Shown one piece after another: positions 1 to 64,000 of a stretch of DNA of 64,000 nucleotides (position 1 is its first letter; each line of letters opens with the position of its first letter). The stretch is taken from positions 122,001 through 186,000 of the forward strand of contig JBBHKE010001435.1 of NCBI GenBank assembly GCA_037447655.1, read 5' to 3'. The stretch is from Zygnema cylindricum. Its lineage: Eukaryota > Streptophyta > Zygnematophyceae > Zygnematales > Zygnemataceae. The notes beneath the pieces were generated by a model, which saw only the letters and a list, made by a program, of their open reading frames with translations, searched no databases and had not been told where the DNA came from. Both the position numbers and the translations under genes were made by a program.

Positions 1-20
1 AGCAATACAAGGCCAGATTA

Positions 21-1484
21 GTGGCAAAGGGGTTCACACAGAAGGAGGGGATCGATTATGAGAAGACTTTTGCTCCGGTTGTTAGATTCCACTCCGTCCA
101 GATTCTACTTAGTCTCGCGGCAGCGGAAGACATGGAAGTGCACCAGATGGACATAAAAACCGCTTTCTTACACGGAGAATTGGAAGAAGAGATCTTCATG
201 CGACAACCGGAAGGATTTGTGGAGAAAGGACAGGATAGCAAGGTGTGCAGATTGATAAAGTCTCTTTATGGACTAAAGCAATCTCCACGCCAATGGAACA
301 AAAAGCTGGACGAGTTTTTAACGAGTTTGGGATATATTCGAATCAGTTCGGATCATTCTATCTACTTATTTGAGGGCGAGGAAGGTATAATTTTCATTGC
401 CATATATGTTGATGATTTGCTTGTTTTGAGTAAATCAATGGAGAAAATTAATAGATTGAAAAAGGATCTAAAAGGTAGATTTGAAATGAAAGATTTGGGA
501 GAGGCAAAGTACATCTTGGGAATTCAAATGGAGAGGGATAGAGAAAAGAAAACAACTAGACTAACTCAAAAGGAAGCAATTGGGAATATGCTTGAAAATT
601 TTCAAATGGAAAAAGCAAACAGTTGTACGACTCCAATGGACTTAAAGAAGGGAAATGAGGGGAGCTCAGAAGAGGGAATCTTGATCTTGGATAATGAGCT
701 AGGACCTGAGGAAAGCAAGTTCATGCAAACTATTCCATACAGTCACGTTGTCGGTAGTTTGATATACTTTATGAACTGTACTCGTCCTGATATAGCTGCA
801 GCCGTGGGAGTATTAAGTAGGAGTCTGAATGATCTTAGGAAGAAAGATTGGGAAGCGGCCAAAAGAGTCATGCTGTACTTGATAAGAACAAGAGATCTAT
901 GGTTGCATTTGGGAGGGGATAATACTGATATCACCACTTGGAGTGATGCTAGTTATGGGGATGCTCCAATGAGGAGGTGTACTTCTGCGTATGTGTTGTA
1001 TGTTGGGAATGGGGCTTGTTGTTGGAGCAGTAAGCAACAAAAGGTGATTGCTCAGTCCACCATGGAGGCTGAGTATATGGCCTCGTGTTTGGCTGTGAAA
1101 GAATTGATGTGGGTAAAATCTTTGCTTCAAGAATTGGGATACATGAAGAGCGGAGTGCAAAAAGTATTTTGTGACAATCAAGCTGCAATTGCAATTGCAG
1201 CAAACCCTAAGCATCACTTTAAAGCAAAGCATATGGATATTCGTTTGAGCTTTGTTAGAGAGAAGGTTGAGAATAAAATAATTAGTTTGGAATATAGACC
1301 GGATGGAGAGATGGTAGCAGATATGATGACTAAGCCGGTTCCTTCTCCCAAATTAAAATTTTGTAGGGAGAAGTTTGGACTGAAAGAAAAGATAGACCAG
1401 ATAATAAGGGGAGAGTTGAAAAGTGATATTTTGTATTCTACCTTTTTTGAGTCTTGCAGTTCTCATACTTGTCGTAGTCACTGA
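21..1484 (+). CDS. Copia E: reverse transcriptase-RNase H end of pol (5' end outside window)
   Basis: This is the C-terminal part of a Ty1/Copia polyprotein, the enzyme that copies element RNA into DNA in virus-like particles. The frame is open to the left edge, so the first Met is not a real start. The RT palm motif YVDD is at residues 129-132, preceded by the usual Copia text KAFLHGELEEEIFMRQPEGF-like segment. RNase H follows, with WSDASYGD near residue 309, STMEAEY near 350 and CDNQAA near 390. There are no internal stops, so this is the best-preserved Copia pol in the window. The stop that sister copies use after GLK(E/Q)KID is lost (TAG reads CAG), so the frame runs through the polypurine tract and about 70 nt into the LTR. 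Confidence 0.93.
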   Translation: MAKGFTQKEGIDYEKTFAPVVRFHSVQILLSLAAAEDMEVHQMDIKTAFLHGELEEEIFMRQPEGFVEKGQDSKVCRLIKSLYGLKQSPRQWNKKLDEFLTSLGYIRISSDHSIYLFEGEEGIIFIAIYVDDLLVLSKSMEKINRLKKDLKGRFEMKDLGEAKYILGIQMERDREKKTTRLTQKEAIGNMLENFQMEKANSCTTPMDLKKGNEGSSEEGILILDNELGPEESKFMQTIPYSHVVGSLIYFMNCTRPDIAAAVGVLSRSLNDLRKKDWEAAKRVMLYLIRTRDLWLHLGGDNTDITTWSDASYGDAPMRRCTSAYVLYVGNGACCWSSKQQKVIAQSTMEAEYMASCLAVKELMWVKSLLQELGYMKSGVQKVFCDNQAAIAIAANPKHHFKAKHMDIRLSFVREKVENKIISLEYRPDGEMVADMMTKPVPSPKLKFCREKFGLKEKIDQIIRGELKSDILYSTFFESCSSHTCRSH

Positions 1485-2516
1485 GAATTGACAGGCAGCC
1501 ATGGCTGCCTTGGACAAATGAGAAGATAGACAGAAGACAAAGCTAGCTCCTGCAAAAGCTACGTCGCCACATACATGATTTGATCCTGTATCCTCCGGGC
1601 GAAAGCCGTATGGATTAGGCGTTCGTCTTATCCGTTAGGTCTTGATGAATCGATCCATGTATTGTACTTGATAAGTATTTAAAGAAAACATACAGCATAT
1701 TCCGTGTAACATCTTACAAAACGAAAAGAAACATCGAACGTGTGGTACCGCACAAAATGCAGTACTGCACGAAATAAATGAAACAGACATTTGATTTCGA
1801 CGAACGAAATTAAATGTCGCGATCGACGGCTCGCGAAGCAAGAAGAAAATTTAAGCTATCAACACGGAACGTTGACCGTCGAAATTCAACGGTCAACACG
1901 GAACTTTGACCGGTGAAATTCAACGGTCAACATTTATTCGGCGCGGCGTCACATCGAACGGCTGCAATTAATCACCGTGAAAAGAACGGACGACACGCGT
2001 GAGTGCCGGGATGTCGGAATGACTATCTAGGAGAAGTACGGCAAAATGGGAGGAAATTACACGTGGATGCTGGAAGAGAAAATGGACAGAATGTCACTGA
2101 CCTATTTTGCCACGTGGCAGACCGAGAATGGTGCTAAATATATCCGTACATAAAGTACGGCGGCTGCTGTACTTTTTATGTACAATAATTAGGGTACTTC
2201 ACTTTGATTGGTTTAGAGTAGTTATGAGGAGTTTTCAGGACTTAGACAAAATTTTGAAAACGTCCTCTCTCCTAGAGGCCATCTGTACAAATATGCTGTC
2301 TTTGAACAGCCATAACTTAATGCTCATGTGAGCAAATTCGGTGATTCTTTTTGCAGCGGACTCAGGGGAGTCCATGCTACACAGGGGTGTAGTCGGTCAG
2401 AGTTTTTTGCGTGCCAGGTGGCACTTAATTATTGCCAAAGTCAAAAGTGCTAATATTATCCTAGAGGCTTCATATAAGCTAGACATTCTGTGTACCAATG
2501 GAGGTCACAGATTACA
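1414..2516 (+). repeat. 3' LTR of Copia E
   Basis: The LTR starts after the polypurine tract AATAAGGGGAG with AGTTGAAAAG (sister LTRs begin TGTTGAAA) and ends ...GATTACA. The 3' end aligns with the Copia C LTR end. Shared family features are an antisense tRNA-like B-box segment near 1577-1585, the U3 hairpin GTACATAAAGTAC/GTACTTTTTATGTAC near 2150-2190, and two small stem-loops at 2353-2399 (GGACTC..GAGTCC, then CTACAC..GTGTAG). Right of 2516 the gag of minus-strand Copia D begins abruptly, so E appears to have inserted into D. The matching left flank is outside the window. Confidence 0.82.
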
Positions 2517-3573
2517 CCAACTCCTCATCTAAAAGAAGCTCATCGTCCTCGTCCTCGGATTCCGCCTCATGTACCTGTGTCACAAGGGCCTTTTTGTTTC
2601 CTCTTGGGGTACCACCGGTCTGCCCCTCCTTTAGCCGAAGCTCGGTTAGCTTTGTGCACTCTGCCATATAGTGCCCAGGTTTCTTACAAAAATGACATAA
2701 ACCTTTGGGAGCCCTTGGTCCGAACTCGTCGCTCCCATTTTTTTGCTCCCTCCCCCCATAGTTTCCGACCGGTTTCCGGGAATCCTTGTTCCTCCAATCC
2801 GTCGCAGTTGCCAAGGCTTGGCCACTCTTTCCTCCCCTTCGGATCTCAATCGTATTCTCCCAAACGAGAATCATCCCTACCACTGAGTTCCATATCCACC
2901 TTGAGTCCGGCAAGTCCTGCACACGGTTGACTATGTTCTCGAACTCATCAGGTAACTTCATCAGTAAACAGTTAAACTTTTCTTTTTCACTAAAAACTTT
3001 TCCCACACTCTCTAGCTCCATGAAGAGTGTAGTAAGCTCATTGCAAAAATCCAACATCTTCCCCCCTTTGTATTCACACTCGTTAACTTTCTGATCAGCC
3101 AACTGTTGTTGCTGAATCGTTCCACTTCGGTACATCTCTATGAGAGCCTTCCAAAGATCGGATGCCTTTTCTACCTGCAAATGAGGACATGCAAGTCCTT
3201 GAGTGAGCTGGCGTATGATGAAGTGCTTTGCCGCCATATTGTTGAAGTCCCAGGTTTCAGTATCATTCTCCTCGTTCCTCGGAATAGGTGACATGAATGT
3301 CGAACCAGTTGCTATTCGTGTGGTCGCCTTTTCTCCTTTCCTTTGTCCACCACCTCTCCTTCTTTTGTTTCCTACGTTGAAGGTGGATCCTCTTTCCTGG
3401 TGAATCTGCTTCATCCAAACCCTGGAGGAATGCTAAGACTTGATGGACGCCCCAACTGTCCACTCACTATCCCCCAAAACCTTTTTTCGCATAGAGCTCC
3501 AATCATCATACTTTCCCAGTATATGAAGCCAGTTCCATTAGAGAATGGTACCCTAGAGGGTGGGCCCATCACC
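2517..3573 (-). pseudogene. Copia D gag, cut off by the Copia E insertion
   Basis: Minus-strand Copia Gag, the nucleocapsid polyprotein. In order there are an N-terminal segment beginning MGPPSRVPFSNG at the primer-binding site, a stop near 3420-3430, the long UBN2-type gag body (for example GTIQQQQLADQKV and CNELTTLFMELES), and a CCHC zinc knuckle CHFCKKPGHYMAEC near 2665-2705. An acidic tail (DEDDELLLDEELV) then ends where the LTR of E begins. Sister copies continue from this acidic stretch into the protease, so the stop at 2512-2514 is created by the junction. The rest of D should lie left of E, outside the window. Confidence 0.85.
3559..3573 (-). promoter_or_regulatory. Copia D primer-binding site, initiator tRNA-Met anticodon-arm type
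   Basis: Read on the minus strand this is GGTGATGGGCCCACC, directly downstream of the LTR end (TTTCA). It differs by one base from GGTTATGGGCCCACC, which is complementary to the anticodon arm of plant initiator tRNA-Met. Confidence 0.7.
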
Positions 3574-4605
3574 TGAAACTCTGAGACCTCCTTAAGTCCT
3601 CAGAGTGGACAGCTTCCAAGAAGCCTCTAGGATAACCCTGACCCCTTTGTGTTTGAGCAAAAATAACTGCCACCCTCGCAGAAAAAAACTCTGACCAACT
3701 TCACCCTTGTGAAGGGAAGACTCCCTTGAGTCGATAGCAAAAAGAATCTCTGAATTTGTCCCTTGAGCAGTAAGTTATGGAGGGTCAAAGTTGACCTTTT
3801 GTACAGAAGCTCTCTGGGAATGAGGGTCCTATCTTCTAATTTTTCTAAGTCCAATCTCTCTCACAGACTCTATCTAATGATGTACGGAGCCAATCAGGTT
3901 ACAGTTCCGTACACAAAAGTTCAGCTGCTGGTGTATTTTATGTACGGACACTGTACGACATGGCCTAAATGTCGACACGTGGTATGTCCGGATTCGCTCC
4001 CTTAATCCTCGGAGATGCCGCGATCCAATGTCATTCCGCCACGTGTCATGTGATGTGGCGATGACCACAAACCGCCAAAATCCTCTTTCGCGATCTCGGC
4101 GTTAATTCTGTCCGTCCGATTAAATTCACATTTAATCGTAGCCGTAATAAATACATGCTCGATATTCGTTTCACTAAAGAAATAAATGCGTGGTATTCGT
4201 TTCTTATCCGTACCGTAATTCGTACTTTCACATTTCTGGATCTATGTCTCCCGTAAACAGTTTCAGTTAAATGAACTATCCTACGTATGAATGTTTAATT
4301 AAATATCAAACCATATAGTACGTAACACTAGTTCTAGACTTAACGGCTAAGGCTACCGGCTACCAGCTGTCTGCCGGCCGGCAGGTACCAGGATCAAATC
4401 CTATGGCCGGCACATACCTTTTAGTAAATAAAACCCCTAACTAATATATATTTCCCGTAAACCTCTGGATAGCCTAGGTAGCCATGGCTCTAGCTCCCTC
4501 TCCAACTTCTCAGTGACTGCGACAAGTTTGAGAGTTGGAGAGAGAAGTTAGAGGTAGACTGCCTCGGCTTCTTTCTATACTTCTATTTAGACCTAGAAAA
4601 TACTT
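3574..4605 (-). repeat. 5' LTR of Copia D, outer end eroded
   Basis: On the plus strand it begins TGAAACTCTGAGACC, matching the start of the Copia C LTRs, and ends near AGACCTAGAAAATACTTAAA. Related LTRs continue to TTTCAACA, so the last few bases are missing or replaced. It has the tRNA-like B-box form GGATCAAATCC at 4391-4401 with GCCGGC arms on both sides. The U3 hairpin lies near 3905-3945 and the paired stem-loops of R/U5 near 3700-3740. Confidence 0.78.
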
Positions 4606-4694
4606 AAAATGGAGCATTAATTTCTACTGAAGGAGTAAGGGGAGAGGCGACGATCGAGAAATGTGGGGGGTTTGAAGCAGGGAGAAAGATAGCT

Positions 4695-5668
4695 ATGAAG
4701 AAAGAGATAGCAAAGGGTAAGCGTAAGGTGAAAGATGACAATGACAAATTATACGTCCCCTCGTCTTCGGATAGCGACGAGAGCATCGAGGATGGTGAAA
4801 AACCGTCGGAAGACAAGCCCGAACCCGAATTTTGGAACCCACCGATATCCTCGTGTGGAAAAACGAAGATGATCCCACCACCGAGGACGAACAAACCGCG
4901 GATAGTGAGGAAAAGCAACGTGAGGGGGAATTTGATGATGACGACGATGTGTTCGGGGCGCCTCCCACGTCGACTAGGGAGAGAACCATTGTAATGGCTC
5001 CTCCGTTTCCTCAACCTCCATACCCGGTTGAGTATCCCAATTGGTATTTTCCTCCTCCCACAGCAGGGGAGGAAATGGACAGTTTCGTGCCTCGACCCTA
5101 ACATTATATTCCGGTTGCCGAATGGCCGAAACATTGGAGGTATGGTGAACCTCGACCCCTAAACCCGAAAGCGAATCTTTTTCCGCAAATTCTTGACATC
5201 CCCCTCGATGTCACCGCACATCCAACATGGTTGTTTATCTCGCTTGAGGACCGAGGCTCGACCTTAGCCCACATAAGGCAATTTGATCCGGCAGACCCCG
5301 GATAACGTGGGTTGTTCGTGGGGAGGACGGTTTTCGGTAAATGTACCGGAGTTGCTACGTCATCATCATCCGTGGGATCCTCGGTTATACAACATCCTAA
5401 AATATTATCGAGTATCTCCCGAGGTACTTGCTGTCCGAGATGCTCGTACGACGATATTGCAAAAATGTTGCAATGTCAGAGTGCCACGCTCTCGCCTTTG
5501 GGAAATACAAAGGGTTCCGCCACCGTTTAGGTCACCTTCACCTCCGAAAGGAGAGGATTTTCCTTTAATAATTGCGGCACTCACTCAACAATTAGCGGCT
5601 CAACAAGAATAAATAAGAGCGGATCGAGAGCAATTGATGAGGCTCACACGGTCATTGTCGAAAAAAAA
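4695..5668 (+). pseudogene. Unassigned broken ORF with acidic N-terminus
   Basis: I do not recognise this gene. It starts at MKKEIAKGKRKVKDDND and continues acidic and Ser-rich. It shifts frame near 4830 into a segment rich in D/E (EGEFDDDDDVFGAPP), then Pro/Tyr-rich text to a stop at 5099-5101. The same frame stays readable to about 5300, then another frame (5283-5612) carries text ending LIIAALTQQLAAQQE and, past a stop, QIRADREQ-like sequence that looks coiled-coil. At least two shifts and two stops make it non-functional. It lies about 400 bp upstream of the DDE pseudogene on the same strand and could be an accessory ORF of that transposon or a gag-like remnant. Confidence 0.4.
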
Positions 5669-5785
5669 AACTGTAATTGGTATGTATTTTTTACTAACTC
5701 TTACTCCACTATATCACTTTCCATGTTTCACCCACTCACTTACTTGTTAATTATTTTTTTTGTCACTTGTGGTATGTTTCACATT

Positions 5786-5950
5786 GCGACGTCTTCAACT
5801 CGTCGATGAATCAACGACGACAATCTGTCGTCGCTGAATCAGCGACGACAATGTATCGTTGCTGAGTCTTGAAATGGCTCCAGATAACTGAACCAGCGAC
5901 GACCAACAATGGTCGCTCACTTTAGCGACGACTGCAGGTCGTCATTGAAC
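5786..5950. repeat. Cluster of four CAGCGACGA-type palindromes
   Basis: Four imperfect hairpins lie end to end: 5811-5837 (CAACGACGACA...TGTCGTCGCTG), 5838-5865 (CAGCGACGACA...ATCGTTGCTG), 5893-5917 (CAGCGACGACC...GGTCGCT) and 5923-5948 (AGCGACGACT...GGTCGTCATT). The same core recurs at 8.1, 8.5, 8.7 and 9.8 kb. The cluster lies just upstream of the DDE transposase remnant, so it may be terminal or subterminal repeat of that element. Confidence 0.7.
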
Positions 5951-6039
5951 CAAATTTTATATGATATATATAATTTTTTTATACAAATAAGGACTGACAT
6001 GTTTTTTTGTTTTTTTTTTCCCTTTCTTTTCGTTAAAGA

Positions 6040-7755
6040 ATACCAAAAAGCAAGTCGGTGGTGAAAGGGTCGGGTTGCGACATTGAGAAACATACGGGCG
6101 ACGACACATACTTTGTCGTTTGCGGGATTTGGACGAAGAAGTGTGGTGGTGACAAAGGCAAGGAATTTCCATGGGTGACAGCAGTGCACTCGGAATTGGT
6201 GGAAGAGTTTTACCGCTTCAAGAAAGCGGGTATGAAAATATCACAAACCATTGTATGGACCATGGCAGTTCATATCATTAAACGTATGAAGGAGGAGAAT
6301 AGGAGACTATTCATCGACAAAAAGGGTAATGAGATAAAAATGAAAATGAAAAAACGATGAACTCAACGGTTTTGCGAAAAACACAATATTGTGACGATGG
6401 CTCAAAAAGGAAAGCTACAATTAAGCCTGGAGAAGGAAGAATACATCGAAAAAACAGTTGCATATCACATGGGCGAATTAAAAAGAGGATTTTTATCGGG
6501 TAAGTTTTTTGAATATTTGTACAACTCATTGCTATATGCTGTAATATATGTCACATATATTACATTAAATTGTATTTTCTATGGATATAAATGCAAATAA
6601 GCGAATGAAAGTAGTTTCCCCTACCATCATATTTTCCTGTGTTGTGTTTTTCTTACAATTTTATGTGTTATTGTCATTATAGGTCGCTACAACGAGGATC
6701 TAATTGAAAACATGGACGAGACCCACGTGATTGTAAATATGGATAACAAAAAGACGTTGGGTTTTCGCGGGGATGAGGTGGTTAAATACGCGGATGTTGC
6801 CAGAGGTGGAGAGTCGATGACTTTGATGGTTCGACTCACGGGCGGAGTGAACGCTCGAATTGAATCTCCTATGTTAATCTTCGCCAACAAGCTCCGTAAT
6901 TACCCGATCAAGGGCATCCACGATGACATACCAGGTGTTTTTCTTTCCCTATGAATCTTTTTCCTTATAAATATTGACGCTATTGTCTCACTTATTCTCC
7001 CTTGTACTCCACACCCAAAATATTATATATGGAGTGATATGTTGTTTATATTGATTTCTCCCTATACACTTGTCGCCCTCTCTCTCCCTCCCTCACTCAA
7101 TATGTTTTCCCACTCTCTTCTGTAGGAGTTTGTTACCGTACCAGGCTGAAAGGTTAGAACGACAAAACGGTCTTCCCCTAATGGATCGCAGAACCGAGGT
7201 CATACTAAGGAGATCGCGATGGCCGTGAAAAGGTTATATCTGTGGACAGTTGTGGCGGTCACAATATGTCCGAAGAATTAAACACCGCTTTAAGCGCAAA
7301 GAGAACAACACTCTATTTTTTTCCTCCATGTGTAACGCATTTAGTGCAACCTGTCGATTCATTTGAAATTTCTAAAATCAAAGAGGTGTGGTCAAGAAAA
7401 TGGGAAGATTGGAAGATGAAGGGGGGTAGAGAGCCACAAGTGGTCTTTACCTAGGGGCCAAAAATGGTTTGGTAAGTTAGCTAGACCGGGGAAAGCCTTT
7501 TTCTTAAAGTTGGCACGCGATTCGATAAAAGAAGTGAACGAAATGAAGGACAAAAATGGCATGGGATATGCACGCAAGGCGATGATCCAATGCGGATGGT
7601 CATTAAAGGAGGGCAAATGGGAGGAGAGCATGCTTACGCAAAAGTTGCAAGTGATAATTATGAAATGGCGAAATCATTTCGACGGCGACGAAGTGCCTCC
7701 TCCTTCGGTTCCTGTACGGGATCTACTCCAACTCCTTCGAGAGGCGGATATTTAA
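6040..7755 (+). pseudogene. Pogo/Tigger-like (DDE_1) transposase pseudogene with two introns
   Basis: Remnant of a cut-and-paste transposase. Segment 1 (from about 6040) is basic N-terminal sequence including KISQTIVWTMAVHIIKRM. It breaks frame at 6358 and resumes to a donor at 6499/6500. Intron 1 is 6500-6682 (GTAAGT...TATAG). Exon 6683-6934 gives NEDLIENMDETHVIVNMDN with the first catalytic Asp. Intron 2 is 6935-7125. The next exon has PGVCYRTRLKG, in-frame stops near 7155-7200, then VDSCGGHN (second Asp) and LYFFPPCVTHLVQPVDSF (third Asp, with the PP..TH..QP.D signature of DDE_1). After a frameshift near 7450 it ends KWRNHFDGDE... at 7755. Splice sites still give phase-correct joins, so decay came after the introns were in place. 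Confidence 0.8.
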
Positions 7756-7759
7756 GAGG

Positions 7760-8455
7760 ATGAAGCCAGTCATGACGAAGTCTTAGAGGAAAACAGTGAT
7801 TATGAGGCAATTTTTAGAGAGGTGGTTTAATTAGGAGTGGCGGTATAATGGATAATGGGTCGTTTGCATAACTTTTTACTAATAGTGTGTTTTTTTTTTT
7901 TTTTTAGTTTAGGTTAATACATTTACATTTCTTTTATTGCAGTATGCAGTATACGTTGTATTTCTTTCTTTGACGTTGAATATTATATATCCCTCTTTCA
8001 TTTTTTGTTTTTATATTGTTTACGATACCTGAATGGCCCAATGCGGATGAAATGTATTTGTAGTGATTGTGTAAATTCTATGTTTGTAGTTTCATGCTCC
8101 CATTCAGCGAGGACACATTGTTGTCGCCCATTGGCCGAATGTGAAATAAACCATTCAGCGACGACACAGCATCGTCGCTCGATGGTAGATAATATATTAT
8201 GACATAAAGACAACAACGATAAGACAGACAGTGATATGAAATAGCGAGAAAATTTCATGGAAAGGATCATAAATATATAAAATTAACGCGATAGAGACGA
8301 ATAAGAAAATGGAGAATGAAAAATAAAAAAATGTGAAACATAAAAACACAAGTCGGATAACATGAGGGCAAGATGGTCGGTTATTATGGTTAAGTTCAAA
8401 AGTAAACGTAGATGAAAATTAGGGGACAATAATAATGTGATGGAGAAATGGATCC
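7760..8455. other. AT-rich tail of the DNA-transposon region, with a hairpin pair at 8104-8184
   Basis: I see no gene. Two palindromes of the CAGCGACGA family occur at 8104-8135 (TCAGCGAGGACA...TTGTCGCCC) and 8153-8180 (TTCAGCGACGACA...ATCGTCGCT). They mirror the cluster upstream of the transposase remnant, which would fit element ends. Confidence 0.55.
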
Positions 8456-8810
8456 CGACATCTTGTGTTGACTCAATGTCGGTGCTGAATGGTGAAAAAG
8501 TCATACATGACGTTGAACAACGAGACGTTCTTGTCGTTGACTGGCACGAAAGTAACACATACCATCCAGCAACGAGACAGTCTCGTCGCTGATTACCTCT
8601 AGAGAGACAAATAGACAGTAAAAAGAGAGAACGACATCTTCTGTTGACACAATGTCGGTGTTGAATGGTGAAAAAGTCATACATGGCGTTGAGCGACGAG
8701 ACGTTCTCGTTGTTGACTGGCAGGAAAGTAACATATACCATCTAGCGATGAGACAGTCTTGTCGCTAATTAACTCTAAGGAGACAGATAGATAGGAAAAA
8801 GAGAGAATTA
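8456..8810. repeat. 176-bp imperfect tandem duplication carrying palindromes
   Basis: Unit 1 is 8456-8631 and unit 2 is 8632 to about 8808. Both start CGACATCTT and share GTGAAAAAGTCATACATG. Each holds two hairpins of the CAGCGACGA family (8513-8541 and 8566-8592; 8688-8716 and 8741-8767). Divergence between units is visible, so the duplication is not recent. Apparent minus-strand ORFs across it are low-content frames made by the repeat. Confidence 0.75.
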
Positions 8811-9419
8811 CAAAGATATAATATATAATAAAATGAAAAAATAATGACAACTGTAAATAAGAATAGTGAGAGAGAACAATCAGACGTTTGTCAACCAAAA
8901 ACGTTAGGGGTGTTCACAAACTTCATGGCATGTATCGTTTATCATTTACAAAACATAGAGCAATTATATCATAGCACGCGTCATTGCAACAAAGTGAAAA
9001 TGATTTACAATTTTTAAAAATAGTGAAAAATACACTTAGATATAAATTCAATCCTTTTTCCCTAAGAAAGACAATGAGGTACACCGTAAAAAAACTATAA
9101 TATGTACTACCCTATTCGTCTTTTTCAAATAAAAAAAAATATTAGTCTACATTAACGAAATGTACATCGCACCTGAGAAGTATCCTGTGTAAACTATGGT
9201 AATATAATAATATTTTCCAAGCCATGTACAAATTTGTTTGGAAGTTCTAATATTAAATGCAATAAAGAAGAGTCAATGAAATCTCTCCCAATCCATGCAT
9301 TTGTTCCTCCATTGCAATCAGCTGCCTCAATGAAATTCCGAGCCTACAACAAAGAAAAAAATACAACAATGGAGGTGGTTTAAAAAATTAATGTCAAAAC
9401 GTGTATTTGTAATGGTGAA
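8811..9419. other. AT-rich intergenic DNA, no gene seen
   Basis: No coding pattern, splice-linked frames or repeats recognised. Confidence 0.5.
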
Positions 9420-9772
9420 GTTCATGGGCGAGGGAGAGGGGAAAGGTGAGGAAAACAGAGAGGGCAAGGGAGAGGGAGAGGGGAAGGGAGGTAGTGCGGC
9501 AGATGAAGAGAGTGAGAGGGAGAGGAAAAGGGAATGTGGGTGGGAAAGATAGCTGCAAATCAAGAGGTGGGGAGAGGGAATGGGAGAGAGAGAGGAAAGT
9601 AATGCGGCATATAGAAAATGAAATGAAAGCGAGAGGGAGTGAGAGAGAGTAGATAAGGTAGTGGGAAGAGAAAGGTAGAGATAACGACAGATCGAGGGAA
9701 GGGGAGAGGGAATGGGAGAGGGGGAGTGGGAAAAAGGAAAAAATCGACAGGATATATAAAAGATGACGGAAA
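9420..9772. repeat. Purine-rich (GAGAGGGA)n low-complexity tract
   Basis: G/A-only stretches with irregular GAGAGGGAGAGG units. Long minus-strand Ser/Leu/Pro frames here come from base composition. Confidence 0.8.
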
Positions 9773-9784
9773 AATAAACATGCC

Positions 9785-9868
9785 ATTCAGCGATGACGCG
9801 TTACTGTCGTTGAATGAAAATATGGTAATACATTTCATTCAGCGACGATACAGCCTCGTCGCCGATTA
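9785..9868. repeat. Pair of CAGCGACGA-family palindromes
   Basis: 9785-9815 reads ATTCAGCGATGACGCG...CTGTCGTTGAATG and 9836-9865 reads CATTCAGCGACGATACAG...CTCGTCGCCGAT. This is the same family as at 5.8, 8.1, 8.5 and 8.7 kb. Confidence 0.7.
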
Positions 9869-9954
9869 CCATAAGGGAGAGAAACACAAAATATAAAAAT
9901 GAGAGATTGAATGACCCTAAAAAACATAATAGCATGAAGATAGAGTAACAAAAT

Positions 9955-10200
9955 AAAAAAGAGAGAGAGAGATGGCAACAGATTGGGAGAGTAGGAAGAT
10001 GGAGAGGAGAGGATAGAGATAGTGTGGAAAATCTAGAAGGTGAGAAGGAGAGTGAAAGGGAGAGGGAGAGAGAAAGAGAGGGAAAAAGAGTTTGTCAAAG
10101 AGAGAGAGAAGGAAGAGAAAGAGAGAGGGAAAGAGAGTGGGAATGGAGATAGATTGGAAGTATGAGAGAGAGGTAGAGGGAGAGGGCATAAAGGTGAGAG
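9955..10200. repeat. Purine-rich GA low-complexity tract
   Basis: Irregular (GAGA) and (GGAGA) repeats with no coding signal. Confidence 0.75.
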
Positions 10201-11292
10201 AGCACATTTTAGAAACCCTCAATAAAAAAACATGGAGGTCAGCATGGATAGATTCGAGATAAAAGGGAGCGTGTAGAAGGGGCGTAGGCAATGAAGAGGT
10301 AAATTGGAGTGACGCGCCATATGCAAAGGGAGAAGGAGCCGCCACATGCGACCTCGAATCCATGGAAATAAAATGAAGGTGGCGGCAGTATTTTCGCCTG
10401 CTTCTTCATGAAACGAATGACATCTGTTCGTTTGCCAAAATGACGGCGCGGCGTCAGATCCCTAAAAAAACAAAAAATAAATGGATAAATGGATGGACGA
10501 GATTCGTTGAATGAGGGATCCATTTTTTTGTGGATTGTCCGCATTTGGCGTTAACCCGTCCCAAATATCATCAACGCCAAATTTTGTATTTTTATTCTAT
10601 TTATTTTAATTTATTCATTGTAATAGGTGGTCTATTGTCACTTTGACCCTTTATTAACGTATACATTAATTCTAATTGGGAGTGAAATGACATATAAACA
10701 GCATATTAGAATAAACATTTACCCTATATTCGTTCGTTGCACCGAAATAGAGTACATATTAACACTAATTGGACAAAATACATGTTATAGTGTTTATACA
10801 AACTGAACAGGGAAAGTTCACATGAAGTAAGAGTACGCAGTTTCAAGACGGTTTACGTGGACGTGTAAAAAAAATAAGTCCACTTCTTTAACTGTAAAAT
10901 CATGACTTCCCACATGCGAACATATTTGATGTGCAGTGCCCACATGCGAACATATTTGACGTTCACACTGCAGAATAGGCGATTATAGGAGATCGTGTGC
11001 GAATGAGGTTTTTGGCGACAAGATTGAACCCATTTTTTAAGCGCACGCTCATATGCGTGCGGATATAATTTATTTTTTATAATTTAAAGTAAAAAGGTAC
11101 ATATATGTACGGTCTGACATCATCCGTACACCACACTAATTATATAAAACTGTAGTGTCGGTCTTGACGCTATTTTGTACGGAACCTCAATTAAAGTCAA
11201 GGAAAAATAAAATCACGTATACTATTTTTGAAAAAAATCAAAATTTTAAGAACCCAAATTAGAGTTGTTGACACTAATAACGATGCGCGGTG
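10201..11292. other. AT-rich intergenic DNA with one short tandem duplication
   Basis: No gene recognised. A 30-bp unit CCCACATGCGAACATATTTG... is duplicated at 10909-10938 and 10939-10968. A 10-bp inverted repeat ATTTGGCGTT/AACGCCAAAT lies at about 10543-10582. Confidence 0.5.
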
Positions 11293-11660
11293 TAGTGTCT
11301 CACCGATAATCGACATGTACCATTTTTGACATACCGATATGAATATATTGGTAATGAGTATCGTATAATATATTATTGCGATATATCCAATATCCGACAT
11401 ATCGAATATCGAAAGGTCAAAGGACCCAATATATCGCTCAGGCACGAACGAAAACCATCGCGATATATTTGGTGGGAGGTGGGTGTTTGTACAGTAACAG
11501 TACAAAAAACAATACGAAAATGGTACGAAAAGAAGAAGAAGACGAAAAGAATTCAAGTCAATTCAAATGCAAATACTGTACTGTACACCGTGAATCGTTA
11601 TTAGCGTACCGTACCTTATATCGGCACCCCGAAATTTTGACATTGATACACGAAATACAG
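11293..11660. repeat. Decayed MITE-like segment of the TAGTGTTG/ATCGATAT family
   Basis: It starts TAGTGTCTCACCGATAATCG and is followed by repeated CGATAT and ATATATTGG text. It aligns by eye with the intact MITE at 15091-15516. No convincing right terminal repeat is visible. Confidence 0.45.
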
Positions 11661-12719
11661 TGATTGAATCTAATTTATCTTTGACATTAAATGCGGTACT
11701 TGTAAATTAGCGTCAATGGTATGACCGTACTGAATGCATGAATAGTGTGGTGTACGGAAGTAGTTTGATAGTACAACATTGTACTTCTTTACCGGAATCC
11801 GTACGGAATTTGTGGTTATCTTATGTCGGTCGCATACATAGCTGCGCTTACAAAAATTGTTGAGTCAAGTTTGCAAAATAAACGTTCGCATACATTCAGA
11901 CGTTCGTTTTTGTGTGTTATAGTGTGAACGGATAACATTTGCACATGGTAAAAACTGTCCATGTTACGTAAGGGTAATGTTGCGTACTTACACATGTTCA
12001 TCGTCGCGTTAGAGTTAAGTCTAATACGTTGCCGTATTAACTCTATTTGAGATATTGCAAAAATAATAGTGTATATATTTACACTATTACATGGTCAAAA
12101 ATAAACATAACGGTAATACCAGACCTTTAAACCAAAGAGACGCTTATTAGAGTTACGTTTGACCCTAAAATGGGTAATGTTTCACAAAACGACAACAAAT
12201 TACTGTCACATTGTAAATAAAATAGAAAAAAGTTACAAAATTTAGGATTGAAGAAAAGCCTAGAAAACGGCAATTGATATCAAACCAACGGCAAATGCGG
12301 AGACGACACAAAAAATAGATTTTGTGTTCTGACTAATCCCAACCACATCTTCGTCCTCTGGTGGGTCAATTCAAAATCTCGCAGAGCCATTTTCACATGA
12401 CGCCGCCATTTTTTCGGCAAGATACGGATCGTCTCCCCGCTGCCTCGCTGAGTCTCGCGACATCCATCGACTCCATACCTCATTTTAAGGTTTACAACAG
12501 TTTTAGGGTACACAACAATATGCCGAAAGAACAAGAGGAATCGCGCCATTACCGTCGCTATAAATTATAGGGTTTATAAAGGGTTTTTGGGTAAGTGCGC
12601 ATTTCACCATGTTTTTTCATATCTTTCGCTCCCTCTACCTTATTATTCTTCCACCTTTTTCATTCTCTATCTCTTTTTATCCCTTTACCTCTTCATTTTC
12701 GCATTGCCTATCTCTCACA
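11661..12719. other. Mostly unassigned; higher-GC patch at 12270-12560
   Basis: No confident gene. The 12270-12560 patch has higher GC and an 89-residue minus-strand frame (12280-12549), but I recognise no domain. A GGGTAAGTGCG donor-like site lies at about 12588-12598. If the kinase gene has exons here I cannot see them. Confidence 0.35.
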
Positions 12720-12729
12720 NNNNNNNNNN
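12720..12729. other. Assembly gap (10 N)
   Basis: Ten N bases within a pyrimidine-rich intron-like stretch. The true missing length is unknown, and it falls in the region where an upstream kinase exon could lie. Confidence 0.98.
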
Positions 12730-12950
12730 CTCCTTTGCCTTGCCCTCGCCCTTGTAGTTGAGGTAGTGGTGGCCTCTCCCTCTGACTCTCCCTCTTGGTC
12801 TCCCTCGGTGTCGTGGTTTCCCTCTTCCTCTCTTATTATTATAGGGGTGGAGTTATTGTAATACTTTCTCTCTCTCTCCCTTCTCCCTCTCCCTCTCCCT
12901 CCCTCTCTCTCACACTTTCTGTCTTTCCATTGTTTTATTTATCGTTATAG

Positions 12951-18572
<5,622 letters not shown>

Positions 18573-19994
18573 AGGAAAGGAAAGTAGGAATTTAGGGTTT
18601 TTTCATTTTTCAAGTGTTGGATTTTTTTAATTTTAATTTTTGTGTTTTCCATTTACTTTTAAAAATTAATTGATTTTATTTTAACTCTTATTCGTTGAAT
18701 GTTTGTTCGGAGACCGTGGGCCATAAATGGGTTACACCGTCGCTTTTCTGTTTTTTTTTTTTTTTTTCGTTTTGTCGTATACAAGAGGTGACAATGAGGT
18801 GTTTGGAAAGGATGTGGTTGCTTTTTATAATACACAGTTCTTTGATGTTGATATTTAAAATGTAAAATTGTAGGAAGTGGGAGAGAAATCAGAGAATAGT
18901 CTTCTCTTTAAATGAAAATTTGGGAGTTGGAGCTCAAATTGTTTTTGGATTGTTCGACTTTTTTACGAAAGCACTCGAGTAAACCATTTGTTACACGGAG
19001 AAAAAGACGAAAAGCCAAAACAAAACTGAAAATCAAACTTGGGTGGAAGGAAATTAATAGGAAAAACTAAGAAATAAACTAACATACAAACACGGGCAAT
19101 CCAATATAAAAATGTACTCCGATTTTACATTGAATAGAACAAGCACAAAGTAAACAACAAAATTGTGCACCGAAAAAAATAATTTGTTCTCTTCTATTAT
19201 ATCGGTCTCCTCCTGAAAATAAAAGAGAGAGAGAGAAAGAGAGAGAAAGAGAAAGAGAAAAGTGATTCAGGGACAGTATTGAAGGAAGTGTTAACTCGGT
19301 TTTTGTAGTTGACAGAAAATCTATTACTAGGCCGTTGGATCCTGACCATTGGATCCTAAGGCTCAATATCGTAGATGTGAGGGAAAAGACAAAATGTGAG
19401 GAAGAATTGACTGTCTATGTGCCGTATTGGGGAGCAATCAAATCCAAGTGCAAGCGTGGAAAAGAAAGCAAAATGAAGGCAAAGAATGACGGACGACATC
19501 AAACTATCAAACAAAAAGGAGCATTTTGAAAACCAAATGACAAGCAAAAAAAATACAAACTATAGATGTGATTAAACTCTACCGAAAAAAGAAAAAATCA
19601 CACATCAATACATCATGAATCCGCTAATGTTTAACTACCATCATGAGTATTGTTCACATTTATATGTGTCCCATTAGCGGAACCGTAAAGGAAATGAGAA
19701 CATGCGTTGTCTTATAAGCCTTAACTTGAGCCTTTTATTCTTTTACGAACAAAAAAAACAGTGTCTTTTTGTCACATGATTCTATTTTGGTTCCTCGTTT
19801 CTTTATAATTGGTGGATCATATATCATGGACCATGTGGATCATGCTTTCTCATCCTATAATTTTCTCAAAGACCACCTCAGACAAAGCGTCACTTTTTTG
19901 TTCAACGGTCAATTTTCTTTGTTGGCGTCCAACAGAGACAGGAGGCACACAACATTGTTCTCGACACTCTTGCGACTACACCGTGTATCGCAAT
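18573..19994. other. Kinase 3' flank and unassigned intergenic DNA
   Basis: AT-rich sequence after the stop probably includes the 3' UTR; no clear poly(A) signal was chosen. There is a GA microsatellite at about 19222-19262 and an inverted repeat CCGCTAATG/CATTAGCGG at about 19620-19680. The 102-residue frame at 19769-20077 has no recognisable domain. Confidence 0.45.
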
Positions 19995-20178
19995 TAGTGT
20001 TGATGTTTTTTTTGCCACTTAAAACATCTTTTCTCCGTGAACGCTTGTCAGATTACGGATATGACGGTTGCGATTGAAAGCTAAGATTGTAACTTTCCGA
20101 CTGGGGGTCTCCATGTATAATTGGATAAGTTTGTATGGAGAAAAGTTGTTTTAACTGGCGAAAAAAATACTAACACTA
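19982..20178. mobile_element. MITE with long inverted repeats, second copy
   Basis: Left end ACCGTGTATCGCAATTAGTG then a T run and AAAACATCTTTTCTCC; right end GGAGAAAAGTTGTTTTAACTGG...AACACTA. The inverted match from TAGTGTT at 19995 is about 40 bp. It is related to the copy at 13531-13752. No target duplication is visible. Confidence 0.6.
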
Positions 20179-20198
20179 AGCGTCCCAAAGAGACGGGA

Positions 20199-20393
20199 TG
20201 TCGTGCATGTGACAAAGGAGATGGTAAACATGCAACATAATCAGCTGCAAGATAAATGATAAAGAAATAAACAGGAAAGACAGGAACATATCGGTGAATG
20301 TGCGCCACAAATCTGTACAAGCAGCGAGCAACAAATAAACATATCACAAGAAAAATAAAGGTAGCGTGAGAGGAAGCTAGGAGGCTCAGTTTA
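20199..20393. repeat. 195-bp direct repeat, copy 1
   Basis: From TGTCGTGCATGTGAC to GAGGCTCAGTTTA. It matches 21481-21677 with about 10% differences. Copy 2 abuts the polypurine tract of Gypsy A, so both may be LTR ends of that element (read on the minus strand they start TGAGCCTCCTAGC). Confidence 0.7.
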
Positions 20394-21480
20394 ATATTAA
20401 GCCAAAGGATAGCCACTAAGCTCCTTCGTCAGTTTATATTCCTTAAGAGTGTTCGATTAATAAAGATCTAACCTAATTATCACAACACATAAACTGAAAA
20501 TGTAGAAATCCGCGAGCAAATTTGAGATAACCAGATTTAGCCACATACAAAACAAATAAGGAAAGCCAACCCTAATCCACTATCACCAAGTGAACCACAC
20601 GAGCAAACCCAAAACTGTCCAATCACAATCCAAGGTTCAGCAACAACCTGAGAGAGAAGGCTGAGCAGCAATCCACTTGATATGACGAGAAAAGAAGTGA
20701 AAGGAAACCGCTTAGGCCTCGGCGTGAGCCGTGTTGATTAAATTGCAAGGCATATTACAGAAAAAGGTGAGTGTGAGTTAGGCAACGCTTAATGACCAGA
20801 AAAATATTCACTAAAACTATCCTGACAATTTCACAAGAAAAGTAATGAAAGCAAGGGTCAAATCTTCCCAAAGAATTCCTGTGCTCTTGAAAGTGTGAGC
20901 ATCGAATTCACCTAAAATATACTAAGTAAAAAGTCTACAGCTCAGCGTCTAACCTAACTTGTGTTCAAGAAATCTATGTGGTTAACTGTGCCTAGTTTGG
21001 GTTTTGGCCAATAGGCAACCAAAATCACGTGCCTTGCGTTACAGAATCTACAAGCTAAGGATAAAAACCCTCCCTACGCTACATGTGAATGTGTGAGACC
21101 TCCAAGGGTCCACGACTTAAAATGGACCAATCGCGTCGCCATGAGCAGTCTAATCTAGATCGTCCGTTCGTCTGCATCCTTGGTGGTCGTTGATGCGCGT
21201 TCAAATTCACGCTGGTCTTGACACCATTTTAAGTTGACGTTTCGGTTAGCGGAAATCCTGGACGGCAACTTAAATTTGTTCGCGTATATTCCGGCATCCA
21301 ACGAATGGACAGACGAAACAAAATCTGCCAGCGGGTTTCACCGCATCACCGAAAACCTGTATGGCCCTGTCACCACCGAAAACATACCAAAACACAAGTT
21401 AGTGTGGCGTCGGTCTTTACAGACCGTTTACATGTAGTTAATTTCAATTAAAATGCGTCGACGCGATACGACATAACAAC
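20394..21480. other. About 1.1 kb between the two 195-bp repeats; possible LTR body
   Basis: Noncoding. If the minus-strand LTR of Gypsy A begins at 21677, this stretch would be its interior. I cannot fix the other LTR edge because no right-hand copy is recognisable past 45.9 kb. Confidence 0.4.
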
Positions 21481-21677
21481 TGTCGTGCATGTGACAAAGG
21501 AGATGGTAAGTATGCAACACAATCAGCTGTAAGATAAATGATAAAGAAATAAACATGAAAGTCAGGAACATATAAGAGAATGTGCGACACAAATCTGTAC
21601 AAGTAGCGAGCAACAAATAAACATATCACAAGAAAAATAAAGGTAGGGTGGGAGAGGAAGCTAGGAGGCTCAGTTTA
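21481..21677 (-). repeat. 195-bp direct repeat, copy 2 / start of the Gypsy A 3' LTR
   Basis: It ends at CTCAGTTTA immediately before the run TCCCCCCCC (21678-21686), which on the minus strand is a polypurine tract GGGGGGGGA. That places the start of the 3' LTR of Gypsy A here. Confidence 0.6.
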
Positions 21678-21716
21678 TCCCCCCCCAAGCTCTTTAGCTT
21701 GCCGAAGAGCTGGCCA

Positions 21717-21806
21717 ATACGACTGGTAACTATTGGCAGCCGTGACAAAACGAATGGCCATCTGGAACCGCCGTTAATGGAGGGACCAAACACTCCATAT
21801 GAAATC
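21717..21806 (-). pseudogene. Gypsy A: C-terminal half of the PHD finger
   Basis: On the minus strand this reads HMEC followed by LVPPLTAVPDGHSFCHGCQ and a stop. It supplies the His-x2-Cys and final Cys-x2-Cys of a C4HC3 PHD zinc finger. The first half lies at 35.88-35.95 kb, across Gypsy B. The join restores the pattern exactly once one copy of the AAATC target duplication is removed. The polypurine tract of A follows about 30 nt downstream. Confidence 0.85.
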
Positions 21807-22769
21807 TGTAACAGGATCTCCTACCTCTCAGAAAATCCCATTACTACAAACAATCCCAACCACACATTCCACACATTGGAAAATACACATCCACATTGGA
21901 CCACACTCACATAAGGATAAACTTTAAATTAGAAGAAGCTTCTGTCCACATAACATTAGCTTGGTCTCTTGCCCTCGTGGCTCAACCCTTCTTATTAAAG
22001 TGTTTTCCACTACTCTCCACTCTTAATAATTCTATCTCTTTACTACTAAAACACTATTGAGTTAGTAAGAGATTTCAATGCAAAAATGCCTTTTCTCCAA
22101 TTTGGTATTAATCGCTCAGGACCAAGATCAGCCGGAATTTCCACAAACTTTTCCAGAGGAAAAGATCTGCTCTCCTCGTACACTTCACTATTTATCCATC
22201 ATCGCGCTGGACCAGGCCAGAGTCAACGCTCCGTTTTAACAGGCTTTTACTTGGGCCAATCATTGATCAGCAAAGACTCAGACTGACCAATGCAAAATCG
22301 TGCGAAATCTCTTACTAACTACTTAGCACTTTACTAACCAATCAAACGTTACGTTCCACTACGTAACATTTACGTGCAAAAGTGCGCGCCAAACGAAACG
22401 GGACTTCGCACGATCGTGCGTAACAAATTTCGCACGTGAAACTTCCCACGAAATTCCCTTAAGTGAAAGTGACGTTTCGTACTAAAATTTGTACGAAACG
22501 AACCACCGTGCATACTAAACGTTTCATTAGAACTTTATGAAACGTACACGCGTAATTTCGGTACTAATTTGACCCTTAACCCGTTTCAATGATACCCACT
22601 TGTTATTTAGACACCACGCTGTCACCTAAATACACCCATCGCTATAACTTTTAAAATATAACTCCAAATAGCGTGATTCTTTTGCGGATGTCTACCAAAT
22701 TTAGTACTCTATAATCATAACACCTAAATACCCCTTTATAAACAAGTTTGATCCGCTATTACTGTTACA
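21807..22769 (-). repeat. Gypsy B 3' LTR
   Basis: 963 bp, TGTAACAGG...ACTGTTACA on the plus strand. It is nearly identical to 34907-35874 with small indels and substitutions. The polypurine tract AATAAGGAGGGGATGA (minus strand) abuts it at 22770-22785. The LTR contains CGTGCG/CGCACG-rich short inverted repeats around 22385-22560. Confidence 0.93.
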
Positions 22770-22818
22770 TCATCCCCTCCTTATTTTTAACTGACCTCAA
22801 TTAAAACACCTTTAATTC

Positions 22819-23286
22819 TCAAGACATGACTTCTATATTATTATCCCTCCAATTCCTTTGTAAAAACTCAGAAGTTTTATCCTCTAAAGTCAACTCATCC
22901 TCAGGCCTTCCTAGATAATGCTTTTGCCAGAATATAGTATCGTTCACCTTGAACTGTTGACCAACCGAATCTATTACCCATCTGTGGACTTCAGGTTCTA
23001 TAATTATTGAGGGATCCAATTCCAATTCTCCTTCAGTTGGTCAAAGATTCGCTCGTTTCAATTAGTTAATGTGTATCACTGGATGAGTTTTTGTTGAAGG
23101 CGGAAAGTCCAATTTGGCAGCAACTGACGATATCATCTCGATTACAGTAAATGGTCCATTGTACTTAGGAGCAAATTTCCCCGTAGGATCCGATTGTCCC
23201 ATCGATCTTGCACTTGTAATGAGTTGTAGAAAGCCAAACCTTGCCACCTGTGCGTAACACCCAATCTCCCCGTTTGCGGTTAGCAT
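22819..23286 (-). pseudogene. Gypsy B: integrase C-terminal region
   Basis: It contains KFAPKYNGPFTVIEMIS, the usual Gypsy integrase C-terminal segment, then LDFPPSTKTHPVIHIN. After stops near 23060 and 23040 it carries VHRWVIDSVGQQF...FWQKHYLGRPEDELTLE. The last part sits where chromodomains occur in chromoviruses, but it lacks the aromatic cage pattern I would need to call one. Confidence 0.75.
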
Positions 23287-24303
23287 GTAATTTTTGCCTC
23301 CTTTGTGCCTCCACTAATGCATCCCGCACAGTTTTCCAAACTGTTTGAACGTATTCCCAAAACTCTGTTCCAGAACCTCTATTCTCTTGAGTGACCCCTG
23401 TTATTAAGTCTAATGCTTCTCTAGGTTGGTATGCGTATGCAACTTTAAATGGTGAGAATCCTGTACTAGCATGTTTACATGAATTGTATGCAAATTCCAT
23501 TAATGGCAGTTTAGTTTCCCATGTGTTTTGAATTCCACTGCAAACAGTCCTAAGCATTTCCTCTAGTGTACCGTTCATCCTTTCTGTCTGTCCATCTGTC
23601 TGAGGATGATAAGCTGTACTTATTTTCAATTCAGAGCCTAAATTTTGCTGTAATTGTTTCCAAAAAGCAGACGTAAATTTAGAATCTCTATCACTGACTA
23701 TAGATAGAGGGACTCCATGATGTTTGACCACGTTGTCAAAATATAACTTTGCAATATCTACAACTGAATGAGTGGTTTTGCAAGGATAAAGATAGCCATT
23801 TTTTTGAACCTTTCGACTACGACCATGATACTGTCATTCCTTTTAGATGTAGTAGGCAACCTGACAATAAAATCCATACTGACAGATTCCCACGGTCTTT
23901 CGAGGATATCCAAAGGTTTTAAGAGACCTTTAGGTTTTTGGGTACTAGGTTTACTCCGTTGGCAAAAAACACAACTTTCCACGTGTTTTGACACCTCCTT
24001 TGCCATCCCAGGCCAAAACAATCTACTTTGCAATCGACTAAGAGTTTTATCTGGACCTAGATGTCCTGAATGCTTATGAGCTTCCCATAAAATTTGTTTT
24101 CTTAAGTCTCCCACTTGAGGAATGCATAATCTATCCCCAATTTGCAAATACAGTAAACCATCCTCTAGTTTAAAGTTTTTGACACGCCTCTCATTCAATG
24201 GGTCAGAATTCCCTCCCGAAATATTCTTGCAAATCATAGCAAAATAATGATCTTTATCAATACCATTTCTAACACTATCTAAAAACAATTCATCTTGAAC
24301 CAT
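23165..24303 (-). pseudogene. Gypsy B: integrase zinc-binding and catalytic core
   Basis: Two minus-strand frames separated by a stop near 23740-23757. The first (24303-23758) has the HHCC zinc domain (HKHSGHLGPDKTL...CVFCQRSKP) and the first catalytic Asp in SMDFIVRLP. The second (23731-23165) has the second Asp in IVSDRDSKFTS and the Glu in TDGQTERMNGTLEEML. So all DDE residues are present. It joins element cDNA to host DNA. Confidence 0.9.
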
Positions 24304-25052
24304 AACACTTATTTCAAAACATCTACTTAAAGGATCTGCGACTACATTTGTCTTTCCAAGAATATGTCTGACATTAAATTTGAAATATGCTAATTACTGC
24401 ATCCACCTAACTTGTCTACCAGTCATATCCTGTGCATCACTTAATCTCTGTAAATAAGCGATTGCTTTATTATCACAGTGAACTGTAAATTCTTTATTAT
24501 GCAAATAACAACGCCATTTCACCAATGCATGTACAATTGCAAGTAATTCCTTTTCTTGTGCTGTATTGTTCTTTTCAGCATCATTGAATTTTCTGGACTC
24601 AAAAGCAACAGGATGAAAGTGTTTGCCGACTTTTTGACTTATGACTGCACCTAGATCACACTAGTGTAGGGGAAGAGGTCAACTTCCCTTTTAGTTCCTC
24701 GAATGCTCCCTCTTGCTCAGCTCCCCACACAAACGTCTCCTTTTTTCGAAGTAAATCCGTCAAAGGTGCGGCGATCATACTGAAGTTCTTGATAAATTTC
24801 CTGTAATAAGTGGCCAATCCCAAAAACGATCTAACTTATGACATTAGTAGGTTGTTTCCAATTTTGGATTGCTAAATTTTGGATAGATCTGTTTTAACAC
24901 CTTCCCCACCAACTATGTGTCCGAAAAATAATTGTTCACTTTTAAGAAAGCTGAATTTTGACAATTTTCCATATAATTTTTTTCTCTTAACCTTTCAACA
25001 CTCTTCTTAAATGAATTACATGTTGTTCTTTAGATTCATTGTAAACTAAAAT
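24304..25052 (-). pseudogene. Gypsy B: RT C-terminal half and RNase H, degraded
   Basis: It resumes right after the Copia C insertion with the continuation of the RT palm (VYNESKEQHVIHLRRVL), then SFLGLATYYRKFIKNFS and APLTDLLRKKETFVWG, typical of the Gypsy RT thumb/connection. RNase H remnants follow in broken frames down to about 24.4 kb. Many stops. Confidence 0.8.
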
Positions 25053-26059
25053 TGAAACTCTGTGACCTCCATTGGTCCACAAAATGTCCAGCATATATGA
25101 AGCCTCTAGGATAATATTTGCACTTTTGACTTTGGCAATGAATAAGTGCCACCCTGGCACGCAAAATCTCTAACCGACTACACCCCTGTGTAGCCTAGAC
25201 TCCCTTGAGTCCGCAACAAAAAGAATCACACTCCCTTGAGTCCGCAACAAAAAGAATCACAGAAATTGCTCCGCTGAGCATTAAGTTATGGCTGACCAAA
25301 GGTTGTCCATAAATACAGGTGCACTCTAGGAGAGAGGCTGAAAAACCAAAAATATTGTAAGTCCTTAGCTACCTCTCTAAACCTATTACTAAGGTACTCG
25401 ACCAATCACATGAGTGCAAAGTACAAGAAGGTATAAGTACCGCTGTACTTCTTGTACGGCCATAGTACGGCATGGCCGGTCCGCTGACGCGTGTCAGTTC
25501 CGGAGCCGTAGTTGCTCCTCCCGTAATATCCGCTGTCCAACCATATGTTGCCACATGTCATTCGTTGACATCTGGCCCGCAAACCGCCAACCTCCTATTC
25601 CGGCATTTCGGCTCCACTGTGAGCTGTTAGATCAGACCCGGACATTTGATTTCGTCTGTCGTAATTAAATGTCGATTCGTATATTTCGTGCGGTCCGATT
25701 TCGTGCGGACTGGTATGTTTCCATACATAAATCGTCTCGTAAATTGTTAAATGGAATATCCGGCATCGTACGGCTTTAAATAAATATCGCGTCATATAGT
25801 TGTATCACTACTTCAAGAGCTACTGGATAAGGCGGACGGCTAGTCCGTTCGGCGGTCATCCGGAGGTCTTTGGATCAAGTCCCACAACTGGCAGTCTATG
25901 TTTGTAGAAAATTAAATTATACTAGTGATCTGCTTGTCTCTTTAGGTGCTAGAGGCACCCATGGCTGCATGGCTGCCTGCAGGTCCTTAGTGACTAAGAC
26001 AAGTATGAGGGCTGCAGTAAGGTCACAAGAAAGACTACAAAATACCTCTCTTTTCAACA
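25053..26059 (-). repeat. Copia C 3' LTR
   Basis: 1007 bp. It carries a 30-bp tandem duplication (CTCCCTTGAGTCCGCAAC...) at 25199-25259 that is absent from the 5' LTR. It has a perfect 10-bp stem hairpin GTACAAGAAG/CTTCTTGTAC at 25420-25456 and a tRNA-like module at 25815-25895. The polypurine tract AATAAGGGGAG (minus) abuts it at 26060-26072. Confidence 0.93.
25815..25895 (+). promoter_or_regulatory. tRNA-like A/B-box module inside the Copia C 3' LTR
   Basis: A-box-like TGGATAAGGCGG at 25824-25835 and B-box-like GGATCAAGTCC at 25872-25882, spaced as in tRNA genes. TGGATAAGGCG is the D-arm text of tRNA-Arg. The module is antisense to the element. No full cloverleaf is evident, so this is a candidate Pol III promoter, not a tRNA gene. 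Confidence 0.55.
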
Positions 26060-26072
26060 CTCCCCTTATTTT

Positions 26073-26791
26073 CTAGTCTATCTTTTGCTTTAGTCCACAC
26101 TTCTCCCTACAAAATATTAATTTAGGAGAAGGAACCGGTTTAGTCATCATATCTGCTACCATCTCACCCTCTGGTTTATATTCCAAACTAATGATTTTAT
26201 TCTCAACTTTCTCCCTAACAAAGCTCAAACGAATATATATGTGTTTTGCTTTAAAATGATACTTAGGGTTAGCTGCAATTGCAATCGCAGCTTGATTATC
26301 ACAAAATATCTTTTGTACTCCATTCTTCATGTATCCCAATTCTTGAAGGAAAGATTTCACCCACATTAATTCTTTCACAGCTGAACAAGAGGCTATATAC
26401 TCAGCCTCCATGGTGGACTGAGCAATCACCTTTTGTTGCCTACTGCTCCAACAGCTAGCCCCATTCCCAACATAAAACACATACCCAGAAGTACACCTCC
26501 TCATCGGAGCATCCCCATAACTGGCATCACTCTAAGTAGTGATGTCAGTATTATCCCCACCCAGATGCAACCACAAATCTTTCGTTCCTACCAAATACTG
26601 CATGACCCTTTTGGTCGCTTCCCAATCTTTCTTCCTAGGATCACTAGACTCCTACTTAATACTCCCAAAGCTGCAGCTATATCAGGACGAGTACAGTTCA
26701 TAAAGTAGATCAAACGACCGACAACATGTCTGTACGGAATAGTTTGCATGAACTTGCTTTCCTCAAGTCCTAGCTCATTATTGAAGATCAA
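26073..26791 (-). pseudogene. Copia C: RNase H domain
   Basis: Minus-strand frames encode EESKFMQTIPYRHVVG, MNCTRPDIAAALGVLS, then, after a shift and stop near 26510-26590, RRCTSGYVFYVGNGASCWSS, STMEAEYIAS and CDNQAAIAIAANPK. This is a Ty1-type RNase H with its conserved acids. The normal end GLKQKID-stop is retained. Confidence 0.88.
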
Positions 26792-26821
26792 GACTCCCTC
26801 CTCTGAGCTCCCCTCATTTCC

Positions 26822-27614
26822 CTACTTTAGGTCCATTGGAGTCGTATAGCTATTTGCTTTTTCTATTTGAAATATTTCAAGCATATTCCCAATTGCTTCC
26901 TTTTGAGTTAGTCTAATTGTGTTCTTTTCTCTATCCCTCTCCATTTGAATTCCCAAAATGTACTTTGCCTCCCCCAAATCTTTCATTTCAAATCTACTCT
27001 TTAGATCCTTTTTCAATCTATTAATTTTCACCATTGATTTACTCAAAACAAGCAAATCATCAACATATATGGCAATGAAAATTATACCTTCCTCATCCTC
27101 AAATAAGTAGATGGAATGATCCGAACTGATTCGGATATATCCCAAACTTGTCAAAAACTCGTCCAGCTTTTTGTTCCATTGGCGTGGAGCTTGCTTTAGT
27201 CCATAAAGGGACTTTATCAATCTGCACACCTTGCTTTCTTCTCCTTTCTCCACAAATCCTTCCGGTTGTCGCATGAAGATCTCTTCTTCCAATTCTCCGT
27301 GTAAGAAAGCGGTTTTGATGTCCATCTGGTGCACTTCCATGTCTTCCGCTGCCGCGAGACTAAGTAGAATCCGGACGGAGGGGAATCTAACATCTGGAGC
27401 AAAAGTCTCCTCATAATCGATTCCCTCCTTGCTGTGTGAACCCCTTTGCCACTAATCTGGCTTTGTATCGCTCCGTAGTGTTATCTGGATTGAGCTTCAA
27501 CCTTATTACCCACTTGCATACTATTGGTTTTCTATCTAGAGGACAATCCACCAACTCCCAAGTGTTTGCTTCCATAATGGAAGCCATCTCATCTACCACC
27601 TTCCGGACTATTAA
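26822..27614 (-). pseudogene. Copia C: reverse transcriptase domain
   Basis: The frame 27340-26822 carries DIKTAFLHGELEEEIFMRQP, KQAPRQWNKKLDEF and the palm motif IYVDDLLVLSK. Upstream, 27599-27411 gives NTWELVDCP and YKARLVAKGFTQ; a shift around 27415-27430 separates them. A stop at about 26822 ends it before the RT C-terminus. Otherwise close to Copia E and H. Confidence 0.9.
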
Positions 27615-29259
27615 CTGCTTCTGAGTAAGTCTGGGGTTCGCTCAAATATGACAGCTTAGTTACCTTGTTGTTAACTTGTCTCTCTTGAAGTCTCTTGCTG
27701 CTTCTCCTTCCTCCTTCAAATTTTGACGCTGGGATGGAGGGTAATCTTAGGTTTCTTCGAACAACTTCACCTTCTCCCCTATCCGTGGAGTCCATCTTCG
27801 GTCATTCATCGTCCATTTCCTGTATTTCCTCGTTTTCTTCCTCGGTTTGAATCGGAAGTTGTGACTCTAAGAGAGGGTCACTCTCGGTCAGATTTTTCTA
27901 TACCTCTACACGGTCAAGCTGAACCGAAGTTCGGTTAGTACAATCTGCATCTAACTCAGTTTCGGATTCAATTATAATTCTGACCGGTTTAGTGTACTTA
28001 AAGGGATCTATGGATTTTCTTTCATCTATAACTACCAATTGTTTTACTAGAATTATGTCTTCTCTTCCGAGATCATAAACTCTATACCCTTTTACGTTCT
28101 CATCATACCCAAGTAAGTATCGCGGCTTTCCTCTAACATCTAACTTCCAATCAGATTTTTCTGTGTTTAAACTAAACACTTGACTTCCAAACACCTTTAA
28201 GTGTGATATGTTAGGTTTTCTCCCGGTTCATCTTTCATAAGGTGTTTGACCTTTTACAAGTGAGGTAAGAACTCTATTTTTGAGATAGTTAGCACAATTC
28301 ATAGCTTCTGCCCAAAAACTTTTCCTTATCTTTTTATCCGTCAACATACTACAGGCACTCTCACTTAATGTCCGATTTCGTCTCTCGGCTACACCATTTT
28401 GTTATGGGTTCTTTGGGACAGTCTTTTGGTGTTGAACCCCTTCCTCTTTCAAGTAATCCTCAAACTCATTAGAAGTGAATTCCCCCCCATTATCACTTCT
28501 CACTCTCTTTATAGATGTCTTTTGAAGCTTTTCACTCCATGATTTATATTCCTTAAAATAAGCCGAAACCTCAGATTTGTTTTTCAAGAAATATACTCTA
28601 GAGTATCTAGACCAATCATCGGTGATAGTAAGCATAAATCTTTTCCCTCCAACTGATGGCACTTTGGCCTGTCCCCATATGTCAGTGTGAACCAAATCTA
28701 AAACCTTTTCACCCTTATATGTTGCGGCTTTTGGAAAAGGCAATCTGTGGGCTTTTCCTTGAGCACACCCACTACAATCATCCAAAGTCTCATTATCTCC
28801 AAAATGTATGCCCTCAACTACACCCATTTTTTTCATTTCCTTTAATCTATCTAGATGCACATGTCCCAATCTTTTATACCAAATCATCAAATCACTTACA
28901 CCAACATAGTAAACTCCTGTCTTTCCATTACTCAAATTCAGCCTAAACATTCCTTGGCTACCCTTTTCAGCTGTGACGTACACTTCATTCTCATAGCTGG
29001 CAACAAAGACTCCTTTCTTAGTACTAGTCTCAAAACCCTTATCATCTAAGACCGACGTAGAGATAAGATTCTTGTTCAACTCTGGGATAAAAAGAACATC
29101 AGAGAAAGTGACTATGGATGCATTTCCATCAACTAAGACTCTCACATCCACACATCCCACTAAATTAGTGGTGACTATTCTCCCATCCCCATACTCTATC
29201 TCTACAGTAAGGATCTTTCTCATTTTGGTAAACAATGGTTTTTCTCTACACATATGCAT
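27615..29259 (-). pseudogene. Copia C: protease end, GAG-pre-integrase and integrase
   Basis: The frame 29259-28402 covers the protease tail, the pre-integrase zinc domain (HVHLDRLKEMKKMG...CSGCAQGKAHRLPF), the first catalytic Asp in LVHTDIWG and the second in RSDNGGEF. A stop after TVPKNP interrupts the motif that holds the Glu (QNGVAER, next frame). The integrase C-terminal part FGSQVFSLNTEKSDW...GYDENVKGYRVYD (28194-27898) and a linker reach the RT. Multiple stops. Confidence 0.87.
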
Positions 29260-30451
29260 AGAGCCTCTGAATCAATAATCCATCATTCTTCAGGAGCTTC
29301 TCTTACTCCACCGAAAGCACACTTTTGCCTCTTTAAAATCTCCAGCTCACCTTTCACCTCCAGCTCCTCGTTGAGGAGGAGTTCTCCATCGTCCTCATCG
29401 GAGTCCTCTCCGATGACTTGTGTTCCACAAATGCCTTCTTTTTCTTTGCTGCTGGTTTTGCGACATGTTCCTCCTTCAATCTCAGCTCTGTCAGTTTAGT
29501 ACACTCCGCCATGTAATGTCCCGGCTTCTTACAAAAGTGACAAAGCCCCTTCGGAGGCCTTGATCCAGATCCTTCCGATTGATTTCCTCTTCCCCCTCCA
29601 CCAAAGTTTCCATAAGGTTTCTTGGAATCCTTATCTCTCGAATTAGTTCCAGCAGCCAATGCCTGAACACTCTTTCCTCCTCTCCGAATCTCAATTGTGT
29701 TTTCCCGAACCAAAATCATTCCCACAACGGAGTTCCAGATCGATCGATGATCTCGCAAGTTCTGAACCCTGTTAACAATGTTTTCATAATCATCTGGGAG
29801 TTTCATCAACAAAGTATTCACCTTCTCTTTCTTGGTCTCCCTTTTTCTTGCACTCTCCAACTCCATAAATAACCCGGCGAAGTCATTACAAAAATCTAAC
29901 ATTTTTCTCCCTTTGTACACATATGCCTGTACCTTTTGATCTGCCAGCTTCTGCTGCTGAATCGTACCACTCTTGGAAATGTTGACAAGAGCCTCCCACA
30001 ACTCGTCCGCCTTGTCCACATGAAGATGAGGTGTAGCCACTGCCAGGGTGAGACGCCCGAAAATAAAATGAGTCGCCACGGTATTGTTAAAATCCCAGAT
30101 TTCACTATCATTAGCCTCGGTTTTCTGAACATCTGACACCAAAACTGATCCAGTAGGAATCAGTGTAAGTTTCTCTTTCCCCTTCTCCTTCCCTAGGTCC
30201 GACACGATGCTCTCTCCAACATCCTATTCCACATCTGGCCCCGCAAATTCTCCTGTGAACCGAGATCCTCCAAACCCTGGTGGAACTCCTAATTTTGTGG
30301 ATGGCCGACGCACACGACCACTCACAATGCCCCATAGCCGTTTTTCAACTAGTGCACCCCTCATCATGGTTTCCCAATAAATAAACCCTGTTCCATTAAA
30401 AATGGGCACCCTAGAGGGTGGGCCCATAACCTGAAACTCTGTGACCTCCAT
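29260..30451 (-). pseudogene. Copia C: gag, starting inside the LTR
   Basis: The first ATG is at 30451, 20 nt inside the 5' LTR. It reads MEVTEFQVMGPPSRVPIFNG straight through the primer-binding site. A shift near 30220 leads to the main body (30205-29354) with UBN2-like gag text and a CCHC knuckle CHFCKKPGHYMAEC near 29510-29551. The acidic/Ser tail is shifted relative to sister copies. DSG protease text follows near 29270. Confidence 0.85.
30417..30431 (-). promoter_or_regulatory. Copia C primer-binding site (initiator tRNA-Met anticodon arm)
   Basis: Minus strand GGTTATGGGCCCACC, starting directly at the LTR edge. It is a 15-nt perfect complement of the anticodon stem-loop GGTGGGCCCATAACC of plant initiator tRNA-Met, as recalled. 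It is also coding sequence (VMGPP). Confidence 0.8.
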
Positions 30452-31403
30452 TGGTCCACAAAATGTCCAGCTTATATAAAGCCTTTAGGATAATATTTGC
30501 ACTTTTGACTTTGGCAATGAATAAGTTCCATCCTGGCACGCAAAAAATTTGACCAACTACACCTCTGTGTAGCGTGGACTCCCCTGAGTCCGCAGCAAAA
30601 AGAATCAGTGAAATTGCTCCTCTGAGCATTAAGTTATGGCTGACCAAAGTTGGTCCATAAATACAGGTGCACTCTGGGAGAGAGGCTGAAAAACCAAAAA
30701 TATTGGAAGTCCTAAGCTACCTCTCTAAACCTATTACTAAGGTACTCGACCAATCACATGATTGTAAAGTACAAGAAGGTACAAGTACCTCTGTGCTTAT
30801 TGTACGGCCATAGTACGGCATGGCCAGTCCGCTGACGCGTGTCAGTTCCAGAGCCGTAGTTGCTCCTCCCGTAATATCCGCTGTCCAACCATATGTTGCC
30901 ACGTGTCATCCGCCGACATCTGGTCCGCAAAATGCCAAATTGCTATTCCGGCATTTCGGCTCCACTGTGAGCTGTTAGATCAGACCCGGACATTTGATTT
31001 CGTCCGTCGTAATTAAATGTCGATTCGTATATTTCGTGCGGTTCGATTTCGTGCGGACCGGTATGTTTCCATGCATAAATTGTCTCGTAAATTGTTAAAT
31101 GGAATATCCGGCGTCGTACGACTTTAAATAATTATCGCGTCATATAGTTGTATCACTACTTCAAGAGCTATTGGATAAGGCGGACGGCTAGTTCGTTCGG
31201 CGGTCATCCGGAGGTCTTTGGATCAAGTCCCACAACTGGCAGTCTATGTTTTGTAGAAAATTATACTAGTGATCTGCTTGTCTCTTTAGCTGCTAGAGGC
31301 AGCCATGGCTGTATGGCTGCCTGTAGGTCCTCAGTGACTACGCCAAGTATGAGGGCTGTAGTAAGGTCACAAGAAAGACTACAAAATACCTCTCTTTTCA
31401 ACA
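30432..31403 (-). repeat. Copia C 5' LTR
   Basis: 972 bp, TGAAACTCTGTG...TTTTCAACA on the plus strand. It matches the 3' LTR closely apart from the 30-bp duplication there. Hairpin near 30767-30803 and tRNA-like module near 31163-31243. Confidence 0.93.
31163..31243 (+). promoter_or_regulatory. tRNA-like A/B-box module inside the Copia C 5' LTR
   Basis: TGGATAAGGCGG at 31172-31183 and GGATCAAGTCC at 31220-31230, as in the other LTR of C. Confidence 0.55.
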
Positions 31404-32260
31404 AAAATATCATCTATAAACACTTGGACAAACTCATCTATGTAATGTGAAAAGGTTTTGTTCATTAATCTGTGGTAAGTAGGCGGTGCATTCGTTTATC
31501 TTTATGGCATCACTATCCATTCGAAATGACCCACCCTAGTCTTGGAAGCAGTTTTATCAACATCTTCAATTCTAATTGGCACTTGATTAAAGTCACTACG
31601 CAGATTAATCAACGAAAATACTTAATCACCTTTTAAACGATCTATCAAATCAGAAATTAAAGGTAACGGATACTTATCATTCACTGTAATATCGTTCAGA
31701 CTACGATAATCGACACACATTCTCAACGTTCCGTCCTTCTTTTTGATGAAGAGAACTGGTGCTCTGTACGGTGATTTGCTGGGCTGAATATGTCCTTTCT
31801 CTAGGAGTTCCTTGATATGTTTCTTTAATTCCTCCTGCTCAAAGAAACTGTGCTTATAAATTCCTGTGACAGGAGGGTTGCATCCAGGTTCAAGGTTAAT
31901 AACATGTTCCACATCTCGGGAAGGTGGCCTTCCTGAGGGTAAATCACTTGGAAAAACATCTTGAAATTCAAAAATCAAATCTTTAACAGCAACATTAGAT
32001 GTATTAATGTCAGTTACAAAATCAGATTTTTGTTTTTCGAGAGTTTTAGTGGTGTCTGATTTAGGGATGATATCAATGTTAGTGTTTTCTCCCCCCCTTT
32101 CATCACTAACTGCCTCAGTTACTAATAACAAGAAAACATGAAATGTTTTATCTTTTAAGTGCTTTTTAAATTGTTTAGCAGATATCAAACCTTCCACTCC
32201 CAATCTGGTTATGTTATTTATATGATTCATATGCAATTTATTAGGAGATAATGCTTGCAA
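31404..32260 (-). pseudogene. Gypsy B: protease-RT linker and RT N-terminal half
   Basis: The minus-strand frame 32260-31622 leads to [40 protein letters not shown], the start of the RT fingers/palm. After a stop at about 31620 it continues FSLINLRSDFNQVPI and MNKTFSHYIDEFVQVFIDDIFV. The two catalytic Asp codons of the FIDD motif are at 31409-31414. The Copia C target duplication starts one base away, so the insertion cuts RT directly behind its active site. Confidence 0.9.
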
Positions 32261-32266
32261 AACCTT

Positions 32267-32716
32267 TCAGCCGTTTTCATACTTCACTTTCAAGGTGTTA
32301 ATTTCCCAATTAATTTGAGGATTGTGTTTAGTTAACCAAGGCTTTCCCAGAATTAGTTCTTCACTTCCCAAATTCATTATTTCACACACAACTTTGATTT
32401 TATGACCCTGGATATCAACTTCTATTGTGTCAGTTTGTAAGTCTAATGTGGACTTATTACCATTTGCCACTTGAACATGTAAAGGCTTCTCCCTTATGAC
32501 AGTAGGAATTTTATTTTCCTCTACAAATCTATGTGAAATAAAATTATGTGTGGCACCTGAATCAACCATTACTCTCAACGGTTTTCCTTCCACTAATGAC
32601 TCGAATCTAATCAAACTGTGTCTGGTGTCATCATTACTTAACTGTCCTAACATAGGTTTGTTATTGAGAATTTTATCAGAAAGATTCTTTAAACTATGCA
32701 GTGTAGTGAGAATCAT
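32267..32716 (-). CDS. Gypsy B: retropepsin-like aspartic protease
   Basis: VMVDSGATHNFIS near residues 48-60 has the catalytic Asp-Ser-Gly. LILGKPWLTKHNPQINW near residue 125 is the second signature of Gypsy proteases. It cleaves the polyprotein. Open across the domain, but separated by stops from gag (32717-32932 in broken frame) and from RT. Confidence 0.9.
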   Translation of the reverse strand: MILTTLHSLKNLSDKILNNKPMLGQLSNDDTRHSLIRFESLVEGKPLRVMVDSGATHNFISHRFVEENKIPTVIREKPLHVQVANGNKSTLDLQTDTIEVDIQGHKIKVVCEIMNLGSEELILGKPWLTKHNPQINWEINTLKVKYENG

Positions 32717-32932
32717 AATAAATTCAGCTATCTAAACTTTTCCATTCATTAATTTGCCCTCCAAAGTTAATTTTTGTACTTCTGGATCTAGTTGACTCAA
32801 CTGAGGACTTTCTGTTAGTCCATTCCGTTTCCCACCTCATGTGCTTCCTACTCAGCTAGGTATAATGCAATATCCTCTTGCAGACCTTCATATACATCGA
32901 GTTTTTTGAGAGAACCTTTCTCTGTACAGTCT

Positions 32933-34136
32933 TTAGCGTAATGATGGACCTCTACATTTTAAACAAGTGACTTTCTTTTTGGGTTTTGTGCACTCTCTAC
33001 TAAAATGTCCCTCCTCTCCACAATTATAACAGTTAATCTTTTTCAGTTGTGCACACTCAAATGCTCTATTACCCTTTTTCTGACAAATAGTGCATGTGGG
33101 GATGGTAAGCTTAGGCTTCTGAGCATTAATGCTTGGTTTAGGACTCTTAGTGTAATCCCCTCTATTGTGAAATTTATTTCCTGCATTAACACTCTGTCCA
33201 CCCCTCTGATTTCCTCTAAAAAGATTTTGCCTATTCACAAGACCCGCATTCAGACCCTCTTCTATAAATTCGTCCTCACCCCATTCTAATACTTCATTGA
33301 AAATTTCCCCTGAGTGATCGAGTTTCACGACTATACCCCAACTGATCTTGTAATTCTAATGACTTATCTTGTATTTCTTTCAGATTAAGAAATTTTTGAT
33401 GTTTGAGTTTTGATTTCAGTATAGGATTCAGATAGTTCAAGAAATGCAACCTATCCATTTCATCAGTCAAACCTTTGACATAAATGCTGGATGAGTCAAA
33501 TTCCACAATATAATCTTTCACAGATTCAGTGTGCTTACAGTTCAGCCACTTCTCTTCCATTCTGGATTTATAAGTGATGGACAAGAAACGCGATTTGATC
33601 GCGGTTTTAAAAGTTTCCCAATCAACATTATCAGGAATTAAATTAGACCTTCTCTGAGTGTAATACCAAATATGAGCATCACCCTTCAGACAGCTAACAA
33701 CAAAAGAAGTATAATCATCGCGATCACAGTTCCTAGATTCCAAATAATACTCCATATGAAAAATCCAAGCATCCAACTTATCAATTTTCTTACCATCAAA
33801 TGATGGTGCTTCACTGATAGACAATTTCATATCTCTTATCTTCTTAGGTCTATCGTGATCATCTTCCCTAAAACTGGCATTTATTTTACTTTTCTCACCC
33901 TTTTGGTCATTAACATCATTCATTGTCTGAATTAAGTTAATGAGCTCATCCAATTTCTCATTTGAAACATTCCCATTTTCCTTAACAAATTTCAATTCAC
34001 TTTTCAATTCGGAAATGGTTTCATCCACAACGGCAGCATGATTATTAAATCTTTTGACCAATTTCACAGTCCGCTTCTTCAACACATTCAACGCATTCTC
34101 CATTTCGCGTTTCCATGCAGAATTTGCCATTATCAC
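32933..34136 (-). pseudogene. Gypsy B: Gag with coiled-coil N-terminus and zinc knuckles
   Basis: The frame 34136-33294 has a coiled-coil-like N-terminus, then SEAPSFDGKKIDKLDAWIFH and DWETFKTAIKSRF of the retrotransposon gag domain. A -1/+1 shift near 33300 leads to 33328-32933 with CTICQKKGNRAFEC and the CCHC knuckle CYNCGEEGHFSREC. Gag forms the particle and binds RNA. The start MIMANS at 34136 is a reasonable initiator about 750 nt inside the LTR. Confidence 0.9.
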
Positions 34137-34892
34137 ACAATGAAATCAAGCAAAAGAAAGATAGAGTATAATTTCCCAATGAAATTTGACTGCAGATTTG
34201 AAGTCCTAAGATTTTTCCAATCCAAGAATTCTTCTCCTTAACGAATCCTTTGAAAATGTCAAAATTTGAGAATAAAAAAAAAACATTGACAGTAAGTTAG
34301 TGCAAATTCAAAATTCAATTTTCCAACATTGAAACAAAGGTAAGAATTTCCCCACAAATTTTGCAACAACAAAATTGAAAGCTCTCAAAGGTAAGGTTTA
34401 ACCACAAATTTTGCAACAAAAAAATTGAAAGCAATCAGAGGTAACAATTTTGGGTTTGAAAAGTTTTGAGTCATTTTTGGACTCCTTTGCTCTTGAAAAA
34501 GTAAAGTACTCCACTTTCCTTCTCCTCCATCAGCAAATTTCCCACTTCCTACTACATCAGGATCTTTTACTCTCTTATCCTCACATCCTTACCCTTCATG
34601 GCTTCAAGCCCTCCCTCTACACATGAATCATTGCTAGGGAAGGCAAGTTTGTTTGGCCTCTAGGTAATTGGAGTGAGTTTGAGCGGTGGCTACAATGCCC
34701 ACCCCGCCTTAGTCCTTAGGACCTGAGCACGCCCCACATCTAACCAGCGGCCGCTGGCAGTGTGATCACTCAGTTTCCCTCCAATCCTCTACCACTTCAC
34801 ATTGTGGTTCTACTGACACAAGTTAAAGCACCCTCACCGGTCACGACAATCGATATTCCAGTGAGCAAACTTCTCCTTGGTTTCTAACCAAA
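34137..34892 (-). other. Gypsy B untranslated leader
   Basis: Noncoding stretch between the primer-binding site and gag, as expected for a 5' leader. A short direct repeat (CAAATTTTGCAACAA...AAATTGAAAGC) occurs at about 34356-34432. Confidence 0.7.
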
Positions 34893-34904
34893 GCTCCAAT
34901 ACCA
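34893..34904 (-). promoter_or_regulatory. Gypsy B primer-binding site, initiator tRNA-Met 3' end
   Basis: Minus strand TGGTATTGGAGC, two bases inside the LTR. It differs at two positions from TGGTATCAGAGC, the complement of the 3' end of plant initiator tRNA-Met. Confidence 0.75.
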
Positions 34905-34906
34905 TA

Positions 34907-35874
34907 TGTAACAGGATCTCCTACCTCTCAGAAAATCCCATTACTACAAACAATCCCAACCACACATTCCACACATTGGAAAATACACATCCACATTGGA
35001 CCACACTCACATAAGGATAAACTTTAAATTAGAAGAAGCTTCTGTCCACATAACATTAGCTTGGTCTCTTGCCCTCGTGGCTCAACCCTTCTTATTAAAG
35101 TGTTTTCTACTACTCTCCACTCTTAATAATTCTATCTCTTAACTACTAAAACACTATTGAGTTAGTAAGAGATTTCAATGCAAAAATGCCTTTTCTCCAA
35201 TTTGGTATTAATCGCTCAGGACCAAGATCAGCCGAAATTTCCACAAACTTTTCCAGAGGAAAAGATGTCTGCTCTCCTCGTACACTTCACTATTTATCCA
35301 TCATCGCCCTGGACTAGCCAGGCTAGAGTTTATGCTCCGTTTTAACAAGCTTTTACCTGGGCCAATCATTGATCAGCAAAGACTCAGACTGACCAATGCA
35401 AAAACGTGCGAAATCTCTTACTAATTACTTAGCACTTTACTAACCAATCGATCGTTACGTTTCACTTCGTAAAATTTACCTGCAAAAGTGCGCGCCAAAC
35501 GAAACGGGACTTCGCACGATCGTGCGTAACAAATTTCGCACGTGAAACTTCCCACGAAATTCCCTTAAGTGAAAGTGACGTTTCGTACTAAAATTTGTAC
35601 GAGACGAACGACCGTGCATACTAAACGTTTCATTAGAACTTTATGAAACGTACACGCGTAATTTCGGTACTAATTTGACCCTTAACCCGTTCAATGATAC
35701 CCACTTGTTATTTAGACCTCACGCTGTCACCTAAATACACCCATCGCTATAACTTTTAAAATATAACTCCAAATAACGTGATTCTTTCGCGGACCTCCAC
35801 CAAATTTAGTACTCTATAATCATTACAACTAAATACCCTTTTATAAACAAGTTCGATCTGCTATTACAATTACA
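34907..35874 (-). repeat. Gypsy B 5' LTR
   Basis: 968 bp, TGTAACAGG...ACAATTACA on the plus strand. It pairs with 21807-22769 and is flanked on the right by the AAATC duplication. Confidence 0.93.
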
Positions 35875-36338
35875 AAATCCTTGGTTGCAATAGTCGCATA
35901 AGAGAATGGAAGTTTTTCGTCAGCCCGGTTGCAAAGTGTGCATTCTGTAGCCTCAATGATAGGCATGCGCATGGGATCCATATCTTGAGAGAGATTCGAC
36001 AAATAACATGGGGCACAATTTTTCGAATGCTCTCTAAAAGTTTGCTTATCGGCTCCTTGAAGTCCCAACATGCCATTCGTGTCAACTTCGATAATACGAA
36101 GAATGTGGGCTGAAACATCGGTGTCCAAAGTGTCAAAGGATTGTCGCCGCAAATAGACATAATCCCACACACGGTAAGGCTTCTGTTGAGGTCGGTAACT
36201 GCGGCTATGTGTTCGGGCAAAGCACAAAGTATCTCGATGCAGGGCAATTTGAAGGTTGTTAAAAGCCATGGGAATCTCTCGAGCGAAAAGTAGCGCCCGG
36301 TTGGTTAGTTCTTCTAGAAAAACTGTGTCAGACAGCAA
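35875..36338 (-). pseudogene. Gypsy A: integrase C-terminal region and first half of PHD finger
   Basis: Minus strand: ELTNRALLFAREIPMAFNNLQIALHRD, then PYRVWDYVYLRRQSFDT and LGLQGADKQTFREHSKNCAPC, typical of the segment after a Gypsy integrase core. It then gives ATECTLCNRADEK. A one-base shift follows, and the next frame reads LLCDYCNQGF at the insertion edge. CTLC and CDYC are the first two Cys pairs of a C4HC3 PHD finger. The His and last four ligands continue at 21801. Confidence 0.85.
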
Positions 36339-36446
36339 GATAAGCGGAAAGCTTGCAGCTTTTTAGATATTCCTGCCCAACAAGGGTTGGCGCCCAAACA
36401 AGACATAGCATTGAATGAAATTAGCCAAGCTCTTCCTTACCAAAAT

Positions 36447-37080
36447 TTAATACCCTATGGCAATGTAGCTAAGTGACTCGTCCCATACTGTTATATGTTT
36501 CTCCAAACAGTGCTTGCGTAAGGCTCGCTTGAAAGTTTGAACTGCTTGTTCCGCCAATCCATCAACCTGTGGATGATCCGGACTGGTACGCAAGTGGTCT
36601 ATGAGAGCGTCATCTAACATCTCTTGGAATTCCCGGCGGAATTCTGTCCCTTGATCGGTGAGGACTTCGGCTGGAGCTCCGTATCTCATAAGGACATGTT
36701 CCTTAAATGCTGCGGTGGTGAGCTTTGCCGTTTTTTGTGGTAACGCCACCACTTCAACCCATTTGCTAGAAATTTTCAATCATGATCATTATATATTGTT
36801 TCCCCCTTCGAGATATGGGAAAGGGATTTGCCAAATCGCACGACCTGCGGTAAAATAACCCTTTGATAGTTAGTGGTTGGAGGGTAGTCTGCCGGTTGTT
36901 AAAAGAGGTGCGCAGAGGATCACATATTGCACACTTGTGCAATACTGATGTGACATCAGATTGCATCCCAGACCACCAACAGTGTGCTTGCAACACGCTT
37001 AAGGTGTGCTTGGTCCCATAGTGACCAAGCTCGGTGTGGATTTGTTCAATCAGCGAGAGGCGCTCAGTCGGGCGAGGCAC
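36447..37080 (-). pseudogene. Gypsy A: integrase zinc-binding domain and catalytic core
   Basis: The frame 37080-36766 has HTELGHYGTKHTL...CWWSGM...CAICD (HHCC zinc domain) and CDLANPFP with the first Asp. A shift near 36770 leads to 36779-36447 with EVLTDQGTEFRREF (second Asp) and SPDHPQVDGLAEQAVQTFKRAL (Glu). Confidence 0.9.
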
Positions 37081-37217
37081 GTGTCTAGAACTATTGTCTG
37101 CTAAGAATTGAACTAGTGATCCTCCTAACCAAAGAACATTTTTAGCTCTTTTCTTTACTCTTTCCTCCTCCTCAAATGTAGTGTCCGGTCAAAAAGTTTG
37201 TGAGGAGAGGAAAATAA

Positions 37218-37566
37218 TTAGTGCCTAGTCCCGCCATGGATCTGGGCAGAACGGGAGTTGGGCAGCGAGGCTAAAAAATGTGTAATATAAAACCCTACTG
37301 ACATTGTCGCTACGTCATTGTCATCGAAGTTCTGCCGGACCTTGTTGTCCATGGTCCATGGCAAAGGATTCCGAGAAATGCCGTTTGCATTCAGACTAAG
37401 TAACTCTAGGCGCTGAATTATTTCTATATCGTATTCTTGTAAAATTAATGCCAATCGCGCTTATTTTCCCGAAAGCTTATACTAAAGAGAGTATCTTTTA
37501 ACTTCTGAAAAGCTAAAATCTGATCAAGTCCCCATACGAAAGGGACCTCTTTCTTGAGCTGATTGT
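37218..37566 (-). pseudogene. Gypsy A: RNase H remnant
   Basis: It includes LALILQEYDIEIIQRL and NANGISRNPLPW, the usual C-terminal end of Gypsy RNase H. The text upstream (KKEVPFVWGLDQILAFQKLK) belongs to the RT-RNase H connection. Frames are broken. Confidence 0.75.
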
Positions 37567-38366
37567 TTAATGGTGCAGCGACTGTACTAAAACTCGGGAC
37601 AAATCTGCGATAGTAATTGGCGAATCCAAGGAAGGCCGGAGGCTTGTGAGATCAATGGGGGTCGGTAATTTGTTGATTACCTCAAATTTTGCTTCAAGCG
37701 GTGTGATTCCCTTGGAGGAAATGAAATGTCCAAGGTAAGGCACACTTTTGGACTCGCAAGTACACTTAGTTAGATGCCATTTTAATCCGCCTTTTTTCAG
37801 TTCGGTTAGGGCCCATTCAATATGAGTTGCGTGATCTTCAATTGTGGAAGAGGCAATAATCAAATCATCGATGTATCATCCTGCAAACTTGCAACCACCT
37901 AAAACTAAATCCATTACTTTTTAAAAAACTGCGGGGGCGTTGTTAAGTCCAAAAGGCATCACAAACCATTCCCAACGACCATCACTACACCAAAGGCGGC
38001 TTTATGCCTATCTTTCTCCGCTATTTCAATCTGGTTAAAACCTTGTCGCAAATCGAGAATACTAAAATATTTAGCGCCTCCTACATGATCAAATATTTTC
38101 TTGGCCAATGGCATTGGATGTTGGTCTTGTATAGTTCTAGAATTAAGTTCACGGTAATCGCCATACATTTGACGATCGGAAAAGTTTCCTTCGCCATTTT
38201 TTTTTCGAGGCATGATAGTTATTGCTGCAAAATTAGAGTCCGACAAATAAATAAGACTAGCGTCCTCAAATTCAGCGCAACGTTGATCCACTAATTCCCA
38301 TTCTGTTTCGGATAAGCTGTGTTTTTGCTTGAAAATAGGACAATCGTCTTCAAGATCTATAAACAT
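37567..38366 (-). pseudogene. Gypsy A: reverse transcriptase
   Basis: The frame 38366-37959 gives MYGDYRELNSRTIQDQHPMPL and YFSILDLRQGFNQIEIAE. After a shift near 37975 the text continues FVMPFGLNNAPAVF. A TGA at 37876-37878 directly precedes YIDDL (37864-37875). The frame 37863-37567 then gives HIEWALTELKKGGLKWHLTKC and VPYLGHFISSKGI. This is a Gypsy RT with catalytic YIDD but disabled by stops. Confidence 0.9.
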
Positions 38367-38918
38367 TTTCTAAGTTGTATGAGAACCAAGATCAATCATA
38401 GAGAAAGCGAAAGCATCGATATTCCGTAGAATCACTTTGTTTAGTAAATCATGTTCAGACTGAGAGAGATTAGCCCCAAATTTCCATTTTGGAGGTTCCG
38501 AACGTTTAATTGTCATTGCTTCTATGGCTTGTGCAAAAGCCAGCTGTTCGTCTGCGATGAGCGATTGACCTAAAGAGTAATTGACACGTGTCTGTTGTAA
38601 ACAATTTGTCCAATGATGCCAGGTACGAGTAGGAAGGCTGCCGTCCAGTGAGGAGATGTTGATGTGTGATTAGAGGGAGTAGATTGAGCAGCAGTATAGG
38701 AATGGACCATGATATATGACTGGGATTTAAGAAATTGTAGATTGTGACATCAAGAGAAGGTTTCATATGAGATGGAAAGAGGAAAAACTAAGAAAGTGTC
38801 CCTCTAATGGTGATAGGGAATCGTCTAGGTATGTGTTTAAAAATTGAAGATGTATTCCCCCCCCAGCTAGTTGAGACAGATGGGTTTGTGCGTAACCACC
38901 TGCTGCAAATCCGAGGCC
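38367..38918 (-). other. Gypsy A: linker between methyltransferase and RT
   Basis: Broken frames with no domain recognised; one minus-strand frame (38766-38506) carries no family text. In an intact element this would be polyprotein linker. Confidence 0.5.
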
Positions 38919-39579
38919 TTAGACAAATGAGAGGGATTTAGGGTCCATGACACGACCTAGAAGGATGCAGCGCTGCCGTTTTGTAAGACCATGGGAAACT
39001 GTAGTGTTGGGAAGGAAATGCATGAGGTGTTCCCGTTTTGTGGCTGTAGGCTCATCTAGGCTGCCAATGTGAATATTTATGAGCAAGCCGGGCCCATCGT
39101 CGGAGAAAGCGTGAGAGTGTGGATAAGACATAGAGTGGGGAGAACTTTGAGCGGTTGACCCGAGACGTTAATGTTGTGATTCGGTGGGTGATCAGGTTGA
39201 AGACATGTTTGGAATTAATGAAAAGCCAGGAGTGCACTCTAAATATATATAAAAGGGGGTTTGACAGAAAGATTTCCTTCTCGAAGGCGACCAATATCAA
39301 TCAAGTTTGTCCATTTAGCTCGAACCCGATTAGCTAAAGAACCGTGACGAGCGGCATCAATGATAAGAGGAGGACTTATTAATGCTTTTATCCGCTTTTA
39401 ATCAGCTAACACTGTAGGTCGAGGATCGTTATATGCTGCCACATTTTCGAAAATATATCCGAATGGTTGATCTAAATATTGCAAAAAATGCATGATACGA
39501 ACTAATTCAAAAAATAATTTAGTGTGGGGATCAGCCAAGCCGAGACCTTTGTCTGCTCGTGACATGCCTTGACAATCCC
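38919..39579 (-). pseudogene. Gypsy A: C-terminal part of DNA cytosine-5 methyltransferase domain
   Basis: Starting at the insertion edge the minus strand reads (D/E)CQGMSRADKGLGLADPHTK, motif IV with the catalytic Cys codon at 39572-39574. FGYIFENVAAYNDPRP follows, motif VI (ENV) with GAAAATGTG at 39440-39448. DAARHGSLANRVRAKWTNL is the motif VIII region with R-x-R. Past a stop and a shift, TKREHLMHFLPNTTVSHG and CILLGRVMDPKSLSF match the C-terminal motif IX/X. The enzyme class transfers methyl from SAM to C5 of cytosine. A stop inside VLAD*KRI and another near 39247 disable this copy. Confidence 0.88.
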
Positions 39580-40699
39580 TATTGAAATTTAAGTATTTTC
39601 TAGGACTGGGTTACGATAGAAAACTCTGCCACTAACTCCTTTCTCCAAGCCCTCACACTTGTTGTAGTCATTGAAGGCTGGAAAGGGAACTAGAGCCATG
39701 GCTGCCTAGGCTTTCTAGAGAGACAGGAGTAGTTTTTAATAAATTTACTAAAAAGATGTTGACGGACCAAGGATTTGATCCTGGTTCCTACTATCCGTCA
39801 AAATAGCCGGTAGCCGGCAACGTTGTCCTATAGTCTAGGAACTATGCTAGAGTATGATGTGTTTGATAAATATATAAATAGATAGACGTAGGACATTTCA
39901 TTTAACTAACAAAAGTACGGTGGAACATAGAACGTGTCGTAAACTATTGTACCACACAAAATAAATGGTGCGAACATTTATCTCAACGGCTTACCTTAAA
40001 AAGCAATCTAATCGGACGGCCGTGGTTAGCGCCAACTTCACGGAAAGGAAAATTTGGCCGTTTGCGGATGTTGCCACTCCGGATGACACGTGGCAACATC
40101 ATACGGGTTTATGGAATCTTCGGAACGGAAGACAACAAATTTGGATGTGACAAATGTCGCATTATGGCTGTGTCGTAAAATGTCCGTACAGAAAGTTCAC
40201 CTGTACTTTCTTGTACGGTACAGTCCTGTGATTGGTCAGCATTTCTGTACTAGGGGGTTTAGTGAGAGGTTTAGGACTTAGAATTATTTGGATAGGTGGC
40301 CGCCTCTCCTAGAGAGCATCTTTTATAAAAGTCAAACTTTGGTCAACCATAAGAATCAATTTACTTGACCATTTTGAGTGATTTTTTTTGCTGCGGACCC
40401 AGGGGAGTCCGAGCTACATAGGGGTGTAGTCGGTCACAAATTTTGCCTGCCAGGGTGGATGCATTTCAAAGGGGAAGTCAAAGTTGGTGAATGTGTCCAA
40501 AACTCATATTCTAACTTTGCATTCTGTGGTGGAATTGAGCACACAGAAAGTCTTATTTCACAAGGGTTAAGCAGTATTGGGGTTCTGATTGTCAAGGGGT
40601 CAATCATGTGGGTTTTTATCAACTTGGAGTCGGCACTAACTAGATAAGCTTCTTTGGACCTGCGAATTCTATTGGGGGAATGGACCCCATAGAATTACA
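39580..40699 (+). repeat. Copia J 5' LTR
   Basis: 1120 bp. Antisense tRNA-like segment with GGATTTGATCC at 39771-39781 inside TGACGGA...TCCGTCA-type arms. U3 hairpin GTACAGAAAGT...ACTTTCTTGTAC at 40185-40218. TATA-like TTTATAAAAG at about 40320. Stem-loops GGACCC..GAGTCC and CTACATAGGGGTGTAG at 40388-40433. The gag ATG lies at 40680 inside the LTR. Confidence 0.9.
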
Positions 40700-42793
40700 A
40701 GTTATGGGCCCACCATCTAGGGTGCCTATGTTTGATGGAAAAGACTTCACTTATTGGGAGTTTACGATGGAGGGATTGCTTTTCGAAAAGCACTTATGGT
40801 GAATTGTTTGGAGACAAGTGAGGTGTCCACCACCGGGCTTCGGTGAAACTCACTATGGAGATTCATCTGGGGCTTCCCAGAAAGCTAACCGGAGTCCGGA
40901 TGCAATAGTAGGTGAAGGAAAAATCATTGGCATGGAAGAGGAAAAAAGGGAGAAGGAAAAATGAACACCTATGGCGAAGGGAGCTAGACTCTCGGCTACG
41001 GTTCCACTTGTGGGGGTTATAACTAAACCAAAAACTGAGGAAAATGACATAAAAATTTGAGAATATAAAAACACTATTGCAAAACATCTCATACTTAGAT
41101 ATGTGTCTAAGTCCATAGCTATCACTCTTTAAAATCTAACCAAGTCTTCGAAAATCAGGGAAACACTAATTCAGATTTATAAGAGTGAATCTATACAGAG
41201 GCAGCAATTAGTAAAACAGGAAATAGAGGCCTATGTTTATAAAAGCGGTAGCAAGATAGAGTTTTGCAATGATATTGTTGCATTATATGTTGAGTTTGCT
41301 AGTGCAGGTTATGTAGAATCTGAGGTGAGAAAGATTAACACACTAATCATAAAACTTCCAAATGAGTACGAAGACATAATTTACCGTATGCAGGCAATGG
41401 ATTGCTCCTCATGGACTTGGAGAATTAACATGGGGATGATTCTTCTGAGGGAAAGCACATTGGAGCTTGGTAGGGGAAGTGACAAGGTGAATGCACTGAC
41501 AGCTGGTGGTGACTGGCGGAAGCGTGATGAGAGGAACGACGATGACGAGCGAAAGCGAGATAAAAGGAATGAAGGTGACGAGCGGAAGCGTGATGAGAGG
41601 AAAAAAGACAAAGATAAACCTTATCGGAACTTCGGTGGAAAGAGAGGGAGAGGAAAAGAAAGGGGAGCTTTGAAAAAAGGGTTTGCTTCTGTTGTAGGGA
41701 ACCGGGTTATTGTATGGAGGAATGCCCTTGTTTGGAAGAACTTAGAAGTTAGTATGTGAATGAGGAGGAAGAAGGGGAATAGGAGAAAGAGGATGAAGAT
41801 ATTTTGGAGCTTCTTCACATCAGTAGAATGGAGAAGAGAGAAAAGCACACACAAATTCCACGAAAGCAACAATGTGCTTTTGGAGGTATAAGGGAAGTAA
41901 AGAGAGGGGAGTTACTTGAGGATGTCAAAGAGTGTAGTGTATGACTTAGAAATGAGAAAGTCAGATCTAGGATCCATAATTGATAAAGGGAAAAATAAAA
42001 ATAATGAGGATAATTCCATAGATAATTTGGAAACAGAAAACTGGTCGTAAAGGGAGAATTCAACGGATTCCGTGGAAAGGGGAGAAGTAAATCCAAAGGG
42101 GGGATCAAAGGATAGGGGAGAAGAGGAATATTTGATTAAAGGTTTAGGGGAGGAGAAATATATTTTGGGAATAAAAATAGAAAGTGATAGTAGAAAGAAT
42201 TCCATGGAAGAGAGTGAGGAAAGTTCAGAAAATGGGGTAATTATCACGAATAAAAATATGAGTTCGGAAGATGTAGAAGTTATGAAAACTTTAATAAGGA
42301 CTAGTGATTTTTGGGAAAATTTGGGGGAAGATGGATTTGACAAAACTCATAGGAGTGATGCCATCTATCAAGGTGTGCCTGTAAAAGGGTTAGCATCTGT
42401 GTATTCTGTGTATCTGCTGCAGGCTGAGGATGGGGCTAGCATCTGTGTATTCTGTGTATGTGCTGCAGGCTGAGGATGGGGCTGGCTGTTTGAGCTGCAA
42501 GTGGGAATCTGGTTTTTGCTCGGATGAAAAAGGGATGAAGTGGATAAAATCCTTGCTCCAAAAGCCCGGATTTATGAAAATGGCATGCAAAATAAAATGT
42601 GTGATGCAATTATTATTTCGATTCATCTAGTACACTGTTTCAAATACAAAGGTATTTTCTTAAAGTTTAATAAATGGAAAAAAAGGGGGGGGAGAAAGAT
42701 GTTTGTTGTTATTTGTTTTTTTTTTGTTTGTTGTTTTTTTTTGTTATATTAAGTGTGAATTGAAAGAAAAAGTAGACTAGAAAATAAGGGGAG
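40680..42793 (+). pseudogene. Copia J: decayed gag plus RT/RNase H scraps
   Basis: Gag begins MDPIELQVMGPPSRVPMFDG at 40680 through the primer-binding site AGTTATGGGCCCACC (40700-40714). It continues with FTYWEFTMEGLLFEK, stops, then a frame 41325-41759 with the gag C-half and a charged RKRDERN repeat. A knuckle-like CFCCREPGYCMEEC in another frame (His replaced by Tyr) lies near 41665-41710. Protease and integrase are missing. KYILGIKIESDS (RT) and SVYSVYLLQAEDGA (RNase H) scraps lie at 42.1-42.5 kb. A 46-bp tandem duplication (42391-42436, 42437-42482) sits in the RNase H scrap. Confidence 0.8.
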
Positions 42794-43924
42794 TGTTGAA
42801 ATTTAAGTATTTTCTAGGTCTGGGTTAGGATAGAAAAGAGCAGAGGCAGTCTGCCTCTAACTCTTTTCTCTAAGCCCTCACACTTGTTGTAGTCATTGAA
42901 GGCTGGATAGAGAGCTATAGCCATGGTTGCCTAGGCTTTCTAGAGAGACAGGAGTAGTTTCTAGTAAATTTACTAAAAGGATGTTGACGGACCCAGGATT
43001 TGATCGTGGTACCTACTGTCCGTCAGAATAGCCGGTAGCCGGCAGCGTTGTCCTATAGTCTAGGAACTGTGCTAGAGTATGATGTGTTTGATAAATATAT
43101 AAATTTATAGACGTAGGACATTTCATTTAACTAACGAAATTACGGTGGAACATAGAACGTGTCGTAAACTATTGTACCGCACAAAATAAATGGTGCGAAC
43201 ATTTATTTCAACGGCTTACCTTAAAAAGCAATCTAATCGGACGGCCGTGGTTAGCGCCAGCTTCACGGAAAGGACAATTTGGTCGTTTGCGGACGTTGCC
43301 ACTCCGGATGTGGCAAGATCATACGGGTTTAAGGAATCTTCGAAACGGAAGACAACAAATTTGGATGTGACAAATGTCGCATTATGGTTGTGTCGTACAA
43401 TGTCCGTACAGAAAGAACTCCGACACCTGTACTTTCTTGTACGGTACAGTTTTGTGATTGGTCAGCATTTTTGTACTAGGGGGTTTAGTGAGAGGTTTAG
43501 GACTTAGAATATTTTGGATAGGTAGCCGCCTCTCCCAGAGAGTATCTTGTATAAAAGGCAAACTTTGGTCAGCCATAACAATCTATTTACTTGGCCATTT
43601 TGAGTGATTCTTTTTGATGCGGACTCAAAGGAGTCCGCGCTACACAAGAGTGTAGTCGGTCAGATTTTTTGCCTGCCAGGGTGGCTGCATTTCTAAGGGG
43701 AAGTCAAAGTGGGTGAATGTGTCCAAAACTCATATTCTAACTTTATATTCTGTGGTGGAAGTGATTACACAGAATGTCTTATTTTAAGGGGTGAAGCAGT
43801 ATTGGGGTTTTGATTTTTAAGGGGTCAATCATTTGGGTTTTTATCAACTTGGAGTCGGCACTAACTAGATAAGCTTCCTTGGACCTACGAATTCTATGGG
43901 GGGAATGTACCCCATAGAATTACA
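42794..43924 (+). repeat. Copia J 3' LTR
   Basis: 1131 bp following polypurine tract AATAAGGGGAG. Same features as the 5' LTR: GGATTTGATCG at 42996-43006, hairpin at about 43406-43442, TATAAAAGG at about 43549. Confidence 0.9.
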
Positions 43925-44446
43925 CTCCCAACTGGCAAAGAGGTAATTGATTGGTTCTACATCAAGAAGGTGTTGATGGCCTATCAAACGAATGTCTTGA
44001 GGTAAGGTTGTGTGCATGTAAGCATACGCAGATTTGGGAAAAAGATGTGGATATTGTACGTGTAAAAGATTGCAGTGATGTGTCTGTGCTTTCCGGGCTA
44101 AAAGGTTAGTGTCGACTGAGTAGTAGTGTCTGATAAGTAATCCGTTGTGTAGGCACGAGAGCATAGAGGTACCAATGCTTGCGAATAGATCTAAAATGAC
44201 CAAACCATCTCGATGAGGCTTGAGCTGAATTGGTTTCCAATTAATGGGAAGAAAACCTGAAGGATCTACTGAAATCAGAGGAGGGGATGGAACTCGCGAT
44301 AAAGGAATCTGAATGTTGTGTTTGTAAATGTGATCAAACTCGCGAGAATCAATAATAAAACCTGGATTATCCAAAAGTTCCGGCAAAGAAGGACTGTCGG
44401 GCAAAATTTCCTCATCGGGTAGAGAATGGAAAATTTCAAATCCCAT
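43925..44446 (-). pseudogene. Gypsy A: N-terminal part of DNA cytosine-5 methyltransferase domain
   Basis: Minus strand: after an acidic linker (FHSLPDEEILPDSPSLPELLD) comes LVILDLFASIGTSMLSCLHNG, motif I (the SAM-binding DLF-x-G-x-G pattern with S for the first G). YYSVDTN follows at the motif II position, then HQHLLDVEPINYLFASWE, which runs into catalytic motif IV. The domain continues at 39579. The frame is one base off from the protease frame upstream. Supposed translation past 43925 runs into Copia J LTR and is meaningless. Confidence 0.87.
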
Positions 44447-44459
44447 CGAATTTCCGTAA

Positions 44460-45087
44460 TAAGTAGGGGCGGATTAGGCTGCGTGAGCCATAATGGGTAT
44501 GGGTTGTTTGTTGAAATTAGAGGAAGGCAAATTTTCTTTTCCGGGTAATTGGTAGGACGGTATGAAAATGTCTGATCGTACATATCAACAGCGCCTCCTA
44601 CTCTGAAAATCACATCTCCCCCTACTAAACAATCATAGTCAATACACTTGGTGACCAATGCGTGAGCACAGACTTGCGCAAAATAAGATTCTGTACCATT
44701 TTGAAACCTAAAATAGAGTGGATCCTTTGTAATGCCCAAAACTGGTTCTGTAGTTCTCGCTGAGGTGAGTAAACGTGTGGTGGTGGACTGAAGTTTATCA
44801 GTTGTCAGACCTAGTTTTAGTGCAAAAGATGACCCCAAAATAATTGGTTTTGCACCGGTGTCTATAAGTGGTAATGACGGTGTGACACCATTGACTGAAA
44901 ATACACCCTTCCCAATATCCAGAAAACTGATGTGTGGGTCTAGTGAACTACGCTCTTCGGCAAAGATAGGCCTAAGAGCTTCCAAATTACGGTTCATTTG
45001 CAAAGCTTGTAAAGTTGCCAATGGGACGGATGAGACGGTAGATTTAGGGTTGAGAGAGTCGAAAATCATAGTGGATAAAATGCACAA
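44460..45087 (-). pseudogene. Gypsy A: retropepsin-like aspartic protease
   Basis: GVTPSLPLIDTGAKPIILGSS near residue 75 carries the catalytic Asp-Thr-Gly. DYDCLVGGDVIFRVGGAVD near residue 150 is the second conserved segment. The readable frame ends near 44465 and the methyltransferase frame takes over, so the two are joined by a one-base shift (mutation or programmed). Confidence 0.85.
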
Positions 45088-45141
45088 TCTTTCCTTAATC
45101 TTATGACTGTCTGGGAAAGAGCGGTCAAGAATAATGAGTGC

Positions 45142-45880
45142 TTATGGCGTGATGGTGGAAGCTGTTTCGGGCAAATTAGCTACGGTCTCTTTGGAAAATG
45201 ATAATGGAATACGCGCAATAGACTGCTTACCCTGGTGATTGTGATCAACGGTGCCCTTTTCAAATATGGTTGCCCGTTTTTGGATGGTTGAATCTCGTAA
45301 AACCCGACCACCTAATGTGGGAAGGTGGACAACTGTACGAGCCATACCAGTAAGCTGAGCAGGCCGTTTCATTTGAGCCATAAGGGTTGCAAAGTGGTCT
45401 TGATCATGGTGGCCATTTGAGTTTGCATTTCCTTCCTTTCTCTTTCTCTCCGAGACACTTTAGGTGGCGAATCTTTTTCTGTTTCTTTCATTGGTTGGAC
45501 TATTTTGGCAGATCAAGCTGGAATTCCGACATTTCGGAATCTGATTTTGATACGAAAATTTAGGGTTTTTGATGTGACAACGATGAACAAAATGGCCAGT
45601 CTGTCTGCTGTGCGTACAGGTCGCAGATTTATCTGTGCGTACAGGTCGCAGATTTATCCGAACACATCAGAGAACCGTGCCTGGTCTTGCTATATGCGAT
45701 TGGATGGTTGATTTGGTGGAGTTCCCATGGCTGGAACCCTCGGTGGCCGATTATTGGGCCCTAAGTTACGAGGATTTGGTTGATTAAAAGGATTTCATTA
45801 TTTTTGAGGAGCTTTTGTCGATCGTGGGCTTCCCACCAAAAATTTGTCATCTCGTATTCTACCGCGAATTGAGCGGCCTG
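45142..45880 (-). pseudogene. Gypsy A: gag remnant with degenerate zinc knuckle
   Basis: Broken minus-strand frames. QPNPRNLGPNNRPPR (about 45.78-45.70 kb) is Pro/Asn-rich gag linker. CTHSRQTGHFVHRC (about 45.63-45.58 kb) keeps CCHC spacing but has Ser for the second Cys. PPKVSRRERERKEMQTQM and MAQMKRPAQLTGMART follow. A short tandem duplication (GTGCGTACAGGTCGCAGATTTATC twice, 45608-45659) lies next to the knuckle. The gag start and 5' LTR are not identifiable beyond the GA tract. Confidence 0.65.
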
Positions 45881-45900
45881 GTCAAAGGTAAATTTGAGAC

Positions 45901-45905
<5 letters not shown>

Positions 45906-45979
<74 letters not shown>

Positions 45980-46080
45980 NNNNNNNNNNGGAGGGAGAAG
46001 GGAGGAGGGGGAGGAGGAGAGAAGAGAAGGGAAGAGAGGAGGAGGGGGAGGAGGGAAGAGGGAGGTGGAGAGAGGAGGAA
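45906..46080. repeat. (GA)n microsatellite with assembly gap
   Basis: Pure GA from about 45906 to 45979, ten N at 45980-45989, then G-rich GGAGGGG/GAAGAG sequence. The gap size is nominal; the repeat probably broke the assembly. Confidence 0.95.
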
Positions 46081-46144
46081 ATTCGGAAGGAAGAACAATG
46101 GATGGAACTTGAATCTATGTCCAAAAAGTCGAAAAGTGCGACAT

Positions 46145-46275
46145 TTTCGTGCGGATTCGAATTTGGTGCGATTTTTAATTCGTGCGTTATTTAATTTCGT
46201 GCGGTATTGAATTTCGTGCGGCATTTAATTTCGTGCGGTACTTAATTTCGTGCGGTTTTTAATTTCGTGGGGCTG
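46145..46275. repeat. 17-bp minisatellite AATTTCGTGCGGTATTT
   Basis: About six to seven imperfect units between 46160 and 46275. Four consecutive units read AATTTCGTGCGG followed by TATTG, CATTT, TACTT and TTTTT. Confidence 0.85.
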
Positions 46276-48656
46276 TCCTCGCACGAAACGTAAATTTTTA
46301 ACTCCGTGGGCGGCTAAAAAAACGAATAAAGTACGGTTCCGTACGGTTTTTAGGGGATGTTCTTTGGGTTCCGTGTTTTAAAACACGAAAAAGGTAATGA
46401 CGCGTTTGTCGACGTTTTATTGAGAGGCTATTCTTGACTAAAACCCACCCTAAAACTCACCCTATATTCACCCTAAAACTCTTTATCCATGGTTGAAAGC
46501 CTAAGTTCTCCGAAGTTTCGGGTAAACCTTAAATAGAAAACCTATAAAAAGTCTCGTGGTAGTTGCTAATGTTGCTAATTACAATAGCCAAAACTGGTCT
46601 AAACAAAAGGCTTTCCACCTGTTCCCCCTTATCGTCTTTCTTATTGACCCTATATCATTCCAAAACAATGTCGCTTAAAATTATTGAAAATTCATATTCT
46701 TTCCGCAATATTTCAAACGGCCCCAAGGCAAATAATCAGATAACTTGTAAAAAATGGGCTCCAGAGACCAAATCCTTTACTCTATCGTAACAAAAAGACA
46801 TTTGAGCAACCAACGCATGGCATGCACGACCATCAACTAGACAAATGTTATGAATGCGCGTCTGTAAAAATTTTGAGTTTTACGGTAAGGTCGGTAGAAA
46901 ATCCCATTTTGGATTTGGTCTTGTCATGTTGAACGTCCAAACGTTTGTCTTGCGAAGCATCGACGAGTTTTACAAAGTAGCCCATTGGACGGGCATTGAG
47001 TGTGAAAGTACTTACATAATATGGACCAAATGGGAAAATTCTCTAGTCAAGATATCAACGTGGCATTTACGTTTTGGTAGAGGATTTACCTTCATAGGCA
47101 GCCCTACCACTAAAATATTGTTTTTCCGCAACTCTTTTATGTTTCCCCTCTTTGTATTCGGAAATCGTTGGGGGAGAGGATTGTGTACATGCAAAAAGGC
47201 AAAACCCGAGAGTTTTAAGGGATCTAAGTGGGATATAATTGATGTAATTGGGCTTGTCATAACTCAAATAAGGTTGGTGATTGTTTAGTTGTTAATAAAC
47301 TGTGCACCCTTTGTCTGTTCCAAACGAGCACTTTTGATCTCAAATTTTATGTTATTATGGGAATCTCAAATTGTTATCTATTTTGTGACGTGTCTTTGAC
47401 AACAAATTTCAAATTGTCGAGGTTCAAGTTCGTTTTGTCCAACATGTAACCGTACACAGTGTAGCATACGCCTTTGAGATCTTTATATCTACCGTAACTT
47501 TACATGGATAATAGAAAAAACAAAACTTTCAATTATTAGTTATCAAACTATATAATTGCAAATTGTTCGGACCAAAAATTAATCGCCACTCCTCGACGTG
47601 ACCACTTTTGTGTGCCTAATAAAACCACAAATTTCACCACCAATAATGGTAGTGGAAGATGCATAGATACTCTAATAATACCTCTATAAAATATACGCAG
47701 ATCTTGAATCATACGTAAAGTGGTTGATTCCCGTGGTTAACATTTTTTAGCTCTACATTGCTTTTGTACACCTTAGGTCTTTGTGCTTTCATTATTCGTT
47801 TAAGGGTACATGGTAGTGAGAAGGTTTGGAAGAGCCTTTATATTCACATTGATGTGGCAGAATAATTGGTTTCTATATGGGCGGACATCCTCGATGGCAT
47901 GAATGGTTGCCAGCGAAAAATTCACGTAATTACGTTATAAAAAAATCGTACGCGAGGGAAGCTAAGGTATATTACCTATACTCTACGGTAGCAAATAGAT
48001 TGTCTTGTTGATGGCCATCTCTCATATGGTCGTGACCTTATGTTTACGGTTTTGTTTGGCCAATAAAACCTTTAACACTTCTCGAAGGTCCGTTTTGTGA
48101 GTTTTAACATGGACACCCAACATATCTAAGGTCGGACTAACCAAACTTGTGCGTCTAATTTTGCGGAGGTTAGGCGAACTCCAAGTACTTCAGTTGTTTT
48201 TGCCCTTTTTGGGAGGTATTCCACTCTCTTTAACATTTTTTTTGCACAAGTTCTTTGAGTTTCTTCTAAAATTTTAAGGTGTTAGAGGGGCATGTAGAAG
48301 TCGTTCGTGACATAAAAGCCATGAGATTTTAGTCCTTAAAGATTGTGATATGAATCAGGTATCATAGCTGTATTTTCGTGGTTATAATTTTTAAATCTTG
48401 TTGGTAAGCTTCGGATAGGAGGTTTCCCAATAAACGGCGAAGTCGCGGAATGAAAAATAGGGAGGGAGTGGTTTTATTCTTCTTGCCCCCCATCACGCCT
48501 ACACTACCTCAAATTAAAAAAAAAAACTAGAGCACAGCCTACTCAGTACCAAACTATAGATTAAAAACAAGTAAACTCGTCGCAACAAAATCATTTCAAA
48601 ACAACATCACAAAACCGTTGTACATACATCACCACGTCATCTAGTTACATTATATT
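46276..48656. other. Unassigned, possibly old repeat with degraded minus-strand coding
   Basis: No gene I can name. Minus-strand text between about 47.5 and 46.8 kb (for example YKDLKGVCYTVYGYMLD and KNNILVVGLPMKVNPLP) looks more protein-like than chance, with stops throughout. A plus-strand frame of 144 residues (46854-47288) overlaps it and shows no domain. It may be a decayed transposon. Confidence 0.35.
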
Positions 48657-48661
48657 CAGCT

Positions 48662-49832
48662 TGTTGATATTTGAGTATTTTCTAGGTCTTTATTAGGATA
48701 GAAAAAGAGCAGAGGCAGTCTGCCTCAAACTCCCTTCTCCAAGCCCCCACACTTGTTGTAGTCACTGAAGGCTGGAAAGAGAGCTAGAGCCATGGCTGCC
48801 TAAGCTCTCAAGAGAGACAGGTGTAGATAAATGGTAGGTTAACTAAAATGAATATTGACGGATCCAGGATTTGATCCTGGATTTTGCCGTCCGTCAAGAT
48901 TTGGATAGCTGGTAGCTTTGCCCGTTTAGTCTAGGGCTTGTACAAATACATATGGGGTTTGATAGTATTTAAATAGTTACACGTAGAATAATTCATTTAA
49001 CGGGAAACATAAACGTAGTGCATAGATACAGTTATAAATAGTACAGAGTACGATTTTATATATTATATGAAACGGATACCGCGCATTTGTTTCCACCGCG
49101 AAATAAATACCGCGCGTCTATTTTAAACGGTTAGAATTATAGCCAGATTTGATCGGACGACCACGATAGGCGCCGCGATCGCGAAACATGTACTTTTGGC
49201 TTTTTACGGTCATCACCACGTCAAGTGACACGTGGCACGTTAACATTGGATTGCGGTGACTCTGAAGATTACGGGAACAAATTCGGATATGACACGTGTC
49301 AACATTTCGGCCATATCGTACGATGGCCGTACAAAGTACACCGGTACCTGTAATTTTCTGTACGGCACAGTAAAGTGATTGGTGCCAGTACCTCAGTACT
49401 AGGGGGTTTAGAGAGGGGTTTAGGACTTAGAATATTTTGGGTAGACAGCCGCCTCTCCCAGAGAGCATCCTGTATAAATGGCAAACTTTGGCCAGCCATA
49501 ACTATCAACTCAGTTGACCAAATTCAGTGATTTTTGTTGCTGCGCACTCAAGGGAGTCCAGGCTACACAAAGATGTAGTCGGTCAGAGTATTTGCCTGCC
49601 AGGGTGGCTGCATTTCTAAGGGAAAGTAAAAGTGGTTGAATGTGTCCAAATCTCATATTCTAACTTTACTGAGCACACAGTAAGTCTTATTTCACAGGGG
49701 TGAAGCTGTAATGGGGTTCTGATTGTCAAGGGGTCAATCATTTGGGTTTATATAAACTTGGAGTCGGCACTATCTAGATTAGCTTCTTTTTATCTACATA
49801 TTATACGTGGCAATCGAGCCCATAGAATTTCA
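48662..49832 (+). mobile_element. Solo LTR F (Copia)
   Basis: 1171 bp, TGTTGATATTTGAG...ATAGAATTTCA, with perfect 5-bp target duplication CAGCT at 48657-48661 and 49833-49837. No internal region, so it is the product of LTR-LTR recombination. It has the antisense tRNA-like arm TTGACGGA...TCCGTCAA around CCAGGATTTGATCCTGG (48855-48898; B-box 48867-48877). TATA-like TATAAATGG at about 49473, and stem-loops at 49541-49582. Confidence 0.92.
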
Positions 49833-50023
49833 CAGCTGCAAGTTACAAAGCTCTCTCTCTCTCTCTCACTCTCTTACTGATTTTAACACAATCTGATTGC
49901 AACTCAAAGTAAAGAGTGATGTACACGACAATGAGAACATGCTTTACTAACTTGCTACAAAAAAAAACGAAACTAACCAATACCGCAACAATATGATAAA
50001 CCAAATGCGTAGTTCCACGCACC
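49833..50023. other. Short spacer with CT microsatellite
   Basis: Target duplication, then (CT)n at about 49852-49872 and AT-rich sequence up to Copia G. No gene. Confidence 0.6.
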
Positions 50024-50967
50024 TGTTGAAGGTATTTTCTAGGTCTTAAATAGGAAAATGAACCTCTCATCGGCACCCATTCTTGTTGCAGTCACTGAAG
50101 AAAAGTGGGGAAGGTGGAGCCATGGCTGCCTAGGTTATTTGAAAGAGACAAGGAGGGGAAGGTAGTAATTTTTACCAAAAAGGTTTCACGGACCCATGAT
50201 TTGATATTGGTACCTGCCGTCCGTGAAAGTAGCCGTTAGCGTTGTCCTATAGTCTAGATACTGTGTTGAGATATATAGGGTGGGATAACTATTTCAACAT
50301 ATCTTAGGACATTAATCCGATTAAAAGAATTACAGTAAAAGGAAATAGAGACTAGTTGGAATATAGTGCGCACAAAACAAATGTACCGGACATTTGTTTT
50401 TAAACGGCTAGCATTAAAAACCGGTTTAGATCCAACGACACATATCATCGCCGTGATCCCGGAATGGCGGCTTTGGCGGTTTTTGGGCGTGATATGACGG
50501 GGCGCCACATGCCAAGATAGGATTGGGAAACGAGAATCTTGGAGAGCATGAGGACAAGTCCAAGGGAGACAGACGTCCACTCCATGGCCTTGTCGTACAC
50601 ATGCCGTACAGAAAAGACATCGGCCATAGTACCTTTTTGTACTGAACAGTCTTATGATTGGGCCGTACATCAATAGATAGGTGTTGTGAGAGGGGTTTAG
50701 GACTTAGAGGATTGAGGAAGTAGCCTCCTCTCTCCCAACAAGCTTGTATATAAATTGACATCTTTGCCACTTCCTAACTAATCGCCTAGTTGGGCGTTTT
50801 AAGTAAATCTTTTTGTTGCGGACTCAAGGGAGTCTAGACTGCACAGAGGTGAAGTCAAGTTGTCTGTTTGCCTACTTGTGTAACAGTGGTTCAAGGTGAA
50901 AGTGGGTTAGTCAATAACTACCTAGAGGCTTCTTGAATTCTGTAGTCCAATGGGGGACAAAATTGCA
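50024..50967 (+). repeat. Copia G 5' LTR
   Basis: 944 bp, TGTTGAAGGTATTTTC...AAATTGCA. Degenerate B-box region at 50196-50206, hairpin at about 50604-50645, TATATAAAT at about 50747, and stem-loops partly mutated at 50812-50855. Confidence 0.88.
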
Positions 50968-50982
50968 GGTTATGGGCCCACC
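50968..50982 (+). promoter_or_regulatory. Copia G primer-binding site (initiator tRNA-Met anticodon arm)
   Basis: GGTTATGGGCCCACC, the full 15-nt match, directly at the LTR edge. The ATG inside it starts MGPPSKVPIFNG in the gag frame. The LTR ATG used by other copies is out of frame here because of a 2-nt deletion. Confidence 0.82.
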
Positions 50983-51812
50983 CTCTAAGGTGCCCATCTT
51001 CAACGGATCTGGGTTCATTTATTAGGAAGCCACGATGACAGGGTCTTTGTGTGAAAAACGATACTGGGGTATTGTTAGTGGACAAGTAAAACGTCCATCT
51101 CAGGGAACCCCACCAAGGTTTGGTTGAGTGAGGTTTTCTGCAGCAGTATCTTCCTCAATAGAGGAGGCAAGCGACGCGGACAGCAGGGTGTCCAAAAAGG
51201 GGAAAGGGAAGGAGACACCTCTTACTCCTATCGCCAGGGTATTTGGAGCGGCGGCCGTGAAGACCGAGGAAAACGATATTCAAACGTTGGAATACACAAA
51301 CATGGCTGCCAGGTACTTCAATCTGAGGCATCTTACTCAACTTTCGCAACCTCCCATATTCACATTTTCAAGGTCGAGGAGTTGTGGGAGACCTTAGTGG
51401 AGATATATAGAGCCGGTACCATTCAGGAGCTCCAGTTGGCCGAGCAAAGGTTAGGGGAGTATACTTACAAAGGGGGGAAACTGTTAGACTACTGTAATGA
51501 CCTCTCTGTTTATATATTGAGATGGAGAGTGTCAGGTGGACCGGTACAATGAAGATGAAAGTCAACACCCTCATCATGAAGCTGCCAGATGAGTTTGAGA
51601 ACATAGTGTACCCAGTGCACGAAATGGATGATAATTCTTGGAAGTGGAATACAGTGGTTCGGATGATACTTGTGCAAGAGAACACTATTGAGATTCGGAG
51701 AGGAGGAAAGAGCATTTAGGTTCTAGCTGCCGGAATGGACCGGTGGGGAAGAATCCGAGGAAGCCGTACAGCAGCTTCAAAAGAGAAAGAGATCAGATTG
51801 GAGGATCGAGGA
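50976..51812 (+). pseudogene. Copia G: gag, with zinc knuckle deleted
   Basis: Starts MGPPSKVPIFNGSGFIY, then a stop, then frames 51128-51397, 51397-51552 and 51522-51719 that together cover the gag body (KKGKGKETPLTPIA, TIQELQLAEQRLGEYTYKGG, LIMKLPDEFENIVYPV, EIRRGGKSI-stop). The region that in sister copies holds CHFCKKPGHYMAEC and the protease DSGAS is missing at about 51800-51815. Confidence 0.85.
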
Positions 51813-53176
51813 CCTCCTTACCAAGCTAAGAAAGATCCGTACAGTAGAGATAGAGTATGGGGATGGGAGAGTACTTATTACAGATCTAGTGGGCTTGGTA
51901 GATTTGAAATTCTTAGTAGAGGGTAAGACTTTTTTACTCACCTACTCAGATGTACTCTACATTCTTGAGCTGAGCAAAAATCTTGCCTCTACTTCTATAT
52001 TAGATGATAAAGAATTTGGTATCTTCACTAGAAAGAGAGTCTTTACAGCTAAGTATGGGGACGAAGTTTACTTCACAGTAGATAAGGGTAGCCAAAAAAT
52101 GTTTAGGCTTAACTTGAGTAATGAAAAGAAGAGTGCTTACTATGTTGGTGTCCCAAACTTGATGATTTGGCATAAGCGGTTGGGGCATTTGCATTTTGAT
52201 AGGCTGAGGGAAATGAAGAGGCTTGGTGTAGTAGAAGGCTTTTAGTTTGGAGATAATGAAATGGTGGATGATTTTAGGGGTTGTGCCCAAGGTAAGGCTC
52301 ACAGACTTCCCTTTCCCAAAACTGCCACATATAGAGGTGAGAAAGTACTAGATCTGGTCCACACAAATATTTGGGGACCAGCATAGGTACCTTCGATAGG
52401 AGGTAAGAGGTTTATGATGACAATTAGAGATGACTGGTCTAGATACTCTAAAGTCTACTTCCTAAAAACAATGTCTGAAACACCAACTTACTTCAAATAA
52501 TACAAGGAGTGATAATGGGGGAGAGTATACCTTTAACCAGTTTGAGGAATACTTGAGGGATGAGGGAGTTCAACATCAGAAAACTGTACCGTATAATCTT
52601 GAACAAAATAGGGTAGCTGAGAGGTTGAACTGGACTCTAAGAGATAGCGTATGTAGTATGATAGCCGACCAGAAGATAGGAAAAAGGTGTTGGGTAGAAG
52701 CCATGAACTGTGCCAACTACATTAAGAATAGAGTCCTTACCTCAGCCGTGAAAATAATGACACCTTATGAGAGATGGGTTGGAAGAAAACTAGATATATC
52801 TCACCTGAAAGTATTCAGTAGTAAAGTTTATAGTCTTGATACAGATAGGAAAAGCTGGAAGCCAGATGCTAAAGGGAAACCGGGATATTTTTGTGGGATA
52901 TGATGAGGATGTCAAGGGATATAGAGTCTATAACTTAGCTAAAAAAAAAATCATTTTGGTAAAGCACCTATTTGTCATGGATGAAGGAAAGTCATTTGAT
53001 CCCTTCAAATACACCAAGAAGATAAGAATCAGTATTGAGTCCGAGAGTGAGGAGGACTCGAACCTTCCGGAAGGGACATGAGTGAATAAGTAATTGCAGA
53101 TTCAAGGGAGATCCAAGGTAAGGGAGATATACCAAAATCTCCCCATATCTCTATACATTCCGAGGAGACAGAGGAG
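51813..53176 (+). pseudogene. Copia G: protease tail and integrase
   Basis: From LRKIRTVEIEYGDGR, through frame 51889-52245 (ELSKNLASTSILDDKEF, LGHLHFDRLREMKRLG) to LVHTNIWGPA (first catalytic Asp changed to Asn) and DNGGEYTF. Frames 52553-52903 and 52836-53081 hold the Glu region (EQNRVAERLNWTL) and the C-terminal part (HLKVFSSKVYSLD, GYDEDVKGYRVYN). Several stops and a shift at about 52890. Confidence 0.85.
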
Positions 53177-54423
53177 TGTTGTTCATAGCCATTTTCAGCC
53201 ATGAATGTACCATCGGAAGCACCACAGACTACCCCAAAACAACCTCCTTTGATTCCACTCAGAATTCTACAGAATAACCAAACCAAGCTGAAACTACTCA
53301 ACCAGGTATTTCCTAGGCCACTAAGTATTTCCACCAATTTTCATATAACAATACCAAACCGAATAATCACAACACCCAGTCAAAGTTTAAGAACAACAGC
53401 TTGCTAGAACTTTGATAAATATGACCAACTTCATAATGAAGCCCCAAGCAAATTAGACACACAATAGGTCGGCAAATTTTCCACAATATTGCTAATACAA
53501 GGAGTAACACAAAAGCAAAATTTCAGATAATTCAGCCATTACATCTAAGAGCAATTCTCAGATGAAATTCCCAAAAAAGAGCAAAAACAGTTTCTGTCCA
53601 AAAAGTTCCTAAACCTGAAAAATGACTTAGTCCTACAAATATACACTAGAGCTTACAATTGTATTTACGGAGGCATAACAGCCGTACGTAATCAATAAAC
53701 TACCTGTATTAATGTGAGTATATCCGAATACTTTGAGATATGTCAGAATGAATAAATCTACACTAATAATTAATACACGTAGGACAAAAACATTGTTGTA
53801 ACTCTTTACGAACCTTACGAATTTTTTCAAATGAATCAGGACCGTCCAAGATAAATAACATGTGATGGACGCGATTTCGCGTCCCTCGCCAAATTGACCA
53901 AATTGATGGCGCTGCCGTCCGTAGCTCCAGTGGCGTCCAATTCATCACATGTTGACCGCCGCATTATGTTTAGTACGGCTGACATACAATGACAACACAT
54001 TCAATATTTCTCTTCCAAAAATGACGGCGGACTCCGTTCGCCTTCCACGTATTCTTTCATCACCAAAGATGAACCTCCACGTGTAAATCCGGTTCCCAAA
54101 TGAAACTGTACTTTTCTATCGGGAACAACCAATCTTGACTTCTTGACGGATTGACACGTGTGTTTGAAATGTACCGCTGTCCATTTCCCTTTACGCAAAC
54201 CGTACTTTCGTCTATGTTTCTGCGCTTCACTTGGAGTCCGATTCCGTATGTTCCAATACACTTAGTACCTAGTACACAAGCTGCTATGACTGCGATGTGA
54301 CCAGCACAGCATGACAACATGATATCTTTTTCATACACGCTGCTATGGTTGCGGTGTGACCAGTGTAGCATGGCAACATAACAATGTGATATAAAGAGGA
54401 CTAAAGGTTTCCAAAAACCAACA
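53177..54423. mobile_element. K: solo-LTR-like insertion in Copia G
   Basis: 1247 bp, starts TGTTGTTCATAGCC and ends CCAAAAACCAACA (TGTTG/CAACA ends). Perfect 5-bp target duplication AGGAG at 53172-53176 and 54424-54428. The interior is noncoding. An imperfect tandem duplication of about 62 bp (GCTGCTATGACTGCGATGTG / GCTGCTATGGTTGCGGTGTG) lies at about 54279-54400. It is unlike the other LTR families here, so its parent element is not in the window. Confidence 0.85.
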
Positions 54424-54428
54424 AGGAG

Positions 54429-55466
54429 GAGGAGCCGAATCGACTTCCAAGGATAGGTGAGCCGATGAGACAATGAGGAGAAACCCGAGGCTTCCCTCCA
54501 TTCCAACTTTAGACTTTGAGGGAGGACAAAGAAGCATCAAAAGGCTACAAGAAAAAAAGGCCGCTCACAAGGTAACTAAGCTGTCTCACCCTGATGAGCA
54601 TCAGCCATACTCGGAGGTAATGGAGAGTCCGGAGAAAGACAGATGGGTTAGAGCCATAAATGATGAGATAGCCTCCATCATGGAAGCGAATACTTGGGAG
54701 GTGTTGGACTGTCCTCCGGACAGAAAACTGATTGGGTGCAAATGGGTGTCTAAACTAAAAGTGAACGAAGATAATACCATTGTGAGATATAAGGCTCGGT
54801 GTGTTGCAAAGGAGTTCACCCAAAAGGAGGGAATAGACTATGAGGAGACTTTTGCTGCCGTGGTTAGGTTCCCATCCGTAAAGATTCTTCTCAGTCTAGC
54901 TGCAGCGAAAGACATGGAAAACCCTAAAGCAGGCTCCCAAACAATGGAATAAGAAACTAGATGAGTTTCTCACCGGTTTTGGATATATTCGGATCAGTTC
55001 TCACCATTCTATTTGTATGTTTGAGGATGAGAATGGTGTTATTTTCATTGCAATTTATGTGGATGATTTGCTGGTGTTAAGCAAGTCTATGGAAAAGATC
55101 AATAAGCTAAAGAAAGATCTTAAAAGCAGATTTGACATGAAGGATTTAGGGAAGGCAAAAAACATCTTGCGAAATCAAATGGAAAGAGATAGGGGGAGAA
55201 AGATTATCATACTTACTCAGAAAGAAGCTATAGGAAATATGCTATAGGAAATATGCTTGAAAAATTCCAGATGGAAAAGGCAAACACTTGTACCACTCCT
55301 ATGGACTTGAAAAAAGTAAGTGATGGGAGGGAAGAAGGAGAGTGATAATCTTAAATGATCAGATGAGTCCAGAAGAAAGACAGTTTATGAAGTCTATTCC
55401 TTACATGCAGGTTCTAAGAAGCTTAATCTACTGTATGAACTGTACTAGACCGGACATAGTAGTTGG
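54429..55466 (+). pseudogene. Copia G: reverse transcriptase and start of RNase H
   Basis: The frame 54473-54952 gives RLPSIPTLDFEGGQRS, NTWEVLDCPPDRK and YKARCVAKEFTQKEGIDYEET. A deletion at about 54920 removes the KTAFLHGELEEEIF segment, joining to KQAPKQWNKKLDEF. Frame 55017-55247 carries IYVDDLLVLSK. A short duplication GCTATAGGAAATAT (about 55226-55255) breaks the frame. EERQFMKSIPYMQV and MNCTRPDIV follow up to the MITE. Confidence 0.87.
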
Positions 55467-55640
55467 TAGTGTTGGGTATCGAGGACCATTTGCCGATATT
55501 CGATATTATATCGAATTTCAGGTACCCGATAATCGATATATCGCTTTGATATATCGAATTTCAAATTATCGCGATACATCGCCAATGTATCGTATCGTCG
55601 ACATATCGAAGCTTCTTAAAAAAAAATAATCTTGCTAGTC
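55467..55640. mobile_element. MITE-like segment, same family as the one at 15091
   Basis: It starts TAGTGTTGGGTATCGAGGACCATTTGCC and continues with CGATATTCGATATTATATCG text, aligning with the left half of the hAT-type MITE. The right terminal repeat is not clear, so the end is approximate. Confidence 0.65.
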
Positions 55641-55795
55641 AATTCTCGAAAGAAGACAAGTACAGCTGTTAAAGTGGTGGAGGATGTTTTTTTTTTTCAC
55701 GGAAACTGCGAATCGGAAACCGTAAATGGATTAATTGAGAATTGATGAGCTGCAGGTGCTACAACTACATGCCGCTGCAGGGAGAACTAGTGTTA
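55641..55795. other. Short unassigned junction sequence
   Basis: Noncoding between the MITE and Copia H, including a T run at 55688-55700. It ends ACTAGTGTTA, which may be a broken MITE terminus. Confidence 0.4.
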
Positions 55796-56868
55796 TGCAA
55801 TTCTGTGTCCTCCATTGGACTACAAAATTCAGGAAGCCTCTAGATAGTATTTAACTAACCCACTTCAAGCCACAACCACTGCTGCCGAAAAAGGCAAACT
55901 GACAATTTGACTACACCCCTGTGCAGCCTGGACTCCCCTGAGTCCGTAGCAAAAAGAATTTTTTTCACTGAATACCGCCAACCAACCGATAAGTTATAGG
56001 GTGGCAAAGATGCCAATTTATACAAACTCTCAAAGAGAGAGAGGACTATCTACTTGATTTTTCCTAAGTCCTAGTTTTTCCTAGTTCTCTCTCACAACCC
56101 CTATCTATTGCCCGTACGAACCAATCAGAACACTGTACAGTACTAGAAAGTACTTGTGCCGATATACTTTTTGTACAGCCTTTGTACGACATGGCCATTA
56201 GGCGGAAGCGTGTCTATTTTCCACTCGTCCGTACGTTCCTCGGAATTCCCGCGACCGAATGTCATCTCTCCACGTGGCGCCAGGTCATGCCACGTCACTA
56301 AATGCCAAAGTGACCATTCCGGGATTTCGGCGATGATGTGCGCCGTTAGATTTGACGCGAAACGGAATCTCAGCGGTAATAAATACTTGCGAAATTTTTG
56401 TTTCGCTGTCGAAAACAAACTGCGGAATATCCGTTTCAATTTTAGTACAGTACTTCGTATTTCGTAAAACTGTATCTGTGTGTGTCGTAAAGAGTTTCAG
56501 TTAAATGATTTTTGTATAACACAATAGTTTAAATATTAATGAAACCCTATATCTCCTAACGGACTTCTACGACTGATTGGTTAGAGCTAACAGCTACGCC
56601 GCGCTCTGCCTGTCGGGGGTTTGAGTCCTGCCGAACTCAACCTTTTGTTGAGAGTGACTTAAGTCACTCTTTAGTCCTTCCTATGGAGTTGAGGCAGCCA
56701 TGGCTCCATCGCTCTCTCTCTCCTCCAGTGACTACAACAAGTATGGGGGTAAGAGATAAAAGATGCGGGTAAGAGATAAAAGATGGAGGCAGGCTGCCTA
56801 CATTTTCTTTATATGTTTTCCGCTAATTAATTTAGACCTAGAAAATACAAAAACTACTTATTTCAACA
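55796..56868 (-). repeat. Copia H left (3') LTR
   Basis: 1073 bp. It has an extra ~24-bp tandem duplication (GGGTAAGAGATAAAAGATG repeated, 56745-56785) that accounts for the length difference from the right LTR. TATA-like TTTATACAAAC (minus TATAAA) near 56019. tRNA-like module at 56561-56640. Confidence 0.92.
56561..56640 (+). promoter_or_regulatory. tRNA-like A/B-box module in the left LTR of Copia H
   Basis: A box TGGTTAGAGCT at 56578-56588 and B box GGTTTGAGTCC (one mismatch to GGTTCGANTCC) at 56618-56628. Antisense to the element. Confidence 0.65.
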
Positions 56869-56881
56869 CTCCTCTAATTTT

Positions 56882-57610
56882 CTAGTCTATTTTTAACTTT
56901 TCTTTTAATCCACATTTTTCCCTACAATATTTTAACTTTGGAGAGGGCACAGGTTTGGTCATCATGTCAGCCACCATTTCCTCATCAGATCTATATTCAA
57001 GATTCACTATTTTATTCTCCACTATTTCTCTTACAAAACTTAATCTTATGTCCATATGTTTAGCCTTAAAATGGTGTTTTGGATTGGCTGCAATTGCTAT
57101 GGCCGCTTGATTATCACAAAACACTTCATGCACTCCCTCCTTCATATACCCCAATTCTAGCAGCAAGGACTTGACCCACATCAACTCTTTCACAACACAA
57201 CAAGAGGCCATGTACTCAGCCTCCATAGTGGACTGAGCAACCACCTTTTGTTGCTTACTGCTCCAACAGCAAGCACCCTCCCCAACATACAACACATACC
57301 CAAAAGTGCATCGTCTCATAGGTGCGTCCCCATAACTCGCGTCACTCCAAGTAGTGATGTTAGTGTGCTCCCCTCCCAAATGTAACCATAACTCTCTAGT
57401 TCCCACCAGATGTCTCATGACTCTCTGGGCTGCCTCCAAGTCTCTCTTCCTAGGATCATTAAGACGACTATTGAGTACTCGAACTGCTGCCGCTATGTCT
57501 GGCCTGGTACAGTTCATAAAATAGATTAAACCTCCTACGACCTGTCTATAAGGGATAGACTTCATAAACTCTCTCTCCTCTGGACTCATCTGATCGTCTA
57601 AGATCGTCAC
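56882..57610 (-). CDS. Copia H: RNase H domain
   Basis: Open for 242 codons: EEREFMKSIPYRQVVGGLIY, MNCTRPDIAAAVRVLNS, WSDASYGDAPMRRC, STMEAEYMASC, CDNQAAIAIAANPKHHF and the normal end CGLKEKLKID-stop. Nearly identical to the partial copy at 63362-63997. Confidence 0.92.
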   Translation of the reverse strand: MTILDDQMSPEEREFMKSIPYRQVVGGLIYFMNCTRPDIAAAVRVLNSRLNDPRKRDLEAAQRVMRHLVGTRELWLHLGGEHTNITTWSDASYGDAPMRRCTFGYVLYVGEGACCWSSKQQKVVAQSTMEAEYMASCCVVKELMWVKSLLLELGYMKEGVHEVFCDNQAAIAIAANPKHHFKAKHMDIRLSFVREIVENKIVNLEYRSDEEMVADMMTKPVPSPKLKYCREKCGLKEKLKID

Positions 57611-57639
57611 ACCTCCTTCTACACTCCCATAACTTACTT

Positions 57640-58449
57640 TTTAAAGTCAATGGGAGTAGTACAACTCTTAGGATTTTCCATCTAGAATTTCTCAAGCATA
57701 TTTCCTATTGCTTCTTTCTGATTAAGTCTGATGTTCTTCTTCCCCCTATCTCTCTCCATTTGGATCCCCAAAATATATTTTGCCTCCCCTAAATCCTTCA
57801 TATCAAATCTGCCCCTAAGATCTTTCTTTAGCCTATTGATCTTCTCTAAAGACTTACTTAACACAAGCAGATCATCCACATAAATTGTAATAAAAATGAC
57901 ACCATTCTCATCTTCAAACATATAGATAGAATGGTCAGAGCTGATACGGATATATCCCAGATTGGTGAGAAACTCATCTAGTTTCTTATTTCACTGTCGG
58001 GGAGCCTGCTTTAGTCCATATAAGGATTTTATGAGCCTGCAGACTTTGCTCTCTTCTCCTTCTTCCACGAACCCCTCGGGTTGCCTCATGAAAATTTCTT
58101 CCTCTAACTCACCATTAAGAAAAGTTGTCTTAATGTCCATCTGATGGATTTCCATGTCTTCCGCTGCTGTCAGACTGAGGAGAATCCTTACTGAGGGGAA
58201 CCGAACAACTGGATCAAAGGTCTCCTCATAGTCAATCCCCTCCTTTTGGGTGAACCCCTTTGCTACCAATCGAGCCTTATATCTCTCAATGGTATTATCT
58301 GGGTTCAGTTTTAGTTTAAATACCCATTTACACCCAATAGGTTTTATATCTGGGGGGCAATCCGCTAGTTCCCAAGTATTTGCTTCCATGATAGAAGCCA
58401 TCTCATCATTTATGGCTCTAATCCATCTTTCTTTCTCTGGACTATTCAC
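57640..58449 (-). pseudogene. Copia H: reverse transcriptase
   Basis: The frame 58449-57991 gives NTWELADCPPDIKPIGCKWV, YKARLVAKGFTQKEGIDYEE and DIKTTFLNGELEEEIFMRQP up to KQAPRQ. A TGA replaces the Trp before NKKLDEF. Frame 57921-57682 has ITIYVDDLLVLSK and LGEAKYILGIQMERD. A stop after NMLEKF precedes the RNase H part. Confidence 0.9.
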
Positions 58450-58509
58450 TGCCTCCGAGTAAGACTGAGGCTCATCTGGGTGAGATAGCTTAGTTACCTT
58501 ATGCGCGGC

Positions 58510-59925
58510 TTATTTTTCCTGTATCCTTTTGCTGCTCCTCTTTCCTCCCTCAAACTCCGAAGTTGGAATAGATGGAAGTTTTTGATTTCTTCTCACTGTC
58601 TCATCGGCTCCCTTGTCCATGGAAGCCGGTTCCTGTCCCGCTTCTTCTATCTCCTCGAAGTCCATAGGAGTATGTGAGGCCTTCGGTGAGTCTCTTGCAT
58701 CTTGGATCTCCCCTGAATTTGCAATCACGGTTTCACTCATGTCCCTTTCGAGAATGACCGAGTTCTCCTCACTTCCGAACTCAAATCTGATTTTTATCTT
58801 CTTTGTATATTTGAAGGGGTCAAATGACTTCCCTTCATCCATGACAACTAAGTGTTTGACCAGAATGATATCTATCTTTGCTATGTCATAGACTCTATAT
58901 CCTTTAACATCCTCATCTTATCCCACAAAGCATCCAGGTTTTCCCTTAGCATCTAGTTTCCAGTTTTTCATATCCGTGTCAAGACTATAAACTTGGCTAC
59001 CGAATACTTTAAGGTGTGAGATATCTGGTTTCCTCCCAAACCATCTCTCGTAAGGTGTCACTCCCTTTATAGCTGAGGCATAGACTCTATACTTAATGTA
59101 GTTGGCACAGTTCATTGCTTCTGCCCAAAATCTCTTTCCTATTTTCTTGTCGGCCAACATACTGCATACACTATCTCCTAGTGTTCGATTAAACCTCTCA
59201 ACTACCCCATTTTGTTCCGGGTTATATTGTGCTGCACTCCCTCATCTCTCAGATATTCCTCAAACTTGTTAGAGGTATATTACCCCCCATTATCACTCCT
59301 TATCCTCCTAATGGGGGTTTCATGCAACTTCTCACCCCAGGCTTCATATTATTTGAAGTAAGTTGATGCTTCACACTTTGTTTTCAGAAAGTAGACTATA
59401 GAGTACCTAGACCAGTCATCGGTTATTTTCATCATAAACCTCTTTCCTCCAACCGAAGGTACTTTTGCAGGTCCCGAAATATATGTGTGGACCAAATCTA
59501 ACACTTTCTCACCTCTATATGTGGTGGCTTTGGGAAAGGGAAGTCTGTGAGCCTTACCTTGAGCACAACCACTACAATCATCCATCATTTCATTATCCCC
59601 AAACTGAATGCCTTCTACTGCCCCAAGCTTTTTCATTTCCCTCAACCTATCAAATTGCACATGCCCCAAGCGCTTATGCCAAATCATCATCTTAGGAACA
59701 CCAACATAATAAGCATTCTTCTTTTCATTACTCAGGTTGAGCCTAAACATTCCTTGGCTACCTTTATCTGCCGTGAAGTAAACTTCATCCCCATACTTAG
59801 CTGTAAAGACTCCCTTTCGAGTGAAGGTATCAAACTCTTTGTCATCTAACACAGACGTAGAGACAAGATTTTTACTTAGTTGAGAAAATGTAGAGTACAT
59901 CTGAGAATGTAAGCATAGAAGTCTT
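58510..59925 (-). pseudogene. Copia H: integrase
   Basis: From the edge of solo LTR I: LSKNLVSTSVLDDKEF, LGHVQFDRLREMKKLG, CSGCAQGKAHRLPF, VLDLVHTYISGPA (first Asp reads Tyr) and FMMKITDDWSRYS. A damaged stretch around 59200-59350 contains DNGG and the Glu region. Then SHLKVFGSQVYSLD (59160-58918) and MDEGKSFDPFKYTKKIK through the linker to 58510. At least four stops. Confidence 0.87.
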
Positions 59926-61021
59926 TGAAATTCTATGGGCTCTATTGCCCACAGAATTCGCAGATCCAAAAGAAGCTAATCTAGATAGTGCCGACTCCAA
60001 GTTGATATAAACCCAAATAAATGATCCCTTGATAATAAAAACCCCAATACAACTTCACCTCGTGAAGATAAGACCTTGTGTGTGCTCAGTTCTACCACAG
60101 AATGCAAAGCTTGAATATGTGTTTTGGACAGTATTCCCCACTTTGACTTTCCCACTGAATAAGTGTCACCCTGACACGCAAAAAACTTTGCCCGACTACA
60201 CCCCTGTGTAGCCTAGACTCCCCTGAGTCCGCAGCAAAAAGAATTACTGAATTTGCCCACCCGAGCATTACGTTATGGCTGGTCAAAGATGACCTTTATA
60301 GTTACAAGCTCTCTTAGAGAGAGGTTCCGAAATATCACTAAGTCTTAGTCTGCCTACTCATGACTACCTAATACTAAACCCTAGTCGAATAGGAACACTA
60401 TATAGTACAAGAAGGTACGATGGGCGATGTACTTATTGTACGACCATTGTACGACATGGTCTACAAGGTGACATGTGCCAAATCGGGAGCCATGGTTCCT
60501 CCTCCTATCTTCTCCGGTGTCAAATAATGTGGCGCCACGTGGTACCGCGTGACGCTATCCCCAAAGGCCGCCAAAAGCTTATTGCGGGTAGCGGCTGTAA
60601 TTGTGGCCGTCTGATCAATTGTATTTTTACGGCTTCGATTCGTTTCCATCCATCAAATGATTAATGCGCGTTTTCGTTAGTCTGCTGCGAATTAGTCCTT
60701 TGAATCAATAGGTAAATATGCGTGAAACGTCCACGTGTATCGTTTTGATAGTAACTTAATAGATAAGGCGTTGGTACATTAAGTAGCCTACAGACCCTGG
60801 TTCAAATCTGGCCAGTGGCAGTATTTTGCTAAAACTAGTAAAACACTTTCTAATTCAATCTGCCTCGTTCTAAATGATGTGGCAACCATGGCGTGCCTTA
60901 GGTCCTCTTTTTCTCTCTCTTTACATTCTAACTAAAATATAGAAGTGAACTAATAGTCACCTCTTTTCAACACTCTATTTATTTTTCCAATATAGACCTA
61001 GAAAATACATAAATTTCAACA
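59926..61021 (-). mobile_element. Solo LTR I (Copia) inside Copia H
   Basis: 1096 bp, TGAAATTCTATGGGCTC...ATAAATTTCAACA on plus, flanked by perfect 5-bp target duplication GTCTT at 59921-59925 and 61022-61026. Belongs to the J/F LTR type. Hairpin GTACAAGAAGG...TACTTATTGTAC near 60405-60441. tRNA-like module at 60745-60825. Confidence 0.93.
60745..60825 (+). promoter_or_regulatory. tRNA-Arg-like A/B-box module in solo LTR I
   Basis: TAATAGATAAGGCGTTGG (A-box part at 60760-60771) resembles the D arm of plant tRNA-Arg. B box GGTTCAAATCT at 60799-60809 has a T-arm-like context (CCTGGTTCAAATCTGG). Spacing is short but within the tRNA range. Acceptor arms do not pair well. Confidence 0.6.
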
Positions 61022-61026
61022 GTCTT

Positions 61027-62319
61027 ACCCTCCACTAAGACTTTCAGATCTACTGATCCCACTAGATCTGTAGTAACTACTCTCCCATCCCCATACTCTA
61101 TCTCTACAGTAGGGATTTTCCTTAACTTAGTGAAGAGTTCTTTATCACGTCACATATGGATGGATGCACCTGAGTCGATAATCCATCCTTCTTGTGGAGC
61201 TTCCCGAATTGCTCCAAGGGCACACTTCTGTCTACGAGGGATCTCCTTCTCCTCCAGACTCTCGTCAAGAAGGAGCTCCCCATCCTCCTCAGAGGACTCA
61301 TCCTCGGTTTCTCCTGTCACTTTTGTATCGACAAGTGCCTTTTTCTTCCCTCCGGAAGAACCCCCTCCACGGTTCTCTTGGAGCCTTAGCTCTGACAGCT
61401 TGACACAATCTGCGATGAAGGGTCCCGGCTTTTTGCAAAAATGACATAGACCCTTTGGGGGCCTCGGTCCTCCAAGATGATCTCTTTCCCCTTTGTACGA
61501 TTTCTTCGGATCCTTCCCCCATCGGTCCCCTCATGCTGCTAGAGCTTGAATGCTCTTTCCTCCTCTCCTAATCTCCATTGTGTTTTCCTGCACAAGTATC
61601 ATCCTGACCACTGTGTTCAAATTCCATGAACTATCAGGCATTTCCTTTACTCGATACACTATGTTCTCGAACTCATCTGGTAACTTCATGATAAGAGTGT
61701 TAACTTTCATTTTCAATGTACCTGTTCGCCCGACACTTTCCATCTCCATATACAAACAAGAAAGATCATTACAATAATCTAACATCTTTCCTCCTTTGTA
61801 AGTGTAACTCACTAGCTTTTGCTCAGCCAACTGGAGCTCCTGAATAGTTCCAGCTCTATAAATCTCCACCAAACTCACCCACAACTCCTCGGCCTTGTAA
61901 ATGTGAAGATGAGGAGTGGCCAAAGCTTCAGTGAGATGCCTGAGAATGAAGTTCTTGGCAGCCATGTTTACATCCTCCCACATTTGAGTATCGTTCTCCG
62001 TGGTCTTCACGGTCGCTGCTCATGATACTGTGGCAATAGGAGTAAGGGGTGTCTCCTTCCCTTTCCCCTTTTTGGACACACTGCTGTCCCCATTATCTGC
62101 CTCCTCCGCTGAGGCAGGCGTGTCTACAGGAAACCTTACTCCTCCAAATCCTGGTGGAGTTCCCGAAGGTGGACGTTTCACTTGTCCACTAACGATACCC
62201 CGGTATCGTTTTTCACACAAAGCTCCCATCATCATGGCTTCCCAATAGATGAACCCAAATCCATTGAAGGTGGGCACCCTAGATGGTGGGCCCATAATCT
62301 GCAATTCTGTGTCCTCCAT
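61027..62319 (-). pseudogene. Copia H: gag and protease start
   Basis: The first ATG at 62319 lies inside the right LTR and reads MEDTELQIMGPPSRVPTFNG through the primer-binding site. A TGA near 62020 splits gag; the second frame 62010-61531 has GTIQELQLAEQKLVSY and EIRRGGKSIQALAA. A stop, then a knuckle whose His is replaced (CHFCKKPGPFIADC, near 61402-61445). The acidic tail leads to WIIDSGASIHM, the protease active site, near 61160-61195, then the break at solo LTR I. Confidence 0.88.
62285..62299 (-). promoter_or_regulatory. Copia H primer-binding site (initiator tRNA-Met anticodon arm)
   Basis: Minus strand GATTATGGGCCCACC, one mismatch to the 15-nt complement, directly at the LTR edge and inside gag. 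Confidence 0.75.
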
Positions 62320-63348
62320 TGGACTACAGAATTCAGGAAGCCTCTAGATAGTATTTAACTAACCACTTCAAGCCACAACCACTGCTGCCGAAAAAGGCAA
62401 ACTGACAATTTGACTACACCCATGTGCAGCCTGGACTCCCATGAGTCGTAGCAAAAAGAATTTTTTTCACTGAAAACGGCCAACCAGCCGATAAATTATA
62501 GGGTGGCAAAGATGCCAATTTATACAAACTCTCAAAGAGAGAGAGGACTATCTACCTGATTTTTCCTAAGTCCTAGTTTTTCCTAGTTCTCTCTCACAAC
62601 CCCTATCTATTGCCCGTACGAACCAATCAGAACACTGTACAGTACTAGAAAGTACTAGTGCCGATATACTTTTTGTACAGCCTCTGTACGACAAGGCCAT
62701 TAGGCCTACGCGTGTCTATTTTCCACTTGTCAATACGTTCCTCGGAATTCCCGCGACCGAATGTCATCTCTCCACGTGGCGCCAGGTCATGCCACGTCAC
62801 TAAATGCCAAAGTGACCATTCCGAGATTTCGGCGATGATGTGCGCCGTTAGATTTGACGCGAAATGGAATATCAGCTGTAATAAATACTTGCGAAATTTT
62901 TGTTTCGCTGTCGAGACAGACTGCGCAATAACCGTTTGAATTTAGTACAGTACTTCGTATTTCGTAAAAATGTATCTGTGCGTGTCGTAAAGAGTTTCAG
63001 TTAAATGATTTTTGTATAACACAATAGTTTAAATATTAATGAAACCCTATATATCCTAACGGACTTCTACGACAGATTGGTTAGAGCTAACGGCTACGCC
63101 GCGCTCTGCCGGTCGGGGGTTCGAGTCCTGCCGGAGTCAACCTTTTGTTGAGAGTGACTTAAGTCACTCTTTAGTCCTTCCTATGGAGTTGAGGCAGCCA
63201 TGGCTCTATCGCTCTCTCTCTCCTCCAGTGACTACAACAAGTATGGGGGTAAGAGATAAAAGATGGAGGCAGGCTGCCTACATTTTCTTTATATGTTTTC
63301 CGCTAATTAATTTAGACCTAGAAAATACAAAAACTACTTATTTCAACA
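62300..63348 (-). repeat. Copia H right LTR, shared between two tandem copies
   Basis: 1049 bp. On the left it abuts the primer-binding site and gag of H (as a 5' LTR). On the right it abuts the polypurine tract and RNase H of the next copy (as a 3' LTR). Confidence 0.92.
63061..63140 (+). promoter_or_regulatory. tRNA-like A/B-box module in the shared LTR (best copy)
   Basis: A box TGGTTAGAGCT at 63078-63088 and a perfect B box GGTTCGAGTCC at 63118-63128, about 40 nt apart as in tRNA genes. A T-arm CGGGG-GTTCGAG-TCCTG can form with G-U pairs. The acceptor stem is poor, so a functional tRNA is unlikely. Confidence 0.7.
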
Positions 63349-64000
63349 CTCTTCTAATTTTCTAGTCTATTTTTAACTTTTCTTTTAATCCACATTTTTC
63401 CCTACAATATTTTAACTTTGGAGAGGGCACAGGTTTGGTCATCATGTCAGCCACCATTTCCTCATCAGATCTATATTCAAGATTCACTATTTTATTCTCC
63501 ACTATTTCTCTTACAAAACTTAATCTTATGTCCATATGTTTAGCCTTAAAATGGTGTTTTGGATTGGCTGCAATTGCTATGGCCGCTTGATTATCACAAA
63601 ACACTTCATGCACTCCCTCCTTCATATACCCCAATTCTAGCAGCAAGGACTTGACCCACATCAACTCTTTCACAGCACAACAAGAGGCCATGTACTCAGC
63701 CTCCATAGTGGACTGAGAAACCACCTTTTGTTGCTTACTGCTCCAACAGCAAGCACCCTCCCCAACATACAACACATACCCAAAAGTGCATCGTCTCATA
63801 GGTGCGTCCCCATAACTCGCGTCACTCCAAGTAGTGATGTTAGTGTGCTCCCCTCCCAAATGTAACCATAACTCTCTAGTTCCCACCAGATATCTCATGA
63901 CTCTCTGGGCTGCCTCCAAGTCTCTCTTCCTAGGATCATTAAGACGACTACTGAGTACTCCAACTGCTGCCGCTATGTCTGGCCTGGTACAGTTCATAAA
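63349..64000 (-). mobile_element. Second Copia H copy: RNase H end, runs off the window
   Basis: Polypurine tract, then the RNase H frame 63997-63362 open to the window edge, with the same text as 56882-57610 (MNCTRPDIAAAVGVLS, WSDASYGD, STMEAEY, CDNQAA) and only a few substitutions. Its other LTR should lie several kb to the right. Confidence 0.92.

What the first reader, a model, noticed from the sequence alone, without database searches (positions are those of the whole stretch)
38919..45087. Ty3/Gypsy element that encodes a DNA cytosine methyltransferase between protease and RT
Seen: on the minus strand, methyltransferase motif I (DLFASIG), motif IV with CQG, motif VI (FENV), an R-x-R motif VIII region (RVRAKWTN) and a C-terminal TKREHLM...LLGRVMD segment lie in order between a DTG retropepsin and a Gypsy RT. 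Known: cytosine methyltransferases in retrotransposons have been reported from charophytes and dinoflagellates (recalled from memory). Inference: such an element may methylate its own DNA or target sites. If the host is not the species already studied, this is a new case.
Basis: partly seen in the sequence, partly recalled or inferred. Interest (0 to 1): 0.92.

Follow-up and report, generated by a model that had tools for sequence, protein, structure and literature searches.

The report
Jumping gene with DNA-methylating enzyme
This is an old, broken copy of a jumping gene that carries a DNMT3-like DNA methyltransferase and a PHD finger of the histone-reading type; sister copies with long open frames and near-identical ends lie elsewhere in the same genome, and the element would likely use the two parts to mark its own DNA and to choose where it lands.

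Summary
Confirmed and extended. On the minus strand an old Ty3/Gypsy-type copy carries protease, a DNMT3-type cytosine methyltransferase (MTase), reverse transcriptase, RNase H and integrase in order. Its 3' end lies at 20.2 kb.

The host assembly (352.8 Mb, unnamed) holds a large family: 150 scored of 1,069 candidates match the window's MTase N piece. One fetched sister is a single open frame from gag-like part to PHD; others hold long parts. MTase dN/dS is 0.11-0.53 in the eight usable pairs of 16. Terminal repeats are 98.8-100% identical in three copies. The ends are split direct repeats (A-coding-B-A-B) in four of six copies examined, as published for KnitGypsy-Dnmt3 of Klebsormidium nitens (2018): a new variant of a known kind.

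New here, as far as seen: the PHD finger, and a clade whose catalytic Pro-Cys-Gln reads Glu-Cys-Gln in 12 of 12 fetched copies (P-C-Q in 5 of 5 aligned from the sister clade). Self-methylation and PHD-steered integration are inferred, not tested.

The parts
45463..45904 (-). remnant of gag-like region (capsid tail and zinc-knuckle-like stretch, by eye against a sister frame); 5' limit of the recognisable element at a (CT)n tract and 10-N gap
   Evidence: DNA match to sister copies ends at 45904; reading frames; sister frame
44542..44958 (-). retropepsin-type protease with DTG
   Evidence: PF13650 E 3.1e-4, below its cut-off; 74% identity to sister protease over 139 aa
43925..44206 (-). MTase N part: motif I to the residue before the catalytic Cys
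   Evidence: aligns to residues 1-98 of a sister MTase, 70%
39580..43924 (+). copia J insertion splitting MTase motif IV; 5-bp target duplication with one mismatch; LTR divergence K2P 0.081
39131..39577 (-). MTase: Cys of motif IV, ENV, RxR; one in-frame TAA
   Evidence: PF00145 1.3e-4; DNMT3A 5.6e-5; sister MTase residues 94-242, 73%
38922..39161 (-). MTase C-terminal part with motif X region (LLGRVMD), in another frame
   Evidence: sister MTase residues 233-312, 64%
37687..38369 (-). reverse transcriptase
   Evidence: PF00078 1.1e-6 and 1.4e-7; 76-81% to sister RT
37365..37636 (-). RNase H remnants (middle missing)
   Evidence: tblastn with sister domain, two pieces
36366..37086 (-). integrase: H2C2 zinc binding and DDE core
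   Evidence: PF17921 2.6e-13, PF00665 5.2e-8
35875..35960 (-). first part of PHD finger
   Evidence: read by eye; sister PHD PF00628 1.5e-9
21807..35874 (.). 14-kb nested insertion inside the PHD finger, with its own LTRs (34907-35874 and 21807-22769, 95.8% identical) and 5-bp target duplication AAATC
21736..21804 (-). second part of PHD finger
   Evidence: sister PHD residues 29-51, 74%
21481..21677 (-). repeat B, first copy
   Evidence: 92.9% identical to 20199-20393
20394..21480 (-). repeat A, second copy
   Evidence: match to sister repeat A
20199..20393 (-). repeat B, second copy; element 3' end ..CACGACA

Best explanation
This is a broken copy of a Ty3/Gypsy-type retrotransposon whose polyprotein carries a DNMT3-type cytosine methyltransferase between protease and reverse transcriptase and a PHD finger behind the integrase; the methyltransferase would likely methylate the element's own new DNA, and the PHD finger is predicted to tether the integrase to chromatin without H3K4 methylation. 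Shown: domain order, DNMT3 kinship by profile search, long single open frames in sister copies, conserved Cys and Glu-Asn of motif VI (R-x-R in all aligned copies but one), low dN/dS in most usable pairs, split direct repeats that are near-identical in several elements, 4-bp target duplications in two. Inferred: that the enzyme is active, that its substrate is the element's own cDNA, and what the PHD finger reads.
For: Two sister frames as they stand encode PF00145 (2e-11 and 2.2e-11), RVT_1, RNase H, H2C2, rve and PHD (1.5e-9 and 2.4e-4, the second under its cut-off). The profile of nine MTase domains matches DNMT3A/B/C best: 29 sequences, 7.3e-18 to 2.6e-13, before M.HaeIII at 3.9e-7. PHD profile: among the best are PHF12, KDM5-type, BAZ2B, WSTF, ORC1B, BAZ2A and ATXR5 fingers (60 of 86 shown); that KDM5 PHD1, BAZ2 and ATXR5 fingers read unmodified H3K4 is recalled. 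MTase dN/dS 0.11-0.53 in the 8 of 16 pairs with usable dS. MTase distances track RT, RH and IN distances (r 0.96-0.97; 0 of 2,000 permutations as high). A-coding-B-A-B ends, repeats 98.8-100% identical in three copies, TSDs TTGG and AAGG read off the edges of two. Published: SymbioDIRS-Dnmt3 domains methylate CG de novo in yeast.
Against: No activity, expression or methylome data here. The window's clade has Glu instead of Pro before the catalytic Cys, 12 of 12 fetched copies, which may weaken catalysis. The K. nitens relative gave no methylation in yeast. The PHD finger was found in 10 of 12 fetched copies of the ECQ clade and 4 of 8 of the PCQ clade, is diverged in the latter, and has dN/dS 0.49 in the one PCQ pair with usable dS. 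The window's own MTase piece scores higher with a phage MTase family (phrog_363, 30.1 bits) than with DNMT3A (26.5 bits), and no tree with DNMT3 was built.
Confidence: 0.6

Rival explanations
1. In the window's clade the MTase fold has lost methyl transfer and serves as a DNA- or RNA-binding part of the polyprotein; Glu before the catalytic Cys marks this change.
For: E-C-Q in 12 of 12 fetched ECQ-clade copies against P-C-Q in 5 of 5 aligned PCQ copies; negative yeast result for the K. nitens relative.
Against: Cys and the Glu-Asn of motif VI are kept in the aligned copies and R-x-R in all but L036; dN/dS 0.11-0.53.
Confidence: 0.22
2. The enzyme methylates RNA, for example the element's genomic RNA or a tRNA primer, rather than DNA.
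For: Suggested in PMC5890265 for SymbioLINE-Dnmt.
Against: Best solved kin is DNMT3; DNMT2 comes far behind, 2.4e-6 at best.
Confidence: 0.1
3. The MTase stretch is a chance neighbour, for example a host gene fragment beside a Gypsy element.
For: In the window alone three of the four pieces are weak.
Against: Large family with the same order and long open frames; 17 of 19 RT copies chosen without regard to the MTase have it upstream.
Confidence: 0.01

Closest known systems
KnitGypsy-Dnmt3, Klebsormidium nitens (de Mendoza et al. 2018, PMC5890265)
   Same: DNMT3-related MTase in the Pol frame of a Gypsy element; DIRS-like repeat structure; purifying selection on the MTase
   Different: Host assembly here is 352.8 Mb with many copies; PHD finger behind integrase (the word PHD is absent from that paper's main text; its figures and supplements were not seen); E-C-Q clade. 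No K. nitens sequence was at hand, so sequence kinship is untested
SymbioDIRS-Dnmt3 (same paper)
   Same: DNMT3 in Pol, split repeats
   Different: Tyrosine recombinase there; DDE integrase and, in two copies read, 4-bp target duplications here
Chromoviruses (chromodomain Ty3/Gypsy)
   Same: Histone-reader-type domain behind the integrase
   Different: PHD finger; no chromodomain among the Pfam matches of two frames; MTase present
Animal DNMT3A
   Same: Closest solved MTase kin; there too a PHD-like zinc domain (ADD, recalled) accompanies the enzyme
   Different: Here both sit in a retrotransposon polyprotein; no PWWP or ADD domain among the Pfam matches of two frames

Membership tests
DNMT3-bearing Gypsy of the KnitGypsy-Dnmt3 kind | DNMT3-type MTase in Pol | tested here: met
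   (PF00145 in 9 of 9 members of A1)
DNMT3-bearing Gypsy of the KnitGypsy-Dnmt3 kind | Gypsy RT, RNase H and DDE integrase | tested here: met
DNMT3-bearing Gypsy of the KnitGypsy-Dnmt3 kind | DIRS-like A-coding-B-A-B repeats | tested here: met
   clear in 4 of 6 copies examined with flanks: C1344, C829, C1915, C1374; C1848 irregular, C544 not resolved; in the window B-A-B at 21677-20199, its 5' A not found
DNMT3-bearing Gypsy of the KnitGypsy-Dnmt3 kind | MTase groups with K. nitens copies in a tree | not testable with these tools
   no K. nitens sequence held; three protein-database searches found no relative
C5 cytosine MTase | motif I, catalytic Cys, motif VI Glu, R-x-R | tested here: met
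   Cys and Glu-Asn in the aligned copies, the first Arg of R-x-R lost in L036
C5 cytosine MTase | Pro before the catalytic Cys | tested here: not met
   E in 12 of 12 ECQ copies; E or D in the window's two target-duplication copies; P in 5 of 5 aligned PCQ copies
C5 cytosine MTase | methyl transfer to DNA | not testable with these tools
   no assay
DIRS elements | tyrosine recombinase, no target duplication | tested here: not met
   rve integrase; TSDs TTGG and AAGG in the two copies read
Chromovirus | chromodomain behind integrase | tested here: not met
   PHD instead, in the two frames scanned
H3K4me0-reading PHD finger | binds unmodified H3 tail | not testable with these tools
   nearest solved fingers only

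The most novel reading that the evidence does not exclude
A whole retrotransposon lineage carries its own read-write chromatin kit: a DNMT3-type writer inside Pol and a PHD reader on the integrase, a counterpart of DNMT3A's catalytic and ADD domains. It reads unmethylated-H3K4 chromatin, lands there, and methylates its own copy on arrival; one clade does so with a new Glu-Cys-Gln catalytic motif.
Probability: 0.3. Interest if true: 0.82.

Novelty: new variant of a known kind. Interest (0 to 1): 0.62.

Why it matters
Retrotransposons are normally silenced by DNA methylation; one that brings its own methyltransferase turns the weapon into a tool. The 2018 report had two lineages and an inconclusive test for the Gypsy one. 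This genome holds a large family with some copies whose repeats are still near-identical, two clades that differ at the catalytic motif, and a reader-type domain beside the integrase, so both what the enzyme does and where the element lands become testable by comparing natural copies.

Tried and rejected
Host-gene or chance origin of the MTase: rejected on sister copies. Terminal repeats around the window copy within 33.4-50 kb: none found; the 3' end turned out to be at 20.2 kb. Protein-database searches with the MTase pieces, IMG/VR scans with four pieces and a prokaryote contig scan: no relative. Phage MTases resemble the C piece at 28-34% identity in the 20 records listed of 126; eight were fetched and used only as a comparison profile, a circular one, as they were found with that piece; even with it the motif X piece was not found. 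Solved-structure searches with the N piece, the motif X piece and the protease alone found nothing useful. Structure prediction was not run: sister copies taken from the host genome are not among the inputs that the tool lists, and the window's own MTase is in pieces. Genome-wide searches for PHD fingers (PF00628), GRAS genes (PF03514, host clade), the window's RT and the MTase C piece did not complete. Paper searches. No paper on a PHD finger in a Gypsy element stood out among the 4 listed or the 5; of these I looked into one, PMC5408684 (two passages), the others I saw only as listings. That covers only what this library holds.
Full report
Observation. The motif IV-VI piece (39598-39401) matches PF00145 at E 1.3e-4, 0.1 bit under the cut-off. 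With one TAA read as a residue, the piece 39598-39242 has DNMT3A as best solved match, 5.6e-5, ahead of DNMT3C and 3B; the first bacterial enzyme, M.HaeIII, comes at 0.45. In family libraries the same piece scores best with a phage MTase family (phrog_363, 5.2e-7), an orphan-MTase model (4.6e-6) and dcm (2.8e-4). A profile of eight phage MTases, which had been found with this piece and so flatter it, ranks it first in the window (E 2.2e-10), motif VIII second of 1,018 listed ORFs, motif I third of 840, and motif X about 158th of 907. The N piece alone hits no family. So from the window alone only the middle of the enzyme was firm.

Sister copies. I fetched 20 stretches of 10 kb, chosen by PF00145 match and mostly by long open frames. 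Frames around the MTase run from 112 to 2,395 aa. The longest reads by Pfam: weak zinc knuckle (0.0086), PF00145 (2e-11), RVT_1, two RNase H models, H2C2, rve, and a C-terminal PHD finger (1.5e-9); its protease was recognised by likeness to the window's. In 12 of 12 fetched copies of the window's clade protease, MTase and RT are found in the same 10 kb; the PHD in 10 of 12. Of all 20 fetched, RT was found in 17.

Two clades. MTases fall into an E-C-Q clade (12 fetched copies and the window) and a P-C-Q clade (8 fetched). Between a frame of the first and L020/L021 of the second, identity is 42% over the whole ~312-residue MTase, 47-49% in RT, 62-64% in RNase H, 54-56% in integrase. Both clades have PHD-like fingers, weaker in the P-C-Q clade (2.4e-4, under the cut-off; 4 of 8 copies, one with a stop). 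MTase and RT distances correlate at r 0.97, largely through the split between clades, and at 0.71 within the E-C-Q clade (0 of 2,000 permutations as high). The simplest reading (inference) is one capture before the clades split.

Is the MTase a fixed part? From 150 scored RT matches of the P-C-Q kind (of 3,233 candidates) I took 19 at roughly even steps down the list, without regard to the MTase, and fetched 1.7 kb upstream: 17 of 19 have MTase sequence, 14 of them at least 305 of 314 residues and 3 a part, 2 of 19 none. The same test for the E-C-Q clade did not complete by the genome search.

DNMT3 kinship. A profile of nine MTase domains finds DNMT3A/B/C as the first 29 solved sequences (7.3e-18 to 2.6e-13), then M.HaeIII (3.9e-7), M.HhaI, DNMT2 (2.4e-6) and DRM2 (1.4e-4); motif I and the motif X region align to DNMT3A in the right places, though both are weak on their own. 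The solved set holds no phage MTases of the phrog_363 kind that I saw, and I built no tree, so DNMT3 against phage kinship is settled by this ranking only. In the 17 copies of the motif table and the window, the Cys and the Glu-Asn of motif VI are kept (its last residue varies: V, I, M), and R-x-R in all but L036; the Pro before Cys is Glu throughout the E-C-Q clade. In the window the codon before the Cys lies in the copia target duplication and reads Glu on one side, Asp on the other.

Selection. Of 16 MTase pairs, 8 had usable dS: dN/dS 0.16, 0.34, 0.24, 0.53, 0.11 (E-C-Q) and 0.13, 0.24, 0.12 (P-C-Q); in the other 8 dS was saturated with dN 0.11-0.42. No significance test was made. The 0.53 pair (L030/L036) are broken copies.

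Ends. Six copies were examined with flanks. Clear A-coding-B-A-B: C1344 (A 931 bp, 100% identical; B 99.6%), C829 (A 98.8-99.8%, B 99.5%), C1915 (A 99.3-100%, B 99.5%), all E-C-Q, and C1374 of the P-C-Q clade (A 97.4-98.5%, B 99.5%, with an extra B and about 3.7 kb more before the terminal B-A-B). C1848 is irregular: A 82-93%, and a B-like stretch (97.7%) also left of its first A; C544 gave only 68-74% repeats and is not resolved. A 2-bp GC lies between B and A in the one junction printed for each clade. Read by eye from printed edges, E-C-Q ends are TGTCATGCC...CACGACA with 4-bp duplications TTGG and AAGG, in the two copies examined. Split repeats on a Gypsy element are what PMC5890265 reports for KnitGypsy-Dnmt3 (legend of Fig. 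4).

The window copy. DNA matches to the C1848 copy run 45904-43922, 39579-37481, 37480-35875 and 21806-20199, at 76-85% identity. Copia J (39580-43924, LTR K2P 0.081) sits in motif IV. A second insertion (21807-35874; LTRs of about 965 bp, 95.8% identical; 5-bp duplication AAATC) sits inside the PHD finger. B-A-B ends the element at 20199; B1/B2 K2P is 0.064 over 195 bp, too few sites to order against copia J. The copy is dead.

Mechanism. Shown is the anatomy. Inferred: the MTase, made as part of Pol and thus present where cDNA is made, methylates the new copy or the landing site; the PHD finger, nearest to PHF12, KDM5, BAZ2, WSTF, ORC1B and ATXR5 fingers, tethers integrase to chromatin without H3K4 methylation, as chromodomains do for chromoviruses (recalled). 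In print, SymbioDIRS domains methylate CG in yeast, while no methylation was seen with the KnitGypsy domain and the authors call this inconclusive, since DNMT3B also failed (PMC5890265 section 10). They tested isolated catalytic domains.

Novelty. The kind is known since 2018 from K. nitens. PMC12344493 mentions DNMT3 members embedded in retrotransposons, which it calls LTR Copia and DIRS, citing the 2018 paper (passages), and PMC6338049 discusses a role in defence (passages). Of PMC5890265 I read the abstract, sections 9, 10 and 11 and search passages; its supplements and figures were not seen. New here, as far as seen: the PHD finger, the E-C-Q clade, 4-bp duplications beside split repeats, and a large family with near-identical repeats in a host whose assembly is larger than K. 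nitens (its size recalled). If K. nitens elements also carry the PHD finger, the novelty shrinks to a new member.

Noticed in passing
21807-35874: 14-kb insertion with its own LTRs (95.8% identical) and a 5-bp target duplication, holding frames that look by eye like Gypsy (31.6-34.1 kb, 23.2-24.4 kb) and a nested copia (26.1-30.2 kb), all inside the PHD finger of the MTase element.
   Followed up: partly
39580-43924: Copia J looks, by eye, internally deleted: a gag-like frame on the plus strand (41133-41759) and only scraps of pol.
   Followed up: no
14338-14946 and 16368-18572: Plus-strand frames look, by eye, like exons of a hybrid histidine kinase (HATPase end and receiver domain) with CT-rich introns; no family scan was made.
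   Followed up: no
G000:C961:71839-72543 (listed): A P-C-Q-clade RT lies in an open frame of 5,743 aa, the longest in that list; the neighbouring 8 kb could not be fetched.
   Followed up: partly
L021/L046, G000:C1374:31633-35348: About 3.7 kb between an extra B repeat and the terminal B-A-B of a P-C-Q element; its part in L046 shows three frames of 105-176 aa, none recognised by eye; perhaps an insertion or a long 3' region.
   Followed up: partly
L031:4192-4446 and 9277-9531: Inverted repeat (74.5%) around a P-C-Q MTase copy that has no RT found within the fetched 10 kb.
   Followed up: no
48664-49833: A further stretch of copia J LTR sequence, about 74-90% identical in its parts, upstream of the element.
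   Followed up: no
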